IMG/VR virus record: IMGVR_UViG_3300045243_000055 | Span: 1 to 61,432 of that record | Source of the DNA: a virus | DNA: 61,432 bases | Reading direction: 5' to 3' (one strand) | Shown: piece by piece, positions 1 through 61,432 of the stretch | How positions within the stretch are numbered: the first letter of the stretch is position 1 | Layout of the letters: each line of letters starts with the position of its first letter | Notes under the pieces: generated by a model | Databases searched by the model: none | What the model saw: only the letters and a program-made list of their open reading frames with translations | Told to the model about the DNA's origin: nothing | Made by a program: the position numbers and the translations under genes

Positions 1-54
1 GCGAACATGACCATCCAGTTCCTCGCTGGTCAGTTGGTCGTCACCCTCGCCTGA
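1..54 (+). CDS. 3' end of the tail protein gene at 60731-61348 (redundant copy)
   Basis: These bases repeat the last 17 codons and stop codon (TGA at 52-54) of the tail gene whose full copy is at 60731-61348. It is the same gene seen twice because the circular genome was cut here, not a second gene. Confidence 0.9.
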   Translation, partial: ANMTIQFLAGQLVVTLA

Positions 55-138
55 TCGTCGATGGCGTTCCCGGCTGGCATCACGCTCGATCTGGATTTCA
101 CGGCCGGGCTGCCGGCGGGCAATACATTCACGCTCGAC
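1..138. repeat. Terminal direct repeat, left copy
   Basis: The first 138 bases match 61295-61432 base for base except position 127 (T here, G at 61421). The repeat spans the end of the 205-aa tail gene and the first 26 codons of the 1070-aa adhesin. A near-identical overlap of both contig ends is what a circular or terminally redundant genome gives on assembly. The single difference changes residue 23 of the adhesin from Phe to Val, which looks like a population variant or a sequencing error. Confidence 0.95.
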
Positions 139-3100
139 TTGATGACGCCGGGCACGCTCGATCCCGGCATCACCTTCACCCGCGCGTCGATCGGCACGTA
201 CTTCGATGTGAACGGCATCGTGCAGACCGCCGCGAGCGGTGCGGCGCGCTGGGACTACGATCCGGTCACACACGTCATTCGCGGTCTACTGATCGAGGAG
301 CAGCGGACCAACACCGCGTTGTGGAGCGGTGATTTCACGCAGGTGACCTGGGGCAAGGCCAGTTGCACGCTCGCTGCTGGAACGGCGGGACCGAACGGCG
401 CCACGACCGGATCAGGGATTATCATCAACAGCGGCGTGGTCGGTTACCTGACCCAGGTCATCACGCCGACTGTCGGCACCTCCTACACGATGAGCGTATT
501 CGCGAAAGCCGGCACCCAGGTGACCAGCACGTTGCTGATGCCGGGCGCTTGGTGGGCTGACGCGATAAACCGCGCCGCGGTGTTCAATCTGTCCACCGGG
601 CAGATGACGCAGGTCGCGGGAGGCACCGCAGTCGGGTCAATCGTGCCGATCGGCAATGGCTGGTATCGCATCTCGCTGACGGCGACGCCGGACACTGCGA
701 ACAATGGCTCCTTTCAGTTCATGCGCGCGCCGGTCAATGGCGATGGCGTCTCGGTGTTCTATTACGCTTGGGGAGGCCAGATCGAGATCGGCGCCTTTCC
801 CACGAGCTACATCCCGACGACCACCGCGACAGTCACGCGAGCGGCGGATGCGGCGACCATGCCGACCTCGACATGGCTGACCAGCCCGACCGCGTGGACG
901 TACGCTGTGGAGGCGATGCTTCCGGCAGCCGGCGGCACGCCGATCTATGCCCAACTCGATGATGCCACGAACAACAACCGTTCCTCGGTCGCCTCCGACG
1001 CCGGACTGGTTAACATGCGCGGGTTCGAGGCAAGCGGCGGGGCGACCACGCTCAATACCTTGAACGCGGGATCACCCACGGTAGGTATGCCGTTCCAGGT
1101 CGCGATGTCATCAGCGGCGAGCGCGCACCAACTCGCGCTCAATGGGTCTTTAGCAACGCTCGGCACGAATGCGAGCCCACCGCCGATCGTGACGACGCTG
1201 CGGCTGGGCAAGGGAAATGCCGCGACGTCTGGCTCGTTCTATCTGCGGCGGTTTCGCTATTGGTCGCGCGCGCTGTCGGCCAGCGAGATGCAGGCCGTGA
1301 CGACATGGCAGTTCGCCCGCGCCAGCATCGCGACCGACGGCTTTTATACCGATGCTCCGGGTTCGGCTTTCAACACCTATCCCGCCAACACGCCGCGCTT
1401 CCTCAATGGCGGCCTCTATCTCGAGGAAAGCCACAACAACTGGCTGTTGAACAGCGGCGCGCCCGCGACGCAGACCGTCTCGCTCGGGTCATCGGGTGGA
1501 GTGTACTGCCTCTGGGTGATCGGCACAGGCAGCGCCACGGTCACTGCTGGTACTGCGGTGGGCACCGGCTTCGGCAGCGTGGCGACGGCCGGCACTCCCG
1601 CGTTCTTCACCGTGTCCACGTCGGGCACCGTGGTCGTCACCGTCGCCGGCTCGCTGACGCGGTTTCAGTTGGAACGCGGGCCGGCCGTTACCGCCAGCAC
1701 CACATTCCCAACCTCCTACATCCCCACGACCGGCGCTGTGGTCGCACGCGCTGTCGACGTCTGCACGGTGCCGTCTGGCGGTTGGTACAATCCGGCGGCC
1801 AGCACGTTCTACGTCGAAGCCGTCGATCGGGTTACACCGATCGGCACCTCGCCGGTGGCGATGTATGCCGGCACCTCGCGTTCCGGGTTAATCCATCGCT
1901 CCACTGGCACAGTCTCTATCGTCGATACGACCGCAGGATTTACGACGGACCTGCCGGGTGGTGCGGTGGCGGATAATGTCCCCTACCGGGCGATGGGCGC
2001 ATTTCGCAACGGCCGCCAAGCCGGCGCACGCGATGGTGGGGCAGTATTCACCAATGCGGCCGCGACGATTTCCAGTGGCCTGACCACGCTGGGGATTGGC
2101 GGCTACAACAACGGCTCACTGCCGATGACCGGGACCGTCCGGCGGGTGCGCTACTGGCCGACCGATCTCGTCGATGCCGACCTGCAGATGGGGTCAGCAG
2201 GACAGGCGTGGGTCACGGCGCAGGTGTTCGCCAAGGGCCGGGCGCGGTCGCTGCCGCCTTCCTTGGTCTCGCCGATCGCCGCACGAAGTGTCGCCCTCGG
2301 GCGTGGTCGCGATAGCGCCCCTCGCATCTTCCCCATCATCGCCGCCGGTCGGTCGGTCGGTGCGTCCCGGCCAGCATTCCTTGCGGGCATCCCGCTGACT
2401 GGCCGAAGCGTCGCCATTGGTGCCGGCAACAGCGCGCCCGGCTTCGTCCCGGTGCAGATCAATGTCAGAGGTCGGGGCGGCACCACCGGCCGCGCACTGC
2501 CGCCGTTGGCGCCCGTCGCGGTGCTGGCGAGTGGCGGGGCCGCGCTGCGCGCCGCCGGGGTCAACGTGTCCGGCTCGAATGTCGGTTCCCGCGCCCGCGC
2601 CACCGCCCGGCTTGTCGGTGGGCAACTCGCCCTGGCCGCCCTCGCCGCTCGCGCCAGGAGCGTCGTGGCAGGCGTGGCCCCGCAAGCGGCCCTGTCGGCG
2701 CTGCTCGCCGGCGGCCGCGCTGTAGCACGCGCTGGTGCGGCTGGTGCGCCGATTTGCGTCGTGCTGGCGCTCGGGCGCGGCCGCAGCAAGCTGCGCGCCG
2801 GCCAGAGCGTGCCTTCGCTGGTCACGGCGCGAGGTCGGGGCAGCGTCAGCGTCCTCGCCCTGCTGCCCCCGCCGACCTCGCCGCTACAGGCGCGCAGTGG
2901 GGCGGTGGCGCAGGCCGGCGTGACACGACTGGTCCTGGCGATGATGGCGGCTGGTGGTCGGGCACAAGGCCACATCCGCGCCGGCCAGAGGATCAATCAG
3001 CCGATCGTCGCGCTGGGCCAGGGGAGCACGCAGGGTCTCCCCGTCGTGTTCCCTCTCGCCGCCTTGCGGGCGCGGAGTGCGCTGACGAGCCAGGGTCGCT

Positions 3101-3273
3101 TCGATGCCTGGGTCGCGCGTTCGCTGCTGCGGGCACGCGGCGGCGGCGTGCTGGTGCTCTACGCGACGGTGCCTGCGCGTCGCGTCGTCCGGCACGTCTC
3201 GCTGGTTGGCGTGGTGCGCGAGCCCCGTCTGACCGGAACCAAGCAACAGGTCGATCTGCAAGGGGTGCTCTGA
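61..3273 (+). CDS. Large tail fibre/adhesin with LamG-like domains and Ala/Arg-rich repeats
   Basis: 1070 aa. The N-terminal part has the phage tail/adhesin signature FTRASIGTYFDVNG followed by ARWDYDP and GLLIEEQRTN (about residues 38-84). A second related unit (FARASIATDG, GGLYLEESHNN) starts near residue 417. Between and after them lie Gly/Thr-rich stretches ending in FPTSYIPTT, typical of concanavalin/LamG-like sandwich domains. Residues from about 720 to 1050 are unusual: roughly 20-residue imperfect repeats rich in Ala, Arg, Gly and Leu around the core (A/G)RSV. The gene starts 6 bases after the preceding stop with no clear ribosome site, so translation is probably coupled. A receptor-binding role is inferred from family and position downstream of the baseplate genes. 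Confidence 0.8.
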   Translation: MAFPAGITLDLDFTAGLPAGNTFTLDLMTPGTLDPGITFTRASIGTYFDVNGIVQTAASGAARWDYDPVTHVIRGLLIEEQRTNTALWSGDFTQVTWGKASCTLAAGTAGPNGATTGSGIIINSGVVGYLTQVITPTVGTSYTMSVFAKAGTQVTSTLLMPGAWWADAINRAAVFNLSTGQMTQVAGGTAVGSIVPIGNGWYRISLTATPDTANNGSFQFMRAPVNGDGVSVFYYAWGGQIEIGAFPTSYIPTTTATVTRAADAATMPTSTWLTSPTAWTYAVEAMLPAAGGTPIYAQLDDATNNNRSSVASDAGLVNMRGFEASGGATTLNTLNAGSPTVGMPFQVAMSSAASAHQLALNGSLATLGTNASPPPIVTTLRLGKGNAATSGSFYLRRFRYWSRALSASEMQAVTTWQFARASIATDGFYTDAPGSAFNTYPANTPRFLNGGLYLEESHNNWLLNSGAPATQTVSLGSSGGVYCLWVIGTGSATVTAGTAVGTGFGSVATAGTPAFFTVSTSGTVVVTVAGSLTRFQLERGPAVTASTTFPTSYIPTTGAVVARAVDVCTVPSGGWYNPAASTFYVEAVDRVTPIGTSPVAMYAGTSRSGLIHRSTGTVSIVDTTAGFTTDLPGGAVADNVPYRAMGAFRNGRQAGARDGGAVFTNAAATISSGLTTLGIGGYNNGSLPMTGTVRRVRYWPTDLVDADLQMGSAGQAWVTAQVFAKGRARSLPPSLVSPIAARSVALGRGRDSAPRIFPIIAAGRSVGASRPAFLAGIPLTGRSVAIGAGNSAPGFVPVQINVRGRGGTTGRALPPLAPVAVLASGGAALRAAGVNVSGSNVGSRARATARLVGGQLALAALAARARSVVAGVAPQAALSALLAGGRAVARAGAAGAPICVVLALGRGRSKLRAGQSVPSLVTARGRGSVSVLALLPPPTSPLQARSGAVAQAGVTRLVLAMMAAGGRAQGHIRAGQRINQPIVALGQGSTQGLPVVFPLAALRARSALTSQGRFDAWVARSLLRARGGGVLVLYATVPARRVVRHVSLVGVVREPRLTGTKQQVDLQGVL

Positions 3274-3983
3274 TGCTCGACGGTGTCTCTGTCATCGCCC
3301 CGCAGAACTTCGACATGGTCGCAGGCGACACCACGCTGCTGACCGTCGCGGTCATTGACGAGGCGGGCGCCATTGTGGACCTGACCAACGCCACCGCGAT
3401 CTGGCAGATGGCGCGCACGGCGCAGACCCCGGCGCTGCTGACCAAGACGACCGATGCCAACGCCGGTATCACGATCACCGACCCGCTCGGCGGGATCCTG
3501 ACCGTCCTGCTCGACCCAGGCGACACCGAGGGGTTGACCGGCCGCTGGTACCACGAGCTCGAAGTCATCGACGTTGCTGGCGACATCAGTACCGTCATCA
3601 CCGGCTTCGTCACGATCCGCCCCGACCTGATCCGCCACGATGCCAACGCGCCGCCAATCCCGCCGCCGCCGCTCGACAGTTTGGAAACCATCGCGCGCAA
3701 GGCAGGCGACGCCGCCCTCGCCGCCGCCGATCTGCTGCTGGTGCCGCTCGATGGCTCGCGCACCATGACCGGGCTGTTGATCCTGTCGGGTGACCCGCAG
3801 GACCCGCACGGCGCTGCCACCCGACAATACGTCGATGCTCATGTGCCGCCCGGCGCCCCCTTTCTGCCGCTCGCGGGAGGAATCATCACGGGGCCCGTAG
3901 TGATGCTGAACCTGCCGACATCGAACGCGGGGCTTCAGCCCGGCACCTTGTGGAACAACGGGGGCTTCCTATGCGTCGCCTAG
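3273..3983 (+). CDS. Baseplate/tail fibre connector-like protein
   Basis: 236 aa, starting at the ATG that overlaps the previous stop (TGATG). The N-terminal 110 residues (TTLLTVAVIDEAGAIVDLTN) look like the beta-sandwich of BppU-type baseplate proteins, which attach fibres. A proline-rich hinge follows, and then GDPQDPHGAATRQYVDAHV, the motif found before fibre collars in many tail fibres. It ends inside the next gene, whose start at 3971 lies 13 bases before this stop. Function is inferred from these motifs. Confidence 0.7.
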   Translation: MLDGVSVIAPQNFDMVAGDTTLLTVAVIDEAGAIVDLTNATAIWQMARTAQTPALLTKTTDANAGITITDPLGGILTVLLDPGDTEGLTGRWYHELEVIDVAGDISTVITGFVTIRPDLIRHDANAPPIPPPPLDSLETIARKAGDAALAAADLLLVPLDGSRTMTGLLILSGDPQDPHGAATRQYVDAHVPPGAPFLPLAGGIITGPVVMLNLPTSNAGLQPGTLWNNGGFLCVA

Positions 3984-6900
3984 TTTTTGCCGCCCTACTC
4001 CTGCTGGGGTTCTGTGGCGTCGCCGAGGCCGCCTGTCCTGCTGTGCTGACCGACTGTCCGAACATGAACGCCAACGCCGGCTCGTTTGGCGGTGAACTCA
4101 AGGGCCCGGTCAAGGCGACCGGAGGCACGACGCTGCGCGGATTGTCGGATCGCGTTGCCGACACGCTGAACGTGCTCGACTTCGGTCCAGGCGGTGCGGT
4201 GGTCGATCGCACCGGGGTCAGCGATACCTCGGCGGCGATCCGAGCGGCGGTCGCTGCCGCCTGCGCGGCCGCGCCGGTCAAGTCGGTGTTCTTCCCGCCC
4301 GGCACCTACATGATGGATACCCTGGTCACCATCCCTGCCAACTGCCATCGCCTGACGATTTATGGTGAGCCTGGGACTGCCATTATCAAGGGCACGGCAA
4401 CCAACGCCTCGAACCCGATGCTGTTTAGCGCCACTGGCATCGACCACCTGAGATTCATCGGACTGAACTTCGATGGCAACTCTGCGGTGTCCACCAACAT
4501 CAGGGGGTTGATTGTCATCGCCGCCCCGATGGTCGGACCCGAGTTCGATCATGACGTTTTCACCAATGTGCGTGGCACCGCCATCTGGGCGGTCGGCGGC
4601 GGAGGATTGACGGGCCGCAATGCCACCATCCTTAGCTTCGGGGACACCACGATAACGCTGACTGCCCCGGTGCCTGGACTTAAAGCAGGGGCCTATATCA
4701 ATGGGTGGATCGAAGCCGATTATTACCTGACCGACGTTTCTGGTGTCACGCTCACCCTGTCGAAGCCAAGCGATCAGACGAATTTCGCCAATTCGCTATT
4801 CAGGTTCACCCCGTCCTTCGTGACGAGCGCCGACGCCTTCACCGGCGATCTGACGCTGCTGACTGCCGACACTACCGGTCTGGCTGTCGGACAGGTCTTG
4901 GAATTTCCCGGTTCCAGATGCCTTGTGAGGGGCACCCGAATCACGGCTGTGGCAACCAACGCCTCGGTGACGATCGACCAGACGCCAGTATGCAAGATAC
5001 CCAGCGGCTCGGCCATCGCCTCCGCCGCCGGCATCGCCGAACTCAAGATCACCAATAGCAAATTTGAACGGATCGGCGATGGTCTGCGCACCGCCGGCAG
5101 CGCCACCTACACCACATCAGGGACCACGGCAGCGGGGTCGAAGACCATCACCTTCAACTGCGTCTCCACCGGATGTGGGCGGGTTGGTTTGATCCCTGGC
5201 GATTTGACGGCGGCGAGCGGTTTGCCGGCCGGCGTGCCGGTCAATGATCTGGTCATCGACGGGCCTGTGCCGAACAACACCGCCTCGACCTACACCGTCA
5301 CGCTGAAGGCGCCGGTCACCCAGACCATTGCTGCCGGCACTCCGATCCCGTTCGCGGTCGGCGCCAGTTCCGGCAACGGCTATCCGCTCTGGTATGCGTT
5401 CGGTGGCTGGTTCGCCAATACCAACAGCCTGATCGCCAACAACTATTTCGGTCACTCGTGGTCGTCGCCGCTGTTCTTTCTGAACACTCAGGGCCTGACG
5501 CTGAGCCACAACACCTACCGCGTGGACTTTCAGGAGTTCCAGCTACCCACCATCGCGCCATCCGCTTGCATTGCAGCGGCATCAAGCATCGACCTGACGA
5601 TCGACGGCGATGTGTGCTCCGGCGCCACCGGCAACGGTATCGAGGCCGACAACAATATCAACTTCAAGATCATCAACATGTCGTCCACCCGCAACGGCAC
5701 GAACGGGTTGTTCTTCTGTGGCGGCCGCAATGTGCAGGTGGTCGGTGGCAATTTCAGCAACAACGCCCAGTGGAGCAAATATCCCTTGGCGCAGCAGCCA
5801 GATCCTAATTACGCATCGAATGGTATCACGCTCGGCGGCTCGTGCTCCTATGCCCAGAGAGGAACCATCTCCGACGTCGCATTCACCAACGTCAGCGCCA
5901 GTGACTATCAGGCAACCCCCACGCAGAACCACGGCGTCGCGCAATGGAACCGGAATGCCACTATCAACAACCTGACCTTTGGCCAGATGAGCCTCGTGGG
6001 AAATTTGGGCTCGCCATACGATCCGCTGATTGATCCCAACCCGCCGGTGCCGCCTCCCGGCACCGACAACCGGCTGATTAACCCCTGTGCCAAGCTGGCG
6101 CAGGGCACCGAGGGCGCGGCGGTGATACCGGGCGGCAACTTCTATGTCACGGATGGTTGGCTGGCAGCAGCCACGCCGGCCAACGTCAAATACCAGCGCA
6201 CCAACACGCCGTTGACCGGTTGTGGAACAGCAATCACCGCGACGGTGCTTACTCAGTACACGCCGACCGCGACGCAGTTCAGCCGCCTAGAGCAGGGTAT
6301 GCAGGCGGCCGATCTGGTGGACCTGAAAGTCGGCAAGCCGGATGCGAAGCCGCTGATCTTGGATTTCTGCGCGGTCGCCTCGACGGCCGGCGACTATCCC
6401 TGGACGGTCTTTAACGGCTTCGCCCCGCGTCCGCGATCCTATGCCGGCATCTTCACCATTGTCGCGCCGAATGTGCCGCAGTGTTACTCGTTCTCGTTCC
6501 CCGGCGATACCGTGCAGGCGTTCAGCCAAGTCGCGACCACTTTCGCGCTGTTCCTGTTCTTCGACATGGGCAGCGGATCGAACTGGCAGACCTCGACCTG
6601 CAATAGCTGGGTAGACGGCAACGCATTGTCCTGTTCCTCGGCGATCGGACTGCAAACGCTGCCAGTCGGTCAGACCATGACCATCTCGTCGGTGCGGCTC
6701 TATCCCGCTGCCGTCGACTCGCCCTGGAAGCCACGCACCGACAGCGCAGAGCTGGCGCTGGCGCAGGAATACTACACAAAGAGCTTTCCGCAGGGCACCG
6801 CGCCGGCACAGAACGCCGGGATCACCGGCGCATTCTGCGTGCAGAATAAGACGCCCGGCGATACGCCGTCATTCCTGTGGAGCTTCCCACAGCAGATGTG

Positions 6901-7102
6901 GAAAACGCCGGTCATCACGACCTACAACCCGTCCGCTGCCAATGAGAAGTGGCGCGACATCACCACCAACACGGACGTGGATGTCGTGGTGAATGGCGAC
7001 AACGCGGGCGACACCAACTCGGTGCTGATCTCTGCCGCAGGGCCGGTCGCTGGGGTCGATACGCTGTGCATCCACGCTGTGGCGAATGGGCGGGGGATCT
7101 GA
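3971..7102 (+). CDS. Beta-helix tailspike-like protein with N-terminal signal peptide
   Basis: 1043 aa. I chose the ATG at 3971 rather than the in-frame GTG at 3950, because GGGG lies just upstream and the protein then begins with a textbook signal peptide (MRRLVFAALLLLGFCGVAEA, then ACP). Residues 75-130 (DRTGVSDTSAAIRAAV, FFPPGTYMM) match the pectate-lyase-like opening of phage tailspike beta-helices, and Asn/Gly/Ile-rich helix rungs continue to about residue 690. The C-terminal third resembles a sandwich domain with paired cysteines. Such proteins bind or degrade host surface polysaccharide. A secretion signal on a virion protein is odd (see findings). Confidence 0.75.
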   Translation: MRRLVFAALLLLGFCGVAEAACPAVLTDCPNMNANAGSFGGELKGPVKATGGTTLRGLSDRVADTLNVLDFGPGGAVVDRTGVSDTSAAIRAAVAAACAAAPVKSVFFPPGTYMMDTLVTIPANCHRLTIYGEPGTAIIKGTATNASNPMLFSATGIDHLRFIGLNFDGNSAVSTNIRGLIVIAAPMVGPEFDHDVFTNVRGTAIWAVGGGGLTGRNATILSFGDTTITLTAPVPGLKAGAYINGWIEADYYLTDVSGVTLTLSKPSDQTNFANSLFRFTPSFVTSADAFTGDLTLLTADTTGLAVGQVLEFPGSRCLVRGTRITAVATNASVTIDQTPVCKIPSGSAIASAAGIAELKITNSKFERIGDGLRTAGSATYTTSGTTAAGSKTITFNCVSTGCGRVGLIPGDLTAASGLPAGVPVNDLVIDGPVPNNTASTYTVTLKAPVTQTIAAGTPIPFAVGASSGNGYPLWYAFGGWFANTNSLIANNYFGHSWSSPLFFLNTQGLTLSHNTYRVDFQEFQLPTIAPSACIAAASSIDLTIDGDVCSGATGNGIEADNNINFKIINMSSTRNGTNGLFFCGGRNVQVVGGNFSNNAQWSKYPLAQQPDPNYASNGITLGGSCSYAQRGTISDVAFTNVSASDYQATPTQNHGVAQWNRNATINNLTFGQMSLVGNLGSPYDPLIDPNPPVPPPGTDNRLINPCAKLAQGTEGAAVIPGGNFYVTDGWLAAATPANVKYQRTNTPLTGCGTAITATVLTQYTPTATQFSRLEQGMQAADLVDLKVGKPDAKPLILDFCAVASTAGDYPWTVFNGFAPRPRSYAGIFTIVAPNVPQCYSFSFPGDTVQAFSQVATTFALFLFFDMGSGSNWQTSTCNSWVDGNALSCSSAIGLQTLPVGQTMTISSVRLYPAAVDSPWKPRTDSAELALAQEYYTKSFPQGTAPAQNAGITGAFCVQNKTPGDTPSFLWSFPQQMWKTPVITTYNPSAANEKWRDITTNTDVDVVVNGDNAGDTNSVLISAAGPVAGVDTLCIHAVANGRGI

Positions 7103-7525
7103 ATGGCCGTTACCCAAGTCGTCTTGCACGGCCCTTCGTACGGCCAGGGCGATCCGGAGGTCACGCCGGAACAGATCGCCGCCGAGGTCAACGTCTCGCT
7201 GAACGAACTCGACGCGGCGATAGGGGGTCTGATGACGTTCACCGGCGCCACCAAGATAGATCGCTCCGGCGTCATCATACTCGGTGGTCAGGCCCAGCAA
7301 CTCCTGCCCGCCTACACCGCGCGCAAGGGTTGGTCGCTGCAGAACAAGTCGTCGGCCAATATGTGGTTCAACGACCTTGGCGCCGTCGCCGATCCCGCCG
7401 CCAACAGCAGCACCTACCTGCCGCCCGGCGCCTACTACGAGAGCGAGATCTACGGCGCGACCGTCACATCGGTGTCGATCATCGGCGACGCGACCGGCGC
7501 GCAGTACGTCGCGAAGGAGTGGTGA
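7103..7525 (+). CDS. Small tail-associated protein
   Basis: 140 aa, ATG directly after the preceding TGA, with GGGGGAT as ribosome site. Not assigned to a named family. The N-terminus (TPEQIAAEVNVSLNELDAAI) resembles short fibre-linker proteins. The C-terminal half (KGWSLQNKSSANMWFNDLG, LPPGAYYESEI) resembles small virion beta-sandwich proteins that follow tail fibre genes. It lies between the spike and the glycine-rich gene, so a structural role is likely. Confidence 0.6.
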   Translation: MAVTQVVLHGPSYGQGDPEVTPEQIAAEVNVSLNELDAAIGGLMTFTGATKIDRSGVIILGGQAQQLLPAYTARKGWSLQNKSSANMWFNDLGAVADPAANSSTYLPPGAYYESEIYGATVTSVSIIGDATGAQYVAKEW

Positions 7526-7526
7526 C

Positions 7527-8285
7527 GTGCCGATCACCTATCCGCCGACCGGCATCCGCTTCGTCGAGTTCATCGCCCCTGGCACCTACACCTTCTTCGT
7601 GCCGCCTTTGGTGACCGGCGCGGTGATCGACGGCTGCGCCGGGGGCGGTGGCGGCGGCGCGGGCTGGCAGAGCGCGTCGCAGGCATCGGGCGGCGGTGGC
7701 GGCGGGTCTGGCGCCTGCTGGACGGGCTATCCGCTCGTGCTGGTCCCGCAGAGCACGCTGACGATCGTGGTCGGTGCGGCCGGCGTCGGTGGCATTGTCG
7801 GTGGGGCTGCTGCAACAGCCGGCGGCATCACGACGATTGTCGGCGCGCTGCTGGCCGGCGCGATCTTCACCTTCCAACTCAACGGCGGTGCGGCGGGCAG
7901 TCCGCCGGTCAGCGCGACGGTGGGCGGTGCCGGCGGACAGGGTGGCCCTAGCGGCCAGGGCGGCGCTGGCGTCACGGCGAGCGTGTGGTCGCCGTGGTAT
8001 GTCGGCGGCAGCGGCGGCGGAGCAGGTGGCACCAACGTGGCGACCGGCACCAATGGCGCGGGCGTTGCGCCGCTCAGTGGTTCTGGTGGCAGCACCGGGG
8101 CAGGCAACGGTAGCGGCGGCGGTGGTGGCGCCAGTCAGTTCGGCAGCGGTGGTCGCGGCGGCGCTGGCGGTGCCGTTCCTGGCCTTGGTGCCACGCCCTT
8201 CGGCAGCGGTGGTGGCGGGGGTGGCGGTGGGTGGAATGCCAACGGCGGCAACGCCACGCCCGGCTATCTGAGGCTGCGCTTCTGA
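7527..8285 (+). CDS. Glycine-rich tail protein
   Basis: 252 aa from a GTG start one base after the previous stop. After a beta-like lead (GTYTFFVPPLVTGAVIDGCA) the protein is mostly Gly-Ala-Ser low complexity with GGGGGG runs and ends YLRLRF. This is the layout of the glycine-rich domain proteins common at phage fibre tips, where polyglycine sandwiches contact receptors. Function is inferred from composition and position. Confidence 0.7.
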   Translation: MPITYPPTGIRFVEFIAPGTYTFFVPPLVTGAVIDGCAGGGGGGAGWQSASQASGGGGGGSGACWTGYPLVLVPQSTLTIVVGAAGVGGIVGGAAATAGGITTIVGALLAGAIFTFQLNGGAAGSPPVSATVGGAGGQGGPSGQGGAGVTASVWSPWYVGGSGGGAGGTNVATGTNGAGVAPLSGSGGSTGAGNGSGGGGGASQFGSGGRGGAGGAVPGLGATPFGSGGGGGGGGWNANGGNATPGYLRLRF

Positions 8286-10096
8286 TGATGACGCTGCTCG
8301 GCCATCGCGTGGCGAGCGACTACCGTGCGCCGGTCAGGCTCGACGGTCATATCAGCTACGGCCAGTCCTGGCGCTCCAATGCGTTCTATGACTTCCGCAC
8401 TTTCGGACTGAACAACGAGGCGCCGATCCCGTTCATGGTGTCGAGCCTCGGCGCGTTTCTCGGTCCCGGCCCGATGCCGAACAGTGCCGGGATCAGCCTG
8501 ACCAGCCTGCCGACCGGCACGACCAACTACGCACCCAGCGACGTGTTCTCCATCGGCCGCACGGCCATCGCGGCGCTGCAACTCCTGCGCTTCCGCGATG
8601 GGGTGATCGTGCTGCCGCCTACCTTGGAGATGTGCACGGCCTTCCCTGGCTCGACATGGCACAGCGGGCTCGGCGGAGGTCTCGCGCCGGGATCCAACTT
8701 CGTCGGCTCGATCGACGGCACGACGCTGACCGTCACCAGCTTGACGTCTGGGTATGTCGCCGGCGGCCAGATGGTGATCGCCGCTGGAGCGAACGCGCAG
8801 ACGCGGGTCTATGCGAACCTGAGTTCGACGCGCTCGAGGGAAGCAGCGGAAAGCCTGCTCGCTGACAACGACGACGATCTGGACGTGCAGCAATTGGACC
8901 CCGGCGGGGTCGGAATCTACCAACTGAACTTGAGCTTCACGTCGCTGCCGGCGCAGTTCACCGGGACCAACCCGGCTGCGTCGTTCACCGCATCATCGAG
9001 CTACGGCGTGATGACCGTGACCGACATTGCCTCGGGATCGCTGGCCGCCGGTCAGGGTATTTCCGGCGGTCAGCTTCCGGTGGGCGCGATCTTCCAAAGC
9101 CAACTGAGCGGAACGCCTGGCGGCCCCGGCACCTATCTGACCGGCCTGCCGCAGACCGTGGCGTCGCAGCCGATGATCGGCAACGGGGTCTCGTGGAACA
9201 ACATGCTGCCGATCCTGGCCGCGGTGAAAACCGGCGCCGGGGTGTTCCCGACGCCGAGCTATACCGACGTGCTGTTCTCGTCGGTCGGCTACACGCAGGG
9301 CGGCGCGGCCGACGGCACGAATGCCGGGAAGGTGCAGGACCTCACCGACATGGTGGTCGAGTTCGACAAGCTGGCGCTCAATCCGGTGCCGCTGAAATTC
9401 TACTTCTGCCTGCCCGCCCAGGTCTCGAACCAGACGGTTTTCAACGACAGCAACCAGGGCACCTACACGTTCTGCCGCACCCACGCGCCGGGGATGGGCG
9501 GCACCTACTCAGGCCGCGTCTTCGCGACCGGGCCGAGCTATCCGTACCAGTTCAATGGCGGCGACAACATCCATACCGGCGACTACGGCAGCAGCCGGTG
9601 GGGCGAGGTCGAGGGCTACGCGCGGTGGCTGGTGCAGGACAAGGGGATCGCCTGGACGCCGCTCTGGCGGCCGCTGACAGGCGGCGCGATCACCCGGACG
9701 GGTCAGGTCATCACAGTGCCCTGGGCGCGTCCTGCAGGGCCGGATTTCGCCAGCGCGGTGATGTCCTGGCAGAGCGATCCGAACGACGGCATCAAGGTGC
9801 TGCCGCAATACGGCTTCCATGTCCGGCGCAACAACATCGAGCTAACCGTCGCGCCGACGATCAGCGGCATGAACGTACTGCTCGCCATCACCGAGACACT
9901 TCATGCCGGCGACACGCTCGAGGTCTCCTATGCGTGGTACGGCCCCGGTGGCCCGAACCCAGGCATCTCGTCAGGCGTCGGCGGCAACTTGGTGATGCGC
10001 GGGCCACCGAGCGTGCTCTATCCGCACGGGTGGCAGGGCGTTGCGAAAACGATCGACGCCTGGGCGTGGCCCTTCATTGAGACGATGACGCTCTGA
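8285..10096 (+). CDS. SGNH-hydrolase-like esterase (sialate O-acetylesterase type), virion-associated
   Basis: 603 aa, ATG overlapping the upstream stop (TGATG). Two blocks match SGNH hydrolases: HISYGQSWRSN near the N-terminus (candidate nucleophile Ser28, as in the GQS block of sialate O-acetylesterases) and DNIHTGDYGSSRWGE, with candidate catalytic Asp427 and His430. A QGG segment lies between them, where that family carries QGE. Two Thr/Ser-rich insertions (about 140-170 and 235-300) interrupt the fold. The likely role is removal of acyl groups from host surface glycans during adsorption. The catalytic assignment rests on motif spacing only. Confidence 0.65.
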   Translation: MMTLLGHRVASDYRAPVRLDGHISYGQSWRSNAFYDFRTFGLNNEAPIPFMVSSLGAFLGPGPMPNSAGISLTSLPTGTTNYAPSDVFSIGRTAIAALQLLRFRDGVIVLPPTLEMCTAFPGSTWHSGLGGGLAPGSNFVGSIDGTTLTVTSLTSGYVAGGQMVIAAGANAQTRVYANLSSTRSREAAESLLADNDDDLDVQQLDPGGVGIYQLNLSFTSLPAQFTGTNPAASFTASSSYGVMTVTDIASGSLAAGQGISGGQLPVGAIFQSQLSGTPGGPGTYLTGLPQTVASQPMIGNGVSWNNMLPILAAVKTGAGVFPTPSYTDVLFSSVGYTQGGAADGTNAGKVQDLTDMVVEFDKLALNPVPLKFYFCLPAQVSNQTVFNDSNQGTYTFCRTHAPGMGGTYSGRVFATGPSYPYQFNGGDNIHTGDYGSSRWGEVEGYARWLVQDKGIAWTPLWRPLTGGAITRTGQVITVPWARPAGPDFASAVMSWQSDPNDGIKVLPQYGFHVRRNNIELTVAPTISGMNVLLAITETLHAGDTLEVSYAWYGPGGPNPGISSGVGGNLVMRGPPSVLYPHGWQGVAKTIDAWAWPFIETMTL

Positions 10097-10131
10097 TGCG
10101 CGTCAGCGGCGGCATGGGAAGGAATTACAGC

Positions 10132-11901
10132 ATGAGCGATCCGATCGAAAACCAAGTGACGATCACACTGACTGGCCTCATTGGCGACGCGGCGGTGATC
10201 GGCTCCGGCGTCATTACGTTTACGTCGGCCACACCGCCCACTCCCACCCCGACGCCAACGCCAACGCCGACACCCACGCCTACGCCTACGCCCGAGCCGA
10301 CACCGCCGCCGGACGGTGACACCACGCCGCTCAGCGTGCGCGTCGATTATCAAGGCGCCAGCTACGTCTTTGACGAGGCGACCGGCACGGCCTTGCGCGA
10401 CTATGAGGAACCGGGCGGGCACTTCGTGCAGAGGTGCGTGCTGTGCACGTTGCCCGACCTGCCGGGGTTCCGCGTTTTCTTCCGCCGTGAACGAGGGGCA
10501 CCGCGAGACGAGGTCGTGTTCGAGCTTGGGTCAATCTTCACCGGCACGCCGGCGCACCTGGGCAGCTATGTCGCGACGATCATGCGTGGGTCTGAGACGC
10601 TGGCGAAGGTCACGGTGCCAACCCACTACTGGAACGACCGTTGGCGCTGGTTCTCGGCGCCGAGGCCGATCATCTATCCGGCCGCCGGCTTCCTTGGCTC
10701 TATGCTGCCCGCCTACAGCGAGACGTTGTTCGGCAGCGCCATCCCGCTATCGACGCCTCGCACCTACACCGCGCCAATGGACCTCGCCGGGATCACCGCG
10801 TACATCCCCTCGACCGGAGAGCGTGACGAGATCGGCGCGTGCACCGAAGCGCAGGCGGAGTTTCTGTGCACCGGCAGCGATGTGGCATGGGCCTCGGTGC
10901 TGGCACAGGCGGAGGCCAGCGGGTCGATCCCGCTGCACTTCAGGGACGAGACCACCCACGCGCCGCTCGATTGGACCGCCTATCCCAACGCCACGATGTA
11001 CGGGACGACCGGTGACCCGCTCGTGAAGAACCCCGCTGACAGCCCGGTCGTGCTCGACAGCGCGCACATGGGAAGTTTCTGCTTCGTGCCGTTCTTGCTG
11101 ACCGGCGATCCTTACTACTTGGAGTGGCTGCAATTCTGCGCGGTCTACAACGTCATCTGCCTGAGCCCAGGCGCACGCCAGAACTACAGCTTAGGCAATG
11201 CGATCAGGGCTGTCGCATGGGCGTTGCGCTCACTCGTTCAGGCGGCGACGGTGACGCCGGACAACGTGCCGGACTGGCTGTTGCCGAAGGCGCTGTTCAA
11301 GAGTCGGCTTGACGACCAGCGCAAATGGTTCATGGACCGCTACGTCAACGGCAGCGAACTGCCCTGCGCTGATCTTTGGATACTGCAAACGCCAGTCGGC
11401 AGTCCGGGCTCAGCAACGTCGGTGCCGCCGGCTGGGACCTACATCTCGCCGTGGCAGGAGGACTTCCTCAGTTGCGTCCTCGGCTGGGTTGTGGCGCTGG
11501 GTCATAGCGATTGGCTTGAGATCCTCGAGTGGAAAGCCCGGGATACGATGGCACGCACGTCCGGCACATCGGGCTGGGTGCGTGCGGTGCCGACGCTCTA
11601 CCAGCTTATGACGCGGGAGGGTCCGTCGGGGCTGTCGGTGACCACCTGGGCCGACGCCTGGGAACTGAACGCTCGCTGTCTCGGTGATCCGTGCGCCTAC
11701 GATGACCCCGACACCTTCTCGGCCAACGCCAACATCACGTACACAAGCTACGCCCTCGGCGCTCTGGCGTTCGAAGCGCTCGCCGGCGTCGATGGCGCGG
11801 CGGGGTGCTACGACTGGCTGCTGAGCCAGATGCAGGCCAGTACCACCCGCGACCGCTACTCGCGGCGGAAGTGGTCGATGGCCTACGTGACGAACCACTG
11901 A
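10132..11901 (+). CDS. Toroid-fold-like tail protein with Pro-Thr linker
   Basis: 589 aa from the ATG at 10132, which has GGAAGGAA eight bases upstream. An in-frame ATG at 10096 overlaps the preceding stop but lacks a ribosome site. A short N-terminal domain is followed by a tract of about ten Pro-Thr pairs, a likely extended linker. The remaining roughly 510 residues include SAHMGSFCFVPFLLTGDPYY and NAIRAVAWALRSLVQAA, typical of alpha/alpha-barrel glycan-active or scaffold domains in phage tail operons. No catalytic residues were assigned. Its neighbours are other glycan-directed proteins. Confidence 0.6.
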   Translation: MSDPIENQVTITLTGLIGDAAVIGSGVITFTSATPPTPTPTPTPTPTPTPTPTPEPTPPPDGDTTPLSVRVDYQGASYVFDEATGTALRDYEEPGGHFVQRCVLCTLPDLPGFRVFFRRERGAPRDEVVFELGSIFTGTPAHLGSYVATIMRGSETLAKVTVPTHYWNDRWRWFSAPRPIIYPAAGFLGSMLPAYSETLFGSAIPLSTPRTYTAPMDLAGITAYIPSTGERDEIGACTEAQAEFLCTGSDVAWASVLAQAEASGSIPLHFRDETTHAPLDWTAYPNATMYGTTGDPLVKNPADSPVVLDSAHMGSFCFVPFLLTGDPYYLEWLQFCAVYNVICLSPGARQNYSLGNAIRAVAWALRSLVQAATVTPDNVPDWLLPKALFKSRLDDQRKWFMDRYVNGSELPCADLWILQTPVGSPGSATSVPPAGTYISPWQEDFLSCVLGWVVALGHSDWLEILEWKARDTMARTSGTSGWVRAVPTLYQLMTREGPSGLSVTTWADAWELNARCLGDPCAYDDPDTFSANANITYTSYALGALAFEALAGVDGAAGCYDWLLSQMQASTTRDRYSRRKWSMAYVTNH

Positions 11902-11902
11902 C

Positions 11903-12538
11903 ATGGCCGAGGACCCACCGCGTCGGGATTACAACGGCGCGGCGGGGTTCCTTTCCGCGTTGCTCTCTGGCCTCGATCGGCCCTGGAAGGTCGTCGGGCT
12001 GCTCGCCATCATGGTGGTCGGCGGCATCGGTTACACGCTCTACGAAATGCGTGCGCAGATCGCCCAGGCCATCCTGGCGCGGCGGGTGACGCCGCATCTG
12101 GACATGCAGGCGTTCACGCAGGCGGCGCCGGTGATCATCCGTGACGCGCACGCCTTCGGTGTTATGCTGCTCGAGGTCCGGCTGAGCGACAACGTGGCGA
12201 TCGTGCGTGACGGGCTGGATAAGGACGGGCATGTCTGGATCCCGCTCGGGGGTCCGCATCCGGCGATTTCCGAGCAGACTGATCCCGCGTTCTTGGTGAA
12301 GTTCCTGCGCAACGAGCCGACGTGTTTCAGCGTCAATCCCGGCACGCCGAACGCCGAGGGCGCAGCAGCGGCAGCGCGCTACCAGATCGTCCGGCTCTGC
12401 ATGATTCAGGTTCCCCCGCTGTTCGGCGTGATGGTTGGGGCGCTGGTCATCGCGTGGCAGGAGCCGCCGGACCTCACGACTGAGGCACAAGCCAAACTCG
12501 TGATGGAAGATCACGCCATGAGGCTGGCGGTGTGGTGA
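11903..12538 (+). CDS. Single-span membrane protein, possible holin/lysis protein
   Basis: 211 aa. One hydrophobic segment at about residues 27-46 (VVGLLAIMVVGGIGYTLYEM) follows a charged N-terminus, leaving about 160 residues probably outside the cytoplasm. Size and topology resemble T4-type holins, and the gene sits at the end of the late operon where lysis genes are often found. I see no sequence motif that proves this, so a membrane-anchored accessory protein is equally possible. Confidence 0.5.
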   Translation: MAEDPPRRDYNGAAGFLSALLSGLDRPWKVVGLLAIMVVGGIGYTLYEMRAQIAQAILARRVTPHLDMQAFTQAAPVIIRDAHAFGVMLLEVRLSDNVAIVRDGLDKDGHVWIPLGGPHPAISEQTDPAFLVKFLRNEPTCFSVNPGTPNAEGAAAAARYQIVRLCMIQVPPLFGVMVGALVIAWQEPPDLTTEAQAKLVMEDHAMRLAVW

Positions 12539-12550
12539 AGGAGATGCGCA

Positions 12551-13867
12551 ATGTCTGATCCGGTGACCCGCCAAGAGTTCGATGCGCTCGAAGTGCGCGT
12601 GTCAGCCCTTGAGGCCGCAAGCGGCACAACGCCTGAGCCGGGACCGCCAATCGAGGGGATCGAGGCCAAGCGGGTCGCGTCGCTGATCGAGATGTTCGGG
12701 CTCAACACCTTCTCGTCTCTCGACACGCACAACACGTGGGGATCGTGGCCCGCTGACTATTCACCACCCTCGACGATTGCGGCGCTGCGCTATCTGGTCG
12801 GCGACAGCGGCTTCACGCTGCCGATCCGCGAGTACCACTACGCCGGCCGGTTCGACATGCAGAAGCAGTGGTTCGCGGCCATCCTCGCCGAGTTCCCCGA
12901 GACGAGGTTCACCGTCTGCCCTGGCGCCAATGCCAGCGCGGCGGATGTGCCGACGATGGTGCAGTTGCCGCACAAGTGGGTCGAGGGGCTGAACGAACCG
13001 AACACCAACTTCGGTTCTGGCGAGGTTCCCATCGCGACCACCATGGAGATCCAGCAGGCGATCCTCGACGGCGAAGATCAGGGCATCATGGGTCCCAGCA
13101 TCGTCGCCGGCACGCCACATCCCGAGGGATGGATCACCGGCTACTGCGAGACGCCGGAAAATCTCGCCGCGCTGAATGCCGCGATTGATTTCGGCAATGG
13201 ACACTACTACCCCCCGGCTAGCCCGGACGTGCCGAACACCGGCTACTCGATCAACGAATACATCGGCGGGCTGTGGACGGCGTATTCTCAGAAGCCGATC
13301 TTTCTGACCGAGTACCACCCGACCCTATACAATAGCCGTGGTCACAAGCCCGATCAGGAAGGCTGGGACGGACACCGAGATGCGTACTACACGCTGACCA
13401 CGCTGATGCGATGCGCGCAGAATGGCACGATGGGCCTCTGGTGGTACGCGCTGTTCGACTACGGCGAGACCTATCGCTGCGGGTTGTTCCCGCAGTCGTA
13501 CGCCAACGATCCACGGCCGGCGGCTGACGCGATCCGAAATCTCTGCGCGATCTGCGCCGACCGGGGCGACCGTCACGGCTTCGCCACAGGTAAGCTGGAC
13601 GTGGTCGCGCGCGGCCTGACCGATGCGATGGACCTCGATGTGTTCCAGGCCTCGGACGGGCGGTTCTTGGTGCCGGCCTGGCACGCCGCTGAGGATCTGA
13701 TGCAGGGCGACGCGGTGGAGGTCACGCTTGCCTTCGGCTCGCGCAAGCGCGCGGTGAGCGTCTACAGCCCACTCGATGGCGCAGAGCCGGTCGTGACGCT
13801 GACCGACGTCACCGAACTTGTGCTCAAGCTGCCGCCCGGCGTGGTGGTGATCGAAGTCCGCCCCTGA
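12551..13867 (+). CDS. Clan GH-A-like glycoside hydrolase
   Basis: 438 aa, with GAAGGAG upstream of the ATG. A short predicted coiled coil (residues 1-25) precedes a barrel-type domain. VEGLNEPNTNF holds the NEP motif with candidate acid/base Glu149, and PIFLTEYHPT holds candidate nucleophile Glu254, the arrangement of clan GH-A retaining glycosidases. The last 100 residues look like the beta-sandwich that packs on such barrels. No signal peptide is visible. It could act on host envelope or capsule sugar at entry or lysis. It is the last gene before the terminator at 14010. Confidence 0.7.
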   Translation: MSDPVTRQEFDALEVRVSALEAASGTTPEPGPPIEGIEAKRVASLIEMFGLNTFSSLDTHNTWGSWPADYSPPSTIAALRYLVGDSGFTLPIREYHYAGRFDMQKQWFAAILAEFPETRFTVCPGANASAADVPTMVQLPHKWVEGLNEPNTNFGSGEVPIATTMEIQQAILDGEDQGIMGPSIVAGTPHPEGWITGYCETPENLAALNAAIDFGNGHYYPPASPDVPNTGYSINEYIGGLWTAYSQKPIFLTEYHPTLYNSRGHKPDQEGWDGHRDAYYTLTTLMRCAQNGTMGLWWYALFDYGETYRCGLFPQSYANDPRPAADAIRNLCAICADRGDRHGFATGKLDVVARGLTDAMDLDVFQASDGRFLVPAWHAAEDLMQGDAVEVTLAFGSRKRAVSVYSPLDGAEPVVTLTDVTELVLKLPPGVVVIEVRP

Positions 13868-14009
13868 TCGCCGCCCTGGCGGTCGCCTTCCTCGCCCTGT
13901 GCGCCATGCTGCTGATCGTGCTGTTGCGCCAGCCGCCTTGATCCTGCAGACCGCCACTGCCATGCTGGCGGCGATCGAGTAGATTGCCATCTCCGTACAA
14001 ACCTTCCTT
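13868..14009 (+). other. Short non-coding tail of the late operon
   Basis: No gene with a proper start is visible. A hydrophobic reading frame (from the codon at 13864 to the stop at 13939-13941) has no ATG or GTG start that gives more than 11 residues, so I do not call it. Confidence 0.5.
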
Positions 14010-14038
14010 GGCCCCGGTGGAAGCACCGGGGCCTTTTT
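14010..14038 (+). terminator. Rho-independent terminator of the late operon
   Basis: A perfect 10-bp stem GGCCCCGGTG / CACCGGGGCC with a GAAG loop is followed by TTTTT. The U-run exists only in the rightward direction, so it ends rightward late transcription just before the first leftward gene. Confidence 0.9.
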
Positions 14039-14043
14039 CGTGC

Positions 14044-14385
14044 CTATGGTCCGGTCTGCGCGATGATGCGGGCGCGCAGCAGCGCGACGACCTCCTTGTG
14101 CTGCGCCTCGGCCTCGTCCCATGTGCAGCATCGGTACTGATGCTGGCCGTCCTCGTAATCATCAAACGCCATCGTCTCGAACAGCACAGGCCGTTCGCTG
14201 CTGCCCCAGCCGTGGTCGATGCCGAGGAATACCGTGCTGACCGTGACGCCGGGGGCGATCTGGTCGAATGCGACGCGGCGGTTCCGGTCGAAGTCGGCGA
14301 AGGCCAATGACCATGCCGCTACATCCTCGCACGGCACCGGCTGGTGATCGGCGTCGAGGATGTAGAGTATGGATCGCAGCGGCAT
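14044..14385 (-). CDS. Conserved hypothetical phage protein
   Basis: 113 aa, starting at the ATG that overlaps the upstream stop (TGATG). The sequence (PLRSILYILDADHQPVPCED, ending in an acidic-aromatic stretch) resembles uncharacterised proteins of alphaproteobacterial phages. No motif suggests an activity. It is the last gene of the leftward array, convergent with the late operon. Confidence 0.75.
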   Translation of the reverse strand: MPLRSILYILDADHQPVPCEDVAAWSLAFADFDRNRRVAFDQIAPGVTVSTVFLGIDHGWGSSERPVLFETMAFDDYEDGQHQYRCCTWDEAEAQHKEVVALLRARIIAQTGP

Positions 14386-14624
14386 CACCCCTCCCCGTCC
14401 ATCAAGGCGGCATTGACCGGGATCAGCTTGCGCACCGTCTCGATGTGAAACGCCAGCGCGGCCTCTCGCACCTGCTCGGTGTGCGCGGGCGTGTCCGAGC
14501 GATGCCCGGCGAGGAAGATCGCCAATAAGTCCGCCAGCACGGCGCCCTGGACGCCCGCCGGCTGCCCGGACAGGAGCGGGCGGATGCACTCGACGATGGG
14601 TCCGATGCGGCTGACGTCGCTCAT
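14385..14624 (-). CDS. Small conserved hypothetical protein
   Basis: 79 aa (MSDVSRIGPIVECIRP onward), mostly helical by composition. Its stop overlaps the start of the next gene, so the two are translationally coupled. GPIVECIRPLL and FLAGHR recur in small phage proteins of unknown role. Function unknown. Confidence 0.7.
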   Translation of the reverse strand: MSDVSRIGPIVECIRPLLSGQPAGVQGAVLADLLAIFLAGHRSDTPAHTEQVREAALAFHIETVRKLIPVNAALMDGEG

Positions 14625-14784
14625 GGTGGGTGCCGGATCAGATCGGCGGCCGAGGTGCCACGGATCAAGGGGGTTACCGGCCGCGGATGGGCAACAACAA
14701 TCCGGCCGATTGCTGGCGAAACGGCATCCCGTGTTTAATCGACTCGTCCGTCCCTTGCGCCAGCGACCGGCGCCCCTCACAAGC

Positions 14785-14819
14785 GAAACGCCGGTCAGGA
14801 CGGGCCTGGCCGGCGCTTC
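14785..14819 (+). other. Strong RNA hairpin upstream of a tiny ORF
   Basis: Two 15-base arms (GAAACGCCGGTCAGG and CCTGGCCGGCGCTTC) pair with one mismatch and one wobble around the loop ACGGG. The hairpin ends four bases before the GGAGG ribosome site of the 26-codon ORF at 14835. There is no U-run, so it is unlikely to be a terminator. Confidence 0.5.
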
Positions 14820-14834
14820 AACGGAGGACCAAGC

Positions 14835-14915
14835 ATGGAGTGCGCCCATGCGTGGCTTCCGCTGCGGATAGTCGTGACCGTGATCCTCAAGGTCAAGGTT
14901 CGCGTCAAGAAGTAG
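14835..14915 (+). CDS. Very small cationic peptide ORF
   Basis: 26 codons on the plus strand inside a leftward region, with GGAGG at ideal distance from the ATG. The peptide begins MECAHAWLPL and ends in alternating hydrophobic and Lys/Arg residues (VILKVKVRVKK). No family is recognised. The hairpin at 14785-14819 just upstream suggests that its expression may be controlled. It could also be chance. Confidence 0.4.
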   Translation: MECAHAWLPLRIVVTVILKVKVRVKK

Positions 14916-15087
14916 CGGAAGCAGCCCGGTCGGGGCAACCTGGCCGGGCGACCTCCGGGCCGCCTGCCATACCGCCCCGCAATGCCGTGCGACCGGGTCC
15001 GCGCAGATGCGCCGCGATCGCCTGCATGATCGGCAGTGTCAGCGCCTCGACCCGCGCGCTCCGAATGGGGTCAGCCCGACACGACAT
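14905..15087 (-). CDS. Small hypothetical protein
   Basis: 60 aa with GAGGGAACA before the ATG. The N-terminus (ADPIRSARVEALTLPIMQAI) resembles the start of small phage DNA-binding or excisionase-like proteins, but here the protein ends without a clear helix-turn-helix. The rest is Gly/Pro/Arg-rich. It may be a truncated relative. Function unknown. Confidence 0.5.
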   Translation of the reverse strand: MSCRADPIRSARVEALTLPIMQAIAAHLRGPGRTALRGGMAGGPEVARPGCPDRAASATS

Positions 15088-15189
15088 TGTTCCCTCAATG
15101 CTCGGGTCAGACCCTGGAGCGGCGGTAACGACGCCGCTCCAGGTCGCTTCTGTCAGTGTCGGCCCGGTAGTCGCCGGCCGGTGGCGACG

Positions 15190-15672
15190 TCATGCATCCC
15201 CCTCCGGCAAACCGAGTATCTCGAACTCCCGCTCGTCCTTCCGCCTGCAGCTCAGCCCGTTGGCCGCCAGGGCGGCTTCCATCTGTCGCTGCCTCTCGGC
15301 TTGGTCGCTCTTGGTGAGGCGGGGCGCGATGAAGATGAAGCAGCGGCCGTATTCGGGATGCCCCTCCCGTGGTACCCGGGTGCCGACGTCACGGATCCCT
15401 TTGGTGATGCGCCGGAGGTAGGTGTGCCGCGCGTCGACATCAGGCGCCGGCTGGGGCAGGCGCTTGGCCGACGACGGCGGGTGGGGCTGTGGCGGAGGCG
15501 CGGCCTTCGCCTGCTCATCGCCGAGCACTTCCCTCGCCAGATCGCCAAGCGCCTTCGTGGTCGCCTCGGTCGAGCCGGTCAGCGCCGTCCACTCATCCTG
15601 ATTGTCCTCCGACCAGCGGGCGCCCTGGTAGAACAGCAACACCGCGCGGGCCAGCCGCTCGCCGCCGGTCAT
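15190..15672 (-). CDS. Hypothetical protein
   Basis: 160 aa from MTGGERLARAVLLFYQG. An alternative start eight codons upstream exists. The N-terminal 60 residues are helical (DEWTALTGSTEATTKALGDL). A Pro-rich linker follows, then a mixed C-terminal domain (HTYLRRITKGIRDVGTRVP, FIFIAPRLTKSD). Not recognised. It follows the winged-helix gene at 15774 on the same strand. Confidence 0.65.
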   Translation of the reverse strand: MTGGERLARAVLLFYQGARWSEDNQDEWTALTGSTEATTKALGDLAREVLGDEQAKAAPPPQPHPPSSAKRLPQPAPDVDARHTYLRRITKGIRDVGTRVPREGHPEYGRCFIFIAPRLTKSDQAERQRQMEAALAANGLSCRRKDEREFEILGLPEGDA

Positions 15673-15773
15673 GCCAGTCCCCCGCCATTGCAGCATGGCA
15701 GCAGCCTACTCTCAGGGTCGCTCAGCGCAACCTTTTCGCACGCTGTCTATCCGACCGGGTGGCGAGAGCGCGG

Positions 15774-16361
15774 CTATCGAGGCGCGTTCCCGATTCGGGC
15801 CTGTCGCTGTCGGCGTTCCTCCGCGAGTTTGGCGGCAAAGCGGGTCTCGAACCCTGGCAACGCCCCCTGCAGGCGGCCCGTCAGCGCCTCCGCCGCGACT
15901 GCGACCGGCAGAGTGCCGGTGGAACCAGATTCAAGATTTAAGGCTCTTGAGACGGGCGGTGGATGGTCTGGGGCCGGTCCAAGCGGGTGCGGGTTCAGCG
16001 CGTAGGCGTTGGAGGTCTGCGCCGTCCGCCAGCCGGTGCGCACGATACGGCGCTGCCAGGTGAGCAGGCCGAGTGCTGCGGCTGCCTTGAGCGTCCGCAG
16101 CACGGTCGAGGCGTCGGTGTGCGCGCCGGCAGCCAGACGCTCGTGAGACGGGTCGCAGCGGCCGTCTCGCGCGAGATGCTTCAACAGGTCATCCAGCACC
16201 CATTCGCCCTTCGGGGTGATCCTCCCTGCCCTCGCCTCGAGGCTGACGCGAAAGCGCCAGCGGGCTTTCTGATTGCCGTCCAGCGGCTTGCGAGGCCCTG
16301 GGCCGAATACCGATCCCCGGTGCCATGGGTGCGGATGGTCGCGATCTCGTCGCTCGGTCAT
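15774..16361 (-). CDS. Winged-helix DNA-binding protein, possible replication or regulatory protein
   Basis: 195 aa with GGGGGAGAACC before the ATG. Residues 35-110 (KGEWVLDDLLKHLARDGRCD, HTDASTVLRTLKAAAALGLL, RTAQTSNAYAL) form a helix-turn-helix plus wing of the HTH_36 or replication-protein type common in alphaproteobacterial phages and plasmids. The C-terminus is basic. As no other replication initiator is recognised, it is a candidate for that role, but a transcription regulator fits as well. Confidence 0.65.
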   Translation of the reverse strand: MTERRDRDHPHPWHRGSVFGPGPRKPLDGNQKARWRFRVSLEARAGRITPKGEWVLDDLLKHLARDGRCDPSHERLAAGAHTDASTVLRTLKAAAALGLLTWQRRIVRTGWRTAQTSNAYALNPHPLGPAPDHPPPVSRALNLESGSTGTLPVAVAAEALTGRLQGALPGFETRFAAKLAEERRQRQARIGNAPR

Positions 16362-16443
16362 GGTTCTCCCCCATGCCGAGGCCGACCGTCAGGACGCGTA
16401 CCCCCGCAGCCAAAAGCGGGCTTGATTTACGGCGCTGCTTGTC

Positions 16444-16485
16444 GGATGCTGGTGACTGTCAGATCTAGTCCAGCATCCAGTTTTT
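16444..16485 (+). terminator. Possible rightward terminator-like hairpin
   Basis: GGATGCTGG (16444-16452) and CCAGCATCC (16470-16478) form a 9-bp stem, with an additional GACT/AGTC pair inside the loop, followed by AGTTTTT. No rightward gene is evident just upstream, so it may shield against antisense transcription or be a regulatory structure. Confidence 0.4.
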
Positions 16486-16543
16486 GGGGGCCGTCCTTCA
16501 TTGGGCGGCCTCGACTATTTCTAGCTCATGCCTTTCTCCATGC

Positions 16544-16562
16544 GCCCGACTCGGAGTCGGGC
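16544..16562. promoter_or_regulatory. 19-bp palindrome with two GANTC sites
   Basis: GCCCGACTC-G-GAGTCGGGC is a perfect 9-1-9 inverted repeat. Each arm holds a GANTC motif (GACTC 16548-16552, GAGTC 16554-16558), the CcrM methylation target of Alphaproteobacteria. It lies in the 475-base gap upstream of the winged-helix gene. A second palindrome with paired GANTC sites is at 34491. Confidence 0.5.
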
Positions 16563-16694
16563 TGATGCCAGCCTGCCGACTTTGCAACCATTTGGCGAGG
16601 CTCATATTTCACGGCGCGCTCACGCGCATTTCCGGCCCCGGCGACAGCGTGCCGCTTCGCAGGCACAGCAAACCCGTGCAATTTGCAATCAGCC
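16563..16694. other. Remainder of intergenic region 16362-16837
   Basis: Apart from the hairpin, the palindrome and a small ORF at 16695, I see no convincing gene here. Open frames on both strands lack ribosome sites and family resemblance. Confidence 0.5.
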
Positions 16695-16841
16695 ATGGGG
16701 CCTATCCGTTCTAGCGTCTCATGGTCAGGGGCGTGGTCGGAGGTCAGAGTCCGGCCGCGTCCCGCCCTGGTATCCTGCTACTCTTGCGTGCGAAACCGCA
16801 AGTACTATGGCGTGGGCGGCAATTATGGCAACGGTGGCTAA
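16695..16841 (+). CDS. Tiny Tyr/Gly-rich ORF
   Basis: 48 codons from ATG to TAA. The C-terminus reads SCYSCVRNRKYYGVGGNYGNGG in pieces: a CxxC pair and then a Tyr/Gly-rich tail. There is no convincing ribosome site and the ORF runs against the leftward genes, so it is only a candidate. Confidence 0.25.
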   Translation: MGPIRSSVSWSGAWSEVRVRPRPALVSCYSCVRNRKYYGVGGNYGNGG

Positions 16842-17068
16842 GGCGCGGTAAAACGGTTGGCGGCGTCCAGGAGGGCGGTGAGGACGGGTGGATCGCCCTT
16901 GCCGAGGGCCCGGAGGCCCCCGACGAACTCGACCAGGGCCTCGACCACCGCCGGCTCAAGCCCGACCCAGTGGTCCCCCTCGAGGCGCGGCGCGCGGAGC
17001 ATGATCTGCCAGCCGTCGAACGAGGCGTACAGCCCGTCGCCCAGGTAAGTCTCTGCCGTCATAGACAT
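16838..17068 (-). CDS. Conserved hypothetical phage protein
   Basis: 76 aa with GGGAGGAACGGCG before the ATG. The opening AETYLGDGLYASFDGWQIML and the following LRAPR...GDHWVGLEP belong to a family of small proteins widespread in phages, with no known function. The upstream region, shared with the divergent RHH gene, carries four TGTGCCCA sites, so the two genes are probably co-regulated. Confidence 0.8.
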   Translation of the reverse strand: MSMTAETYLGDGLYASFDGWQIMLRAPRLEGDHWVGLEPAVVEALVEFVGGLRALGKGDPPVLTALLDAANRFTAP

Positions 17069-17114
17069 CGCCGTTCCTCCCGCCGGGACCGTAGCGCGCC
17101 GGGACCGGCAGCTA

Positions 17115-17219
17115 TGTGCCCACGGCGTGTGTTTCTCGTGGGCACTCCGCGTAGCACCTGGGCTTGTGCGAACGTGTGCCCACACGCCATGCTTCGCATA
17201 GACACGGAGCATGGGCACA
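17115..17219. promoter_or_regulatory. Operator cluster, four TGTGCCCA-type sites between divergent genes
   Basis: TGTGCCCAC occurs at 17115-17123 and 17175-17183, and in inverted form (GTGGGCAC at 17138-17145, ATGGGCACA at 17211-17219). The four sites form two facing pairs in the 150-base gap between the gene ending at 16838 and the RHH gene at 17219. The last site overlaps the RHH start codon, which suggests autorepression. Confidence 0.6.
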
Positions 17220-17641
17220 TGGCGGATAAAGGGCCGATCTGGCGCATCAGGGGCATGACGGCGGCCGAGCCGGATGCGGTCTCGGCGGTCGCAGCAGCGA
17301 AGCGGGCAGGGATGCCGGTCGCCGAATGGATGCGGCTGGCAATCCGCGAGATGGTCGCCCGCGAGCGCATTGACCAGGGGGAGGTACTGCTGCCCGGTGA
17401 GGCCGACCTTGTGCCAGAACGTGCCACACCGTCGCTCGGCCCGGCCGACATCATCGCCTACCTCGAAGCCTACCGCCGCGTGCTGGAACTGCGCGGAAAG
17501 CGGCTTGCGCAGAACGCCCGGATCCTGGTCGCCGCTGAGCGCCTGCTGCGCGCGCCGTTCGTGGCCGAGCGGTCACGGCTGCCGGCCCAGCGCGAGCGGG
17601 TCACGGATCAGAGCGAGGCTGCTCCGAGCGGCGGAGAGTAG
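17219..17641 (+). CDS. Ribbon-helix-helix DNA-binding protein, probable autorepressor
   Basis: 140 aa from the ATG at 17219; an in-frame ATG at 17189 is possible. Residues 5-50 form a strand (IWRIRGMT) and two helices (VSAVAAAKRAGMPVAEWMRL), the arrangement of Arc/MetJ-type proteins. The C-terminal 70 residues are helical (DIIAYLEAYRRVLELRGKRL) and may mediate oligomerisation. It is transcribed away from the leftward genes across four inverted TGTGCCCA sites, which I infer are its operators. It is the only confident rightward gene between 14 and 32 kb. Confidence 0.65.
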   Translation: MADKGPIWRIRGMTAAEPDAVSAVAAAKRAGMPVAEWMRLAIREMVARERIDQGEVLLPGEADLVPERATPSLGPADIIAYLEAYRRVLELRGKRLAQNARILVAAERLLRAPFVAERSRLPAQRERVTDQSEAAPSGGE

Positions 17642-17676
17642 AGTTCCGGGCCGACTGGTAGTTTTGACAGGGTCTC

Positions 17677-17766
17677 TCAGCGGGCGGCATGGATCACGAT
17701 CATGGCGCCGAGCAGCGCCAGCAGCACGCCCAGTGCAGCAAGGCAGAGGCCGAGCACGGTCGTCAT
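17677..17766 (-). CDS. 29-aa single-span membrane peptide
   Basis: A GGGGAG ribosome site precedes ATG. The peptide is one transmembrane helix (GLCLAALGVLLALLGAMIVI) with a short basic tail (HAAR). Such mini-membrane proteins are common in phage early regions, but no function can be assigned. Confidence 0.6.
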   Translation of the reverse strand: MTTVLGLCLAALGVLLALLGAMIVIHAAR

Positions 17767-17841
17767 CGCAAAGCTCCCCATGGCGTCAGTTCGGAGGCGT
17801 CCGGGTCATCTGCCTACCTTTCACTTAGCGGACGGTAGGTG

Positions 17842-18081
17842 TCATTGCTTGCCGGAAGCCCGTCGCGCCACATCTACCACGGCGTTGAACATCGCTTCCT
17901 CCACGGCATTCCCAGGCGTAGGCAGTCTGGTGAAGCCAAATGTTGTGCGGAAGGGACCGCCGCCGACGGGCAACTCCCCTCTCGCTTCTAGCCGTTGCAG
18001 TTCCTCCACCCACGCCTTCAAGCGGTCCACTTCAGCTTTGAACGCCTCGCGGAATTCCTCTGTCGATCCTGGCTCAGCCAT
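17842..18081 (-). CDS. Small coiled-coil hypothetical protein
   Basis: 79 aa. Residues 8-38 (EEFREAFKAEVDRLKAWVEE) are strongly helical. The C-terminus (NAVVDVARRASGKQ) is also helical. The start lies in a junction repeat (GGAGCGAGTGATGGCTGAG), and it overlaps the end of the previous gene by 8 bases. Function unknown. Confidence 0.7.
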   Translation of the reverse strand: MAEPGSTEEFREAFKAEVDRLKAWVEELQRLEARGELPVGGGPFRTTFGFTRLPTPGNAVEEAMFNAVVDVARRASGKQ

Positions 18082-18271
18082 CACTCGCTCCCACCTGTTC
18101 GCCTGTCGTGAGATCGACGATCTTTGACCATCGGAAATGCGGGACATCGCTCTCTGTTCGGCAACGGCGTTGGGCTTCCTTCAGGGTCTTGAAGCGATAC
18201 GTAACCGAGTCTGCGCCACCTGGGGGACCAGACCTGATCGTCACTTCATACCGTTCAGCACTATCGTTCAT
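18074..18271 (-). CDS. Small hypothetical protein
   Basis: 65 aa beginning MNDSAERYEVTIRSGP. I chose this ATG because GGAGTGGCC sits directly upstream. The mixed strand/helix sequence (YRFKTLKEAQRRCRTESD, WSKIVDLTTGE) suggests a small folded domain. The C-terminus GASDG is encoded by the junction repeat that also starts the next gene. Not recognised. Confidence 0.7.
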   Translation of the reverse strand: MNDSAERYEVTIRSGPPGGADSVTYRFKTLKEAQRRCRTESDVPHFRWSKIVDLTTGEQVGASDG

Positions 18272-18299
18272 GGCCACTCCATCAATCGAGGGGTTCACT
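18272..18299 (-). repeat. 28-bp junction repeat, copy 1
   Basis: The minus-strand sequence reads AGTGAACCCCTCGATTG, then two variable bases, then GGAGTGGCC. It matches 18833-18860 at 26 of 28 positions. It supplies the TGA of the upstream DUF551-like gene and the ribosome site of the downstream gene. Confidence 0.85.
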
Positions 18300-18489
18300 T
18301 ATCGGAAGGCGGCGGGGCGGGCAGCGGCGCCCAATGGGTTGGCTCTAGGATCACCCGCACGTAGACCCGCCCGTCGTCGTATCCAGTAACCCAGCAGTCA
18401 TGGTGCCAGAACCCATGCCACAGAGAGCCGCCATCACTCAGCACGATGAAGGTGTCCTTCGGCGCGGTGGCGATCGGCTGCCATTCCAT
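18295..18489 (-). CDS. DUF551-like protein
   Basis: 64 aa, ribosome site GGAGGAAGCCG. The opening WQPIATAPKDT, the central tryptophans and the ending THWAPLPAPP match the DUF551 family of small phage proteins, whose role is unknown. The stop codon lies in the 28-bp junction repeat. Confidence 0.8.
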   Translation of the reverse strand: MEWQPIATAPKDTFIVLSDGGSLWHGFWHHDCWVTGYDDGRVYVRVILEPTHWAPLPAPPPSDK

Positions 18490-18501
18490 CGGCTTCCTCC
18501 G

Positions 18502-18693
18502 CTAACTGGTCTTGTCGATGGTAGGTGCGGTTGGACGCTTGCGGCCCAGCCGCTTGGCGATGCCTGACAACCGCATCACGGTCGGCAGTTCGGACCCTGA
18601 GATAATCGCGCCGTTGTCCGTGGCGTGTAGCAGCCAAGCAAGAGCGCGCTGTTCAGAAGGGGACAGCAAAACGCGAGCGATCGTCTCAGCCAT
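18502..18693 (-). CDS. Small hypothetical protein
   Basis: 63 aa, begins MAETIARVLLSPSEQRALAW. The ATG follows GAGAGGTAGCCG, a junction of the GGAGTGGCC type, and the TAG in it ends the upstream zinc-ribbon gene. Helical composition with a basic C-terminus (IAKRLGRKRPTAP). No family recognised. Confidence 0.65.
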   Translation of the reverse strand: MAETIARVLLSPSEQRALAWLLHATDNGAIISGSELPTVMRLSGIAKRLGRKRPTAPTIDKTS

Positions 18694-18696
18694 CGG

Positions 18697-18831
18697 CTAC
18701 CTCTCACAAACGCGATTATCGGAGGTAGGTCGCGGCGCCGGCTTGATCCACCAGCAGCCACAGCGCGGGCAGGGCTCGTGCATTCGGAAGTCTCCGATAT
18801 CGCCGCACCGCACGCATTGCCAGTCAGCCAT
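18697..18831 (-). CDS. 44-aa zinc-ribbon protein
   Basis: Begins MADWQCVRCGD, with a second knuckle CPRCGCW about 12 residues later: two CxxC pairs of a minimal zinc ribbon. The start lies in a GGAGTGGCCG junction and the stop overlaps the next gene's ribosome site. Zinc ribbons recur through this array (18.7, 21.3, 21.5, 21.9, 22.3, 24.8, 25.2 and 25.8 kb). Confidence 0.7.
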   Translation of the reverse strand: MADWQCVRCGDIGDFRMHEPCPRCGCWWIKPAPRPTSDNRVCER

Positions 18832-18832
18832 C

Positions 18833-18860
18833 GGCCACTCCTGCAATCGAGGGGTTCACT
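18833..18860 (-). repeat. 28-bp junction repeat, copy 2
   Basis: The second copy of the element at 18272-18299. It supplies the TGA (18856-18858) of the upstream 80-aa gene and the GGAGTGGCC ribosome site of the zinc-ribbon gene. Confidence 0.85.
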
Positions 18861-19098
18861 GACTGGAAGCCGGGGCCGCGCCGAACGGGTGATCGCGCAG
18901 CCATTGGATGTATTTCGGCGTATTGAAACCCACGACGCGGTCGGTATCGATCGTGATCCGCGCCGCAGCAGAGTGCGCCAGAGCGTGCCAGCCAAGCTGG
19001 TCGCGCGCAAAGTCGTATGCCTCCGACCATGTGAAGTCGTTCGGCACTTCGACCTCGCGCTCCACCGTGGCGGCGAACCTGATCCGGTATGTCGTCAT
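18856..19098 (-). CDS. Small hypothetical protein
   Basis: 80 aa from MTTYRIRFAATVEREVEVPN; the ATG follows GGAGAGGTGGCCAGC. The pattern of an N-terminal beta pair (TYRIRFAATVEREVEV) followed by helices is seen in small phage proteins that resemble anti-restriction or regulatory factors, but I cannot assign a family. Confidence 0.65.
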   Translation of the reverse strand: MTTYRIRFAATVEREVEVPNDFTWSEAYDFARDQLGWHALAHSAAARITIDTDRVVGFNTPKYIQWLRDHPFGAAPASSQ

Positions 19099-19134
19099 GC
19101 TGGCCACCTCTCCAAACGAGCGTTTACGCACACT

Positions 19135-19575
19135 TTATGCGTCTGTAATCGTTGGCCTTGCGTTCCACGGTTTGAACGCGCACATGGCCTCGGCGGTCAG
19201 GGATGGGTCTGACCAGTCGCCGGTGAAGCGGATTGCCCGATCGTCGATGGTCAGCCACGCGGCGGGCTTCTCGTTGGCGAAACTGAGGGTCAGCGGCTTG
19301 GTGGGGTGACGCTCGCCGCCGGCCTTGATCCAAGCGTTGCGCTTCTCGTGCAGCCACATGGTCATGGCCACAATGCCAGCTTCGTCCTTCGACCTCGACG
19401 AATAGACGACCAACTCAAAGTTGTCGCGCACTCGCTCGACCCACTCAAAGAAGCCGGGCACGACCTCGCCGTAAATCGTGCCGTCCTGCCAGCCATGTTC
19501 GTAGCTATGGATCACGCCGTCGAAGTCGATGCAGATCGTCGGCCGGAATATTTCGGTTGGTCGATGGTCACTCAT
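19135..19575 (-). CDS. HAD-like phosphatase
   Basis: 146 aa from [10 protein letters not shown], with GGAG eight bases upstream. [17 protein letters not shown] carries HAD motif I (Asp17-x-Asp19-x-Val21), [12 protein letters not shown] fits motif II (Ser/Thr after a hydrophobic strand), and a Lys and [14 protein letters not shown] fit motifs III and IV. Phage members of this family may act on nucleotides or nucleic acid ends. The substrate cannot be told from sequence. Confidence 0.75.
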
Positions 19576-19601
19576 GGGATCGTCTCCAAACGTCGGGTTC
19601 A

Positions 19602-19713
19602 TCATCGGGCGAGGTAGCAACGCCGCACGACAGGGGTCGCGCCGGAATGAAACGCTTCCCTCGGCGGCATCGCCGAGATAAAGCGTCACATCGCCGAAAA
19701 CCTCGGTTCTCAT
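19602..19713 (-). pseudogene. Fused remnants of a DNA methyltransferase start and a small paralog end
   Basis: From the ATG at 19713 the frame reads [16 protein letters not shown], the usual opening of phage adenine DNA methyltransferases (normally followed by a DPPY motif), but it then becomes unrelated. In the next frame, 19670 to the stop at 19602-19604 reads [18 protein letters not shown], nearly the same as the C-terminus of the secreted protein at 20103-20351. A deletion joining the two genes explains both. Confidence 0.55.
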
Positions 19714-19926
19714 CGGGATCGCATACCGTCGGCCACTCTTGGGTTGGGCCGGGCTCCCACCGGCCGCCGCCCGTCACGCTCTGCCATTGGCAGAGGCCGG
19801 AACGTCTGTGCGAAAGGCCGCCCGTCGCACCGGGGTTATCAGCGTCTTCACCTTATCGCTCAAGGGTCAGATCTCCCCTCGCTGCAGTGCGGCGCTGCTG
19901 TTCGCTTTCGCTCGCTCCTGCGCACT
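19714..19926 (-). other. Degenerate region without a clear gene
   Basis: Only very short frames are present. There is a perfect CTCTGCC-ATT-GGCAGAG inverted repeat at 19779-19795 and a degenerate junction-like stretch. Together with the adjacent fused remnants it looks like a decayed stretch of the gene array. Confidence 0.45.
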
Positions 19927-20106
19927 CTATGATGGCTCGACGTAGATCGCGGCCCATCTTGTGCGGCGGTCCTCGGTGGTCAGGTGACGCTGCACCTGTT
20001 CCATGCGCTCCCAGGCCGATTTGTCGGGCACGCGCGCCGGGGTCCATTGCAGACCGTAGCGCGCGACCAGTAGGCGGAACTCCGCGATGGCCTGTTCGCG
20101 GCTCAT
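19927..20106 (-). CDS. Small hypothetical protein
   Basis: 59 aa, MSREQAIAEFRLLVARYG onward, with conserved-looking aromatic residues (YGLQWTPARVPDKSAWERM). The ATG overlaps the stop of the secreted protein (ATGA). Two-helix composition. Similar short proteins occur in alphaproteobacterial phages. Function unknown. Confidence 0.65.
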   Translation of the reverse strand: MSREQAIAEFRLLVARYGLQWTPARVPDKSAWERMEQVQRHLTTEDRRTRWAAIYVEPS

Positions 20107-20351
20107 CGGTGGTTCGGGTTCGGCACGAGATAGCAGCGCCGCACCAGGGGCGTTGCCCCGGAGTGGAACGCCTCTGCCGGTTCGTTGTGGCAGACCATGT
20201 GGCCCGGCGGCAGCTTGACCGCCTCGCCCCAAACCGGGGGCGTTTTCAGTCGGCCGTACATGTCGAAATCGGTTGCCGGCGAACGGTCTTGCGCCGAGGC
20301 GCCGCCGGCCAGGCCGAGCATGGCGATCGCCGCCAACAGTGTGCGTGTCAT
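20103..20351 (-). CDS. Small exported protein
   Basis: 82 aa with a clear signal peptide (MTRTLLAAIAMLGLAGGASA, then QDRSP). The mature part of about 62 residues has two cysteines (VCHNEP and RRCYLV) that could form a disulphide in the periplasm. The start overlaps the upstream gene's stop. A C-terminal remnant of a paralog is at 19602-19670. A periplasmic role, such as superinfection exclusion or envelope modification, is possible but unproven. Confidence 0.7.
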   Translation of the reverse strand: MTRTLLAAIAMLGLAGGASAQDRSPATDFDMYGRLKTPPVWGEAVKLPPGHMVCHNEPAEAFHSGATPLVRRCYLVPNPNHR

Positions 20352-20920
20352 GTGATGTGCTCCATTGCGGCGGCGAGCTTCACAGCCATCTCCGCCTCGG
20401 TGTTCAGGGGGTTGCTGTCGTCAATTTCCCAGCCGCCGGACGGGCTGAGGGCCGGCGCGAGCAGCGCGGTGGCCCGCTGGTTGCCGTAGCGGACGAGGGC
20501 GAAATACCCATGCCGCGCGGCGATGTCCGCCAGGTACGCGAGCAGCGCCGGATCGCGGAACGCCTCGGGACGCGCCGGATCGACCCACACCTGCACCGCC
20601 TGCATGGGCTTGCCATCGACGAGGATGGTCGACGTTAACGGATCGACGATGTAGCCGGCCCGGTCGGGCCGGCGCAGCGCGGCGGTGTCGGGGTCGAACA
20701 GCCAGCGGCACGACCAGACCGCGCAGGGCTCCGGGCGGCGATGGTAGATCGAGCAGCCGGTGGACCGGACATGCGGGCAGCGCACGCCGGCGGGCTTGAC
20801 CCCGGCCGGAAGCTCGACCGGAACCAGGGTGCAGCACGCGGTGCAGGAGCCGCATTGCCGCCCCCGCACGCGCTCGGCGCTGTAGATCGTCCAGCCGTCG
20901 GGTTCGGTGGCGGAGGTCAT
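20348..20920 (-). CDS. YkgJ-like cysteine-cluster protein
   Basis: 190 aa, ribosome site GGAGGACGGGGC. RGRQCGSCTACCTLVPVELP carries the CxxCxxCC signature of the YkgJ family, followed by CPHVRSTGCSIYHRRPEPC and CRWLFD. These cysteines are proposed to bind metal. Members occur in bacteria and phages with unknown activity. The stop overlaps the exported-protein gene, so they are co-translated. Confidence 0.75.
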   Translation of the reverse strand: MTSATEPDGWTIYSAERVRGRQCGSCTACCTLVPVELPAGVKPAGVRCPHVRSTGCSIYHRRPEPCAVWSCRWLFDPDTAALRRPDRAGYIVDPLTSTILVDGKPMQAVQVWVDPARPEAFRDPALLAYLADIAARHGYFALVRYGNQRATALLAPALSPSGGWEIDDSNPLNTEAEMAVKLAAAMEHIT

Positions 20921-21258
20921 GCCCCGTCCTCCGGTGGGAAGGTGACGGGCAGGCCCTTGGCCTCGATCCAGTCGCGCAGCTCCTTCCGCGCGGCGGCGAA
21001 CGCCTCCCATCGGTTCGCGCGGGCGGCCTCGGCGCACTTGGTCTGAAACGTCGCGACCGCGCCGAGCAGTTCGTCAATGGTGACGCTCATGGCATCCGCC
21101 CGTCGTTCGCGGCGATGACCTGGGCGGTGCTCGATGCTGTCGCAGACGCCCATCTCGCCGAAGTAAGCAGCCCACCGCCCGGGCGCCCGGCGGTCGCGTA
21201 TGAAGCGATCCCACCCGGCCTCAATGTATACTTCGGCTAGGTCGCGCATCTCAGCCAT
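20917..21258 (-). CDS. Hypothetical protein, perhaps two fused modules
   Basis: 113 aa from the junction-repeat start at 21258 (MAEMRDLAEVYIEAGWDRFI). An internal ATG at 21090 would give a 57-aa helical protein (MSVTIDELLGAVATFQ), but its ribosome site is weak. The two halves look unlike each other, so two small genes may have joined in frame here. The stop overlaps the YkgJ-like gene's ATG. Confidence 0.6.
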   Translation of the reverse strand: MAEMRDLAEVYIEAGWDRFIRDRRAPGRWAAYFGEMGVCDSIEHRPGHRRERRADAMSVTIDELLGAVATFQTKCAEAARANRWEAFAAARKELRDWIEAKGLPVTFPPEDGA

Positions 21259-21472
21259 CGCTCGCCCCTGCCTCGGGCTTCTGATCCAGCGGCGTTGCAC
21301 GCCACAAGACCGATCGGCCGCCCTCGCCGCAGGACGGGCAGCGTAGCGTCCTGATGTGGGCGCTCCAGGTCGAGACAGCCACCATGAGGGGCTGCCAGCC
21401 ATCCCACCAATGGCCGCACGCCTTGCAGGCACACCAGATCGGTTGCCAGGTCGGACGTGGCCACTCATCCAT
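21251..21472 (-). CDS. Zinc-ribbon protein, paralog of 25758-25973
   Basis: 73 aa. MDEWPRPTWQPIWCACKACG and CPSCGEGG give two CxxC knuckles. The protein at 25758-25973 is alignable over its whole length (EWPRPTW/DWPQPTW, CKACGHWWDGWQP/CKACSHWWDDWQP, LDQKPEAGASDG/LDQKPGASDG). Both start and end in junction repeats, which shows that this module has been duplicated within the array. Function unknown. Confidence 0.75.
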   Translation of the reverse strand: MDEWPRPTWQPIWCACKACGHWWDGWQPLMVAVSTWSAHIRTLRCPSCGEGGRSVLWRATPLDQKPEAGASDG

Positions 21473-21785
21473 CGCTCGCTCCTGCCTGCCGGGGCGCGCC
21501 TCGCCTCGGGCACGACCAACCTCGGCATGTTGCTTCGGCACCTACCGGACAGATGCAGCCGATCGTGGATGGCTTTGGCGAATACGTGCAGGCGATGTGA
21601 TACGGCGTCGAGCCGCCGATGAAGCACAGGTCGCTGCCACGCACCGGCCTGCCGCAGAAGCCGCAGAGCGGCACCGTGCCGCAAGATGTCTCAGCCATCG
21701 CTCGCTCCTGCTCGCATCGCTCACAACGATCTTCGGGGAGTAAGTTGGCGCATCCATAGAATGCACCCTCGCAGCATCTTTGCAT
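21465..21785 (-). CDS. Cysteine-rich small protein with CICP motif
   Basis: 106 aa from the ATG at 21785, or 77 aa from a stronger junction-repeat ATG at 21698 in the same frame. The upstream module (MQRCCEGAFYGCANLL, RCERCEQERA) runs through the junction without a stop. The main part has LCGFCGRPVRGSD and IGCICPVGAEATCRGWSCPR, a motif shared with the protein at 24723-24953 and seen in small phage proteins. Probable zinc binding. Ends AGASDG. Confidence 0.65.
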   Translation of the reverse strand: MQRCCEGAFYGCANLLPEDRCERCEQERAMAETSCGTVPLCGFCGRPVRGSDLCFIGGSTPYHIACTYSPKPSTIGCICPVGAEATCRGWSCPRRGAPRQAGASDG

Positions 21786-21802
21786 CGCTCGATCCTGCGT
21801 CA

Positions 21803-21940
21803 TCAGTAGATGTCCCGCGCAACAACTTTGCCGCACCGGATGCAGCGTCGCCGCTGGAAGAACGGACCGTTTGTCTGCCACATCGACCACCGATGTGACC
21901 AAGGAAACCGACAAGCGCCCCGGGCGCCGATCTCAGCCAT
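21803..21940 (-). CDS. 45-aa zinc-finger-like protein
   Basis: Begins MAEIGARGACRFPWSHRW and ends RRRCIRCGKVVARDIY. The pattern Cys, PWSH, then CxxCG is typical of a class of tiny phage zinc-binding proteins. The start is in a junction repeat with GGAACGAGCG as ribosome site. No function is known. Confidence 0.65.
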   Translation of the reverse strand: MAEIGARGACRFPWSHRWSMWQTNGPFFQRRRCIRCGKVVARDIY

Positions 21941-21959
21941 CGCTCGTTCCTTGCCGGGG

Positions 21960-22106
21960 TTAGAGCTTGCGCCAGAACGTCAAATTCTTCTCTGCCGCCT
22001 CGCGCGTATCGAACATTGACAGCCATGCTGGCTTACGGCCAGGCGCGTGGATCATGACAAGCCAAATGTCGTGTCCGTCTTCTTTGTCGATGTAGTAGCA
22101 GCTCAT
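21960..22106 (-). CDS. 48-aa hypothetical protein
   Basis: MSCYYIDKEDGHDIWLVMIH onward, ending FWRKL. The ATG overlaps the stop of the upstream gene (ATGA). The composition suggests a small beta-alpha fold. Not recognised. Confidence 0.55.
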   Translation of the reverse strand: MSCYYIDKEDGHDIWLVMIHAPGRKPAWLSMFDTREAAEKNLTFWRKL

Positions 22107-22276
22107 GGCGAGCGTCGCCTAAGTGGTGAGTCTGGATGAGTCCAGACCGGCAAAGCACACATGATCTTCCTGGCGATCTGATTGACCAGTCTATCGTTCG
22201 TCGCATCCTCCGATTGGCCGAGGACATCCAGAATGTCCCGAACGAAGGCTTCAATCTCACCTAGCCGGTCAGCCAT
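22103..22276 (-). CDS. 57-aa helical hypothetical protein
   Basis: MADRLGEIEAFVRDILDVLG onward. A canonical junction repeat supplies GGAGCGAGCG and ATGGCTGA. Mostly helical, with a basic tail (LRRRSP). No family recognised. Confidence 0.6.
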   Translation of the reverse strand: MADRLGEIEAFVRDILDVLGQSEDATNDRLVNQIARKIMCALPVWTHPDSPLRRRSP

Positions 22277-22517
22277 CGCTCGCTCCTGCTGGCGCGGGTT
22301 CTTCGATTGTCATCACGCCCAGTGCAGTCATGCGACGGTCCCAACTCTTTCCGCATGTTCTGCACTCCATCATGGTGATGATCGCGGTGTCGTCGCCACC
22401 ACCAACGCGATTGCCGTGGCCATCATAGAGCGGACGCCATGGAACCCCGGTGGTGTATGACGCCCCTGGCGTGATGCGGCACTCGGACGGGTCGCGTTCA
22501 CAGCTTGGCGGTCGCAT
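22269..22517 (-). CDS. Small zinc-knuckle-containing protein
   Basis: 82 aa. The C-terminal half has MECRTCGKSWDRRM, a CxxCG knuckle with only one clear cysteine pair; another cysteine pair is spread near the N-terminus (SCERDPSEC). The start lies within the last 20 bases of the upstream gene, without a junction repeat. The end (APAGASDG) is encoded by one. Confidence 0.6.
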   Translation of the reverse strand: MRPPSCERDPSECRITPGASYTTGVPWRPLYDGHGNRVGGGDDTAIITMMECRTCGKSWDRRMTALGVMTIEEPAPAGASDG

Positions 22518-22734
22518 CGGCGTGTTCCTTCATCTCTGTAATCGGGAGCCGAAGATGGTGTTCTCCCGTCTGCGCCACATCGCGACACCGCTCCGCCCAA
22601 TCGCGATTAGCCTCGGCCTTCTCCCGGTCGGGTGGCTGCTTCGCCTCATGGTAGTTTGCGTATTGCTCGAACACCTTGGCGGCGGCCAGTAGTGCATTGC
22701 GCATCAGCCGGATCACCTCGCGCGTCTCAGCCAT
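22498..22734 (-). CDS. Small coiled-coil-like protein
   Basis: 78 aa, MAETREVIRLMRNALLAAAK, helical throughout, with QPPDREKAEANRDWAERCRD in the middle. Starts in a canonical junction repeat. Function unknown. Confidence 0.65.
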   Translation of the reverse strand: MAETREVIRLMRNALLAAAKVFEQYANYHEAKQPPDREKAEANRDWAERCRDVAQTGEHHLRLPITEMKEHADATAKL

Positions 22735-22903
22735 CGCTCGCTCCTGCCGCCTTGCAGCCGCACGGCCACTCCAAGGTAGTCTCGTCGATCGGCAGGCCGT
22801 CCCACTCGAAGCAGTAATGCCGCTCGCGGCCTGTCAGCACCCTGCCGCGCCAGAGCAGGCACTCAGCCACCCACTCAGGGTCGCTCAGGTCAACGCCTTC
22901 CAT
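22727..22903 (-). CDS. 58-aa hypothetical protein ending in AGASDG
   Basis: MEGVDLSDPEWVAECLLWRG onward, with WPCGCKAAGASDG at the end. The last six residues and the stop are the junction repeat read in a second frame, which shows directly how the repeat joins two genes. The start follows GGCCG in the end of the upstream gene. Confidence 0.65.
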   Translation of the reverse strand: MEGVDLSDPEWVAECLLWRGRVLTGRERHYCFEWDGLPIDETTLEWPCGCKAAGASDG

Positions 22904-23117
22904 CGGCCATCTTCACGCAAATCCCGGTCGCTCTGTCTGTTGGGCGCACCATCACGGTTCTGTCCGCTTCCCGACGCAGATCAGCGCACACCTCAAGGGC
23001 AGCATGCGTCATCTCGGGCGGCAGGATTATCAGCCTGAGTAGCCGGTCGAGCGCATGGGCCACGTCGTTGAGTTCGCGCCGGGCAAGCTCGGTATAAACG
23101 AATGCCTCTATCGGCAT
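22890..23117 (-). CDS. Small helical protein
   Basis: 75 aa from MPIEAFVYTELARRELNDVA, with GGAGAGCCGGC upstream. Two long helices and a short C-terminal strand (RTVMVRPTDRATG). It overlaps both neighbours by 10-14 bases. No family recognised. Confidence 0.65.
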   Translation of the reverse strand: MPIEAFVYTELARRELNDVAHALDRLLRLIILPPEMTHAALEVCADLRREADRTVMVRPTDRATGICVKMADGRR

Positions 23118-23299
23118 GCCGGCTCTCCTGCGTCCGTATTTCGCCACCAGCGAAGCGCCGCCGACTGCATGCAGGCACAGTTGCGGAACGGCAGGCTGGA
23201 AACCCGACACGCATCCCGCCGGTCACAGCGGCGATCCGACGCGATCAGATCCCGCGCCGAGAATAGCTCGCCAATATCAGGCGTCGGGGCAACGTGCAT
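23108..23299 (-). CDS. Cysteine-rich small protein
   Basis: 63 aa (MHVAPTPDIGELFSARDLIA) with five cysteines in its second half (RCDRRDAC, CACM, ACR). The ribosome site GGAGGTGGCCG is of the second junction type. Possible metal binding, but the spacing does not match a known finger. Confidence 0.55.
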   Translation of the reverse strand: MHVAPTPDIGELFSARDLIASDRRCDRRDACRVSSLPFRNCACMQSAALRWWRNTDAGEPACR

Positions 23300-23309
23300 C
23301 GGCCACCTC

Positions 23310-23486
23310 CTACAAACAGAGGATCGTGGTTGCGATAGCGACCAGCGACGCAGCGCACAGAGTGCCGTCCTCGATAGCTACTCTATTCCGCTCGGCCCGC
23401 CATGCCTCGCGGCACTGCGCCGAGAAATTTCCTGCCGCCACGCCCAGCACGAAGATCACGAAGTTCACGGCGAGCCAGTGCGGCAT
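23310..23486 (-). CDS. Small membrane protein, two spans
   Basis: 58 aa. Hydrophobic stretches at residues 4-20 (WLAVNFVIFVLGVAAGN) and 43-58 (LCAASLVAIATTILCL) flank a charged loop (REAWRAERNR). The ATG overlaps the preceding TAA (TAATG). No lysis or exclusion motif is recognised. Confidence 0.6.
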   Translation of the reverse strand: MPHWLAVNFVIFVLGVAAGNFSAQCREAWRAERNRVAIEDGTLCAASLVAIATTILCL

Positions 23487-23884
23487 TAGCCACTCCTGCT
23501 GTCTTGCAGCGCAATTCGACCTAGGTCGGTAATCAGAAAATTGCTCTGCCCTATCAGACCACGATTATCCCGCCGGATCAGGCCGACTTGCTCCAACGCG
23601 ACCGCTAGCCTGTTATTGTGCCCAGCCACGCGACCGTGCGGGTTGCATGCCTCTCGTAGAAACTGGGTCTGACGGCTATCCAGCGTGGCAACGGTCGCCT
23701 CGGCTAGCACGCGGTGCTTCGCCTCGTGCCGGCTGGCTGCCGTGCCGCTGCTGGCCGGCGTAAGGTATCTGCACTCGCCCTCGATCAGCGGACCGACTGT
23801 GCCGAGCCACTTGGTGCGCAGCATCAGTTCCTCGTTGTCTCCGAAGCGCGTCCTGCGCCAGCGCGGCTGCGCTTCCCTAGCCAT
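23486..23884 (-). CDS. Hypothetical protein, possible winged helix
   Basis: 132 aa, MAREAQPRWRRTRFGDNEEL. The C-terminal half (NNRLAVALEQVGLIRRDNRG, FLITDLGRIAL) resembles a winged-helix DNA-binding module, and the N-terminus is basic. The start is a GGCCAATGGCTA junction. A DNA-binding role is a guess from fold-like pattern only. Confidence 0.55.
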   Translation of the reverse strand: MAREAQPRWRRTRFGDNEELMLRTKWLGTVGPLIEGECRYLTPASSGTAASRHEAKHRVLAEATVATLDSRQTQFLREACNPHGRVAGHNNRLAVALEQVGLIRRDNRGLIGQSNFLITDLGRIALQDSRSG

Positions 23885-24380
23885 TGGCCACCCCTGTTTT
23901 GACGCTGACCTTCACCCAAATCACCTCGCCGCTCGCCGTTTTCTGCTGCACCCAATAGTGCGGCACGAAGATGATTTCCTGTGTCATTCCCGGCTCGAGC
24001 CATAGCTCGATCTCGATGTCATCCCCGTGCCATCGCAACAGCACGGCGCCGTCGCCGGACGGATTGATTGTCGGCGTGCGGGTGGTGATGGTGCGTGCCA
24101 TGCGCAGCGCGAGCGGATCGGGAGGTCGGCCGCCGTAGCTATCCCATCCCGGCTCTAGCGCGGCGAGTTCCGCCAGTCGGTCGGTCGTCTCAGTCATCGT
24201 TCGCTCCTGCGTCATAGCTGGCGGCGAGCCGAAAAATCCGGGGTGTCGTTCCTCGATGAACGCGATGATGCCCGCAGTGAGGCTGTCACCGATGAATAAG
24301 TCGTCGTCCGACCCGAAGTGCAGCTTGTCATAGAGATCGCGCACCGTTTCGCGCCAGGGGTTCTCGTCCGGCTCAGCCAT
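23877..24380 (-). CDS. Hypothetical protein formed by two modules across a junction repeat
   Basis: 167 aa from the ATG at 24380 (MAEPDENPWRETVRDLYDKL). At residue 62 the frame passes through a junction repeat (QERTMTETTDRL), whose ATG at 24197 would give a 106-aa protein alone. That second part (ALEPGWDSYGGRPPDPLALR and a beta-rich C-terminus) resembles a family seen in phages and bacteria. Two products, or one fused protein, are possible. Ends TGVANG in the next junction. Confidence 0.6.
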   Translation of the reverse strand: MAEPDENPWRETVRDLYDKLHFGSDDDLFIGDSLTAGIIAFIEERHPGFFGSPPAMTQERTMTETTDRLAELAALEPGWDSYGGRPPDPLALRMARTITTRTPTINPSGDGAVLLRWHGDDIEIELWLEPGMTQEIIFVPHYWVQQKTASGEVIWVKVSVKTGVANG

Positions 24381-24450
24381 GGTCGCTGGTCGTCCCCGGA
24401 GGGAGGGGTTGCGGGGGTGGCCGAGGCGGCAGGGTCGGAAGCTTCGTCAT
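24373..24450 (-). CDS. 25-aa proline-rich peptide ORF
   Basis: MTKLPTLPPRPPPQPLPPGT plus five residues. The start follows a junction-type GAAGCGAACG and the stop overlaps the next ATG. The architecture matches the array, but the length makes it uncertain. Confidence 0.35.
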   Translation of the reverse strand: MTKLPTLPPRPPPQPLPPGTTSDHG

Positions 24451-24506
24451 CGTTCGCTTCTCGTCTCAGTCCATCGGCTACTCCACTTGTTGCGTGTCTC
24501 AGCCAT
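24447..24506 (-). CDS. 19-aa peptide ORF
   Basis: A canonical junction repeat gives GGAGCGAGTG and ATGGCTGAG, and the frame (MAETRNKWSSRWTETRSER) closes after 19 codons, overlapping the next ATG. It may be a remnant of a larger gene cut down between two junctions. Confidence 0.35.
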   Translation of the reverse strand: MAETRNKWSSRWTETRSER

Positions 24507-24520
24507 CACTCGCTCCTGCC

Positions 24521-24730
24521 TTATCGTCCATCGACAAACACCGCGAGTTCGTTCTTCACGACTGACAGCGCGGCATCCACAATGTCCATGACAAAGGGAT
24601 CGAACTCGTGCCCGTCTGATGGACGGCCATGCCGACGGTCGAACGCCGCGTAATAGCAGCGCCAGCGTAGGTTATCCGGGTGGCTGCGACCCATGTCGGG
24701 AACCCGCTGAATATCAGCCTCCTTAGCCAT
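24521..24730 (-). CDS. Small hypothetical protein
   Basis: 69 aa, MAKEADIQRVPDMGRSHPDN, with a Trp/Tyr-rich centre (LRWRCYYAAFDRRHGRPSDG) and a helical C-terminus. Ribosome site GCAGGAGCGGCC. Unknown. Confidence 0.6.
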   Translation of the reverse strand: MAKEADIQRVPDMGRSHPDNLRWRCYYAAFDRRHGRPSDGHEFDPFVMDIVDAALSVVKNELAVFVDGR

Positions 24731-24953
24731 TGGCCGCTCCTGCGCGGTTCGACGGGTTCTTGCGTGGACAGTCCGGCCGCTCGCAGTCCTTGTTTGCACC
24801 CGGCGGACAGATGCAGCCGACCGGCACCAGTGGCACCATCGGTTGAAACGGCTGCTGTATCGGGATGTGATTCTCTCGCCACCAGGGCGGATTACCAGTC
24901 ATCGGTCGCTCCCCGATGCACCGTAAACAGCACACATCTTTCTGCTCGGTCAT
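24723..24953 (-). CDS. Cysteine-rich protein with CICP motif, two modules
   Basis: 76 aa from the junction-repeat ATG at 24953 (MTEQKDVCCLRCIGERP), running in frame through a second, altered junction (ERPMTGNPPW, internal ATG at 24902). The C-terminus GCICPPGANKDCERPDCPRK is closely related to the protein at 21465-21785. Ends AGAANG. Probably binds zinc. Module duplication within the array is evident. Confidence 0.65.
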   Translation of the reverse strand: MTEQKDVCCLRCIGERPMTGNPPWWRENHIPIQQPFQPMVPLVPVGCICPPGANKDCERPDCPRKNPSNRAGAANG

Positions 24954-24968
24954 CGCTCGCTCCTGCTG

Positions 24969-25154
24969 TCATACGGCGGCAGCCATTTCCTCAATCTCCT
25001 CGATGCAATCGGACATGCCAGCTTGTGCCCATGAATTAGCAGACAGGTGCTTAATCACCACATCGTTGCAATCGGATAGCCAGGAGTGGAGGACGGCAGC
25101 AGCATCGAGAAGCGCCTGCCGCCTCGCTTCTTGCAATGCATCGCGCTCAGCCAT
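24969..25154 (-). CDS. Small helical protein
   Basis: 61 aa, MAERDALQEARRQALLDAAA onward, ending SDCIEEIEEMAAAV. Starts in a junction repeat. Helical throughout. No family recognised. Confidence 0.6.
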   Translation of the reverse strand: MAERDALQEARRQALLDAAAVLHSWLSDCNDVVIKHLSANSWAQAGMSDCIEEIEEMAAAV

Positions 25155-25323
25155 CGCTCGCTTCTGCCCGCGTGCGCTTCCATTCCAGATACGCGCGATC
25201 AGCAGCGGTCGGTTCGGGCGGTAGAGACGCCCGGCACTTGGCACACCGGAGCGAGACGTGGTTGCTGATCGCGCCACAATCCAGACAGAGGATCTGCGGG
25301 CCATTAGGTATCAGATGCACCAT
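25147..25323 (-). CDS. 58-aa zinc-ribbon protein
   Basis: ILCLDCGAISNHVSLRCAKC gives two CxxC pairs about 12 residues apart. GGAGGACACCG precedes the ATG. The C-terminus RAEASDG and its stop come from the junction repeat that starts the next gene. Confidence 0.65.
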   Translation of the reverse strand: MVHLIPNGPQILCLDCGAISNHVSLRCAKCRASLPPEPTAADRAYLEWKRTRAEASDG

Positions 25324-25338
25324 CGGTGTCCTCCTCCA

Positions 25339-25569
25339 TCAATCTGCAATCCGCCGGGCGCGGTCGCGCCAGCGCCTCGCGATCTGCACGGCACGGTCGT
25401 GCTCATCGGCCACTTCTTCAATCGGCAGCCGCGCGATCCGGCGGTAGGCTGCCAACTCGACGCGGTCGATGCCGAGCCGCAGGAGCGCGCCGAGCAGGAC
25501 GCCCACCCCCAGCGCGGCGAGCAGCGCGAGCGGCATCCAGACGGCGAAGCTGATGCACGTCTCAGCCAT
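25339..25569 (-). CDS. Small membrane-anchored protein
   Basis: 76 aa. One span at about residues 9-31 (AVWMPLALLAALGVGVLLGA) and a basic cytoplasmic-type tail (RRIARLPIEEVADEHDRAVQ). Starts in a junction repeat. The topology resembles small regulatory or spanin-like membrane proteins, but no motif supports a specific role. Confidence 0.6.
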   Translation of the reverse strand: MAETCISFAVWMPLALLAALGVGVLLGALLRLGIDRVELAAYRRIARLPIEEVADEHDRAVQIARRWRDRARRIAD

Positions 25570-25765
25570 CTCTCGCTCCTGCGTCCGTCGTCTGTTGCCG
25601 GAGACCGAGGCGCTTCATCAGGTAGTAGTCGTGCGTGGCGTGGCATAGCTCCCAGCCGGCAGCACCCGCCTCGTTGAGCGCGACTAGATCACGGGGGATC
25701 AACTGATACTCCCATCGGATCGCCAGCGGTTCGCTACGGTATTGCCACATGGGATGATCAACCAT
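25562..25765 (-). CDS. DUF4177-like small protein
   Basis: 67 aa. WEYQLIPRDLVALNEAGAAGWELCHA followed by YYLMKR, in pieces, matches the layout of DUF4177-type proteins (YEY, LNxxGxxGWEL, then a final strand). Role unknown. Starts in a junction repeat and ends DAGARDG in the next one. Confidence 0.6.
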   Translation of the reverse strand: MVDHPMWQYRSEPLAIRWEYQLIPRDLVALNEAGAAGWELCHATHDYYLMKRLGLRQQTTDAGARDG

Positions 25766-25973
25766 CGCTCGCTCCTGGCTTCTGATCCAGCGGCTTGGTG
25801 CGCAGCATGACCTTGCGGCGGTTGGCGCCACACGCCGGGCAATGAATGGTCTTGATGTGCGCGACCCAGGTGGCGATCGGGACCATGCACGGCTGCCAGT
25901 CGTCCCACCAATGGCTGCACGCCTTGCACGAGCACCATAACGGCTCCCAGGTCGGCTGAGGCCAGTCATCCAT
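25758..25973 (-). CDS. Zinc-ribbon protein, paralog of 21251-21472
   Basis: 71 aa, MDDWPQPTWEPLWCSCKACS and CPACGANRR. It is the most similar gene pair in the array (see 21251-21472). Its own start lacks a junction repeat, while its end (KPGASDG) is one. It lies at the upstream edge of the junction-repeat array, next to the first CGCNN block. Confidence 0.7.
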   Translation of the reverse strand: MDDWPQPTWEPLWCSCKACSHWWDDWQPCMVPIATWVAHIKTIHCPACGANRRKVMLRTKPLDQKPGASDG

Positions 25974-26052
25974 AAGATCGCCTGCGGGTCATTACTGTCT
26001 CATCCCTGTAGACTCGGCCACCTCTGCGCAGTGCCGCTTGGTGCGCAGGTAG

Positions 26053-26196
26053 TTGCGTTGCGTAGCGTAGCGTAGCGCTGCGGAGCGAAGCGCTGCGAGG
26101 CGTGGCGATGCAATGCGGAGCGGGGTGTGGCGCTGCGATGCGTGGCGATGCGGAGAGGCGCGTAGCGGGGCGGCGCGACGCCGAGCGCTGCGGGGT
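26053..26196. repeat. CGCNN pentanucleotide array 1
   Basis: On the minus strand the sequence is built of degenerate 5-bp units CGCNN (for example CGCAG CGCTA CGCTA CGCTA). It fills most of the 230-base gap between the genes at 25973 and 26205. Related arrays occupy the next two intergenic gaps (26728, 27471). Confidence 0.85.
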
Positions 26197-26204
26197 TGGG
26201 GATG

Positions 26205-26714
26205 TCATTTTCCTACTCGGCGTGGGCTGAGGCTTATCATCCACTCCACCGCGTTGAACGCCGGCAGGTCGTTCGACGTGCCGCGCGCGACCTTCTCGAT
26301 GCGCCGATGCGTCGCCCTCGCCAGAGCGTCGCGGGCGATCTCGCGGACAATCGAGTCGGTCGCAAAGCGGGCCTGCTGTTTGAGGTCAAGTTGCTCAAGC
26401 TCGACCACATCGGCCTGCCGCGCGCCAGCCGACAGCTTGTTGCGTGCCCCATTGAGAAACCAGTCGCGCTGCCGGACGACGATCTCGGCGTCATTCAGCC
26501 GGTAAAGGGCAACGGCGGGAGCGATGCAGATCCACACCTGGGCATGGTCACGTTCCAAGATCTTTCGCGCCGACGTGAGGTAGGTCGTGCGAGGCGTGAC
26601 GGTGATCCCGGCAATCGCCGTCAGGTCTTTGTAGTCGATCAGGGCTTCTTTCTCGTGCTGAGCGAGATACCTGACCAGACTGGCCGTGGTCTCCGATCGT
26701 TCAAAGGCTTTCAT
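26205..26714 (-). CDS. Conserved hypothetical protein between pentamer arrays
   Basis: 169 aa, ribosome site GAAGGGATCAC. The N-terminus (SLVRYLAQHEKEALIDYKDL, TYLTSARKILERDHAQVWIC) has helical and strand segments that resemble a small DNA-binding fold, and the C-terminus is basic (ATHRRIEKVARG). Not identified. It is flanked on both sides by CGCNN arrays. Confidence 0.65.
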   Translation of the reverse strand: MKAFERSETTASLVRYLAQHEKEALIDYKDLTAIAGITVTPRTTYLTSARKILERDHAQVWICIAPAVALYRLNDAEIVVRQRDWFLNGARNKLSAGARQADVVELEQLDLKQQARFATDSIVREIARDALARATHRRIEKVARGTSNDLPAFNAVEWMISLSPRRVGK

Positions 26715-26727
26715 GTGATCCCTTCAG

Positions 26728-26864
26728 GCGTTGCGTTGCGGGGCGGTACGTTGCGAGGCGATGCGCCGAGACGCGGGGCGTTGCGGCACGTGGCGATGCG
26801 TTGCGGGGCGTTGCGCTGTGGAGCGCTGCGTCGCGATGCGGTGCGTGGCGGTGCGCCGAGGCGA
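26728..26864. repeat. CGCNN pentanucleotide array 2
   Basis: Minus-strand units such as CGCAA CGCCC CGCAA CGCAT cover nearly the whole gap between the genes at 26714 and 26867. The five-base phase is kept through most of the block despite point changes. Confidence 0.85.
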
Positions 26865-26866
26865 CC

Positions 26867-27454
26867 TCATAGGCTCATGTTCTGCCATTCGATCTTGGTG
26901 ACGCGGAAGCGGCCGTTGGACCCACCGTTGCCGGCGCGGTAGCGGCCGATGCCAACGATCATCCCCGCGCTTTTCAGGTGGTCCTCAAAGACCTCCTGCG
27001 TGATGATGTCGTCAACGATGGTGAACTCGGCGACGCCGTGCCACTTGTCGAACACCGGGAAGCGACGCTTGACCCGCTTTCCCGATCCACGGACCCCGTC
27101 GGCATTGGCATTGATCTTCACCATGACCGCATTAGCCGGCGTCAGCGGCTTGCCGTTGCTGATCGGCATGTCGGAACCACAGATAACACCGCTGGTGAAG
27201 AAGCTCTTGTAGGTAGCGCCGCGTCGGCCCGGGATTTTTTGCCCGAGCTTCTGCGCAGCCAGATCGACGCATTGTTTCAGCGCCATCGCCGGGACGCAGA
27301 CCTGCCCCTTGTCGTTGACGGTGCATTTGCTGCGCCAAGTGCGCTCGTCGTAGTCGTCATGCGACTCGCGTTCCAGCTTCGGCTCTTCATGCTGGGCTGA
27401 TTGGCTGTAGGGCGAGCCAGGGATGTTCTCTAGGTAGGCTTTACAGATTCGCAT
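26867..27454 (-). CDS. Widespread conserved phage protein of unknown function
   Basis: 195 aa, with GGAGAGAAC before the ATG. It opens with YLENIPGSPYSQSAQ and has ERTWRSKCTVNDKGQVCVP, KIPGRRGATYKSFFTSGV and the ending GIGRYRAGNGGSNGRFRV, a set of motifs I associate with a protein shared by many phages, often near recombination genes. No activity is established to my knowledge. Here it sits downstream of the recombination module and between CGCNN arrays. Confidence 0.7.
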   Translation of the reverse strand: MRICKAYLENIPGSPYSQSAQHEEPKLERESHDDYDERTWRSKCTVNDKGQVCVPAMALKQCVDLAAQKLGQKIPGRRGATYKSFFTSGVICGSDMPISNGKPLTPANAVMVKINANADGVRGSGKRVKRRFPVFDKWHGVAEFTIVDDIITQEVFEDHLKSAGMIVGIGRYRAGNGGSNGRFRVTKIEWQNMSL

Positions 27455-27470
27455 TGTTCTCTCCATTGGA

Positions 27471-27606
27471 CGTTGCGTTGCGAAGCGGCGAGCGGCGTTG
27501 CGATGCGCGGAGCGGCGGAGCGTTGCGTTGCGATGAGTAGCGAAGCGCTGCGATGCAGTGCGGGGCGGGGCGTTGCGATGCGCGGAGCGGCGCGACGCGG
27601 AGGCGT
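27471..27606. repeat. CGCNN pentanucleotide array 3
   Basis: Minus-strand units such as CGCAA CGCAA CGCTC and CGCAG CGCTT CGCTA fill the gap between the genes at 27454 and 27613. With arrays 1 and 2, every gap among four successive genes is made of the same pentamer type. Confidence 0.85.
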
Positions 27607-27612
27607 CAGGTG

Positions 27613-27858
27613 TCACACGATCCCCCGGCTGCCGCGCACGGCGGCGAGTTCGAGGCGCAGTCGCTCGAGCGCGCGGCTGTAGCTGAACTCCTTGAGCCAG
27701 ACGGTGAACAAGTGCCCGCCGGCGTCGGGGTGGCGGTACTCGGCGAGTGCGTTGCTGCGCGGTTTGATCGCGGTGAAGCCGAGCCGGTCGAGTTCGGCGA
27801 GCAGTTCAGGCTGGCTGATCGCGCCGCGCCGCAGCGCGCGTTCGGTGTAGCTCAGCAT
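27613..27858 (-). CDS. Small hypothetical protein
   Basis: 81 aa, MLSYTERALRRGAISQPELL. The arrangement of helix, strand (YRHPDAGGHLFTVWL) and basic helix suggests a compact nucleic-acid-binding fold. The stop lies seven bases beyond array 3. Starts inside the end of the GcrA-like gene. Confidence 0.6.
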   Translation of the reverse strand: MLSYTERALRRGAISQPELLAELDRLGFTAIKPRSNALAEYRHPDAGGHLFTVWLKEFSYSRALERLRLELAAVRGSRGIV

Positions 27859-28304
27859 CCCGCATGGTCCTCCCGGCGGTCGCGCACCTTGACGTAGGAC
27901 AGCCGCGCATGGTCGGCGCAGTAGGACTTCCCGAGATCGCAGACCGCGTCGCAGAAGCGGAACGCGCGGGTGCCAGGCTCGCCGATCGGCCAGCAGCAGG
28001 TGATGGTCCGGAAGTGGGGCGGTGTCTTCGGAGCGGGCGGCTCCGGGGAAGGGGAGAGGGGTGCCAGTGTCGTCTTCGGCTGTCGCTTGGCGGGCGTCTC
28101 CGGAGGCGGCTTCGGTTTCTTGGTGAACTCGCCGCGCGCCGGCAGGCCGAGGCGGTTGCGCTTGCCGATCACGGCGTTCTTCGACACGCCCAGCAGCCTG
28201 CCGATCTTGCCCTGGCTGTTGGCGTATTTGCGGCCGTCTGCGGTGCGCTCGTACCACAGCGTCACCAGCCGCGCTTCCCGTTCGTCGCTCCACGGGTCGG
28301 CCAT
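27852..28304 (-). CDS. GcrA-family cell-cycle regulator-like protein
   Basis: 150 aa. The N-terminus (WSDEREARLVTLWYER, KIGRLLGVSKNAVIGKRNRL) is the GcrA helix-turn-helix. After a Pro-rich linker comes TCCWPIGEPGTRAFRFCDAV and SYCADHARLSYVKV, the cysteine-containing C-terminal domain that in Caulobacter GcrA binds sigma-70 RNA polymerase. GcrA activates promoters with CcrM-methylated GANTC. A phage copy could redirect host transcription. The family is essentially alphaproteobacterial, which supports the host call. Confidence 0.85.
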   Translation of the reverse strand: MADPWSDEREARLVTLWYERTADGRKYANSQGKIGRLLGVSKNAVIGKRNRLGLPARGEFTKKPKPPPETPAKRQPKTTLAPLSPSPEPPAPKTPPHFRTITCCWPIGEPGTRAFRFCDAVCDLGKSYCADHARLSYVKVRDRREDHAGC

Positions 28305-28549
28305 CAGTGCGCCTTCCTGCTGGTGCGCGGCGATGTCGGGGTGCCCATCTGGCGCACCGCCGTCGCGTGGGCGAACAGCATCACTGCGGCCTCGGCCTCG
28401 GTCATCACCGCCAGGACGCGGGTGCCGAGCGTGTCGGGCAGCAAGTCCACCGCTGCCTGCCAGATCGCCATGTGCGTCGCTGGATCCTGCGCACCGTCGA
28501 GCGGGAAGACGTCGCTGTCGACCAGCACCACCAGTGCGAGCTTGCTCAT
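28304..28549 (-). CDS. Small hypothetical protein
   Basis: 81 aa, MSKLALVVLVDSDVFPLDGA. Alternating strand and helix segments. Stop and start are coupled to both neighbours (TGATG and ATGA). Unknown function within the recombination/regulation operon. Confidence 0.65.
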   Translation of the reverse strand: MSKLALVVLVDSDVFPLDGAQDPATHMAIWQAAVDLLPDTLGTRVLAVMTEAEAAVMLFAHATAVRQMGTPTSPRTSRKAH

Positions 28550-28815
28550 GGCCGTGCTTCGCCTCGCGTGCGGGTGGCAGGCCTGGGCGGGGTCCGCTCG
28601 ACCGCCTGGACGACCTCGACCGCCGGCCAGTGGATGCGCCCGACCTCGGGCAGCGTCGCCGGCAATTCCGGCTCGGCGCCGTTGGTCGCCGGCACGGGCA
28701 ATTTCAGGCCCTCGGTGCCGCGTTCTTCCAGCAGCTTGCGCAGGTGGTCATAGACCGCCGCCGCCGGCAGCGCGTCGTCGACCGGGACGCGGACACGCAT
28801 CGTGGCGAATTTCAC
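28546..28815 (-). CDS. Small hypothetical protein
   Basis: 89 aa from a GTG start overlapping the ATPase stop (GTGA), with GGAGAGCTAAC upstream. Begins MKFATMRVRVPVDDALPAAA; helical middle (AVYDHLRKLLEERG) and Pro-rich end. Its tight coupling suggests that it works with the ATPase, but no family is recognised. Confidence 0.65.
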   Translation of the reverse strand: MKFATMRVRVPVDDALPAAAVYDHLRKLLEERGTEGLKLPVPATNGAEPELPATLPEVGRIHWPAVEVVQAVERTPPRPATRTRGEARP

Positions 28816-29966
28816 GTTAGCTCTCCCTGCTTGTTCTTCGGGTCGGTGCGCGCCCACGACGCGGCGACGAACGGTTTGACGTGCTGCTCGTACAGCGCCT
28901 TCCGCTGGCGTTGCAGAAACTTGATCTGCTTCTGCACTTCGGGCTCGTCGACGATCGCCAAGTGCTCCTGGCGCGTCGCGGTGTTCAGGAACCGATCGCC
29001 GAGCGCCTTGGCGCCGGCCTCGATGCGCTGCTCGACCGACAGCGGGGCATCGTCTTCGGGCTGGCCATCCGGCGGATCGGGTGTGGACCCTGGTGGCGGC
29101 GGCTCTTCCCCTGGTGGTCCGTCGTCGGGCGGGCTGTCCTCTGGCGGTGGCGGCTGCGAAGCTGGCGGTCGTGATGTGCTGGCGGTGGCGCTGGTCTCGC
29201 CGCGCGCCCAGGCCGCGATCGCCGCGCCTGTCGCCTCGTCCAACGGTCGTTCCAGGGAGATGATCGGCTTCAGCGCCGGCAGCAGGGCTTTGATCGGCCG
29301 AGGCACGCCGGGGTGGCGCGGGTCTTCGAGCATCAGCGACAGCGTCATCGCCCAGGGAATGTCCACGCCGCAGATCGGCGTGAGGCCCTGGTCTACCGGC
29401 ACCATCTTCTTGCGGCCCTCGTCGTCGACCGTCTCGACCATGGCCATCTTGCGCTCGGCGCCGCAGCACAGGATCACCGGCATGTTCAACTGGTAGAGCC
29501 GTTCGCGCATCCGCTTGTGCTGCGTCTTCGGCTCGATCCAGGCGAGCATCTTGGTTGATTCCAGCCGCGACAGATTGCCGCGCGCCATGCGCAGATTGAT
29601 CTCCTGGTGCCACTCGAGCAGCCCGCCGGGCCCATTGTGCTCGTGCATGAAGTTGTCGATCACCAGCACCGCCGCGCCGTTGCGCTGCGCCTGCTTCGCT
29701 GCTTCCTCGAACACGATTGGCCGAAACGGCTCGTGCAGGTTCAGGTGTTCGAAGCGAAATTCGTCCGCGTAAAACGCCGCCCGGTTATTGTCCGTGTCCG
29801 CAACGAACACTCTGCCGTCTGGTCCGGCCATGCCGCGTGCGAGACGTAGGGCGCTGTACGTTTTGCCAACGCCCGGTGGCCCCGAGATCATAATCAGCGG
29901 CGCTGCCTTCGAGCGGACAGCCGGGCGGTACGTAAAGTCCTTCTGGATGGCGGCGCCGTCAGGCAC
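28812..29966 (-). CDS. AAA/RecA-like phage ATPase (Sak4-type recombination candidate)
   Basis: 384 aa from a GTG start six bases after the nuclease stop; the start is the least certain part. LIMISGPPGVGKTYSALRLA is a Walker A motif, VFVADTDNNR follows, and AAVLVIDNFMHEH is the Walker B strand, as in the AAA_24 / Sak4 group of phage ATPases. The C-terminal third is a Pro-rich acidic linker (PPPPEDSPPDDGPPGEEPPP) and a helical tail. Beside a RecE-type nuclease it probably serves single-strand annealing recombination. Confidence 0.7.
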   Translation of the reverse strand: MPDGAAIQKDFTYRPAVRSKAAPLIMISGPPGVGKTYSALRLARGMAGPDGRVFVADTDNNRAAFYADEFRFEHLNLHEPFRPIVFEEAAKQAQRNGAAVLVIDNFMHEHNGPGGLLEWHQEINLRMARGNLSRLESTKMLAWIEPKTQHKRMRERLYQLNMPVILCCGAERKMAMVETVDDEGRKKMVPVDQGLTPICGVDIPWAMTLSLMLEDPRHPGVPRPIKALLPALKPIISLERPLDEATGAAIAAWARGETSATASTSRPPASQPPPPEDSPPDDGPPGEEPPPPGSTPDPPDGQPEDDAPLSVEQRIEAGAKALGDRFLNTATRQEHLAIVDEPEVQKQIKFLQRQRKALYEQHVKPFVAASWARTDPKNKQGELT

Positions 29967-29971
29967 CTGCG

Positions 29972-30937
29972 TCAGCCACCGAACTGACCGGCTTCGATCA
30001 GCCGCTCGATGAACTTCGTGTCCTCGATGGCGCGGCCGTAACCGCCGGCCTTGGCGCTCTCCCACTGCCGCACGATCCACGGCGGCGGCAGGATCCACTC
30101 GGTCTCGCGCGGGTAGCTGGGCCACGCCTGCTCAGTCGGCCGGCCAGCGTCGAGGGCGGCACGGGTGGCTGCCATGCACTGCACCCAGATGGCGCGCGCG
30201 GCTGCGGCCTTGGCCTCACCGACATCGACCGCGACGGGATCGAGCGCGAACACGCGGATGGCGAACGGCGCCGAGGTCTCGACCACGACGAACAACATCC
30301 CGTCGGGGACCTCGCCGTCGCGCAGATAGCTGGCACCGCGTGGATACATCGCCGCCTGCAGGTCGGCCCCGAACTCGAAGCACTGCCGGCCCCAGCGCTC
30401 CGGTGTGGCGAGCCCGCCGGTGGTCTTGAGGTCGAGTAGCGGGCCGGCGGGATCGTCGTGGAGCCAATCGACGCGAGCGCGCGCCCAGTGGTCATCCTCC
30501 TGCCAGACCAACGTCTGCTCGGGCTTGCCGTGGGTGAACAGGCCGGTGCGCGCACGGAAGTTCTCGAGCGCTTCTACGACGCGACGGGTGCTGTCGTAGG
30601 CCCTGGTCTTTAGCGGGATGCGGCCTGCCGCCAGGGCGGCGTCGCGCATCTCCTTCGCATCCTTGGTCCGGTAGCTGTCGAACGGGATGTGCTCGACCCG
30701 GTCGCTGCCTTCGAGGAACAGCGCGTGGGCAGCGGTGCCGACGTCCATGTCCTCATCGCCGGAGGACGGACCCTCGGCGACCGAGCCGCCGAGGCGCGGG
30801 TGCTCAGCGTAGGCGTGGGCGGGCGACGCCTCGATGATCTTGCGGGCGATCGAGCGCGACAGGGACGGCACCGGCGCCGGATCGGCGTGGTACTCGTGGT
30901 CGGGCATCGTGTAGATGCCGGGCTCGGTGACGGCCAT
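29972..30937 (-). CDS. RecE-like PD-(D/E)XK exonuclease (DUF3799 type)
   Basis: 321 aa from MAVTEPGIYTMPDHEYHADP, with GCGGGAAATTCC upstream. VPSLSRSIARKIIEASPAHA and GTAAHALFLEG are the N-terminal signature, and ARVDWLHDDPAGPLLDLKTT holds the catalytic Asp and the D-x-K motif, followed by DLQAAMYPRGA. This is the exonuclease-VIII C-terminal fold that makes 3' overhangs for annealing. First gene of the leftward operon, directly after the promoter/operator at 30962-31016. Confidence 0.8.
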   Translation of the reverse strand: MAVTEPGIYTMPDHEYHADPAPVPSLSRSIARKIIEASPAHAYAEHPRLGGSVAEGPSSGDEDMDVGTAAHALFLEGSDRVEHIPFDSYRTKDAKEMRDAALAAGRIPLKTRAYDSTRRVVEALENFRARTGLFTHGKPEQTLVWQEDDHWARARVDWLHDDPAGPLLDLKTTGGLATPERWGRQCFEFGADLQAAMYPRGASYLRDGEVPDGMLFVVVETSAPFAIRVFALDPVAVDVGEAKAAAARAIWVQCMAATRAALDAGRPTEQAWPSYPRETEWILPPPWIVRQWESAKAGGYGRAIEDTKFIERLIEAGQFGG

Positions 30938-30961
30938 GGAATTTCCCGCACGGTGCGGCCA

Positions 30962-30991
30962 CAAGTGTGAAGCAGAGCTTCACGCTGTCAA
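30962..30991 (-). promoter_or_regulatory. Leftward early promoter (PL-like)
   Basis: On the minus strand CCCCTTGACAGCGTGAA places a consensus -35 (TTGACA, 30991-30986), and the -10 region (about 30967-30962, CACTTG) is weaker. Operator O1 lies between the two boxes. The layout is almost base for base that of the rightward promoter at 32104-32133, including the flanking CCCCTTGACAGCGTGAA. Confidence 0.7.
30967..30983. promoter_or_regulatory. Repressor operator O1
   Basis: GTGAAGCAGAGCTTCAC, a 17-bp site with perfect GTGAAGC/GCTTCAC arms, located inside the leftward promoter. It shares the GTGAA-N7-TTCAC pattern with O2 and O4, and O3 has one change. Confidence 0.75.
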
Positions 30992-30999
30992 GGGGCGAT

Positions 31000-31016
31000 G
31001 TGAAAACACAGTTCAC
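31000..31016. promoter_or_regulatory. Repressor operator O2
   Basis: GTGAAAACACAGTTCAC has the same 17-bp length and outer arms as O1, 33 bases away and just upstream of the leftward -35 box. Two sites at this spacing permit cooperative binding. Confidence 0.7.
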
Positions 31017-31360
31017 GTCAGTTTTAGCTTGTGTGCAAAACCATACGGTATTCGCCCGTTAATGCTTGTGGATAAAGGAATGTTTTGCAGGGTGCGTCAG
31101 TTGCGGTGACGCACTATCCCCAAGTACCCCGACGTTATCTCGAAGGGGGTTGCAAGATTACCCTTGAGCAATGTGCCGGACGGGAGCACGCAGGGGGGCT
31201 TTACAATCTGGGGGTACGTTAAGGGAGGAGCAGTCGAAAATGCGACGTGCCGATGCCGCCATTCTTGACGTTCATCGAGTAATAATGCCACCGATGGGTA
31301 TATTCGCTCAGCCGGCGGGCAGAGACCCGCCGCCGTCCCATGCGCCTCATGTCGTGCTGT
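31017..31360. other. Region between early promoter and repressor gene
   Basis: No confident gene. It contains the inverted repeat GTGCGTCA-N7-TGACGCAC at 31092-31114 and a plus-strand ORF (ATG about 31241, after GGGAGGAG) that runs antisense into the repressor gene to 31524. The region is less GC-rich than its neighbours around 31017-31080. A leftward ORF of 60 codons (31219-31401) overlaps the repressor's end but has no family resemblance. Confidence 0.45.
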
Positions 31361-32032
31361 TTATGCCGAAGCCGCCACGGCCCCTTCGTCAGAGTTGCCA
31401 CTGTCGGTACGTTTCCTGCCTCTCCGCCGGACGGTTGGTTTGCGAATCTTTGCGGCCAGAAGCGGGTGACGGGTCACCAAGACAGCCCGCAACTCGGGAT
31501 CCAGTGAGTCCAGATCGCCGGTAAGCAGGAAGTCCAGCCGGCACCGATAGCGGCTGGCGAACTCGGCCGCCTGCTCGAGGTCGGGGCGAATGCCGCCAGC
31601 TTCCCAGCGGGCATAGTCGGCCTCGCTCACGCCCAGCAGTTCGGCGGCGACCGCCTGGGTGTCGGCCGTGGTCTCACGCACCCAGCGCATCCGGTGGCCG
31701 AGCCGGATCGTCTCGTGCGGTCTGACCCCTTGCACGCTGACCCTGTTGTTCTCGGTGTTGGCGGTGCCGGCGATCAGCCGGTCGAGGCTGCACCGGGTGA
31801 TCCGCTGTAGCTCGATCAGCACCGCGAAGGGCGGCTCGACCGCGCCGCGCTCGTAGAACGACAGCCGCTCCGGCGAGATGCCGATCATCACGGCGAACTG
31901 CCGCAGCGACAGTTTGGGGCGGCCGATGTCGGCACCGTGCGCCAGCCTAAGCTCGCGCAGACGTCGCCCGAAGATCTCCCGCGCCCGCTGCCCGTCGCCC
32001 TTCAGAAGCAAAAGCGTTCTCCCGTTGTTCAC
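31361..32032 (-). CDS. CI-like repressor with two helix-turn-helix domains
   Basis: 223 aa from a GTG start that is not certain. Residues 17-85 (FGRRLRELRLAHG, LSLRQFAVMIGISPERLSFY) are one XRE-type HTH. A second begins near residue 108 (RLGHRMRWVRETTADTQAVA, LGVSEADYARWEAG). There is no S24 peptidase domain, so RecA-driven self-cleavage is unlikely. It lies leftward between PL-like and PR-like promoters as cI does in lambda. The GTGAA-N7-TTCAC sites are its likely operators, by position. Confidence 0.75.
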   Translation of the reverse strand: MNNGRTLLLLKGDGQRAREIFGRRLRELRLAHGADIGRPKLSLRQFAVMIGISPERLSFYERGAVEPPFAVLIELQRITRCSLDRLIAGTANTENNRVSVQGVRPHETIRLGHRMRWVRETTADTQAVAAELLGVSEADYARWEAGGIRPDLEQAAEFASRYRCRLDFLLTGDLDSLDPELRAVLVTRHPLLAAKIRKPTVRRRGRKRTDSGNSDEGAVAASA

Positions 32033-32064
32033 GAAATGCCGTTACGCGACTCGTTCGTATCCTT

Positions 32065-32081
32065 ATGAAGCTCCGCTTCAC
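32065..32081. promoter_or_regulatory. Repressor operator O3 (at the repressor's own promoter)
   Basis: ATGAAGCTCCGCTTCAC matches the GTGAA-N7-TTCAC pattern with one change. On the minus strand it lies after TTGCAA (32090-32085) and over CATAAG (32067-32062), a plausible weak promoter for the leftward repressor gene, so it may serve autoregulation. Confidence 0.6.
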
Positions 32082-32103
32082 CGATTGCAAGTCAGAAGAC
32101 CCC

Positions 32104-32133
32104 TTGACAGCGTGAAAGCCCGTTTCACACAAT
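32104..32133 (+). promoter_or_regulatory. Rightward early promoter (PR-like)
   Basis: TTGACA at 32104-32109 and CACAAT at 32128-32133, with an 18-base spacer that contains operator O4. The flank CCCTTGACAGCGTGAA is shared with the leftward promoter. Transcription would start near 32140, so the Cro-like mRNA has almost no leader. Confidence 0.7.
32112..32128. promoter_or_regulatory. Repressor operator O4
   Basis: GTGAAAGCCCGTTTCAC, 17 bp, GTGAA-N7-TTCAC, fills the spacer of the rightward promoter, as O1 does in the leftward one. Binding here would block RNA polymerase directly. Confidence 0.75.
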
Positions 32134-32147
32134 GGGGGATGCCGACA

Positions 32148-32372
32148 ATGACCAAAATCGAGCGGGCGTTTCGGGACAAAGGGCTGCGCAACGTCGACAT
32201 CGCGCGGGCCGTCGGCGTCTCGCTGACCCTGGTGCGGTACTGGCTGATCGGCCACAGCCCGATCGCGCCCCACCACGCCAAGAGCCTCCGCAAGGCATTC
32301 GACATCCCGCTGCACGTGATGCGGCCGGACATCTGGGATGCCCCGAGCAAGAAAACCGACTGCGCCGCCTAA
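32148..32372 (+). CDS. Cro-like HTH protein
   Basis: 74 aa from the ATG at 32148, or 77 aa from the ATG at 32139, which would be nearly leaderless if transcription starts near 32140. MTKIERAFRDKGLRNVDIAR and AVGVSLTLVRYWLIGHSPIA form a Cro/YdaS-like helix-turn-helix, followed by a short helical tail. As the first gene rightward of the switch, it probably antagonises the repressor at the 17-bp operators. Confidence 0.7.
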   Translation: MTKIERAFRDKGLRNVDIARAVGVSLTLVRYWLIGHSPIAPHHAKSLRKAFDIPLHVMRPDIWDAPSKKTDCAA

Positions 32373-32387
32373 CCGGGGGAATGACCA

Positions 32388-32930
32388 ATGGATGCAGCAG
32401 GCCTAGCCGTTGTCATCGGCAACGTCCGTCCTGAGACCTTCCTGTCTCACTGGCGGGAAATCCGCGACGCGCGCGACACGTCGCACGACGCCAGCACCAC
32501 CGTCAGCCGCGCGAAGAAGGCTGCCAAGCGCGACGGCGTCGATCTCGACGTCCTGGCCGTCATGGAAAAACTGTGGGCCATGGACAGTGATGAGCGCGAT
32601 CTGTTCTTGCGCAAGATGATCGTTTACTTCCAGTGGCTCGAATCACCGCTCGGCGCCTTCGCCGAGGGGATCGAGGCGCCACAGGCCAAGCCAGCCGCGC
32701 GCGACCAGTACATCGCTTGGCAGACCGAGCAGGACGGGCTGGCCGCCGGCAAGACCGCCGGCAAGCGCGACGACAACCCGCACCCACCTGGATCCCCGCT
32801 GCACGTCGGCTGGGACAAGGGATGGAACCGGGGCTTCAAGAGCGCTCAGCGCAAGCTCGCCGGCGAGATGGTCAAGACCACCAAGGGCCGCAACGCGGCT
32901 AACGGAGCCGACAGCCACACCCCAGCCTGA
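32388..32930 (+). CDS. Rmf-like C-terminal domain protein
   Basis: 180 aa. The N-terminal helical part (SRAKKAAKRDGVDLDVLAVM, FLRKMIVYFQWLESPLG) is a pattern known from alphaproteobacterial proteins with GapR-like coiled coils. The C-terminus (GLAAGKTAGKRDDNPHPPGS, WDKGWNRGFKSA) has the NP...W..GW arrangement of ribosome-modulation-factor-like domains. DNA or RNA binding is suggested but not established. Confidence 0.6.
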   Translation: MDAAGLAVVIGNVRPETFLSHWREIRDARDTSHDASTTVSRAKKAAKRDGVDLDVLAVMEKLWAMDSDERDLFLRKMIVYFQWLESPLGAFAEGIEAPQAKPAARDQYIAWQTEQDGLAAGKTAGKRDDNPHPPGSPLHVGWDKGWNRGFKSAQRKLAGEMVKTTKGRNAANGADSHTPA

Positions 32931-32942
32931 GCGCGGTCCGCC

Positions 32943-33389
32943 GTGGACGCGCCGGAGGCGTTGCGCCTCGACGAATACGTGGCCGCCGAGGTCGACCTGC
33001 AGGCCGCCGGCGCCCATGCGTTCTCGGTCCTGATCCGACCGCCGGCGGTGTTCACCGCGTTCCCCGGCGGGCACATCCAACTCACCGGCCAGCAGGCCGC
33101 GCGCTTCGCCCGCATCGGTCTCAAACGCAACTGGCCCGACCATCTGGTGCTGCACGACGGCAGGATCATCGGCATCGAATGGAAGAAGCCGGGCGAGGAA
33201 CTGTCGCGCTCGCGCTGGGTCCGCACGCGCAAGGGCAGGCCTCGCTTCGTTGAAGGTCAGCGCGAGGGTTTTCGCAAGCTCAAGGCTGCCGGCATGGTCG
33301 GTCCGTTCCTCTGCATCAGCGTCGAACAGGCGTTGGCGATCCTCGAGGCGCACGGCGTGCCGATGCTGCCGTGGAGGATGGCAGCATGA
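32943..33389 (+). CDS. VRR-NUC-type nuclease
   Basis: 148 aa from a GTG start. WPDHLVLHDGRIIGIEWKKP carries the Asp...E-x-K core of PD-(D/E)XK VRR-NUC enzymes, followed by a Gln (EGQREGFRKLKAAGM) typical of the family. Phage VRR-NUC proteins act on branched or free DNA ends, and some are found near resolvase positions. Probable role in recombination or replication. Confidence 0.7.
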   Translation: MDAPEALRLDEYVAAEVDLQAAGAHAFSVLIRPPAVFTAFPGGHIQLTGQQAARFARIGLKRNWPDHLVLHDGRIIGIEWKKPGEELSRSRWVRTRKGRPRFVEGQREGFRKLKAAGMVGPFLCISVEQALAILEAHGVPMLPWRMAA

Positions 33390-33441
33390 GCGCGCTGCGC
33401 CTCTGCAAGGACTGCCGGTGGGTCGACAATCGCTGTGGGGT

Positions 33442-33657
33442 TCACATGAGTCGTTGCTCGTGCATTGCCGGCAATGTACGCGCGACCAACACCCCGCCAC
33501 GGCGGAGTGCATTAGCGTTCATCCCTAGTCGTTGTCGCTTGCCAATTACTGCGCGCAATGTGATGCCAAGCCGCTCAGCAATCTCCGGGTCTGTTAGGCC
33601 TTGGCGTAGCAGACCGCGCAGTGCGTTCTGTTTATCCTCTCTCCAACGCGCGCTCAT
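33442..33657 (-). CDS. GcrA N-terminal-like HTH protein
   Basis: 71 aa from MSARWREDKQNALRGLLRQG. LTDPEIAERLGITLRAVIGKRQRLGM is the helix-turn-helix seen at the start of GcrA proteins (compare the 27852 gene, KNAVIGKRNRLGL), here without the polymerase-binding C-terminal domain. It could compete for GcrA sites. It lies leftward, convergent with the nuclease gene. Confidence 0.6.
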   Translation of the reverse strand: MSARWREDKQNALRGLLRQGLTDPEIAERLGITLRAVIGKRQRLGMNANALRRGGVLVARTLPAMHEQRLM

Positions 33658-33718
33658 GCTGCGATGCCTCAGCAGGGGGCGCAACGTGCTTGCTGCTGCG
33701 CCCCAATCCCCTCCGATC

Positions 33719-34432
33719 TCAGGCGGCCTTACGGAGTGGCGCCCGCTTGTTTGTCACAATCTCCCCGTTCTCATACGGCTCCCCGCTAATCCGCATTCCA
33801 TTCGCGATCGCCTTCTTGACCTTCTCGGTATGGCCTTCCTGCATCGCGACACGGACGTTCACGCTATCGCCGGAATTGACCAGCCACGCAATCACCTTGC
33901 GCAACTGGTCTTTGTCCTCACGATTATACCCGCTCCACTCCGCAACACGCCGTGCCAGACCATAGACACTCGGCCCCTGACGACGGGCGATCAGCAACAA
34001 CTCGTCTGGGGGGAACAACCCGGCAAGGGCGCTGATCGCTGGCGCGAGACGAGACGGCAAGTCGCCTGCCGCGCCACCCAAGGCATGAACTTCCAGCCAC
34101 TGCTTGCCGGTGAGCTTCTTGCTGGTTTCGTTGATCTCACGGAAGATTTTCGTCAGATATTCGGCGCCGACTTCAATAACCAGGGCCGGGATCTGGGCGA
34201 ACTCGGGGTTCTTCAGCTTTTTCAGGCCATACACCGCAAAGCGGCGATGCCCCTCGATGATCATATAGCGCCCGTCTTCCGTCTTGTTCACCAGAATCGG
34301 GTAGTAGAGGCCGATGTCGGTGATCGAGGCCAACAGCCCCTTGATGTCGGCGTCCTCCCCGCGTCCGCGTGGGTTGAGCGGGTTCTTGTCGATCTGATCC
34401 AGCGGGATGTGGTGCACGTTGTAGTCCTTCAT
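33719..34432 (-). CDS. ParB-like nuclease-domain protein
   Basis: 237 aa from MKDYNVHHIPLDQIDKNPLN, with GGAGG nine bases upstream. LASITDIGLYYPILVNKTED and YMIIEGHRRFAVYGLKKL match the ParB/sulfiredoxin N-terminal domain (GHRR box), and a helical DNA-binding-like middle follows (PDELLLIARRQG). No ParA is present and no parS-like sites were recognised, so a partition role is uncertain; phage ParB-like proteins can also be nucleases or regulators. Confidence 0.7.
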   Translation of the reverse strand: MKDYNVHHIPLDQIDKNPLNPRGRGEDADIKGLLASITDIGLYYPILVNKTEDGRYMIIEGHRRFAVYGLKKLKNPEFAQIPALVIEVGAEYLTKIFREINETSKKLTGKQWLEVHALGGAAGDLPSRLAPAISALAGLFPPDELLLIARRQGPSVYGLARRVAEWSGYNREDKDQLRKVIAWLVNSGDSVNVRVAMQEGHTEKVKKAIANGMRISGEPYENGEIVTNKRAPLRKAA

Positions 34433-34490
34433 TGGATGAGCCTCCATCTGCGACCGGGCGAATATTCGTCCGACCGGCGCGATCACGCGC

Positions 34491-34505
34491 GACTCGTCAC
34501 GAGTC
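34491..34505. promoter_or_regulatory. GANTC palindrome at the ParB/methyltransferase divergent promoter
   Basis: GACTCGT-C-ACGAGTC is a perfect inverted repeat with a GANTC motif in each arm (34491-34495, 34501-34505). On the minus strand it overlaps a TTGACT box (34507-34502) that may be the -35 of the ParB-like gene. To the right, GATAAT at 34543-34548 is a possible -10 for the methyltransferase gene. Confidence 0.55.
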
Positions 34506-34572
34506 AAGGTCTTATTTGCTCAATCTGGCGAGATATTCTGCTGATAATCGCGCGGTCTGGGGAGAGGATGTC

Positions 34573-35280
34573 ATGAGTAGCGCGATGAACAGCGATTTTA
34601 GTATCAGCGGACCTGATACTTTATTCCGCCGGCGGGGACGCCCGCCGAACCCGTTGATCAGTCGTCTGATGGCTGACGAAGGCGTCTCGCGTATGACCGC
34701 CTTTCGACGCCTGAAGGCGAAGCGCGAGGCGGTCGCGGCTGGGAAGAAGAAGAACCACCGCGCCAAGGGCACGGGCGAGAGCGAGTGGTTCACACCAGCG
34801 GAATACATCTCCGCTGCTCGTGACGTGATGGGCAACATTGATCTTGATCCTGCGACACATCCAGCAGCGCAAGAGGCCATCCGCGCGCAACAGTTCTACA
34901 CTCGAGAGGATGATGCCCTGTCAAAGCCTTGGCAGGGGCGCGTATGGCTAAATCCACCTTATGCGCAACCGACCATCGGATACTTCGTCACCAAGCTGGT
35001 CGAGGACTTCGCTTCCGGGCGAGTGTCGCAGGCAATTATGCTGACGCACAACTATACCGAGACGCAGTGGTTCCATCGCGCCGCCGCAACGGCTTCTATG
35101 ATCTGCTTCACTCTCAGCCGCATCCGCTTCGTCGGTGTTGCCGGCGCTAGATGCAAGCCGACACAGGGGCAGGCGTTCTTTTACTTCGGCAACAACGTAA
35201 CGAAATTCGCAGAGGTATTTTCCGCGTTTGGCATGATTCTGCGCGTTTCGCGTCAAGATCATTCGCTTAGGGCCACCTGA
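34573..35280 (+). CDS. Phage DNA N6-adenine methyltransferase (Dam family)
   Basis: 235 aa, with GGGGAGAGG upstream. A basic HTH-like N-terminus (RRGRPPNPLISRLMADEGVS) precedes the methyltransferase domain: WFTPAEYISAARDVMGNIDL, the catalytic NPPY in VWLNPPYAQP, and QGQAFFYFG. This is the phage N-6-adenine methyltransferase family (PF05869 type). It could protect phage DNA from restriction or modify GANTC/GATC-type regulatory sites. The target sequence cannot be read from the protein. Confidence 0.85.
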   Translation: MSSAMNSDFSISGPDTLFRRRGRPPNPLISRLMADEGVSRMTAFRRLKAKREAVAAGKKKNHRAKGTGESEWFTPAEYISAARDVMGNIDLDPATHPAAQEAIRAQQFYTREDDALSKPWQGRVWLNPPYAQPTIGYFVTKLVEDFASGRVSQAIMLTHNYTETQWFHRAAATASMICFTLSRIRFVGVAGARCKPTQGQAFFYFGNNVTKFAEVFSAFGMILRVSRQDHSLRAT

Positions 35281-35484
35281 TGACCGGCGCCCAACTATTC
35301 CTGATCGAGCCGATCGGCATCATCTTCACGGTCGGCGTCGGTGCCGTCTTCGCGCCGCAGATCGGCCGCGCCCTGGCGTGGTGCGATCGGCAGTCGTCAC
35401 GAACGCTCGGGCTAATCCTTATCCGGCCTCGCCTTGGTCATGGCGCTGTTGGTTTGGTGGTTCTGGGCAGAGGCCTTCCCATGA
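35280..35484 (+). pseudogene. Small two-span membrane protein interrupted by a +1 frameshift
   Basis: The ATG overlaps the methyltransferase stop (TGATG). The first 48 codons (MTGAQLFLIEPIGIIFTVGV to LGLILI) encode one span and the start of a second. The next frame from 35425 continues it (GLALVMALLVWWFWAEAFP) and ends with a TGA that overlaps the next gene's ATG at 35481. Removing one C near 35423-35424 restores one 67-codon ORF. It is either a real mutation or a base-call error. Confidence 0.55.
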
Positions 35485-35702
35485 GCCGGACACTGCATGT
35501 TCGATCCTGCCGCCGCCCAGGTGACGGTGCGATCGGACGTCGACAGACGATCCTGCGCATCATCCGCGACGAGAAGGCGAAGACCGGCCGCACACCCACG
35601 GCCGAGGACATCGCACGCATCCTCGGCGGGTCCGTCCTTCGCGTGCGCCAGCATCTCGAGGCGATCGAGCAAGAAACCAACCCGCAACGGAGCCTGCTAT
35701 GA
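35481..35702 (+). CDS. LexA-DNA-binding-domain-like HTH protein
   Basis: 73 aa from MSRTLHVRSCRRPGDGAIGR. RRQTILRIIRDEKAKTGRTP and DIARILGGSVLRVRQHLEAI form a winged HTH resembling the LexA N-terminal domain, without any protease part. The stop overlaps the next ATG. A regulator of the rightward early operon is possible. Confidence 0.6.
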   Translation: MSRTLHVRSCRRPGDGAIGRRQTILRIIRDEKAKTGRTPTAEDIARILGGSVLRVRQHLEAIEQETNPQRSLL

Positions 35703-36163
35703 GCGCTGATCACTGGATGCGGTTTAACGTTGGCGACTATCTCGCCGACACCATGCACCTCTCGACAATTCAGCATGGCGCATACCTGCTTTTGATCATG
35801 CACTACTTCAAGCGGGGCGAACTCCCGGTGACCGAAAGTGGTCTCGCTAGGATCGCCAAAATCCCGCTCCGTCAGTGGCGCCTGCACTCCCCGTTGGTGA
35901 TGGCGTTGTTCAGGCACGATAATGACGCCTGGAAGCATAAGCGTATCGACGCAGAAAGGGCCAAATTACAGCGAAAAGTTGACGAGACTCACGCGCGCGG
36001 GAGTGAGCCGGCAACTCCCGCGCGCGTGAGTCCGGACCCTTCCTCCCGCGCGCACGTCCAGAAGCCAGAGCTAAAGCTAGTTAGGGGAACGCGCTTCGCG
36101 CGCCCCGCCCGTGGTGGATTTGCGCACAACGTCGCCGCACGCCGGGCGGCAGGAGCGGACTGA
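35699..36163 (+). CDS. DUF1376 protein, replication-associated
   Basis: 154 aa. WMRFNVGDYLADTMHLSTIQ and HGAYLLLIMHYFKRGELPV match DUF1376, followed by the helical KIPLRQWRLHSPLVMALFRH. DUF1376 proteins commonly stand beside phage replication genes and resemble primosome-type winged helices. The second half is a low-complexity basic/proline linker. ATGA overlap with the upstream gene. Confidence 0.75.
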   Translation: MSADHWMRFNVGDYLADTMHLSTIQHGAYLLLIMHYFKRGELPVTESGLARIAKIPLRQWRLHSPLVMALFRHDNDAWKHKRIDAERAKLQRKVDETHARGSEPATPARVSPDPSSRAHVQKPELKLVRGTRFARPARGGFAHNVAARRAAGAD

Positions 36164-36690
36164 TGAGCAATCTCACCGTGCGCCGCGCGAAGGTCGGCGA
36201 GGTACGCAACTGGGTCGAAGCGCTCGGCGTGCTGACGTGCGACAACATGACGCCGACCGAGGCCGAGATGAAAACGCTCGCCTACGTGCCGATGCTGCAG
36301 GACGACTTCCCGCCGGATGCGTTCACACAGGACTCGCTCTCGGCCGTCGCGCGCCAGTGCAAGTTCTTCCCGTCCTACGCCGAGGTGTACAACCACCTGC
36401 GCGCTTGGTGGCGCGAACGTCGACCGATGCCGATCGCATTGCCGCCACCAACTCCGGAGCCACGGCCTGAGCCAACACCCGAGGAACGCGCCTATGTCGC
36501 GGCCAGGGTGCGGGAGATCACGCAGGCGATGCGGTCAGAACCGCTCTACCGCGAGCCGAGCAACAATGACCTCGGGGCTGATCCTCCGTCCGTGCCCCGC
36601 CCGCGCGCCTATCATCTCACGCCCGAACAACTCGACATCGTCAACCCGCTGCCGGGTGGTCGGAAGCGTGTGCCGGAGTTGCCGAAATGA
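36163..36690 (+). CDS. Conserved phage protein following DUF1376
   Basis: 175 aa. DDFPPDAFTQDSLSAVARQC, KFFPSYAEVYNHLRAWWRER resembles a family that accompanies DUF1376 in alphaproteobacterial phages, where the pair occupies the place of replication O/P proteins in lambdoid genomes. The C-terminus is Pro-rich. A helicase-loading role is inferred from position only. Confidence 0.65.
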   Translation: MSNLTVRRAKVGEVRNWVEALGVLTCDNMTPTEAEMKTLAYVPMLQDDFPPDAFTQDSLSAVARQCKFFPSYAEVYNHLRAWWRERRPMPIALPPPTPEPRPEPTPEERAYVAARVREITQAMRSEPLYREPSNNDLGADPPSVPRPRAYHLTPEQLDIVNPLPGGRKRVPELPK

Positions 36691-36845
36691 ACCGCCTTGC
36701 GCCGCCGCCCGAACTCAGCACCTTCGAGACCGCCGTGATGGCGTCCAATGCGCCGGCGGTGCTGATCCTCGATCGCGGCCTGATGCGCGATCTGCTGCGC
36801 TACCTGCGGGCACTCGAGGCCGAATTGGCCGGGGAGTTCTGGTGA
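36687..36845 (+). CDS. 52-aa hypothetical protein
   Basis: MNRLAPPPELSTFETAVMAS, helical C-terminus (RDLLRYLRALEAELAG). Coupled on both sides (ATGA and GTGA). Unknown. Confidence 0.6.
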   Translation: MNRLAPPPELSTFETAVMASNAPAVLILDRGLMRDLLRYLRALEAELAGEFW

Positions 36846-37054
36846 TCCGGCCGGACACAGGCGCGCCCGTGCCGGAGCGGAGGCGGCGGACCGCCATCAC
36901 GTGCCACTTCGGCCACCGCCGGCCACGCGGCAGCACCGGCAGCACGGCGGACTGCCCGGTGTGCGTGGCACGCCGTGCCGCAGCGGAGCAGCGGTGGGGC
37001 AGGATCGACGCCGCGCTGACCGAGGCGGTGGCAACCCGCGAAGCTGCCGAATGA
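36842..37054 (+). CDS. 70-aa zinc-finger-like protein
   Basis: GTG start overlapping the previous stop. TAITCHFGHRRPRGSTGSTA followed by DCPVCVARR gives a C-x3-H plus CxxC metal site. Basic N-terminus. Probably DNA- or RNA-binding. Confidence 0.6.
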   Translation: MIRPDTGAPVPERRRRTAITCHFGHRRPRGSTGSTADCPVCVARRAAAEQRWGRIDAALTEAVATREAAE

Positions 37055-37656
37055 GCCGACGCCTGCGCCACGTGCAGCGGGTCGACCCCTTGGGACCGCC
37101 CCTGGTGCGCCAGCAGGCCAGCCAGGGCGGGCCCACGGCCGTGATGCGGAGCCAGTGGCGGGATCCGGACGATCTGCGGCCGAACGCCCAGCACCGGCCC
37201 CGCGAGATCGACGGCTACCGGACCTACTGCCCGCTGCGGCGGATGTCCCGGTCTCCCGGCAGCCAGATCACCCCACGCCATATCGCCGCCGCTGACCTGC
37301 TCAGGAGCGCCGTGGACATGGCTGTGATCGGTTCCCAGGGAGGATATGGCCTGCTGGGGCTCGGCGGCCTGTACGGGCCTCTGGCAGGCCCTAGCGTGGG
37401 TGCTCTCCGCCAGTCGGCCGCGCAGCGGGAGGCGTGCCGTGCCCTGACCCGCCTTGCGCCCTCCCAGCGGGCGCTGCTGACCGCCATCGTGCTGTTCAAC
37501 CACTCGTTGCAGGCTTGGTGCGCCGAGACAACCGGGCGTAATCCCCAGGTCGAGATGGGCCGGCTGCTTGGCGTGCTGGACGTGCTGGCCGACCACTATG
37601 CCGGCGAACTCGACCAGCAGCGGGCGTCCGGTCAGTGGGATGGCGTCTCGTCTTAA
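37051..37656 (+). CDS. Possible late-gene regulator
   Basis: 201 aa. HIAAADLLRSAVDMAVIGSQ, LRQSAAQREACRALTRLAPS and LLTAIVLFNHSLQAWCAETT are helical blocks seen in phage proteins located just before packaging genes in alphaproteobacterial phages. It is the last gene of the early rightward operon and is followed at once by a likely late promoter, the place of Q-type or other late activators. No domain proves this. Confidence 0.55.
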   Translation: MSRRLRHVQRVDPLGPPLVRQQASQGGPTAVMRSQWRDPDDLRPNAQHRPREIDGYRTYCPLRRMSRSPGSQITPRHIAAADLLRSAVDMAVIGSQGGYGLLGLGGLYGPLAGPSVGALRQSAAQREACRALTRLAPSQRALLTAIVLFNHSLQAWCAETTGRNPQVEMGRLLGVLDVLADHYAGELDQQRASGQWDGVSS

Positions 37657-37660
37657 AAGT

Positions 37661-37690
37661 TTGACACAGCAAAGTGCTCAACGGTATGAA
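37661..37690 (+). promoter_or_regulatory. Likely late-operon promoter
   Basis: TTGACA at 37661-37666 and TATGAA at 37685-37690, spacer 18. It stands in the 85-base gap after the possible regulator gene, directly before the HNH/terminase genes. The surrounding bases are AT-rich for this genome. Confidence 0.5.
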
Positions 37691-37741
37691 AACACTACAC
37701 TGGGCGGGAATCGCGGTGCCGGACGCTAGGTCTGGTATCTG

Positions 37742-38056
37742 ATGCCCTGGCGTCCACCCGTCCATCAGGCCGCGCGGCCTCGTGTGCCAACCCAGGCTGA
37801 GACCCGTGCACGCAACGCGAAGTACGCGTCCTATCACTCGCCCGAGTGGCGCAAGGTGCGGGCTGCTGTGCTCGAGCGCGACGCCCATCGCTGTCGTCTG
37901 CGACTGCCCGGCTGCCTGACTGTGGCGACCACGGTGCACCACCGCGTCGAGCGCAGCGCGGGCGGACGGGACGTGCCCTCCAACCTGCTCTCGTGCTGCG
38001 GGCCGTGCCACAACCGGCGGCACCCTGAGAAGGGCGGCGCACACGGCGGCTTCTGA
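37742..38056 (+). CDS. HNH endonuclease of the packaging module
   Basis: 104 aa. YHSPEWRKVRAAVLERDAHR, CRLRLPGC, then TTVHHRVERSAGGRDVPSNL and CCGPCHNRRHP form an HNH fold with structural zinc cysteines. HNH proteins directly upstream of TerS/TerL in HK97-type phages are needed for DNA packaging (cos cleavage with terminase). The position fits. Confidence 0.85.
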   Translation: MPWRPPVHQAARPRVPTQAETRARNAKYASYHSPEWRKVRAAVLERDAHRCRLRLPGCLTVATTVHHRVERSAGGRDVPSNLLSCCGPCHNRRHPEKGGAHGGF

Positions 38057-38128
38057 CGCTCGCTCGCTGCTCGCTGCTCGCTGCTCGGCTGCTCGGCTGC
38101 TAGCTCGCTGCTCGCACGCTCGCGCAGG
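38057..38128. repeat. GCTCGCT/GCTGCTCG tandem repeat between HNH and TerS
   Basis: About 70 bases of imperfect 7-8-bp units (GCTCGCT, GCTGCTCG) follow the HNH stop. The rest of the gap to the TerS start contains a GC-rich stretch and GAAATTAAAAC. The location between packaging genes makes it a candidate terminase recognition or cos/pac element. Confidence 0.6.
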
Positions 38129-38241
38129 GGTAGGGGGTGTCGCTCGGCACCGGCTCGCTCCCGAGGTAACGGGGCGGAAGCGCGCGCGTCCGCGCGGGAA
38201 ATTAAAACACCCCGGGCGCGCTGGTGGCGGAAGGAATTCCC

Positions 38242-38751
38242 ATGATGCGCGGCCGCAAGCCGAAACCCACCGCTCTGCACGCGCTGCACGGAGACCCGTC
38301 GCATCTGCGTGGCAAGGTCGCGTCGCGGCAAAAGATGGAGCCGGCCGAACCATCAACGCTCGAGCCGCCGGACGACTTCACCGCGGTGCAGCGCGCCGAG
38401 TGGGACGAGGCGATCGCGCACGCGCCGCCCGGGATCCTGCGTCGCATCGACGCCGGCGCGTTGCGCGTGTGGGTGATCGCCTCTGATCTGCACCGGCAGG
38501 CGCGGCAGGAGCTCGCCAGTGGCGGCCTTCTGGTCGATGGCAAGCAATCGGTCCACCTGCTGATCCTCAACCGCCAGGCGGCCATCATCCTGCGCGCGGC
38601 CGAACAGCTTGGGTTCACGCCAGTGTCCCGACCCCGCCTCGCTAACGGTCTCATGCCGTTGCCAGATGCCACGCCCATCCGCACCGCGCGCGCCGATGTG
38701 GAGCTGGACGAGTACCTGTCAGTGCGACCCCGGATCCCTTCGCTGCATTGA
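38242..38751 (+). CDS. terS: Terminase small subunit (P27 family)
   Basis: 169 aa from the ATG at 38242, after GGAAGGAATTCC; a GTG at 38224 is possible. MRGRKPKPTALHALHGDPSH is the P27 N-terminal signature, and a helical DNA-binding body follows (IDAGALRVWVIASDLHRQAR, LILNRQAAIILRAAEQLGF). It recognises the packaging site and works with the large subunit directly downstream. Confidence 0.85.
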   Translation: MMRGRKPKPTALHALHGDPSHLRGKVASRQKMEPAEPSTLEPPDDFTAVQRAEWDEAIAHAPPGILRRIDAGALRVWVIASDLHRQARQELASGGLLVDGKQSVHLLILNRQAAIILRAAEQLGFTPVSRPRLANGLMPLPDATPIRTARADVELDEYLSVRPRIPSLH

Positions 38752-38754
38752 ACA

Positions 38755-40467
38755 ATGGCCCGTCGGCGCGTCACCCTCCCACGGCGTCCGCAACGCTCGG
38801 TCGATCCGGTCAGTGCCTATGCCCACGACATCTGCACCGGGCGGATCGTCTCGTGCCGCTACGTGCGCCTGGCCTGCGAGCGGCACTTCGACGATCTGGC
38901 AAAGGGGGCCAAGCGCGGCCTGGTCTTCAGCCCTGAGTGGGCGCGTTACGCGGTACGGTTCTTCAGCGACTATCTGCGCCACAGCAAGGCTGAGTGGCAT
39001 GGCAAGCCGGTGGTGCTCGCGCCCTGGCAGGAGTTCGTGGTCGGCAGCGTCTATGGCTGGTATCGCCGCGACGGCACGCGCCGGTTTCGCTCGGTCTACG
39101 AGGAAGTGGCCCGCAAGAACGGCAAGAGCACCCTGTCGGCCGGCGTCGGCATCTTCGCCCTGGTGGCTGACCAAGAGCCGGGGGCCGAGGTCTACGCGGC
39201 GGCGACCAAGAAGGAACAGGCCCTCATCATCTTCGCCGAGGCGCAACGCATGGTGCGCGCCTCCCCCGACCTGCGCCGGAAGGTCGCTGTGTTCAAGGCC
39301 AACCTCTCGATCGACGGCACGGCGAGCAAGTTCGAGCCGCTGTCGTCGGATGAACGCACCCTCGATGGCCTGAACCCGCATTGCGTGCTGATCGACGAGC
39401 TGCACAAGCACCGGACCCGCGCCGTGCTCGATGTCCTCGACACCGCGATGGGCGCGCGACGTCAGCCCTTGCTCTGGATCATCACCACGGCGGGCGATGA
39501 CAACCCGGAGTCGGTCTACGCCAAGGAAAACGGCTACGCGGTTCAGGTGCTCGAGCGCACCGTGCAGGACGACAGCTACCTGGCGCTGATCTACACGCTG
39601 GATCAGGGCGATGCCTGGGACGACCCGAAAGTCTGGATCAAGGCGAACCCGAACCTCGGCGTCAGCGTCAAGCTGGACGACCTCAAGCGCCAGGCATTGA
39701 AGGCGGCGCACAGCCCGCCGGCGCTGGTCGCGTTCAAGCGGCTACGCTTGAACATCAGGACGTCGGACGCCACGCGAGCGATCGACATGGACGTGTGGCG
39801 CAGGAATACCGAGGGTCCATTTGATCCCGCGATGCTGCATGGCCGCGCGTTCTTCGGCGCGCTCGATCTGTCCTCGAAGATCGACCTTTCCGCATGGGTG
39901 AAGCTGTTTCCCCCGGTCGAGGATGGCGAACGCTGGCGCGTGGTTTGCCGCTTCTGGATGCCAGGGGACACGGTCGAGGAGAAGTCAACCCGCGACCGGG
40001 TGCAGTATCAGCGCTGGATCACTGCCGGTCTGATCGAGGCGACGGTCGGCAACGTGATCGACCACAATGAGATCCAGGCGGCGGTGATCGAGGATTGCCG
40101 ATTGTTCGAGGCGGTGTCGATCGCCTTCGATCCCTGGAACGCGGCGCAGTTGGCCTCCAGCCTCGCGGATCAGGCATTGCCGGTGCACGAGTTCATCCAG
40201 GGCATCAGGAGCTACACGGCGCCGTGCAAGGAGCTCGAGGCGCGGCTGCTGGCCGAGCGGATCGAGCACGGCGGCAATGAAGTGCTGGCCTGGATGGCGA
40301 GCAACCTGATGGTGCAGACCGACAAGAACGACAACCGGATGCCCACCAAGAAGCACTCGATTGGTCGTATCGATGGTTTGACGGCGCTGATTATGGCCGT
40401 CGGCAGGTCAATGGTGGAGGACGATCGGCCGTACGCTGACGGGCGCGACCTGCTGATCCTCGAATAG
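38755..40467 (+). CDS. terL: Terminase large subunit (HK97/Terminase_1 type)
   Basis: 570 aa. VYEEVARKNGKSTLSAGVGI holds Walker A (about residues 119-126), and CVLIDELHKH holds Walker B (about 211-217). ATPase coupling follows (LLWIITTAGDD). The nuclease half has ALDLSSKIDLSA, SIAFDPWNA and HSIGRIDGLTALIMAVG, the RuvC-like acidic residues. It cuts and pumps DNA into the prohead. The Terminase_1 family goes with HK97-type heads, as here. Confidence 0.95.
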   Translation: MARRRVTLPRRPQRSVDPVSAYAHDICTGRIVSCRYVRLACERHFDDLAKGAKRGLVFSPEWARYAVRFFSDYLRHSKAEWHGKPVVLAPWQEFVVGSVYGWYRRDGTRRFRSVYEEVARKNGKSTLSAGVGIFALVADQEPGAEVYAAATKKEQALIIFAEAQRMVRASPDLRRKVAVFKANLSIDGTASKFEPLSSDERTLDGLNPHCVLIDELHKHRTRAVLDVLDTAMGARRQPLLWIITTAGDDNPESVYAKENGYAVQVLERTVQDDSYLALIYTLDQGDAWDDPKVWIKANPNLGVSVKLDDLKRQALKAAHSPPALVAFKRLRLNIRTSDATRAIDMDVWRRNTEGPFDPAMLHGRAFFGALDLSSKIDLSAWVKLFPPVEDGERWRVVCRFWMPGDTVEEKSTRDRVQYQRWITAGLIEATVGNVIDHNEIQAAVIEDCRLFEAVSIAFDPWNAAQLASSLADQALPVHEFIQGIRSYTAPCKELEARLLAERIEHGGNEVLAWMASNLMVQTDKNDNRMPTKKHSIGRIDGLTALIMAVGRSMVEDDRPYADGRDLLILE

Positions 40468-40482
40468 CCGGGAGGCTGATCT

Positions 40483-41817
40483 ATGGGCTTCTGGCAAAGG
40501 GTCGCAGATTTCGCCAATCGACGCGCCGCCGACGGCGACGGCAAGGATACCGACCGGCTGTTCGGAGAGTGGGACGGCTACGGCGCGTCGAGCAGCGGCA
40601 TCGACGTCAACGGCATCAGCGCCATGCGCCATGTCGTGGTGATGGCCTGCGTGGCGATCTTGGCCGAGGACGTGGCGAAGATACCGCTCGGCGTGTTTCG
40701 CCGCCTGCCGAACGGCGGCAAGGAGCCGGCGACCGACCACTATCTGCACCGCCTGCTTCGCGCGCCGAATGAATGGCAATCGGCGTTTGAATTCAAAGAA
40801 ATGCTTCAGGCGTCGCTCGTCTTGCGGGGCAACGCCTATGCGGTGGCGGTCAGGAACGGCCGCGGCGTGCCGATCCGGCTGGTGCCGCTCTACCCCGATC
40901 GCGTTGGCATCTGGGAAGCCCCTGACGGCAGTTGGTTCTACTGGGTCACGCGGAACGGGTTGCACGAGCTCGCGGTGCTTCGCGAGCAGCCGCTGATGAT
41001 CCCGTCCGAGGACGTGCTGCATCTGCGCTGGATGCCGCAGTGGAATTCGCTCTACGGGTCCTCACGCCTGACGATGGTGCGCGAGTCGGTCGGCCTGTCG
41101 ATGGGCCTCGAGGAACACCAGGCGCGCTTCGTCGGTCAGGGCACGCGGACGAGCGGGATCCTGAGCACGGACGCCAAACTGACGCCTGAGGCCCGCAAGA
41201 TGCTTGAGGACCGCTGGCAGCGCACCAAAGCAGGTCCGAGCAACTCCGGCGGCACCGCGCTGCTCGAGCAGGGCATAAAATGGCAACCGCTCGGCCTGAC
41301 GATGGTCGACAGTCAGTTCATTGAGAGCCGCAACTTTCAGATCCGCGATATTGCCCGCGCCTTCGACGTGCCGCCCTACAAGCTCGCCATCGAGGGCGAG
41401 AATGAGGGCCCGGCGATGGTGCAGATGGGCCAGCAGTATTTGAACGGACCGATCTCGGGGTATTGCGAACGCTGGAAAGCCCGCTGCGAGCTGTTCTTCG
41501 ACCTCGACGGCGAGGCCCTATTTCTCGACTGGGACTACGGGCACTTCCTGAAGGCCGATTTGTTGTCGCGTTTCACCGCCTACCGGCAGGCGATCGGGGG
41601 GCCGTGGATGTCGGTCAACGAGGGCCGGCGCGGCGAGGGACTGTCCAACGTGCCCAACGGCGATGACGTGCTGCAGGCGACGAACATGGCGCCCCTCGGC
41701 TGGATCCCGCCCGACAAGGATGCCGGCCCGGGCAGCGACCAGACCGGCAAGCCCGCGCAGGGCGGTGACGGCGATCCGGAGCGCAACCCTGCCGACGATC
41801 CCGCGCCCGGCGTGTAA
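40483..41817 (+). CDS. Portal protein (HK97 family)
   Basis: 444 aa, ribosome site GGGAGGCTGATCT. AMRHVVVMACVAILAEDVAK, PNEWQSAFEFKEMLQASLVL, GNAYAVAVRNGRG and the ALNYLDNG-type stretch YGSSRLTMVRESVGLSMGLE are typical of phage portals. The C-terminal 60 residues are disordered. It forms the DNA channel at one capsid vertex. Confidence 0.92.
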   Translation: MGFWQRVADFANRRAADGDGKDTDRLFGEWDGYGASSSGIDVNGISAMRHVVVMACVAILAEDVAKIPLGVFRRLPNGGKEPATDHYLHRLLRAPNEWQSAFEFKEMLQASLVLRGNAYAVAVRNGRGVPIRLVPLYPDRVGIWEAPDGSWFYWVTRNGLHELAVLREQPLMIPSEDVLHLRWMPQWNSLYGSSRLTMVRESVGLSMGLEEHQARFVGQGTRTSGILSTDAKLTPEARKMLEDRWQRTKAGPSNSGGTALLEQGIKWQPLGLTMVDSQFIESRNFQIRDIARAFDVPPYKLAIEGENEGPAMVQMGQQYLNGPISGYCERWKARCELFFDLDGEALFLDWDYGHFLKADLLSRFTAYRQAIGGPWMSVNEGRRGEGLSNVPNGDDVLQATNMAPLGWIPPDKDAGPGSDQTGKPAQGGDGDPERNPADDPAPGV

Positions 41818-41837
41818 CCCGAACATAGGAGACCAAC

Positions 41838-42341
41838 ATGGCCCAGCGAACCGGCAAGGCCGCGCCTGAGTTGACCGAGGACGAACTGCACAACGTCGCG
41901 GTGAACTACTACGCGCAGATGTCGCACGCCCGGAACGGCGACTATCAGGCGATGGTCGCCGCACTCGAGGCGCTGGCCTCCGTCGTGCTGCCGCCGCTGC
42001 CGGTGGCGCCGGTGAACGTCGATGTGCCCTTCGTCGCGCAGACTGGTGCCACCCTCAACTGCACAATGGGCAACTGGCAGGGCGAGCCGGATACCTACGC
42101 CTATCAATGGCAGTTGGACGGGGTGAACGCCGGCACCGACGCGGCGGATTACACGGTGACGCCAGAGGACATCGGCAAGACCGCGACCTGCATCGTCACG
42201 GCAACCAACGTGATCGGCGAGACGACGGCGCCGCCATCCAACGCCGTGGTCATCGCCGACCTGGCGGCCGGCACCCAGGCGGCCCGCGGCGCGCACCGGA
42301 ACCACGCGACGCGCCATGAACCCGAGCACAAGCCGGGCTGA
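41838..42341 (+). CDS. Ig-like domain protein in the head operon
   Basis: 167 aa. A helical N-terminus (LTEDELHNVAVNYYAQMSHA) precedes a bacterial Ig-like domain (NCTMGNWQGEPDTYAYQWQL, YTVTPEDIGKTATCIVTATN). Ig-like folds are often displayed on phage heads or tails for weak surface glycan binding. It lies between portal and protease, so a head decoration is likely. Ribosome site AGGAGACC. Confidence 0.7.
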   Translation: MAQRTGKAAPELTEDELHNVAVNYYAQMSHARNGDYQAMVAALEALASVVLPPLPVAPVNVDVPFVAQTGATLNCTMGNWQGEPDTYAYQWQLDGVNAGTDAADYTVTPEDIGKTATCIVTATNVIGETTAPPSNAVVIADLAAGTQAARGAHRNHATRHEPEHKPG

Positions 42342-42346
42342 CCCCG

Positions 42347-42520
42347 ATGGGTCTGATCCTGATAATCCTGCTGCTCGTCCTGCTGCTGGGCGGCGGGGGC
42401 TACTACGGGCCGAGGTACGGCTGGGGGGCCTACCAATACGGCGGCGGGCTCGGCCTCGTCGTGCTGATCCTCGTGCTGCTGCTGGTGTTCGGCCTGCTGC
42501 CGATGCCGCATTGGCGCTGA
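42347..42520 (+). CDS. DUF3309-like small membrane protein
   Basis: 57 aa. MGLILIILLLVLLLGGGGYY, a Gly/Tyr-rich middle and LGLVVLILVLLLVFGLLP give two hydrophobic stretches, the pattern of DUF3309. It is an odd member of a head operon; together with the next gene it may be a moron affecting the envelope. Confidence 0.7.
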   Translation: MGLILIILLLVLLLGGGGYYGPRYGWGAYQYGGGLGLVVLILVLLLVFGLLPMPHWR

Positions 42521-42607
42521 CGGCCAAGATCCCACGCGGTGAGGCCGGACGGTGACACCCTCCGTCGAGGGATGGCGGCCCCTGACCTGTGACGGAGGGC
42601 GATCACC

Positions 42608-42760
42608 ATGGTGGACGTGCTCGAAATCATCTGCCTGTTCCTGCTGACGTGGTTCGCGGGGATGCCGCAGCCGATCTGGGTTGTGACGATCATCCTTGAA
42701 GCGATCGCGCTCGTGCTGGTGGTCGAACCCCTGGCGTTCCGCCACGCCCCGCTCTGGTGA
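42608..42760 (+). CDS. 50-aa membrane protein
   Basis: MVDVLEIICLFLLTWFAGMP and WVVTIILEAIALVLVVEPL are two likely spans. GGAGGGCGATCACC precedes the ATG. Unknown function. Second small membrane gene between portal and protease. Confidence 0.6.
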   Translation: MVDVLEIICLFLLTWFAGMPQPIWVVTIILEAIALVLVVEPLAFRHAPLW

Positions 42761-42767
42761 GGTCTCC

Positions 42768-43967
42768 ATGAACCTGATCGACGTTGCCAGCTTCCGCGCC
42801 TTTGCGCTGAAGAACGAGCGGCCCGCCGGTGGCGTGTATCGCATCAGCACCGCTGATCCGGTCGAGGCCGGCGAGCGGTCCCTGCGCTTCGTGTTCAGCG
42901 ACGGCAGCATCGACCGCATGGGCGATACCATCGACCCCGAGGGGTGGGTGACGGACAAGTTCCTCGAAAACCCTGTCGCGCTGTGGGCGCACGATGCGTC
43001 GGCCCCGCCGATCGGCCGCGCCAGCAACCTCGCGGTCGAGGACACGCGACTGCTGGGCGACATAGAGTTCGCCGACGCCGGCACCTACGCCTTCGCCGAG
43101 ACCATCTACCGGCTGCTGCTCGGCCGGTTCCTGCGTGCCGTCAGCGTCGGCTTCCTGCCGCTCGAATACTCGTTCGTCGAGAACGACCCGTCACGCGGCT
43201 TCGGCATCGACTTTAAGCGCCAGGAGCTTCTGGAAATCTCGGTCTGCCCGGTGCCCGCCAACGCCAATGCGCTGGTCGCGGCACGCAGCAAAGGCATCGA
43301 CACGCGCCCGCTCGCCGAGTGGGCCGAACGCACTCTCGATGGCGCGGGCGTCGAGAGCAATCGCGTGCTGGTCTCCCGCAAGGAACTCGAAGCCCTCCGT
43401 CAAGCCGCAAAGGAGAAGCCAATGGCACGCCGCCCTGGCACGCGCAGGCGTGCCGAAGACGATCCCGAGGACAAGCCGGACGACACTGAGGACAAGGCCC
43501 CTGGTGGCGCCACATGCGGGCGCAAAGCCGGGGACTCTTGCGGGATGATCGATCCCAACGAATGTGCCATCCACGGCAAGGGCGGCGCCAAGCAGGATGA
43601 TGACGACGACAACGAGAAACGGCTGCGCCGCCTCGAGAAGCTAGTGCAACGCCTGGTGGAAATGTCGCTCGTGGCCGGCGTCACGCTGCGCGAGGTCGGG
43701 GATGATCCCGATGATGATCTGCCGACCGAGCACCACGACGCGATCGCGATGGCGCACAAGCACATCAAGTCGGCGCACGCCTTCGGGAAGGCGGAGACCG
43801 AGTGCACGCGTAAGGCGATCGGCCTCCTGAGCGACGTCGTCGAGTCACTGAACGGCGGCGACGAGGACCCTGACGGGGACGATCCCGACGATAAGCCCGA
43901 TCCGGAGGAACGCGCGCGGCAGTTGAGGCGCGCCGAGGCGTTGCGGAGCCGCCTGCGCTCGGTCTGA
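42768..43967 (+). CDS. Prohead protease (S78) fused to a scaffold-like acidic tail
   Basis: 399 aa. The N-terminal 170 residues are an HK97 prohead protease: FVFSDGSIDRMGDTIDPEGW, ALWAHDASAPPIG (catalytic His region) and RAVSVGFLPLEYS (catalytic Ser region), then LLEISVCPVPANANAL. The last 200 residues are acidic and helical (DEDPDGDDPDDKPDPEERA), as in protease-scaffold fusions. It probably assembles the prohead and then degrades the scaffold. Confidence 0.85.
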   Translation: MNLIDVASFRAFALKNERPAGGVYRISTADPVEAGERSLRFVFSDGSIDRMGDTIDPEGWVTDKFLENPVALWAHDASAPPIGRASNLAVEDTRLLGDIEFADAGTYAFAETIYRLLLGRFLRAVSVGFLPLEYSFVENDPSRGFGIDFKRQELLEISVCPVPANANALVAARSKGIDTRPLAEWAERTLDGAGVESNRVLVSRKELEALRQAAKEKPMARRPGTRRRAEDDPEDKPDDTEDKAPGGATCGRKAGDSCGMIDPNECAIHGKGGAKQDDDDDNEKRLRRLEKLVQRLVEMSLVAGVTLREVGDDPDDDLPTEHHDAIAMAHKHIKSAHAFGKAETECTRKAIGLLSDVVESLNGGDEDPDGDDPDDKPDPEERARQLRRAEALRSRLRSV

Positions 43968-44057
43968 CCGGCGCAACTGCCCTTTAACCCGCCCTTGGGC
44001 AAGGTGTGTCCGGACCGTCGCGGTGACGGCCCATCCTCTCAATGGAGCCCCTAAAAC

Positions 44058-45431
44058 ATGAGCACTCTGCACGCGCTCCGTGCCGCGCTGGGCACGGCAG
44101 TGGACGCCTTGCCCAGACTGGCAGGCACCAAAGACTTCGCGGTCAAGGAGCGCGAGATCGAAGAGATCGAGCGCAAGATCATCGACCTGGAAAAGGCCCA
44201 GGCGCGGCAGGCCAAACTCGCCCGCCCGGCGCCGCGTGGCGGCAATGACGATGATGGCGCCGAGGAAATCAACCCGATGCAGCGCACGCTGTCGCAGATC
44301 CGTGGCATGGACCCGCGCCCCGGCAAGCTGCGCGGCTTCGACGACTATCTCGGCCTCGCTCGCAGGGGGATGGAATTCACCCCGCGCGCCGACACGCATT
44401 TCCGGGGCTTCGGCGAGCAGCTACAGGCGATCTTCCGCCACTACAGCAGCAAGGGCTCCGACACCGACCGCCGCCTCGTGCGTGCGCCGACCGGGGCATC
44501 CGAGGTCGATCCGACCGGCGGAGGGTTCTTGGTGCAGGTGGACTTCGCCGCCTCGATCTTCATGCTGGCCCACGACCTCGGGAAGATCATCGGCGAGGTC
44601 AACAAGATCCCGATCAGCGCTAATTCCAACGGCCTCAAAATTCCCGGCGTCGACGAGACCAGCCGCGCCACCGGATCACGCTGGGGCGGCGTCACCAGCA
44701 CGTGGATCGGCGAAGGCACCGCAGTCGCCCCGTCGCGGCCGAAGTTCCGTCTCGTCGAGTTCGACCTGAAGAAGCTGATGTCCGTGATGTATTGCACGGA
44801 CGAACTGCTGCAGGACCAGGCGGCTCTCACATCCATCGCCTCGCAGGCGTTCAGCGAGGAAATCATGTGGATGACCGAAGACGCCATCTTCGAGGGCAGT
44901 GGCGCCGGGATGCCGTTGGGGGTGATGAACTCCGGCGCCAAGATCGCCGTTCCCAAGGATAGCGGGCAGGCCGCCGGCACCTTCACCGCCAGCAACGCGA
45001 TCAATATGTGGGCGCGGCTGTGGGCCCGCAGCATGACCAACGCCAAATGGTACATGCAGCAGGACATCATGCCCTCGCTCATGCAGATGGGCGTGGGCGT
45101 GTCCAGCGCCGGCGGCCAGTTGGTCTTCATGCCGCCCGGCGGACTGTCCGGCGCTCCCTACGGCACGCTGATGGGCCGCGAGATCGTGTTCACCGAGTAT
45201 GCCTCGACGCTGGGCGGCGAGGGCGACGTGCTGCTGGCCGATTTGAGCCAGTACACCTTGGTCGACAAGAACGGCGTGCAAGCGGCGACCTCGATGCACG
45301 TGGCCTTTCTCACCGACGAGATGGTGTTCCGCATCACCTACCGGGTGGACGGAAGGCCGATGTGGTACGTGCCGATTACTCCCAACAAGGGCCTCACCAA
45401 GAGCCCCTTCATCACCTTGCAGTCCCGCTAG
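44058..45431 (+). CDS. Major capsid protein (HK97 fold)
   Basis: 457 aa. A helical delta-domain-like N-terminus (REIEEIERKIIDLEKAQARQ) of about 120 residues precedes the HK97 core: TGGGFLVQVDFAASIFMLAH, GTAVAPSRPKFRLVEFDLKK, LLQDQAALTSIASQAFSEEI and GVMNSGAKIAV, ending in GRPMWYVPITPNKG. The N-terminus is probably cut by the adjacent protease. It builds the icosahedral shell. Confidence 0.92.
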   Translation: MSTLHALRAALGTAVDALPRLAGTKDFAVKEREIEEIERKIIDLEKAQARQAKLARPAPRGGNDDDGAEEINPMQRTLSQIRGMDPRPGKLRGFDDYLGLARRGMEFTPRADTHFRGFGEQLQAIFRHYSSKGSDTDRRLVRAPTGASEVDPTGGGFLVQVDFAASIFMLAHDLGKIIGEVNKIPISANSNGLKIPGVDETSRATGSRWGGVTSTWIGEGTAVAPSRPKFRLVEFDLKKLMSVMYCTDELLQDQAALTSIASQAFSEEIMWMTEDAIFEGSGAGMPLGVMNSGAKIAVPKDSGQAAGTFTASNAINMWARLWARSMTNAKWYMQQDIMPSLMQMGVGVSSAGGQLVFMPPGGLSGAPYGTLMGREIVFTEYASTLGGEGDVLLADLSQYTLVDKNGVQAATSMHVAFLTDEMVFRITYRVDGRPMWYVPITPNKGLTKSPFITLQSR

Positions 45432-45583
45432 CCAGCTTCGACCGGCAGGCCGTTTCCTCCCTCGGTCGGGGGCCTCGGCGTGGCGCTCCCGTCGGCGTCA
45501 CGCCGTCCGCATCTGCGACGCGATCCCCCATCGCGCCGTCCCGTCCTTAATGCCGCGCTGGGGGGCGGCAGGAGCACACCACC

Positions 45584-46072
45584 ATGGCTCGCCAATTCAG
45601 CCTCGTCGCACAGATCCCACCCATCGAACTGTTGCCGCCGGCAGCCGACGCGGCGGGGCGCACCAGCCCGTTCCGCAGCCTGCGCAACGCGCTCAAGGCC
45701 TATGTCGAGGTTCACATGGCGCAGGGCGCGGCCAACACCGTCGCGCTGTCGCTACAGCAGGCCACCAACGTCTCCGGTGCCGGCGGCAAGGCGCTCGGCT
45801 CGACGCCGATCTGGTCGAACCTGAACACCACCGCCTCCGACGCGCTCGTGTCGCGGCCGCCCGCCGCCGGCTACACCACCGACGCTGGGGTGTTCGGAAA
45901 GATCGTCGTCTTCGAGATCACGCCGGAGTCCTGCATGGACGTCGCCGGGGGTTATGACTGCATCGCGCTGACCACCGGGGCGAGTGCCGCCGGCAACATC
46001 ACGTCGGCGCGGCTGCACATCCTCGGCGCCTTCCAGGGCGCCACGTTGCCGAACAGCTACGTTGACATCTGA
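45584..46072 (+). CDS. Capsid-associated hypothetical protein
   Basis: 162 aa. ALKAYVEVHMAQGAANTVAL and a beta-rich remainder (GVFGKIVVFEITPESCMDVA). The position between capsid and connector genes suggests a head accessory or decoration protein. Not matched to a named family. The 150-base gap before it holds no gene. Confidence 0.65.
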   Translation: MARQFSLVAQIPPIELLPPAADAAGRTSPFRSLRNALKAYVEVHMAQGAANTVALSLQQATNVSGAGGKALGSTPIWSNLNTTASDALVSRPPAAGYTTDAGVFGKIVVFEITPESCMDVAGGYDCIALTTGASAAGNITSARLHILGAFQGATLPNSYVDI

Positions 46073-46161
46073 TCCCAAGGGGCCGGGCCGCCTGATACGG
46101 GCGGCCCGCTACCTCGACCGCATGATGCGGCCCGGGCGCTATCCGAGGAAGGGTCACAAGC

Positions 46162-46797
46162 ATGGCGAGCAACCTAATCGTGACGGTGCCACCGGCGAGC
46201 GAGCCGGTGACGCTGGACCAAGCCCGCCGTCATTGCCGCATCGACCTCACCGCCGATGACGACCTAATCGCCATCTACATGACCACCGCGCGCACCATGG
46301 CCGAGCGCTATCTGTCGCGCTGCCTGCTCACCCAAACGCTGCTCTACACCGTGCTGCCGGAGCCGGTGCTGCGGCCCGATCGGCACTTCTTCGAGAACCC
46401 TCTCGAACTTCCCCGTGCGCCGGTGCAGTCGGTCTCGTCGGTCGTGGTGACGGACGACCGGGGCAATGTCACGACGATCCCGCCGACCGTGGTGCCCTTC
46501 ATGCCACCGCCGCGCACCGGCTACATCCCGCTGCTCGGCGTGACGCCGCCGCAGGTGCGCGTCGGCCTGGAAACTGAGATGACCGACGGACGGATGCTGC
46601 GCAACGCGCAGATCGGCTCGCTCGCCGTCAACTTCATCGCCGGCTACGGCAACGACCCGACCACGGTGCCGAGCAACATCCTGCAGGCCGTCCTGATGAC
46701 GACGGCATGGCTATACGAGCAGAGAGGCGACGTCGGCGCAGACCTGCCGCAAGCCGTGCAATGGCTGCTGGATCCTGACCGGCTGATGTGGGTGTGA
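46162..46797 (+). CDS. Head-tail connector (gp6-like)
   Basis: 211 aa. PVTLDQARRHCRIDLTADDD followed by LIAIYMTTARTMAERYLSRC is the helical opening of HK97 gp6/gp15-type adaptors, and the C-terminal helix (PSNILQAVLMTTAWLYEQRG) fits as well. It binds under the portal after packaging. Confidence 0.85.
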   Translation: MASNLIVTVPPASEPVTLDQARRHCRIDLTADDDLIAIYMTTARTMAERYLSRCLLTQTLLYTVLPEPVLRPDRHFFENPLELPRAPVQSVSSVVVTDDRGNVTTIPPTVVPFMPPPRTGYIPLLGVTPPQVRVGLETEMTDGRMLRNAQIGSLAVNFIAGYGNDPTTVPSNILQAVLMTTAWLYEQRGDVGADLPQAVQWLLDPDRLMWV

Positions 46798-46798
46798 C

Positions 46799-47176
46799 GT
46801 GCCGCGTGACGACAACCCGGCGATCGGCACGCTGCGCTGGGTGGTGACCGTCGCCCAGCGCGGGCAGGCCGCCGACCCGGTGACGATGGGCATCGTCGAG
46901 ACGTTCCGCGATATCCTCGAGGTCCGCGCCAACGTCCAGCCAGTTGGCAGCTTGACCTTCTATGCCGGGATGCAGGTCGATGTGCGTGCCACGCATATCG
47001 TCACGCTGCGGTTCCTCGACTGGATCGACACCACGCATGTCGTGTTCCGCCGCTCGCTGCGGCCGGACCAGACCGTGCGCGAGGAAATGTTCCGCATCCA
47101 CCGCATCCGCGAGATCGAGGGGCGCAAGCGCTTCGTGGCCCTCGACTGCGAGTTGGAGAAACGCGCCGATGGCTGA
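46799..47176 (+). CDS. Head closure protein (head-tail adaptor family)
   Basis: 125 aa from a GTG start one base after the connector stop. The beta-barrel pattern (VVTVAQRGQAADPVTMGIVE, THIVTLRFLDWIDTTHVVFR) and EMFRIHRIREIEGRKRFVAL match the SPP1 gp16-like adaptor family. Confidence 0.85.
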   Translation: MPRDDNPAIGTLRWVVTVAQRGQAADPVTMGIVETFRDILEVRANVQPVGSLTFYAGMQVDVRATHIVTLRFLDWIDTTHVVFRRSLRPDQTVREEMFRIHRIREIEGRKRFVALDCELEKRADG

Positions 47177-47711
47177 CCTGTTCTCCCTGGACGTCTCCGT
47201 GCCGCCGGAAATGCAGCTATCGGTCGGGCGCAAGAAGCTCGGCCAAGTGCTGCGCGCCGCCGGCACCGAGGTCGCGGCCCGCGCCCGCGCGCTGATCCGC
47301 GCCCGTCGTCTCGGTGGCAAGAAGCACGTCTCGATGCCCGGCGCTCCGCCAGTCAGCCGCACTGGCGTGCTGGCGTCCTCGATCAAGGTCAGGCTCGCGC
47401 GGAATAGTCGGACGGTGAACATCATCGACGCCGCCGCAGCGAAGAACCAGGGCTACTACGCGCTGTTCCTCGAAAAGGGCGCCAAGGGCGGCGGTGGCGA
47501 TACGCGCCGCGCCAACATGCACGTCACCAAGAGCGGCACGCTGCGCATGAACAAGTCGGCCGTTAACCGCAGCCGCGTCCTGCTGCCGCACCCGTTCCTA
47601 TCGCGCGCGCTCAATGAGGTCAGCGCCGCCGGGCTCAACGAGCGCATCGGCGCCGCGATCATCGCCGACATCAAGTTCCGCCGTGCCGCGCGTGGTGCGT
47701 TGCCGAAGTGA
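47169..47711 (+). CDS. HK97 gp10-like neck protein
   Basis: 180 aa, overlapping the previous stop by 8 bases. LGQVLRAAGTEVAARARALI, GAPPVSRTGVLASSIKVRL and YYALFLEKGAKGG are characteristic of the gp10 family (tail completion). Basic surface. Confidence 0.8.
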   Translation: MADLFSLDVSVPPEMQLSVGRKKLGQVLRAAGTEVAARARALIRARRLGGKKHVSMPGAPPVSRTGVLASSIKVRLARNSRTVNIIDAAAAKNQGYYALFLEKGAKGGGGDTRRANMHVTKSGTLRMNKSAVNRSRVLLPHPFLSRALNEVSAAGLNERIGAAIIADIKFRRAARGALPK

Positions 47712-48319
47712 ACCTCGACCTCGTGATCGGACAGGTGCGGCAGTACTGCGCGCCATTGCAGGGTCGTGTCGGTGGTGCGGCTGACTTCGATACCGGCACT
47801 GAGCACATCGTCGCGTTCACCGACAGCAAGGGCGCGCTGGTCTATCCGACCGCCGTTGTGATCCCGCTCGATGACGAGGCGACCGACCTCGATCCGATGT
47901 CCGGCCCGAACCTCAACCAGATGGTCACCGAGCGCATCGGCATCATTGTAGAATTCGATGCGACCGCCGACCGGCGCGGCCAGGGCGGCGTGGATCAGGT
48001 CCACGCGATGAAATACGCGCTGCACGGCGCGCTGCTGAACTGGAACCCCGATCCTGTCCATAGCACCAGCGGCCTGCGCTATGCCGGAGGCCGGCTGATC
48101 GAGTTCGATCGCGCGCGGCTGTTCTGGCAGTACGACTACTCGATCGAGGTCCAACTGACCGATGGCGACGGGTTCGCCATCAGTGGCGATCCGCTGCTGG
48201 GGATCACCAGCACCTTCACCACCCTCGATCCGCCGGTCGTGTTTATCGCCGGGGTCGAGGACATCGAGCCCGGCGCAGCGGACGACTTCACCGAGGACTT
48301 CACCGAGGACTTTGCCTAA
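47708..48319 (+). CDS. Tail terminator-like protein
   Basis: 203 aa from a GTG overlapping the previous stop (GTGA). VVIPLDDEATDLDPMSGPNL, VTERIGIIVEFDATADRRGQ and RLFWQYDYSIEVQLTD match the alpha/beta layout of tail terminators of Mu gp37 or lambda gpU type. It lies just before the DUF2635 and sheath genes, the Mu gp37 position. Ends in an acidic repeat (DFTEDFTEDFA). Confidence 0.75.
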   Translation: MNLDLVIGQVRQYCAPLQGRVGGAADFDTGTEHIVAFTDSKGALVYPTAVVIPLDDEATDLDPMSGPNLNQMVTERIGIIVEFDATADRRGQGGVDQVHAMKYALHGALLNWNPDPVHSTSGLRYAGGRLIEFDRARLFWQYDYSIEVQLTDGDGFAISGDPLLGITSTFTTLDPPVVFIAGVEDIEPGAADDFTEDFTEDFA

Positions 48320-48342
48320 GCGCCCAGCCACGGAGGCCCTTC

Positions 48343-48561
48343 ATGTTCGTCAAGCCTGCCGCCGACCCGGAGCGTCCGGGCGAATGCCTCATCGTGCGCG
48401 ATCCAACCGATCCGCGCCGCGTGATCCCGGCGGAAGGGGCCGAAGTTCCCGACACGCAGTACTGGCACGCGCGTCTGCGCGACGGCGACATCGAACTGGC
48501 CGATGCGCCGGAACCGGAATTGCCAGAAGCGACGGCGATCAAGCCCGCCAGGGAGGCATAA
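48343..48561 (+). CDS. DUF2635 protein (Mu gp38-like position)
   Basis: 72 aa. MFVKPAADPERPGECLIVRD, then TQYWHARLRDGDIEL matches DUF2635 (MFVKP, yW.RRl.dGD). It is always found before the sheath gene in Mu-type tails, as here. The exact function is unknown. Confidence 0.85.
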   Translation: MFVKPAADPERPGECLIVRDPTDPRRVIPAEGAEVPDTQYWHARLRDGDIELADAPEPELPEATAIKPAREA

Positions 48562-48564
48562 GCC

Positions 48565-50058
48565 ATGTCCGGCACGCTCGCATTTCGTTACTTCCCCGCG
48601 CAGACCTGGCGCCCGAGCGGTGTCTACGCTGAGTTCGATCCGTCGCAGGCAAATACTGCGATCCAGCCGCTCCGCGCGCTCATCATCGGCCAGAAGCTCG
48701 CCATCGGCACCGGCCCGGTCGACACGCCGGTGCTCGGCTACAGCCAGGATCAGGTCAACGGGCTCGCCGGCGTCAACTCGATGCTGGCGAACATGTACGC
48801 GGCCTACCGCGCGCAGGACCCGTTCGGTGAATGCTGGGTGCTGCCCGTGGCCGACGCTGCCGCAGGCCTCGCGGGCGCCAGCACCATCGTGGTCGCCGGC
48901 CCGGCCACGGCGGTCGGCACCATCGTGCTCTATGTCGGCGGCGTCGCGGTGCCGGTCAGCGTGAACAGCGGCGATGCCTCAACCGCGATCGCCACCAACA
49001 TCGCCGCCGCCATCAACAACACCGGCATGGTCATGCCTGTGACCGCCAGCGTCGCTTCCAGCACCGTCACCGTGACCGCTGACCACAAGGGCGCCGCCGC
49101 CGCCGACATCGACCTCCGGGTGAATTACTACGGGGCGAGAAACGGCGAAGTGCTGCCGCCGGGGGTTACGCTGACCATCACCACCACCGTGGTCGGCACC
49201 ACCAATCCGGTGCTGACCGCCGGGCTCGCCAACTGCGGCGAAATGCCGTTCGACTTCATCGCCAATCCCTACACCGACGCGGTCAGCCTTACCGCGCTTG
49301 AGAACTTCCTGTCCGATCAGTCGGGCAGGTGGTCGGCGATCGAGATGCTGTACGGCCACGTGTTCACCGCCTACCGTGGCACGGTCGCGGCGCGCTCGTC
49401 GTTCGGCAACGGGCGCAACAGCCAGCACGTCTCGTGTCTAGGCTTCTACGACAGCCCGACCCCGGCGTGGCTCGAGGCTGCGGACTTTGCCGGGGCGCAC
49501 GCGGCGCGCATCCGGGTGAACCCGGCGATGGGGGTCACCGATCAGGCGCTCAACTTGCTGGCGCCGCCGGTCGCCTCGCGCGACACGCCGGCCAGCCGCA
49601 ACGTGCTGCTCTACGACGGTGTCAGCACGTTCTTCGTGGATGCCGCCGGTCAGTCGCGCATCGACCGCAGCATCACCATGTGGCAGACCAACCCGAGCGG
49701 GCAGATCGACGACAGCTACCTGCAAACCAACCTGATGTTCCAGGCGGCTTACTCGGCGCGCTACATCAAGTCGCAACTGACCTCGATGTATATCGCCGCC
49801 GGCAAGATCCTGGTCGAGGACGGCACCCCCATCCCGCCCGGTGCGCCCGCCACGACGCCCTCCACGATCTTCCAAAGCACGGTCGCCATCTATGCGTATC
49901 TGGCCTCGGTGTTCGTGGTGCAGGACGTCGCAACGTTCGCGAAGAACGGCTACGCCCGGAAGGGGCAGAAGGGCCAAGTCTTGTTGTATCTTCCAATAAA
50001 CTTCAGCGATCAGTTAGTCCAAATCGCCTGTCTTGTGCAGTTCCGCCAGACGACATAG
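48565..50058 (+). CDS. Tail sheath protein (Mu gpL-like)
   Basis: 497 aa. Typical sheath blocks: YAEFDPSQANTAIQPLRALI, NMYAAYRAQDPFGECWVLPV, a beta-rich protease-resistant middle, NPYTDAVSLTALENFLSDQS, and the C-terminal GQVLLYLPINFSDQLVQIA. A contractile tail is implied. The last 28 codons (from about 49975) change to AT-rich codons unlike the rest of the gene, right before the homing endonuclease gene. Confidence 0.9.
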   Translation: MSGTLAFRYFPAQTWRPSGVYAEFDPSQANTAIQPLRALIIGQKLAIGTGPVDTPVLGYSQDQVNGLAGVNSMLANMYAAYRAQDPFGECWVLPVADAAAGLAGASTIVVAGPATAVGTIVLYVGGVAVPVSVNSGDASTAIATNIAAAINNTGMVMPVTASVASSTVTVTADHKGAAAADIDLRVNYYGARNGEVLPPGVTLTITTTVVGTTNPVLTAGLANCGEMPFDFIANPYTDAVSLTALENFLSDQSGRWSAIEMLYGHVFTAYRGTVAARSSFGNGRNSQHVSCLGFYDSPTPAWLEAADFAGAHAARIRVNPAMGVTDQALNLLAPPVASRDTPASRNVLLYDGVSTFFVDAAGQSRIDRSITMWQTNPSGQIDDSYLQTNLMFQAAYSARYIKSQLTSMYIAAGKILVEDGTPIPPGAPATTPSTIFQSTVAIYAYLASVFVVQDVATFAKNGYARKGQKGQVLLYLPINFSDQLVQIACLVQFRQTT

Positions 50059-50152
50059 TAACGTTCTGACTAATACCCATGTGATATAGCGAAGGGCCGG
50101 GCGCTGTAACGCCACGGCCCCTCTGACCAACGCAGGCAATGGGGTGCCCACA

Positions 50153-51070
50153 GTGGCTAAGGACAATGATGCCTACACCGAGAGGCGGCGGGAAGAGTCT
50201 CGGCGCCAACGGGTGCGCGATCGTGCCATCAGACTTGGTCTGCCTGTGCCTGATGAGGCTCGTTTGCGTTATCGGCCCGTCGCCACGTCGGAGGATGAGC
50301 GGCGCGAGCGACAGCGGGAGTATGACCGGCAGAAGTACGCAAAATGCCGCGATCGCATCAATGCCGGTAACAAGGCTCGCTATGCTGCGAAGCGGGAAGT
50401 CTACAATGCGGCGCGGAACAGCAAGCGGGCAGCCAATCCTGAGCCATACCGAGAGAAGGCGAGGCGCGACCGACCGAAGTATCGCGAGAAGTCGATCGCC
50501 GCTGTGCGCAGGTGGCACGTCGAACACCGGGACGAGATCAAGGCCAAACGCAAAGCGGACTACGCCGCCAACACCGAGCAGCATCGCCTGCTGAATAAGG
50601 AAAACTACAGGCGCAATCGCGAGGCGCGCATCGCCTACATGGTCGAGTGGCGCAAGCAGAACCCCGGATACGATACAGACCGTAAGAAGGTCGATATCCA
50701 GTTCAGGCTGGCGAAGGCCTTAAGGAGCCGCCTGCAAGCCGCCATGCGAAAGAAACGGATCGCCAAGGCGGCGGGCACGCTGGAACTGTGCGGCTGCGAT
50801 CTTCCGACCCTGAAGCAGCACATCGAGGCGCAATTCCTGCCCGGTATGTCCTGGGCGAACTGGACGATGCACGGCTGGCATGTCGATCACATCAGGCAGG
50901 TCTGCACGTTCGATCTGACCGATCCTGACCAGCAGAGGTTGGCGTTCCACTACACCAATCTCCGGCCGTTATGGGCGGAGGACAACAGGACGCGGCCTCA
51001 TAGGTCGCTGCGTCGCAAGATGAAAGGAGAGCCCGATGTCAGGAACTTTGGCGCCATCAACTCCGACTAA
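50153..51070 (+). CDS. HNH-type homing endonuclease between sheath and tube genes
   Basis: 305 aa from the GTG at 50153 (or 50144). Residues 1-200 are Arg/Lys/Glu/Tyr-rich repeats (KARYAAKREVYNAARNSKRA, REKARRDRPKYREKS), which probably wrap DNA. The end has WTMHGWHVDHIRQVCTFDLT and FHYTNLRPLWAEDN, an HNH-like catalytic region. It interrupts the otherwise fixed sheath-tube order of Mu-type tails. Its last 35 bases overlap the tube gene start, so the tube's ribosome site lies inside it. Confidence 0.8.
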   Translation: MAKDNDAYTERRREESRRQRVRDRAIRLGLPVPDEARLRYRPVATSEDERRERQREYDRQKYAKCRDRINAGNKARYAAKREVYNAARNSKRAANPEPYREKARRDRPKYREKSIAAVRRWHVEHRDEIKAKRKADYAANTEQHRLLNKENYRRNREARIAYMVEWRKQNPGYDTDRKKVDIQFRLAKALRSRLQAAMRKKRIAKAAGTLELCGCDLPTLKQHIEAQFLPGMSWANWTMHGWHVDHIRQVCTFDLTDPDQQRLAFHYTNLRPLWAEDNRTRPHRSLRRKMKGEPDVRNFGAINSD

Positions 51071-51437
51071 CAGGCGTCTGGCCGGAATCACAAGCTTCTC
51101 GGTCGACGGGAGTAATTTCAATGTCACCGAGTTCAGTTGGGACCCTGGGCCGGTCGAGCGCGAGACCATGACCTCGCTCTCCGGCGTGGACGGCTACCGC
51201 GAATTGCCGGTGGCCGCCTACATCGCCGGGAAGTTCCGCGACGCGCAGAGCGTGAACGTGTCGGGCTTCGTGGGGTTAACCGACGCGACGGTTGTGGTTC
51301 AGTTGGCGAATGGCAAGCAGGTCGTGGGCCATAATCTCTGGTACATCGCTCGGCCGGCGGTGTCCGGCGCCGACGCCACCTTCGACTTCCGCTTCGAGGG
51401 CGCGCAGGGCACCGTTCAGGAACTCGGCGTCGGATGA
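51036..51437 (+). CDS. Tail tube protein (Mu gpM-like)
   Basis: 133 aa, AAGGAGA upstream of the ATG. ITSFSVDGSNFNVTEFSWDP, VDGYRELPVAAYIAGKFRDA and VVGHNLWYIARPAVSGADAT fit the Mu tail tube family. It forms the inner tube through the contracting sheath. Confidence 0.88.
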   Translation: MSGTLAPSTPTNRRLAGITSFSVDGSNFNVTEFSWDPGPVERETMTSLSGVDGYRELPVAAYIAGKFRDAQSVNVSGFVGLTDATVVVQLANGKQVVGHNLWYIARPAVSGADATFDFRFEGAQGTVQELGVG

Positions 51438-51769
51438 GCTATACCAACGGCGAATGGCACGCCCCGCCTGAGCCCGTCACCTGGGAGCTTGCGACGCCGC
51501 TCGCGTTCGGCTCGGCCACCTACCCGACCATCACGCTGCGCGCGCCGACCGCCGGGGACGTGCTCAAGGCGACTGCGGTGCGCGGGTCCAGTGGCATGGA
51601 GGTCGCGCTGCGGCTGATCGCCACCATCAGCGCCGAGCGCGTGCCGTATGAAGCGCTGCTCACCCTGCCGGCGTGGTTGGCCGACCAGATGGGCCAGTAC
51701 CTCGACAGCTTCGCGGGAGCGCCACCCCCGCCCCCTTTGCGCAGGCCGGTCGCGTCGTCGCCGGCGTAG
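51434..51769 (+). CDS. Tail assembly chaperone (Mu gp41-like)
   Basis: 111 aa, overlapping the tube stop. YPTITLRAPTAGDVLKATAV and MEVALRLIATISAERVPYEA, LTLPAWLADQMGQYLDSFAG match the E/41/14 chaperone family. A proline/cytosine-rich stretch precedes the stop, where a -1 shift would add a C-terminal extension (next entry). Confidence 0.85.
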   Translation: MSYTNGEWHAPPEPVTWELATPLAFGSATYPTITLRAPTAGDVLKATAVRGSSGMEVALRLIATISAERVPYEALLTLPAWLADQMGQYLDSFAGAPPPPPLRRPVASSPA

Positions 51770-51969
51770 TCCGTCTGCCGGACGTGATCTGGGCCGGTGC
51801 GCAATGGCTGCCGCTGCTCGGCGAGTCGGATGAACTGCGCGTCGGCCTCGCCATGACGGCGCGCTTCTACGGCGACGGGATCGCCTGGGCGATGTCGCTG
51901 CCGCTGCCCGAACTGATGCGCTGGAACCGGCTGATGCGGCAGGTGCACGACGCTGAACGGGGGCGGTGA
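51723..51969 (+). CDS. Frameshift extension of the tail assembly chaperone
   Basis: The -1 frame relative to the chaperone stays open from before 51673 to 51969 and reads FAQAGRVVAGVVRLPDVIWA to MRWNRLMRQVHDAERGR, a real-looking helical domain with no start or ribosome site of its own. The C-rich run CACCCCCGCCCCCTTTG (51723-51739) is the likely slip site, although it is not a canonical X-XXY-YYZ heptamer. Such shifted pairs are standard in tail chaperone genes of contractile and siphophage tails. Confidence 0.7.
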
Positions 51970-54011
51970 TGTCAGGCAGCACCGGCGGCTTCTCGGTCAC
52001 CATCACCGCCAAAGATGGCGCGTCGAAAACGATCGACGACATCAACAAGCGCCTCGACGCGATGGCGAAGAAGATGGCCGCCACGTCGGCCCAGGGTGCC
52101 AAGGTCGGCGCGGACACGTCGGGCCTGACGCGGCTTACCGAAGGCTTCAAGAGCACCGCCACCAGTTCCGCCGACTTCTACCGCTCACTCGACAAGATCG
52201 TGCCGGCGATGTCGGCGCTGACCGGCGCCACGACGCTCGCCGGCATGGCGGCGCTGACCCGTCGCTTCGCCGAGCTAGGCCAGAGTACTTCCAACATCGC
52301 CTACCAACTCAACACGCCGGTCGAAAAGCTCGGCGCGCTGCGCGGCGCGGTGCGCCTCGTCGGGGTCAGCACGTCCGCCCTCGAAAGCTCGATGGCGGGG
52401 CTGCAGAAAACCATGGGCGACGCGGCGTGGGAGCGCAGCGGCACGGCCGTCGCTGCATTCAAGCAACTCGGTGTCGATCCCGGCAGCGCCGCCCAGCATC
52501 GTTTCCGTCAGGTCGCCGATGTGCTGGGCGACGTGGCCGAGGCGATCAAGGGCATGGACGCCCCGACGCAGGCCCGCACGCTTGAGTCGCTCGGTATCAG
52601 CACCGAGATGCTGCCGGCACTGAAGAACGGCCGCAAGGCGTTCGAGGACCTGCAGAACGAGGCCTTAAAGACCGGCGGCGTGATGTCCAAGGACATGGTG
52701 AAGCACGCCGAGGACATGAACCACGCTTGGGTCAATCTGTCGGAGACGATCGAGGGCGTCGGCAACCGGCTGGTGGATCACTACGCGCCAAAGGTGACTG
52801 AAATCCTCAAGCGCACCTCAACGTGGATCCAGAACAACCAGGACCTCGCCGATAGCATTGCCAAGATCGGCATCGCGGTCACCGGGCTGGTGGCGATCAA
52901 GCCGGCACTCTGGGTGCTGCGTCTGCTCGGTCTGGCAAACCCGGTGACGGGAGCCATAGTGGGGACCGCCGCAGGGGCAGCCGCAGCCTACGAGACAGGA
53001 GCCAAGGGCGCCCGTGCTGCCGACCTCGGCTTCGAGCCGTCCGCCACGCCGGGCTCGATGGACGAGTTCGGCAACGTGTTCTCGTGGACCAATCCGAAGA
53101 CGGGCGAGACGCTGACTGCCGCCGAGATGGACAAGCGCCTCGAGGAACAGAAAGAGCGGATCGACAAGATCGAGAGGGAGCGCCAGGGGACACCCGGCCC
53201 GCAGTCGAGCAATGCCGGCCCTGGCACGCGACAACTTGCCTCCAACGACTCGTCGATGCCGCAGATGAGCGGCGAGACTGGCCCAGGTGGTCGCACCTAC
53301 CAGCAATGGGACCCGAAGGACTGGTATCACCCCGGCGGCAGCACGGCAGCCCAAGGCGGGCAGATCACCGGCGACACGCAGGCCGACTCGGCGATCAGCA
53401 AGGCGGAGTTCACCCGCAAGATGATGCCGCTCGCCGAAGCCGCGAGCGCACAGACCGGCGTGGATGCCCGGATCATCTTCGCACAGGCGGCGCTTGAGTC
53501 AGGCTGGGGGCGGCGCGCACCGCAGAACAATTACTTCGGCATCAAGGGCAAGGGCGCGTTCCTGATGACCAAGGAGTTCATCAACGGTCGCATGGTCGAC
53601 GTGCCGCAGAGCTTCGCCGGCTACGGCTCGATGGAAGGCAGCGTGCAGGGGTATGCCGACCTGATTAAAAACAGCCGGCGCTACACCGCATTCCGTACCG
53701 CCAGAGGGGTTGATGCGCAGATCGACGAGCTTGACCGCTCCGGCTACTACACCGACCCGAACTACAAGGCGAAACTCCGCACCGTCGTGTCCAGCCTGCC
53801 CGCGCCAGGGCCGCCGGCGCTGGCCTTTCAGCCCCCACCAACCGGCGCGGCGGGAGGTCGCCAGAACGGCGGCGGACAGGCCGGCCATGTCCGGGTGGAC
53901 GTGAACCTGCGTGGCGCGCCGCCCGGCACCTCGGCGCAGGTCGATACCAGGGGCGCCGTGCGCGCCGCACCGCCACGCATCGAAACCGCCATGAGCGCAG
54001 GTGTCGCCTGA
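51969..54011 (+). CDS. Tape measure protein with C-terminal glucosaminidase domain
   Basis: 680 aa, starting at the TGATG overlap. Helical tape region with hydrophobic spans around residues 295-345 (SIAKIGIAVTGLVAIKPALW, NPVTGAIVGTAAGAAAAY). From about residue 486 to 615 there is a FlgJ-like muramidase: ARIIFAQAALESGWGRRAPQ with candidate catalytic Glu510, NNYFGIKGKG, FAGYGSMEGSVQGYADLI. It sets tail length and probably opens peptidoglycan during DNA injection. Confidence 0.88.
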   Translation: MSGSTGGFSVTITAKDGASKTIDDINKRLDAMAKKMAATSAQGAKVGADTSGLTRLTEGFKSTATSSADFYRSLDKIVPAMSALTGATTLAGMAALTRRFAELGQSTSNIAYQLNTPVEKLGALRGAVRLVGVSTSALESSMAGLQKTMGDAAWERSGTAVAAFKQLGVDPGSAAQHRFRQVADVLGDVAEAIKGMDAPTQARTLESLGISTEMLPALKNGRKAFEDLQNEALKTGGVMSKDMVKHAEDMNHAWVNLSETIEGVGNRLVDHYAPKVTEILKRTSTWIQNNQDLADSIAKIGIAVTGLVAIKPALWVLRLLGLANPVTGAIVGTAAGAAAAYETGAKGARAADLGFEPSATPGSMDEFGNVFSWTNPKTGETLTAAEMDKRLEEQKERIDKIERERQGTPGPQSSNAGPGTRQLASNDSSMPQMSGETGPGGRTYQQWDPKDWYHPGGSTAAQGGQITGDTQADSAISKAEFTRKMMPLAEAASAQTGVDARIIFAQAALESGWGRRAPQNNYFGIKGKGAFLMTKEFINGRMVDVPQSFAGYGSMEGSVQGYADLIKNSRRYTAFRTARGVDAQIDELDRSGYYTDPNYKAKLRTVVSSLPAPGPPALAFQPPPTGAAGGRQNGGGQAGHVRVDVNLRGAPPGTSAQVDTRGAVRAAPPRIETAMSAGVA

Positions 54012-55372
54012 TGTCGGGCTTCCAGAACATCACTGGCTTCGCGCCGCCGACCAGCTTCGGCGGCTTCATGTCGCTGCTGCAGAACGCGATGTGGAGAGGC
54101 ATCCCGTTTCACGTGACGGGTGCCGTCGTTCGCAAGGGCCGCAAGCAGGCGGTGCACAACTATTCGTTCAGAGACGGCGTGTGGGTCGAGGACATGGGCC
54201 GCGCGCCCCGGCAGTACTCGTTCTCGGGCTATCTGATCGGCGACCTCGCCCCGGCCATGCAACTCGCCCTCGATGCCGCCTGTGAGGCGCGAGGGCCGGG
54301 GATGCTCATTCATCCGACGATCGGCGCGGTGCGCTGCTCGCTGACGTCGTGCGCCTCGTCGGTGCGGCGCGACGCCATGCGCGTCATCGAAGTGCAGTTC
54401 GAGTTCCTAGAGGCGGGCGAGCAGATATTCCCGGTCGCGCTGATCGGCGCGGCGGTGGGCGTGCTCGCATCGGTCGCTTCGGCGCTGATCGGCGTCGGCT
54501 CGTCGCTCGGTGGCGTCGCCGCCGCATCGCACGCCAGCGCCTCGACCATCAGTGCGGGCAAGGCCGCCGGCACCGCGTTCGCTAATGCCGCGCTGGGCTA
54601 CGCCAGCGACCCCGCCATGCTGGTCGCCATGCCGATCGGCATGGTCGCCGCCGATGGGTTCTCGCTCGGTCGCTACAACGTCGGCAACGCCACTGTGCGG
54701 CAGGCGGACAGCGTGACCGTGCCTGCGCTGCAAGCTGACATCGCCGTCGAGCGCGATCAGGTGGCGCAGCTTGGCGACGCCGCCGTGGTGGCGATCGGCG
54801 GCACCACGCAGGCGTCGGCGCAGGACGTGATCGACGCGCTCGATGCGATGACCGACACCATGCGTCAGATGATGACCGACCCGGCCGATCAGACGCGCAC
54901 GCTGCTGATCCTTGCCGGGTTCACCTACGTCATCCCCAACACCGGCTCCTATATCGGCGCCGACATCGCAGGCGTCGGCAACGCCGTCGTGGCAGCCTGT
55001 CGCCGCGTGGCGCTCGCCAACCTCGCCCGCGCCTCGTCTTCCTATCAGCCGCACAGCTATGACGACGCGGCGGCGCAGCGGGCGCTGATAGCCGCAGCCT
55101 TCGACGCCGAAATCACTGTGGCCGGGGATGCAGGTGACGACGACGCCTACACCGCGCTGAAGGACCTTCGCTCCGGTGTGGTCGCCGACCTGACTCGGCG
55201 TGGAGCTTCGCTGCCGCCAGTCGCCACCGTCGCATTCCGCACGTCGCTGCCGGCGCTGACGCTGGCGCAGATGCTCTACCGCGACGCCTCCCGGTCGGAC
55301 GAACTGGTGGGCGAGGCCGCGGTGCCGCATCCCGCGTTCATGCCGCTGAGCTTCAAGGCCTTGGCGGCATGA
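54011..55372 (+). CDS. DNA circularisation/baseplate protein (Mu gp43-like)
   Basis: 453 aa. MWRGIPFHVTGAVVRKGRKQ, AVHNYSFRDGVWVEDMGRAP, GYLIGDLAPAMQLALDAACE, GMLIHPTIGAVRCSL and VIEVQFEFLEAGE are the DNA_circ_N family, present at this place in Mu-type baseplates. The C-terminal part is helical and variable. Confidence 0.87.
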   Translation: MSGFQNITGFAPPTSFGGFMSLLQNAMWRGIPFHVTGAVVRKGRKQAVHNYSFRDGVWVEDMGRAPRQYSFSGYLIGDLAPAMQLALDAACEARGPGMLIHPTIGAVRCSLTSCASSVRRDAMRVIEVQFEFLEAGEQIFPVALIGAAVGVLASVASALIGVGSSLGGVAAASHASASTISAGKAAGTAFANAALGYASDPAMLVAMPIGMVAADGFSLGRYNVGNATVRQADSVTVPALQADIAVERDQVAQLGDAAVVAIGGTTQASAQDVIDALDAMTDTMRQMMTDPADQTRTLLILAGFTYVIPNTGSYIGADIAGVGNAVVAACRRVALANLARASSSYQPHSYDDAAAQRALIAAAFDAEITVAGDAGDDDAYTALKDLRSGVVADLTRRGASLPPVATVAFRTSLPALTLAQMLYRDASRSDELVGEAAVPHPAFMPLSFKALAA

Positions 55373-56637
55373 GCGACGTCCTCGGCTCGGTCACGTCGTT
55401 CCTCGGCTGGGGTCAGGCTGCGGACCCGCAGGACGAGGTCTCGATCGAGATCGGCTCTGACAAGCTGGTCGGCTGGGAAGGCGTCAGCATCACGCGCAGC
55501 GCGGAGTCGTTCCCCAACGCTTTCGTGCTCGCCGCCGCCGAAGCCTATCCCAACGACCCCAAGCGGATGATCGCTGATCCCGGCAAGGCGGGCGTGGTGA
55601 AGGTCAAGATCGGCGCCGATCTGGTCGTCACAGGATACGTCGATCGCTACGACATCCGCACGGCGGTGACCTCGCATGAGGTCGCCATCTCCGGGCGAGG
55701 GTTGTGCTGCGATCTGGTGGATTGCTCCGCCGATCTGCTCGGCATGGGGCTCGTCGGTGCGTTCATCAGCGCCACCGACATGCTTGATCTGGCGACCAAA
55801 CTGCTCACCCCGTTCAAGCTCAAGGTGCGGCTGGTCGGTGACGACAAGGGCCGCTCGATCCCGGGCTTTCAGGTGGCGCTCGGCGAGACCTCCTACGAAA
55901 TTCTTGAGCGTGTCGCCCGTTACTCTGGCTTCCTGCTCTACGAGGATGCCGAGGGCGTGCTGGTGATCGATCGCGTCGGCACCAAGGAAATGGGCAGCGG
56001 GTTCACGGAACCGGGCAACATCGAGGCCGCCGCTTCGTCGCTCTCCATCGACCAGAGGTTTTCCGAATACACCGTGGTGTGGAACACCGTCGCGCAGTAC
56101 TCCGACATCAACCCGATCGGCAACCAGCGCACGCCGCCGATCAAGGACGAGACGATGCCGCGCAAGCGTCCGCGCATCATTGTGTCGGAGCAGGTGACGC
56201 CGGACTTCGACTTCGCCAAGGAACGGGCGAACTGGGAGATGGCGCGCCGCATCGGCCGCAGTCAGGCCATGCAGATCACCTGCGATAGCTGGCGCGACAC
56301 CAAAGGCGAGCTATGGCAGCCGAACCGGCTGGCGACCATCAGGGCCCCCGCGCACAAGCTGGGCGAGGTCAAGTGGATCATCGGCAGCGTCACCTACCGC
56401 AAGGACCATTCCGGCACCCATGCTGATCTGCTGCTGATGCCGCCCGATGCGTTCAAGCCTGAGCCGTCGCCGCTGCAACTGTGGGATCGCCAGATCATGG
56501 AGGGCGTGCAGCAGTCGCAGGCGCCGAAGCCGCCGAGCCCGCAGGATCCGCCGGCCGCCAATGCCGAGACGATGGGTGCGCCAGAGAGCAACTTTAAACC
56601 GTCTGAGCCGCCCGAGCCCCCTGGCACGGTGTCCTGA
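55369..56637 (+). CDS. Baseplate hub protein (Mu gp44/gpP-like)
   Basis: 422 aa, ATGA overlap upstream. EVSIEIGSDKLVGWEGVSIT, RMIADPGKAGVVKVKIGADL, VVTGYVDRYDIRTAVTSHEV match the hub family related to gpD/gp27. The C-terminus is Pro-rich. It forms the central hub above the spike. Confidence 0.87.
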   Translation: MSDVLGSVTSFLGWGQAADPQDEVSIEIGSDKLVGWEGVSITRSAESFPNAFVLAAAEAYPNDPKRMIADPGKAGVVKVKIGADLVVTGYVDRYDIRTAVTSHEVAISGRGLCCDLVDCSADLLGMGLVGAFISATDMLDLATKLLTPFKLKVRLVGDDKGRSIPGFQVALGETSYEILERVARYSGFLLYEDAEGVLVIDRVGTKEMGSGFTEPGNIEAAASSLSIDQRFSEYTVVWNTVAQYSDINPIGNQRTPPIKDETMPRKRPRIIVSEQVTPDFDFAKERANWEMARRIGRSQAMQITCDSWRDTKGELWQPNRLATIRAPAHKLGEVKWIIGSVTYRKDHSGTHADLLLMPPDAFKPEPSPLQLWDRQIMEGVQQSQAPKPPSPQDPPAANAETMGAPESNFKPSEPPEPPGTVS

Positions 56638-57173
56638 TGTCCGGGTCGCTCGAGGCCCGTGTGGCGGCTCTGGAACGCCATATAGACCGGCTTGAGCGGC
56701 GGATGCGTTTGAGCGCCGGGGTCAGCTTCGCGCGCACCACCCTGCCGCCGAAAGACACCGGGGCAATCCAGACGGTGCAGAGCCAGCTTGATCCGCTGTC
56801 CGTCCGCAATGACCTGCCGGTGCTGTTCCACTACGGCTTCAGTTCGGCGATGCCGGTCGGCGGCGACAAGCTGGTGGTGCACGGCTACGGTGAGCGGTCC
56901 TCTGCCATCGCGGTCGCGACCGGCCATCAGCAGTACCGCTTCAAGAGCCTGAACACCGGCGAGGTCGTGCTGCACGATATGTGGGGCAACTCGATCCGGC
57001 TGACGCAGCACGAGATCGTTGTCACCGGCACGCTGCACGTGATCGGCGACATCAAGGCGACCGGCGGCGTGATAGCCGGGCTCTCGACCGGGGATCAGGT
57101 CACCCTCCAACAGCACCGTCACGGCCTGGGCACCGCTGTCGCCGGCACGTCGGTGCCGTCACCGGGGACCTGA
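56637..57173 (+). CDS. Baseplate spike protein (Mu gp45-like)
   Basis: 178 aa. A predicted coiled coil (LEARVAALERHIDRLERRMR), an OB-like domain, then a beta-helical tail (GEVVLHDMWGNSIRLTQHEI, VTGTLHVIGDIKATGGVIAG) and QQHRHGLG near the end; the HxH there resembles the iron-binding tip of membrane-piercing spikes. Confidence 0.85.
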   Translation: MSGSLEARVAALERHIDRLERRMRLSAGVSFARTTLPPKDTGAIQTVQSQLDPLSVRNDLPVLFHYGFSSAMPVGGDKLVVHGYGERSSAIAVATGHQQYRFKSLNTGEVVLHDMWGNSIRLTQHEIVVTGTLHVIGDIKATGGVIAGLSTGDQVTLQQHRHGLGTAVAGTSVPSPGT

Positions 57174-57174
57174 C

Positions 57175-57618
57175 ATGGACATTTCGCTTCTGTGGGACGC
57201 GCCGAACGCGCGCGGCGACTTCGCGATGTCCGGCGCCGGGCTGGCGATCGGCAACGACCTCGAGAGCGCCATCCTCATCAGCCTGTTCACCGATCAGGTT
57301 TCGGACCCTGCTGACATCCTGCCGCCGGACGAGCAGCGCGATCCTCGCGGCTGGTGGGCCGACACCTACGAGCAGGACCAGATCGGCAGTCGGCTCTGGC
57401 AGGCGTTCTGGCGGGTGCGCAATCAGGACACGCTGAACTGGGCGCGCGACACCACGACGCGGGCGCTGCAATGGCTGATCGACGACGGCGTGGCGAGCGC
57501 GGTCGATGTCGTGCCGACGTTCTACGGCAGCGGCGGGCTGGCCCTGCACATCGCCGTCACCCGGCCGGCTGGGGTGTCCGTCTACCAATTTGCCTGGGAC
57601 CAACTGAGCGGCCCCTGA
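57175..57618 (+). CDS. Baseplate wedge protein (Mu gp46-like)
   Basis: 147 aa. LAIGNDLESAILISLFTDQV, RGWWADTYEQDQIGSRLWQA, NWARDTTTRALQWLIDDGVA match the gp46/gpW family of wedge proteins. Confidence 0.87.
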   Translation: MDISLLWDAPNARGDFAMSGAGLAIGNDLESAILISLFTDQVSDPADILPPDEQRDPRGWWADTYEQDQIGSRLWQAFWRVRNQDTLNWARDTTTRALQWLIDDGVASAVDVVPTFYGSGGLALHIAVTRPAGVSVYQFAWDQLSGP

Positions 57619-57637
57619 TCCACACGGAGGCTGCCCG

Positions 57638-58786
57638 GTGCCCTTCACGCGGCCAACACTCACCACGCTGCGCACGCAGGCGATGCAGGACATCACGGCG
57701 TCGGACCTGCCCGGCGCCGATGGTCTGCTGCGCCGCTCCGCGCTGCGCGTGCTGGCCTGGGTGCAAGCGGGCCTCGCACACCTGCACTACGGCTTCCTCG
57801 ACTGGATTTCGCGGATGGCGGTCCCCTTCACCGCCGAGGCAGAATTCCTCGAAGCCTGGGCGGCGCTGAAGGGCGTCACCCGCAAGGCGCCGACCAAGAC
57901 CACCGGCACCGCGACCTTCGCCGGCACCAACGGGGTGGTGATCCCTGCCGCGACGGCGGTGAACCGCAGCGACAACGCGGGCTTCGTCACCGGCCCCGCC
58001 GTGACCATCGCCAGCGGCAGCGCGGTGGTGAGCATGACGGCAGCCGTAGCAGGCAGCACCGGCAACTTCGATGCCGGGACCGTGTTCACACTGGCCGTCG
58101 CCATCGCCGGGGTCTCACCAGTCTCCACATCGTCCGCCCAGGTCACCGCCGGCACCGACCTCGAAACCGACGACAGCCTGCGCACGCGGATGCTGCAGGT
58201 CTACGCGGCGCCTCCGCAGGGCGGCGACCGGATGGACTACATCGAATGGGCGCTCTCCGTGCCGGCCGTCACCCGCGCCTGGATCGCCCCGATGCTGATG
58301 GGGCCTGGCTCGGTGTCGGTCTACGTGATGATGGACGTTGCCAACGCCTCCCATCAGGGGTTCCCACAAGGGACCAATGGCGTGTCGACCGGCGACCCGC
58401 GCGCGGCCCCGGCGACCGGCGATCAGCTAACCGTCGCCAACGCCATCCTGCCGGTGCAGCCGGTCACCGCGCTGGTCTACGCCAACGCCCCGATCGCCTA
58501 CCCGGTGAACGTCACCGTCGCCGATCTTGGCGCCAACAACACCGCTGCCATGCAGGCGTCGATCACCGCTGCCCTGGTGGATATGTTCCTGCGGCTCGGT
58601 CAGGTCGGCGGCACCGTCGATCCGACGCTCGGCACGCACTGGCCGCCGCTTGAGCCGTCCGACTTCTACACCGCACTCGCCGCGATCCCTGGCCTCGCCG
58701 ACTTCGACATCAACGCGCCGGTCGATGCCGTCACATCGCCGCCCGGCAACCTGCCGGTGCTCGGCACCGTGACGTTCGTCACCTGA
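57638..58786 (+). CDS. Baseplate J-like protein (Mu gp47)
   Basis: 382 aa from a GTG. TLTTLRTQAMQDITASDLPG, EAWAALKGVTRKAPTKTTGT, VTAGTDLETDDSLRTRMLQV, GGDRMDYIEWALSVPAVTRA are the baseplate J signature. Forms the wedge that links hub and fibres. Confidence 0.9.
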   Translation: MPFTRPTLTTLRTQAMQDITASDLPGADGLLRRSALRVLAWVQAGLAHLHYGFLDWISRMAVPFTAEAEFLEAWAALKGVTRKAPTKTTGTATFAGTNGVVIPAATAVNRSDNAGFVTGPAVTIASGSAVVSMTAAVAGSTGNFDAGTVFTLAVAIAGVSPVSTSSAQVTAGTDLETDDSLRTRMLQVYAAPPQGGDRMDYIEWALSVPAVTRAWIAPMLMGPGSVSVYVMMDVANASHQGFPQGTNGVSTGDPRAAPATGDQLTVANAILPVQPVTALVYANAPIAYPVNVTVADLGANNTAAMQASITAALVDMFLRLGQVGGTVDPTLGTHWPPLEPSDFYTALAAIPGLADFDINAPVDAVTSPPGNLPVLGTVTFVT

Positions 58787-59379
58787 TGCCCGCGCCGCAT
58801 TACTCGGATCACGACTACCACGCAGCGTTGGCGGCGCTCGCGCCGCGAGGTCGCGCATGGCCGCGCGAGCCCGACAGCGTGTTCTCGAAGACGCTGCGCG
58901 CGCTGGCGCCGACCTACACGCGCAGCGGCGGGCGCGCCGGCACGCTGCTGGTGGACGCCTTCCCGGTCGCGCCGGTCGAATTGCTGCCGGAGTGGGAAGC
59001 CACACTCGGGTTGCCAGATCCGTGCACCGGCCCGCTGCCGACCATCCAGCAGCGGCAGGAACAGGTCGCCGCGCGCTTCGCTGCCGGCGGCGGTCAGTCG
59101 ATCGCCTTCTACGTCAAGTACGCTGCCTCGCTCGGCTACCCGATAACGATTACGCAGTTCACGCCTTCGTATTTCGGCACGGGGTTCGGTCAGACATTTC
59201 ATGGCGAGGAATGGTCGCACACGTGGCAGGTGAATGCGCCGACCTTCTCACTGCAACGGTTCGAGTTCGGCCGCAACGCGCTCGGTGAGCCGTTCCAGTA
59301 CTGGGCCAACACCGTCCTGCAATGCGAACTGCAACGCCTCGCCCCGGCGCACACCTTCCTGATCTTCTCCTACTCCTGA
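58786..59379 (+). CDS. Baseplate protein gp48-like (DUF2313)
   Basis: 197 aa. HDYHAALAALAPRGRAWPRE, LVDAFPVAPVELLPEWEATL, GLPDPCTGPLPTIQQRQEQV match the YmfQ/DUF2313 family, the last Mu-type baseplate gene before fibres. Confidence 0.88.
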   Translation: MPAPHYSDHDYHAALAALAPRGRAWPREPDSVFSKTLRALAPTYTRSGGRAGTLLVDAFPVAPVELLPEWEATLGLPDPCTGPLPTIQQRQEQVAARFAAGGGQSIAFYVKYAASLGYPITITQFTPSYFGTGFGQTFHGEEWSHTWQVNAPTFSLQRFEFGRNALGEPFQYWANTVLQCELQRLAPAHTFLIFSYS

Positions 59380-59389
59380 GAGGGGCGCC

Positions 59390-60439
59390 ATGAACCGACT
59401 CCGCGCTGCGAATACCGTCCCGTTTGCCAATCGCGACATCGCGCCGGTCAGCGGCACGCCGCAATACGCCACCAATGGCATTCCCGGGAGTGTCGCGCCC
59501 ACCATCTGGCCGGCCTACGCCTACAACCAAATTCAGGACGAGCTTATGGCGGTGATCACCGCCTCCGGCCTGACGCCCGACGACACCGACTGGGGTCAGC
59601 TTCTCAAGGCGCTCAACCGGCTGTTCGTCCCGCGCATTCAGGTCACGGCCGACATGATCATCTACGTGTCGCCGACCGGCAATGATGCCAACAACGGACA
59701 GACGGCCGGCACCGCGTTCCTGACGATCCAGGCGGCGATCAATTCGGTTTACTCGCAGTACGACTGGCGCGGCCACAACTGCACCATCCAGCTTGCTGAC
59801 GGCACCTACAACTTCAACGTGACCGGTCAGTTTCTCGCGTATTTTGGCGGTATGCCGTTCGGGATGCCGGCCTTCGCTCTGACCCTGCAAGGCAATCCGA
59901 CAAATCCGCAGAACGTCGTGCTCAACTCCACCAACGCCAATGGCATCCAGGTGGATAGAGCGTTTATGTATCTGAACGGCATGACCATCCGCGCGACTGG
60001 CACCGTGTGGACGATCACCCAAATCATCGGCCTTGGTCTCAATGCGGTCCGAAACGGCTGGGCGTACTGCTCCAACATGAGGTTCGACCAGACCGGCGGC
60101 ATGTTCGCGGTGCGAGCCGACTGGAACGGGGTCGCCATCCTGACCGGCACCAACAACGCAATTACCGGCTCGGGCCAGTGGGGTGTCGCCGCAGCGTTAT
60201 TCGGCACGATCTACATCACCGGAGCAACCATCACTGTCACCGGCTGGACGGCGGTCAACACGCTGTGGTGGGCGGATCAGGGGCGCATCGAAGCGTCGGT
60301 CGTCACGTTTGTCGGCACCGCTACCGGCACACGATACGGCGCGGTTGACAACGGCGTCATCCAAACCGGCGGCGGCGGTCCCAACTATTTCCCCGGCTCC
60401 GTCGCGGGGGCTGTCAATACGGGCGGCCAGTACGCCTAA
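59390..60439 (+). CDS. Tail fibre with beta-helix domain
   Basis: 349 aa. The baseplate anchor (RAANTVPFANRDIAPVSGTP, AYNQIQDELMAVITASGLTP) is followed by a right-handed beta-helix start (IYVSPTGNDANNGQTAGTAF, TIQAAINSVYSQYDWRGHNC). It ends PNYFPGSVAGAVNTGGQYA, a common fibre C-terminus. Likely the first receptor-binding fibre. Confidence 0.8.
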   Translation: MNRLRAANTVPFANRDIAPVSGTPQYATNGIPGSVAPTIWPAYAYNQIQDELMAVITASGLTPDDTDWGQLLKALNRLFVPRIQVTADMIIYVSPTGNDANNGQTAGTAFLTIQAAINSVYSQYDWRGHNCTIQLADGTYNFNVTGQFLAYFGGMPFGMPAFALTLQGNPTNPQNVVLNSTNANGIQVDRAFMYLNGMTIRATGTVWTITQIIGLGLNAVRNGWAYCSNMRFDQTGGMFAVRADWNGVAILTGTNNAITGSGQWGVAAALFGTIYITGATITVTGWTAVNTLWWADQGRIEASVVTFVGTATGTRYGAVDNGVIQTGGGGPNYFPGSVAGAVNTGGQYA

Positions 60440-60451
60440 AGGGAGGCCGTC

Positions 60452-60718
60452 ATGCTGCTGTTCAATGCGATCGACTGGTACTGGATCGTCGGCGGTAGCG
60501 GACCGCATCTGGACGCCAACGGCGACTTCACCGGCGACGAGACACGGCGCTTTGCGTCCGGTCGGAACCAGTACGTGCCCGCCGAGGACACCACCTACGT
60601 CGCATGGCGCGACGCGGCGGTCGCGATGATCGGCCACGACCCGACCACGCGCATCGACACCGAGGCAAACCTGACGCTGGTGCTTGAGCCCTACGGCATC
60701 ACGCCGAACTTCTCCTGA
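60452..60718 (+). CDS. Small tail fibre-associated protein
   Basis: 88 aa. WYWIVGGSGPHLDANGDFTG and TTYVAWRDAAVAMIGHDPTT, then TLVLEPYGITPNF. Short proteins of this pattern (YWIVGG, Y..W...G, L..YG) follow fibre genes in many Mu- and HK97-type phages and may cap or help assemble them. Confidence 0.75.
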   Translation: MLLFNAIDWYWIVGGSGPHLDANGDFTGDETRRFASGRNQYVPAEDTTYVAWRDAAVAMIGHDPTTRIDTEANLTLVLEPYGITPNFS

Positions 60719-60730
60719 GAGGATCACCGC

Positions 60731-61348
60731 ATGACCGGCTACACTGACGCAGCCGCGCAGGCGCAGCTTGACGCGCTGATCGTTGCTTACCCGTACGTCG
60801 CGCTGTTCAGTGCCATCGGCACCGACGCCGGCAGCGGCTTCACCGAGGCCGCGTTCGGCGCCTACGCGCGGGTGAACTCTACCGGGCTGTGGTCGCCGGC
60901 GTCCGGCTCGGCGCCGTCCAGCAAGACCAACAGTGGCACCGTCGCGTTTCCGACCAGCACATCGACGGGGCTGGATCTGATCGGCTTCGGCCTCTACTCG
61001 GCGGCGACCGCCGGCACGCTGGGGTTCTGGGACTACCTCGGAAACTTCCCGTGGCGGCCTGCGACATTCACCCTCGCCTCGCCGTCGATCGTCACGCTGC
61101 CCGGCCACGCCTTCGCCAATGCCGACAAGGTGGTCGCCTCCCCGGAGGGCGGCAGCGAAGGCACCATCGCGCCGGGCTGGACGGCCGGGCTGCTGACCGT
61201 CGCGAGCGTCACGACGGACAGCTTCAATGTCGGCGTGAATGCCGCGAACACCGGCGGTCTGATGATCCGCAAGGTGCTGCCGCAGTCGGTGGTCGCGAAC
61301 ATGACCATCCAGTTCCTCGCTGGTCAGTTGGTCGTCACCCTCGCCTGA
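60731..61348 (+). CDS. Tail protein (receptor-binding region)
   Basis: 205 aa, ribosome site GAGAGGATC. YVALFSAIGTDAGSGFTEAA, FGAYARVNSTGLWSPASG and LDLIGFGLYSAATAGTLGFW match a family of small tail sandwich proteins. The second half (LPGHAFANADKVVASPEGGS) is another beta domain. Its last 18 codons, including the stop, are duplicated at 1-54 because of the circular overlap. Confidence 0.75.
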   Translation: MTGYTDAAAQAQLDALIVAYPYVALFSAIGTDAGSGFTEAAFGAYARVNSTGLWSPASGSAPSSKTNSGTVAFPTSTSTGLDLIGFGLYSAATAGTLGFWDYLGNFPWRPATFTLASPSIVTLPGHAFANADKVVASPEGGSEGTIAPGWTAGLLTVASVTTDSFNVGVNAANTGGLMIRKVLPQSVVANMTIQFLAGQLVVTLA

Positions 61349-61432
61349 TCGTCGATGGCGTTCCCGGCTGGCATCACGCTCGATCTGGATTTCACGGCCG
61401 GGCTGCCGGCGGGCAATACAGTCACGCTCGAC
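61295..61432. repeat. Terminal direct repeat, right copy
   Basis: The right end copies bases 1-138 with one difference (G at 61421 against T at 127). See the left copy. Confidence 0.95.
61355..61432 (+). CDS. 5' end of the 1070-aa adhesin gene (redundant copy)
   Basis: The first 26 codons of the gene at 61-3273, cut by the window end. Codon 23 reads Val instead of Phe. Confidence 0.9.
   Translation, partial: MAFPAGITLDLDFTAGLPAGNTVTLD

Follow-up and report, generated by a model that had tools for sequence, protein, structure and literature searches.

A repeated stop/Shine-Dalgarno/start joint at the borders of exchanged small gene cassettes in a contractile-tailed phage

Integrons harbour small gene cassettes in an array, with short repeated sites between them, and these cassettes are reordered and exchanged. 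The array described here resembles them as a set of cassettes with short repeated sites, and differs in that its sites are part of the translation signals. How a single small gene can be swapped without damage to its neighbours is an old question, for which models of random and of joint-directed exchange compete. Each genome of a cluster K mycobacteriophage contains 11-19 start-associated sequences (SAS/ESAS), nearly all of which point the same way (Pope et al. 2011, PMC3203893), and the authors proposed SAS as a possible target of homologous recombination (PMC3203893, concluding remarks). Some SAS copies include the upstream stop codon (Pope et al. 2011, PMC3203893, Fig. 14 legend), so the initial annotation of the present locus, which described SAS as having no shared stop, was not quite right on this point. 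Like the joints described below, lambdoid boundary sequences and the C-terminal repeat of about 50 bp in mycobacteriophages Island3 and Brujita lie at gene borders, are short and conserved, and are believed to permit module swaps by homologous recombination (PMC3029335). SAS are closest to the joints in layout, and boundary sequences are closest in mechanism. The locus therefore harbours a known, SAS-like kind of element, here with unusually direct comparative evidence of exchange, an idea already raised for the SAS of cluster K.

The window, that is the whole stretch of DNA analysed, is a virus record of 61,432 bases (IMGVR_UViG_3300045243_000055), in which genes for the terminase, portal, major head protein and tail sheath were detected, and it therefore belongs to a contractile-tailed phage. 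The host may be alphaproteobacterial, given a GcrA-like gene at 27852-28304. Among the matches listed, no phage terminase exceeds about 40% identity to that of the window, and since its homologues in genomes reach no more than 56% and their hosts are mixed, no host can be named. The search of genome contigs with a cassette protein found no relative. Phage records gave no match either, whether searched by blastn with the array (50,697 records) or by tblastn with three small array proteins.

The minus strand at 17842..25973 encodes an array of about 35 small ORFs (19-190 amino acids), chained manually from the sequence and linked by start-associated joints; the initial annotation had recognised the small-gene array and counted about 30 members. 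ORFs are given here from start to stop. The array genes look real, since dN is well below dS in cassette 25973-25758 (dN 0.056 and dS 0.281 against the homologue in record L044; dN/dS 0.12-0.31 for its homologues), and also below dS in cassettes 18271-18074 (dN 0.041, dS 0.093) and 25569-25339 (dN 0.135, dS 0.288).

With up to three mismatches, the element CAGGAGCGAGCGATGGCTGA has 14 matches, all on the minus strand between 18074 and 25777 and none elsewhere in the window, against 0.01 expected by dinucleotide shuffling. An extra close copy, GCAGGAGCGGCCAATGGCTAA, was found upstream of 24730, giving 15 copies at gene starts, in agreement with the roughly 15 joints first reported between 18 and 26 kb. 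The element includes an AGGAG Shine-Dalgarno sequence about 6 nt 5' of ATG and a preferred second codon (ATGGCTGA). Starts within four mismatches of it belong to 15 of the 35 array ORFs and to none of the 64 other window genes, the closest of which has eight mismatches. Outside the start codon the array starts hold 9.1 bits of information; samples of the same size drawn from other genes average 3.5 bits and never exceed 4.5. The element is thus a repeat with a Shine-Dalgarno core, placed at many unrelated gene starts and conserved above ordinary starts, as in start-associated sequences, and the counter-reading named in the initial annotation, conservation no higher than that of ordinary ribosome sites, does not hold. 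An assembly artefact is unlikely, as identical joints occur in independent records.

The reading frame in which the upstream gene enters the element differs among the copies. In nine of the 15, the upstream gene stops inside the element (..DG and stop), reading ..GASDG or a close variant with the stop within ATGGCTGA (or ATGGCTAA), and overlaps the next gene by 8 nt. The element at 18074..18093 ends ORF 18271-18074 and starts ORF 18081-17842, and in the same way the motif scan and ORF chain placed copies at 21251..21270 (ends 21472-21251, starts 21258-20917), 21465..21484 (ends 21785-21465, starts 21472-21251), 25147..25166 (ends 25323-25147, starts 25154-24969), 25562..25581 (ends 25765-25562, starts 25569-25339) and 25758..25777 (ends 25973-25758, starts 25765-25562), together with exact copies at 22269..22288 (ends 22517-22269, starts 22276-22103) and 22727..22746 (ends 22903-22727, starts 22734-22498). 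The variant CAGGAGCGGCCAATGGCTAA at 24723..24742, recognised from the ORF chain and start alignment, ends ORF 24953-24723 and starts ORF 24730-24521. The seven stops initially assigned to the element (18074, 21251, 21465, 22269, 22727, 25562 and 25758) are all correct, and those at 25147 and 24723 (TAA) also lie inside it.

In two further copies the upstream gene shares its frame with the next ATG and reads on through the element, so that the ORFs are fused: start 24197 lies inside ORF 24380-23877 (element at 24190..24209), and start 21698 inside ORF 21785-21465 (element at 21691..21710). At the remaining four the upstream stop is found 14-24 nt before the element. The third, stop-free frame is used by none of the 15 upstream genes. 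Copies at 21933..21952 and 24946..24965 start ORFs 21940-21803 and 24953-24723, respectively, and joint variants end genes at 23877 (TAG) and 24373. Through this use of frames, unrelated array proteins have C-termini (GASDG) and N-termini (MAE, MAETR) in common.

Similar to SAS, the element is a short asymmetric repeat with AGGAG just 5' of the start codon in many small non-structural genes that are unrelated to one another (PMC3203893). However, it does not match the SAS consensus GGGATAGGAGCCC, with which CAGGAGCGAGCGATGGCTGA has only AGGAGC in common (PMC3203893). SAS stand mostly in gaps longer than 50 bp (PMC3203893), whereas here nine of 15 copies lie in 8-nt overlaps, two inside an ORF and four 14-24 nt after a stop. 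Unlike SAS, the element spans the start codon and the following codons and provides the C-terminus of the upstream gene, and exchange at it is seen by comparison. ESAS possess 17-bp inverted repeats (PMC3203893); none were noticed in the element, which is asymmetric to the eye. In contrast to boundary sequences, the joint is itself the stop, ribosome site and start, a single array contains about 15 copies of it, and different phages have the same few joints in front of unrelated genes.

The nearest relative of the window, G004 (terminase 98% identical), possesses about 2.9 kb in place of 12 kb in the window, and its joints match window joints but precede other genes. Two further records, L085 and L087, were retrieved by a search with cassette 25973-25758. 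In L085, homologues of the sequence near 17054 are followed by those of genes 18271, 25569, 24197 and 25973, whereas the transcription order of the same blocks in the window is 25973, 25569, 24197, 18271, 17054. In L085 a single element copy links homologues of cassettes 18271-18074 (18074..18271) and 25569-25339 (25339..25569), which lie 7 kb from each other in the window, and the homologue of cassette 24197-23877 (23877..24197) comes directly after that of 25569-25339. The junction, GGGAGCGAGCGATGGCTGA at L085:7417-7435, is a 19-nt block belonging to both the 18271 and the 25569 blocks. The relatives thus differ in gene order, and the conserved order without exchange that the initial annotation had set against its own proposal was not found.

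Joints J2 (TACCTCCGATAATCGCGTTTGTGAGAGGTAGCCGATGGC, 18686..18728) and J3 (ACCATCGACAAGACCAGTTAGCGGAGG.., 18491..18524), identified by comparison with relatives, are the left and right borders of a slot that holds one gene between two conserved joints in five records, with three unrelated genes in total. In the window the slot gene is 18693-18502 (18502..18693); in L044, L085 and L087 it is a homologue of the 71-aa CxxC cassette 25973-25758 (25758..25973), and in L077 the slot contains an unrelated gene of 94 aa. In the alignment of the five records strong identity is found at the joints only, besides the slot gene common to L044, L085 and L087, and the genes beyond the slot vary as well. Homologues of 25973-25758 have varying joints at both ends, and their C-terminus is GASDG or TIDKTS depending on the phage. 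Because element patterns were used to retrieve records L095-L102 and L077, joints of that class in them do not count as independent evidence; joints J2 and J3 are free of this ascertainment.

The terminases of joint-bearing records, several of which are fragments, differ. That of G003 is 38% identical to the window protein, and those of G022, G030 and G032 match not this protein but phrog_2, which is presumably a terminase family, given its overlap with terminase hits in G003 and G033. Cassettes and joints therefore seem to pass between phage backbones. The terminase relatives G006, G008, G010, G011, G013, G016 and G017 showed no such joint repeat. With up to four mismatches, the density of the element per Mb is 293 in the window and 104 in array relatives (a sample partly chosen for carrying it); it drops to 8 in the other relatives by terminase and to 1.5 in controls.

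The median distance from the end of a homology block to a start codon is 12.5 nt, where random placement gives 60.8, and 67% of the ends, against 18%, fall within 20 nt of one; none of 10,000 permutations was as extreme as the observed distances. Across twelve array stretches, 68 exact islands of at least 16 nt with unrelated flanks on both sides were found, where block shuffles give 0.28 (maximum 2), and at least 63 of the 68 carry a joint motif. Among records not fetched by element patterns, which makes this a test free of that ascertainment, 16 of 17 islands lie in joints. The islands shared between arrays measure 16-35 nt. As with boundary sequences, the same short sequence is therefore found in different genomes with unrelated sequence on both sides. 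The permuted order in L085, the J2-J3 slot, the breakpoints near starts and the exact islands all agree with the expectation, raised in the initial annotation, that gene content changes at the repeats in related phages. Of the double role that it assigned to the element, the part as recombination site is partly supported in that the joints are exchange points by comparison, though they may be conserved for translation and provide short homology only incidentally; as to the part in translation, the element may do no more than a good Shine-Dalgarno site, and the predicted RNA accessibility at element starts is no different from that at other starts.

As comparison of the records shows, whole genes have been exchanged and reordered at joints, both within a genome and between different phages. 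The probable explanation is that a start-associated stop/Shine-Dalgarno/start joint doubles as short homology for cassette swaps, with the phage's own recombination as the likely engine. The element contains the Shine-Dalgarno sequence and start codon of one gene, and a different frame of it encodes the end of the preceding gene together with its stop (..GASDG and stop); its role in translation is read from these features. A stop inside the element gives the 8-nt gene overlap and, probably, translational coupling. Because the joint is common to many unrelated tiny genes, 16-35 nt of exact homology are on offer. A crossover inside the joint would leave both neighbouring genes intact: a gene body ending in the joint would obtain a stop or an in-frame fusion, and one beginning in it would obtain a ribosome site. 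The joint would thus be a safe crossover point with homology, at which cassettes may be gained, lost, duplicated and reordered by joint-to-joint exchange. Against this explanation, the 20 nt of the element fall short of the minimal pairing segments of Red-beta and RecA, though some joints hold 24-35 exact nt; the candidate annealing partner is without confident identity, and other terminase relatives are without the element. It is possible, if rather doubtful, that unrelated phages share a pool of tiny cassettes with standard joints, any cassette fitting any array, and that selection for exchange helps to maintain the joints, with no site-specific recombinase involved.

The main rival, which we regard as unlikely, takes the joint as a conserved translation signal only: recombination would be random and illegitimate, and selection would keep those breakpoints that fall at gene borders. 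Illegitimate exchange near gene borders is a standing model of phage mosaicism (PMC3029335), and an intact junction is necessarily near a start, so near-start breakpoints are expected under random exchange too. Hybrid-looking joints, noticed by eye at L085:8203-8246 and L102:11714-11752, combine two classes with only the AGGAG core in common, as this model would allow. However, the breakpoints bear 16-35 nt of exact shared joint instead of being scattered over the border region, the L085 junction lies inside a 19-nt block common to both donors, and ordinary starts in the same genome are without such conservation. The exact shared joints favour short homology over random exchange. With many swaps at like joints, including a slot with three genes, the question of how single small genes are swapped can be put to the test on a defined sequence. 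In uncultured phages the joints also show where cassettes begin and end, and hence point to candidate host-takeover genes.

It is very improbable that the array arose from a single joint-gene unit that was duplicated in tandem again and again while the gene bodies then diverged fast. Two paralogous pairs exist, namely 25973-25758 with 21472-21251 (21251..21472; about 65% identical), and the C-terminal parts of 24953-24723 and 21698-21465, but the remaining window cassettes compared with each other showed no credible similarity, and with only two pairs cassette duplication fails to account for the repeats. Relatives, moreover, possess the same cassettes reordered and other cassettes at the same joints. 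Equally little credit can be given to a dedicated integron-like site-specific system, in which a recombinase recognises the joints and moves the cassettes. Short direct repeats in one orientation at every exchange would fit such a system, as would the integrase-like ORF that, by eye, apparently adjoins the array in L044 and L077. Against it, no integrase was found among the window proteins searched (a subset of ORFs), no attC-like sites were noticed at the joints and no inverted core within the element, and a single site-specific enzyme would hardly be expected to act on the three or more distinct joint sequences that behave alike.

Under the preferred explanation by short homology, the likely engine would be the phage's own exonuclease with an annealing-type partner. 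The window encodes, on the minus strand, an exonuclease VIII-like (PD-(D/E)XK) gene at 29972..30937 (phrog_412, E 2e-50; PF12684, E 1.5e-13), a candidate recombination component, and an adjoining AAA ATPase gene at 28812..29966 (phrog_1366, E 2e-43). The ATPase has a weak Sak4-like resemblance only (phrog_124, E 6e-4; PF13479 below cutoff), and further searches gave no clear match. Sak4 of HK620 anneals single strands (PMC5928155). For Red-beta a minimal pairing segment of 23-27 bp is reported, and for RecA one of 31-34 bp (PMC3945230).

Other forms and arrangements of the joint occur as well. The second form reported initially, GGAGTGGCCGATG, is present, and GGAGNGGCCGATG has 41 matches with up to two mismatches, against 15.9 expected. 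The 28-nt form CTCGATTGCAGGAGTGGCCGATGGCTGA, also reported before, lies at 18824..18851 on the minus strand, and the identical 28 nt are found in L095 with unrelated flanks. At 19903..19921, on the same strand, GCAGGAGCGAGCGAAAGCG is an element copy without start codon, probably decayed. Near-tandem element copies at 24447..24518 (minus strand; from the sequence and ORF chain) enclose an "empty" cassette, the 19-aa ORF 24506-24447 with almost no gene body, and a similar double joint is found at L096:551-607.

The gaps around two minus-strand genes of the window (26714-26205 and 27454-26867) are filled by runs of degenerate CGCNN pentamers, located at 26045-26200, 26720-26865 and 27465-27610. 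Runs of the same kind lie beside the counterparts of these genes in three of the compared records (L044, L079 and L084), and similar runs were found near the counterparts in L080 and L081. The CGCNN runs of L079 also contain several copies of a short insert resembling CAACGATTCATTTATGGCATTTC (L079:10697-10720, 10839-10860, 10926-10950, 11056-11075 and 11856-11880).

Two array-bearing records encode a conserved protein roughly 145 aa long, at L077:15108-15548 and L085:8246-8686, and homologues are present in L184, L185, L191, L193-L196 and L198-L200. In all the sequences translated (12 of 12), the protein is split by an in-frame TGA at the identical codon position, around which it reads ..NIGEE*AVYAGGRPLWQLS.. 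Sequence conservation carries on directly 3' of the TGA, where most copies lack any of the usual start codons. The consensus fold predicted downstream is weak. This TGA is a candidate for conserved UGA readthrough or recoding.

The window phage encodes a GcrA-like cell cycle regulator at 27852-28304 (PF07750, E 2e-19), a family known from alphaproteobacteria. Both a ParB-like protein (33719-34432) and a Dam-type methyltransferase (34573-35280) are also encoded in its genome.
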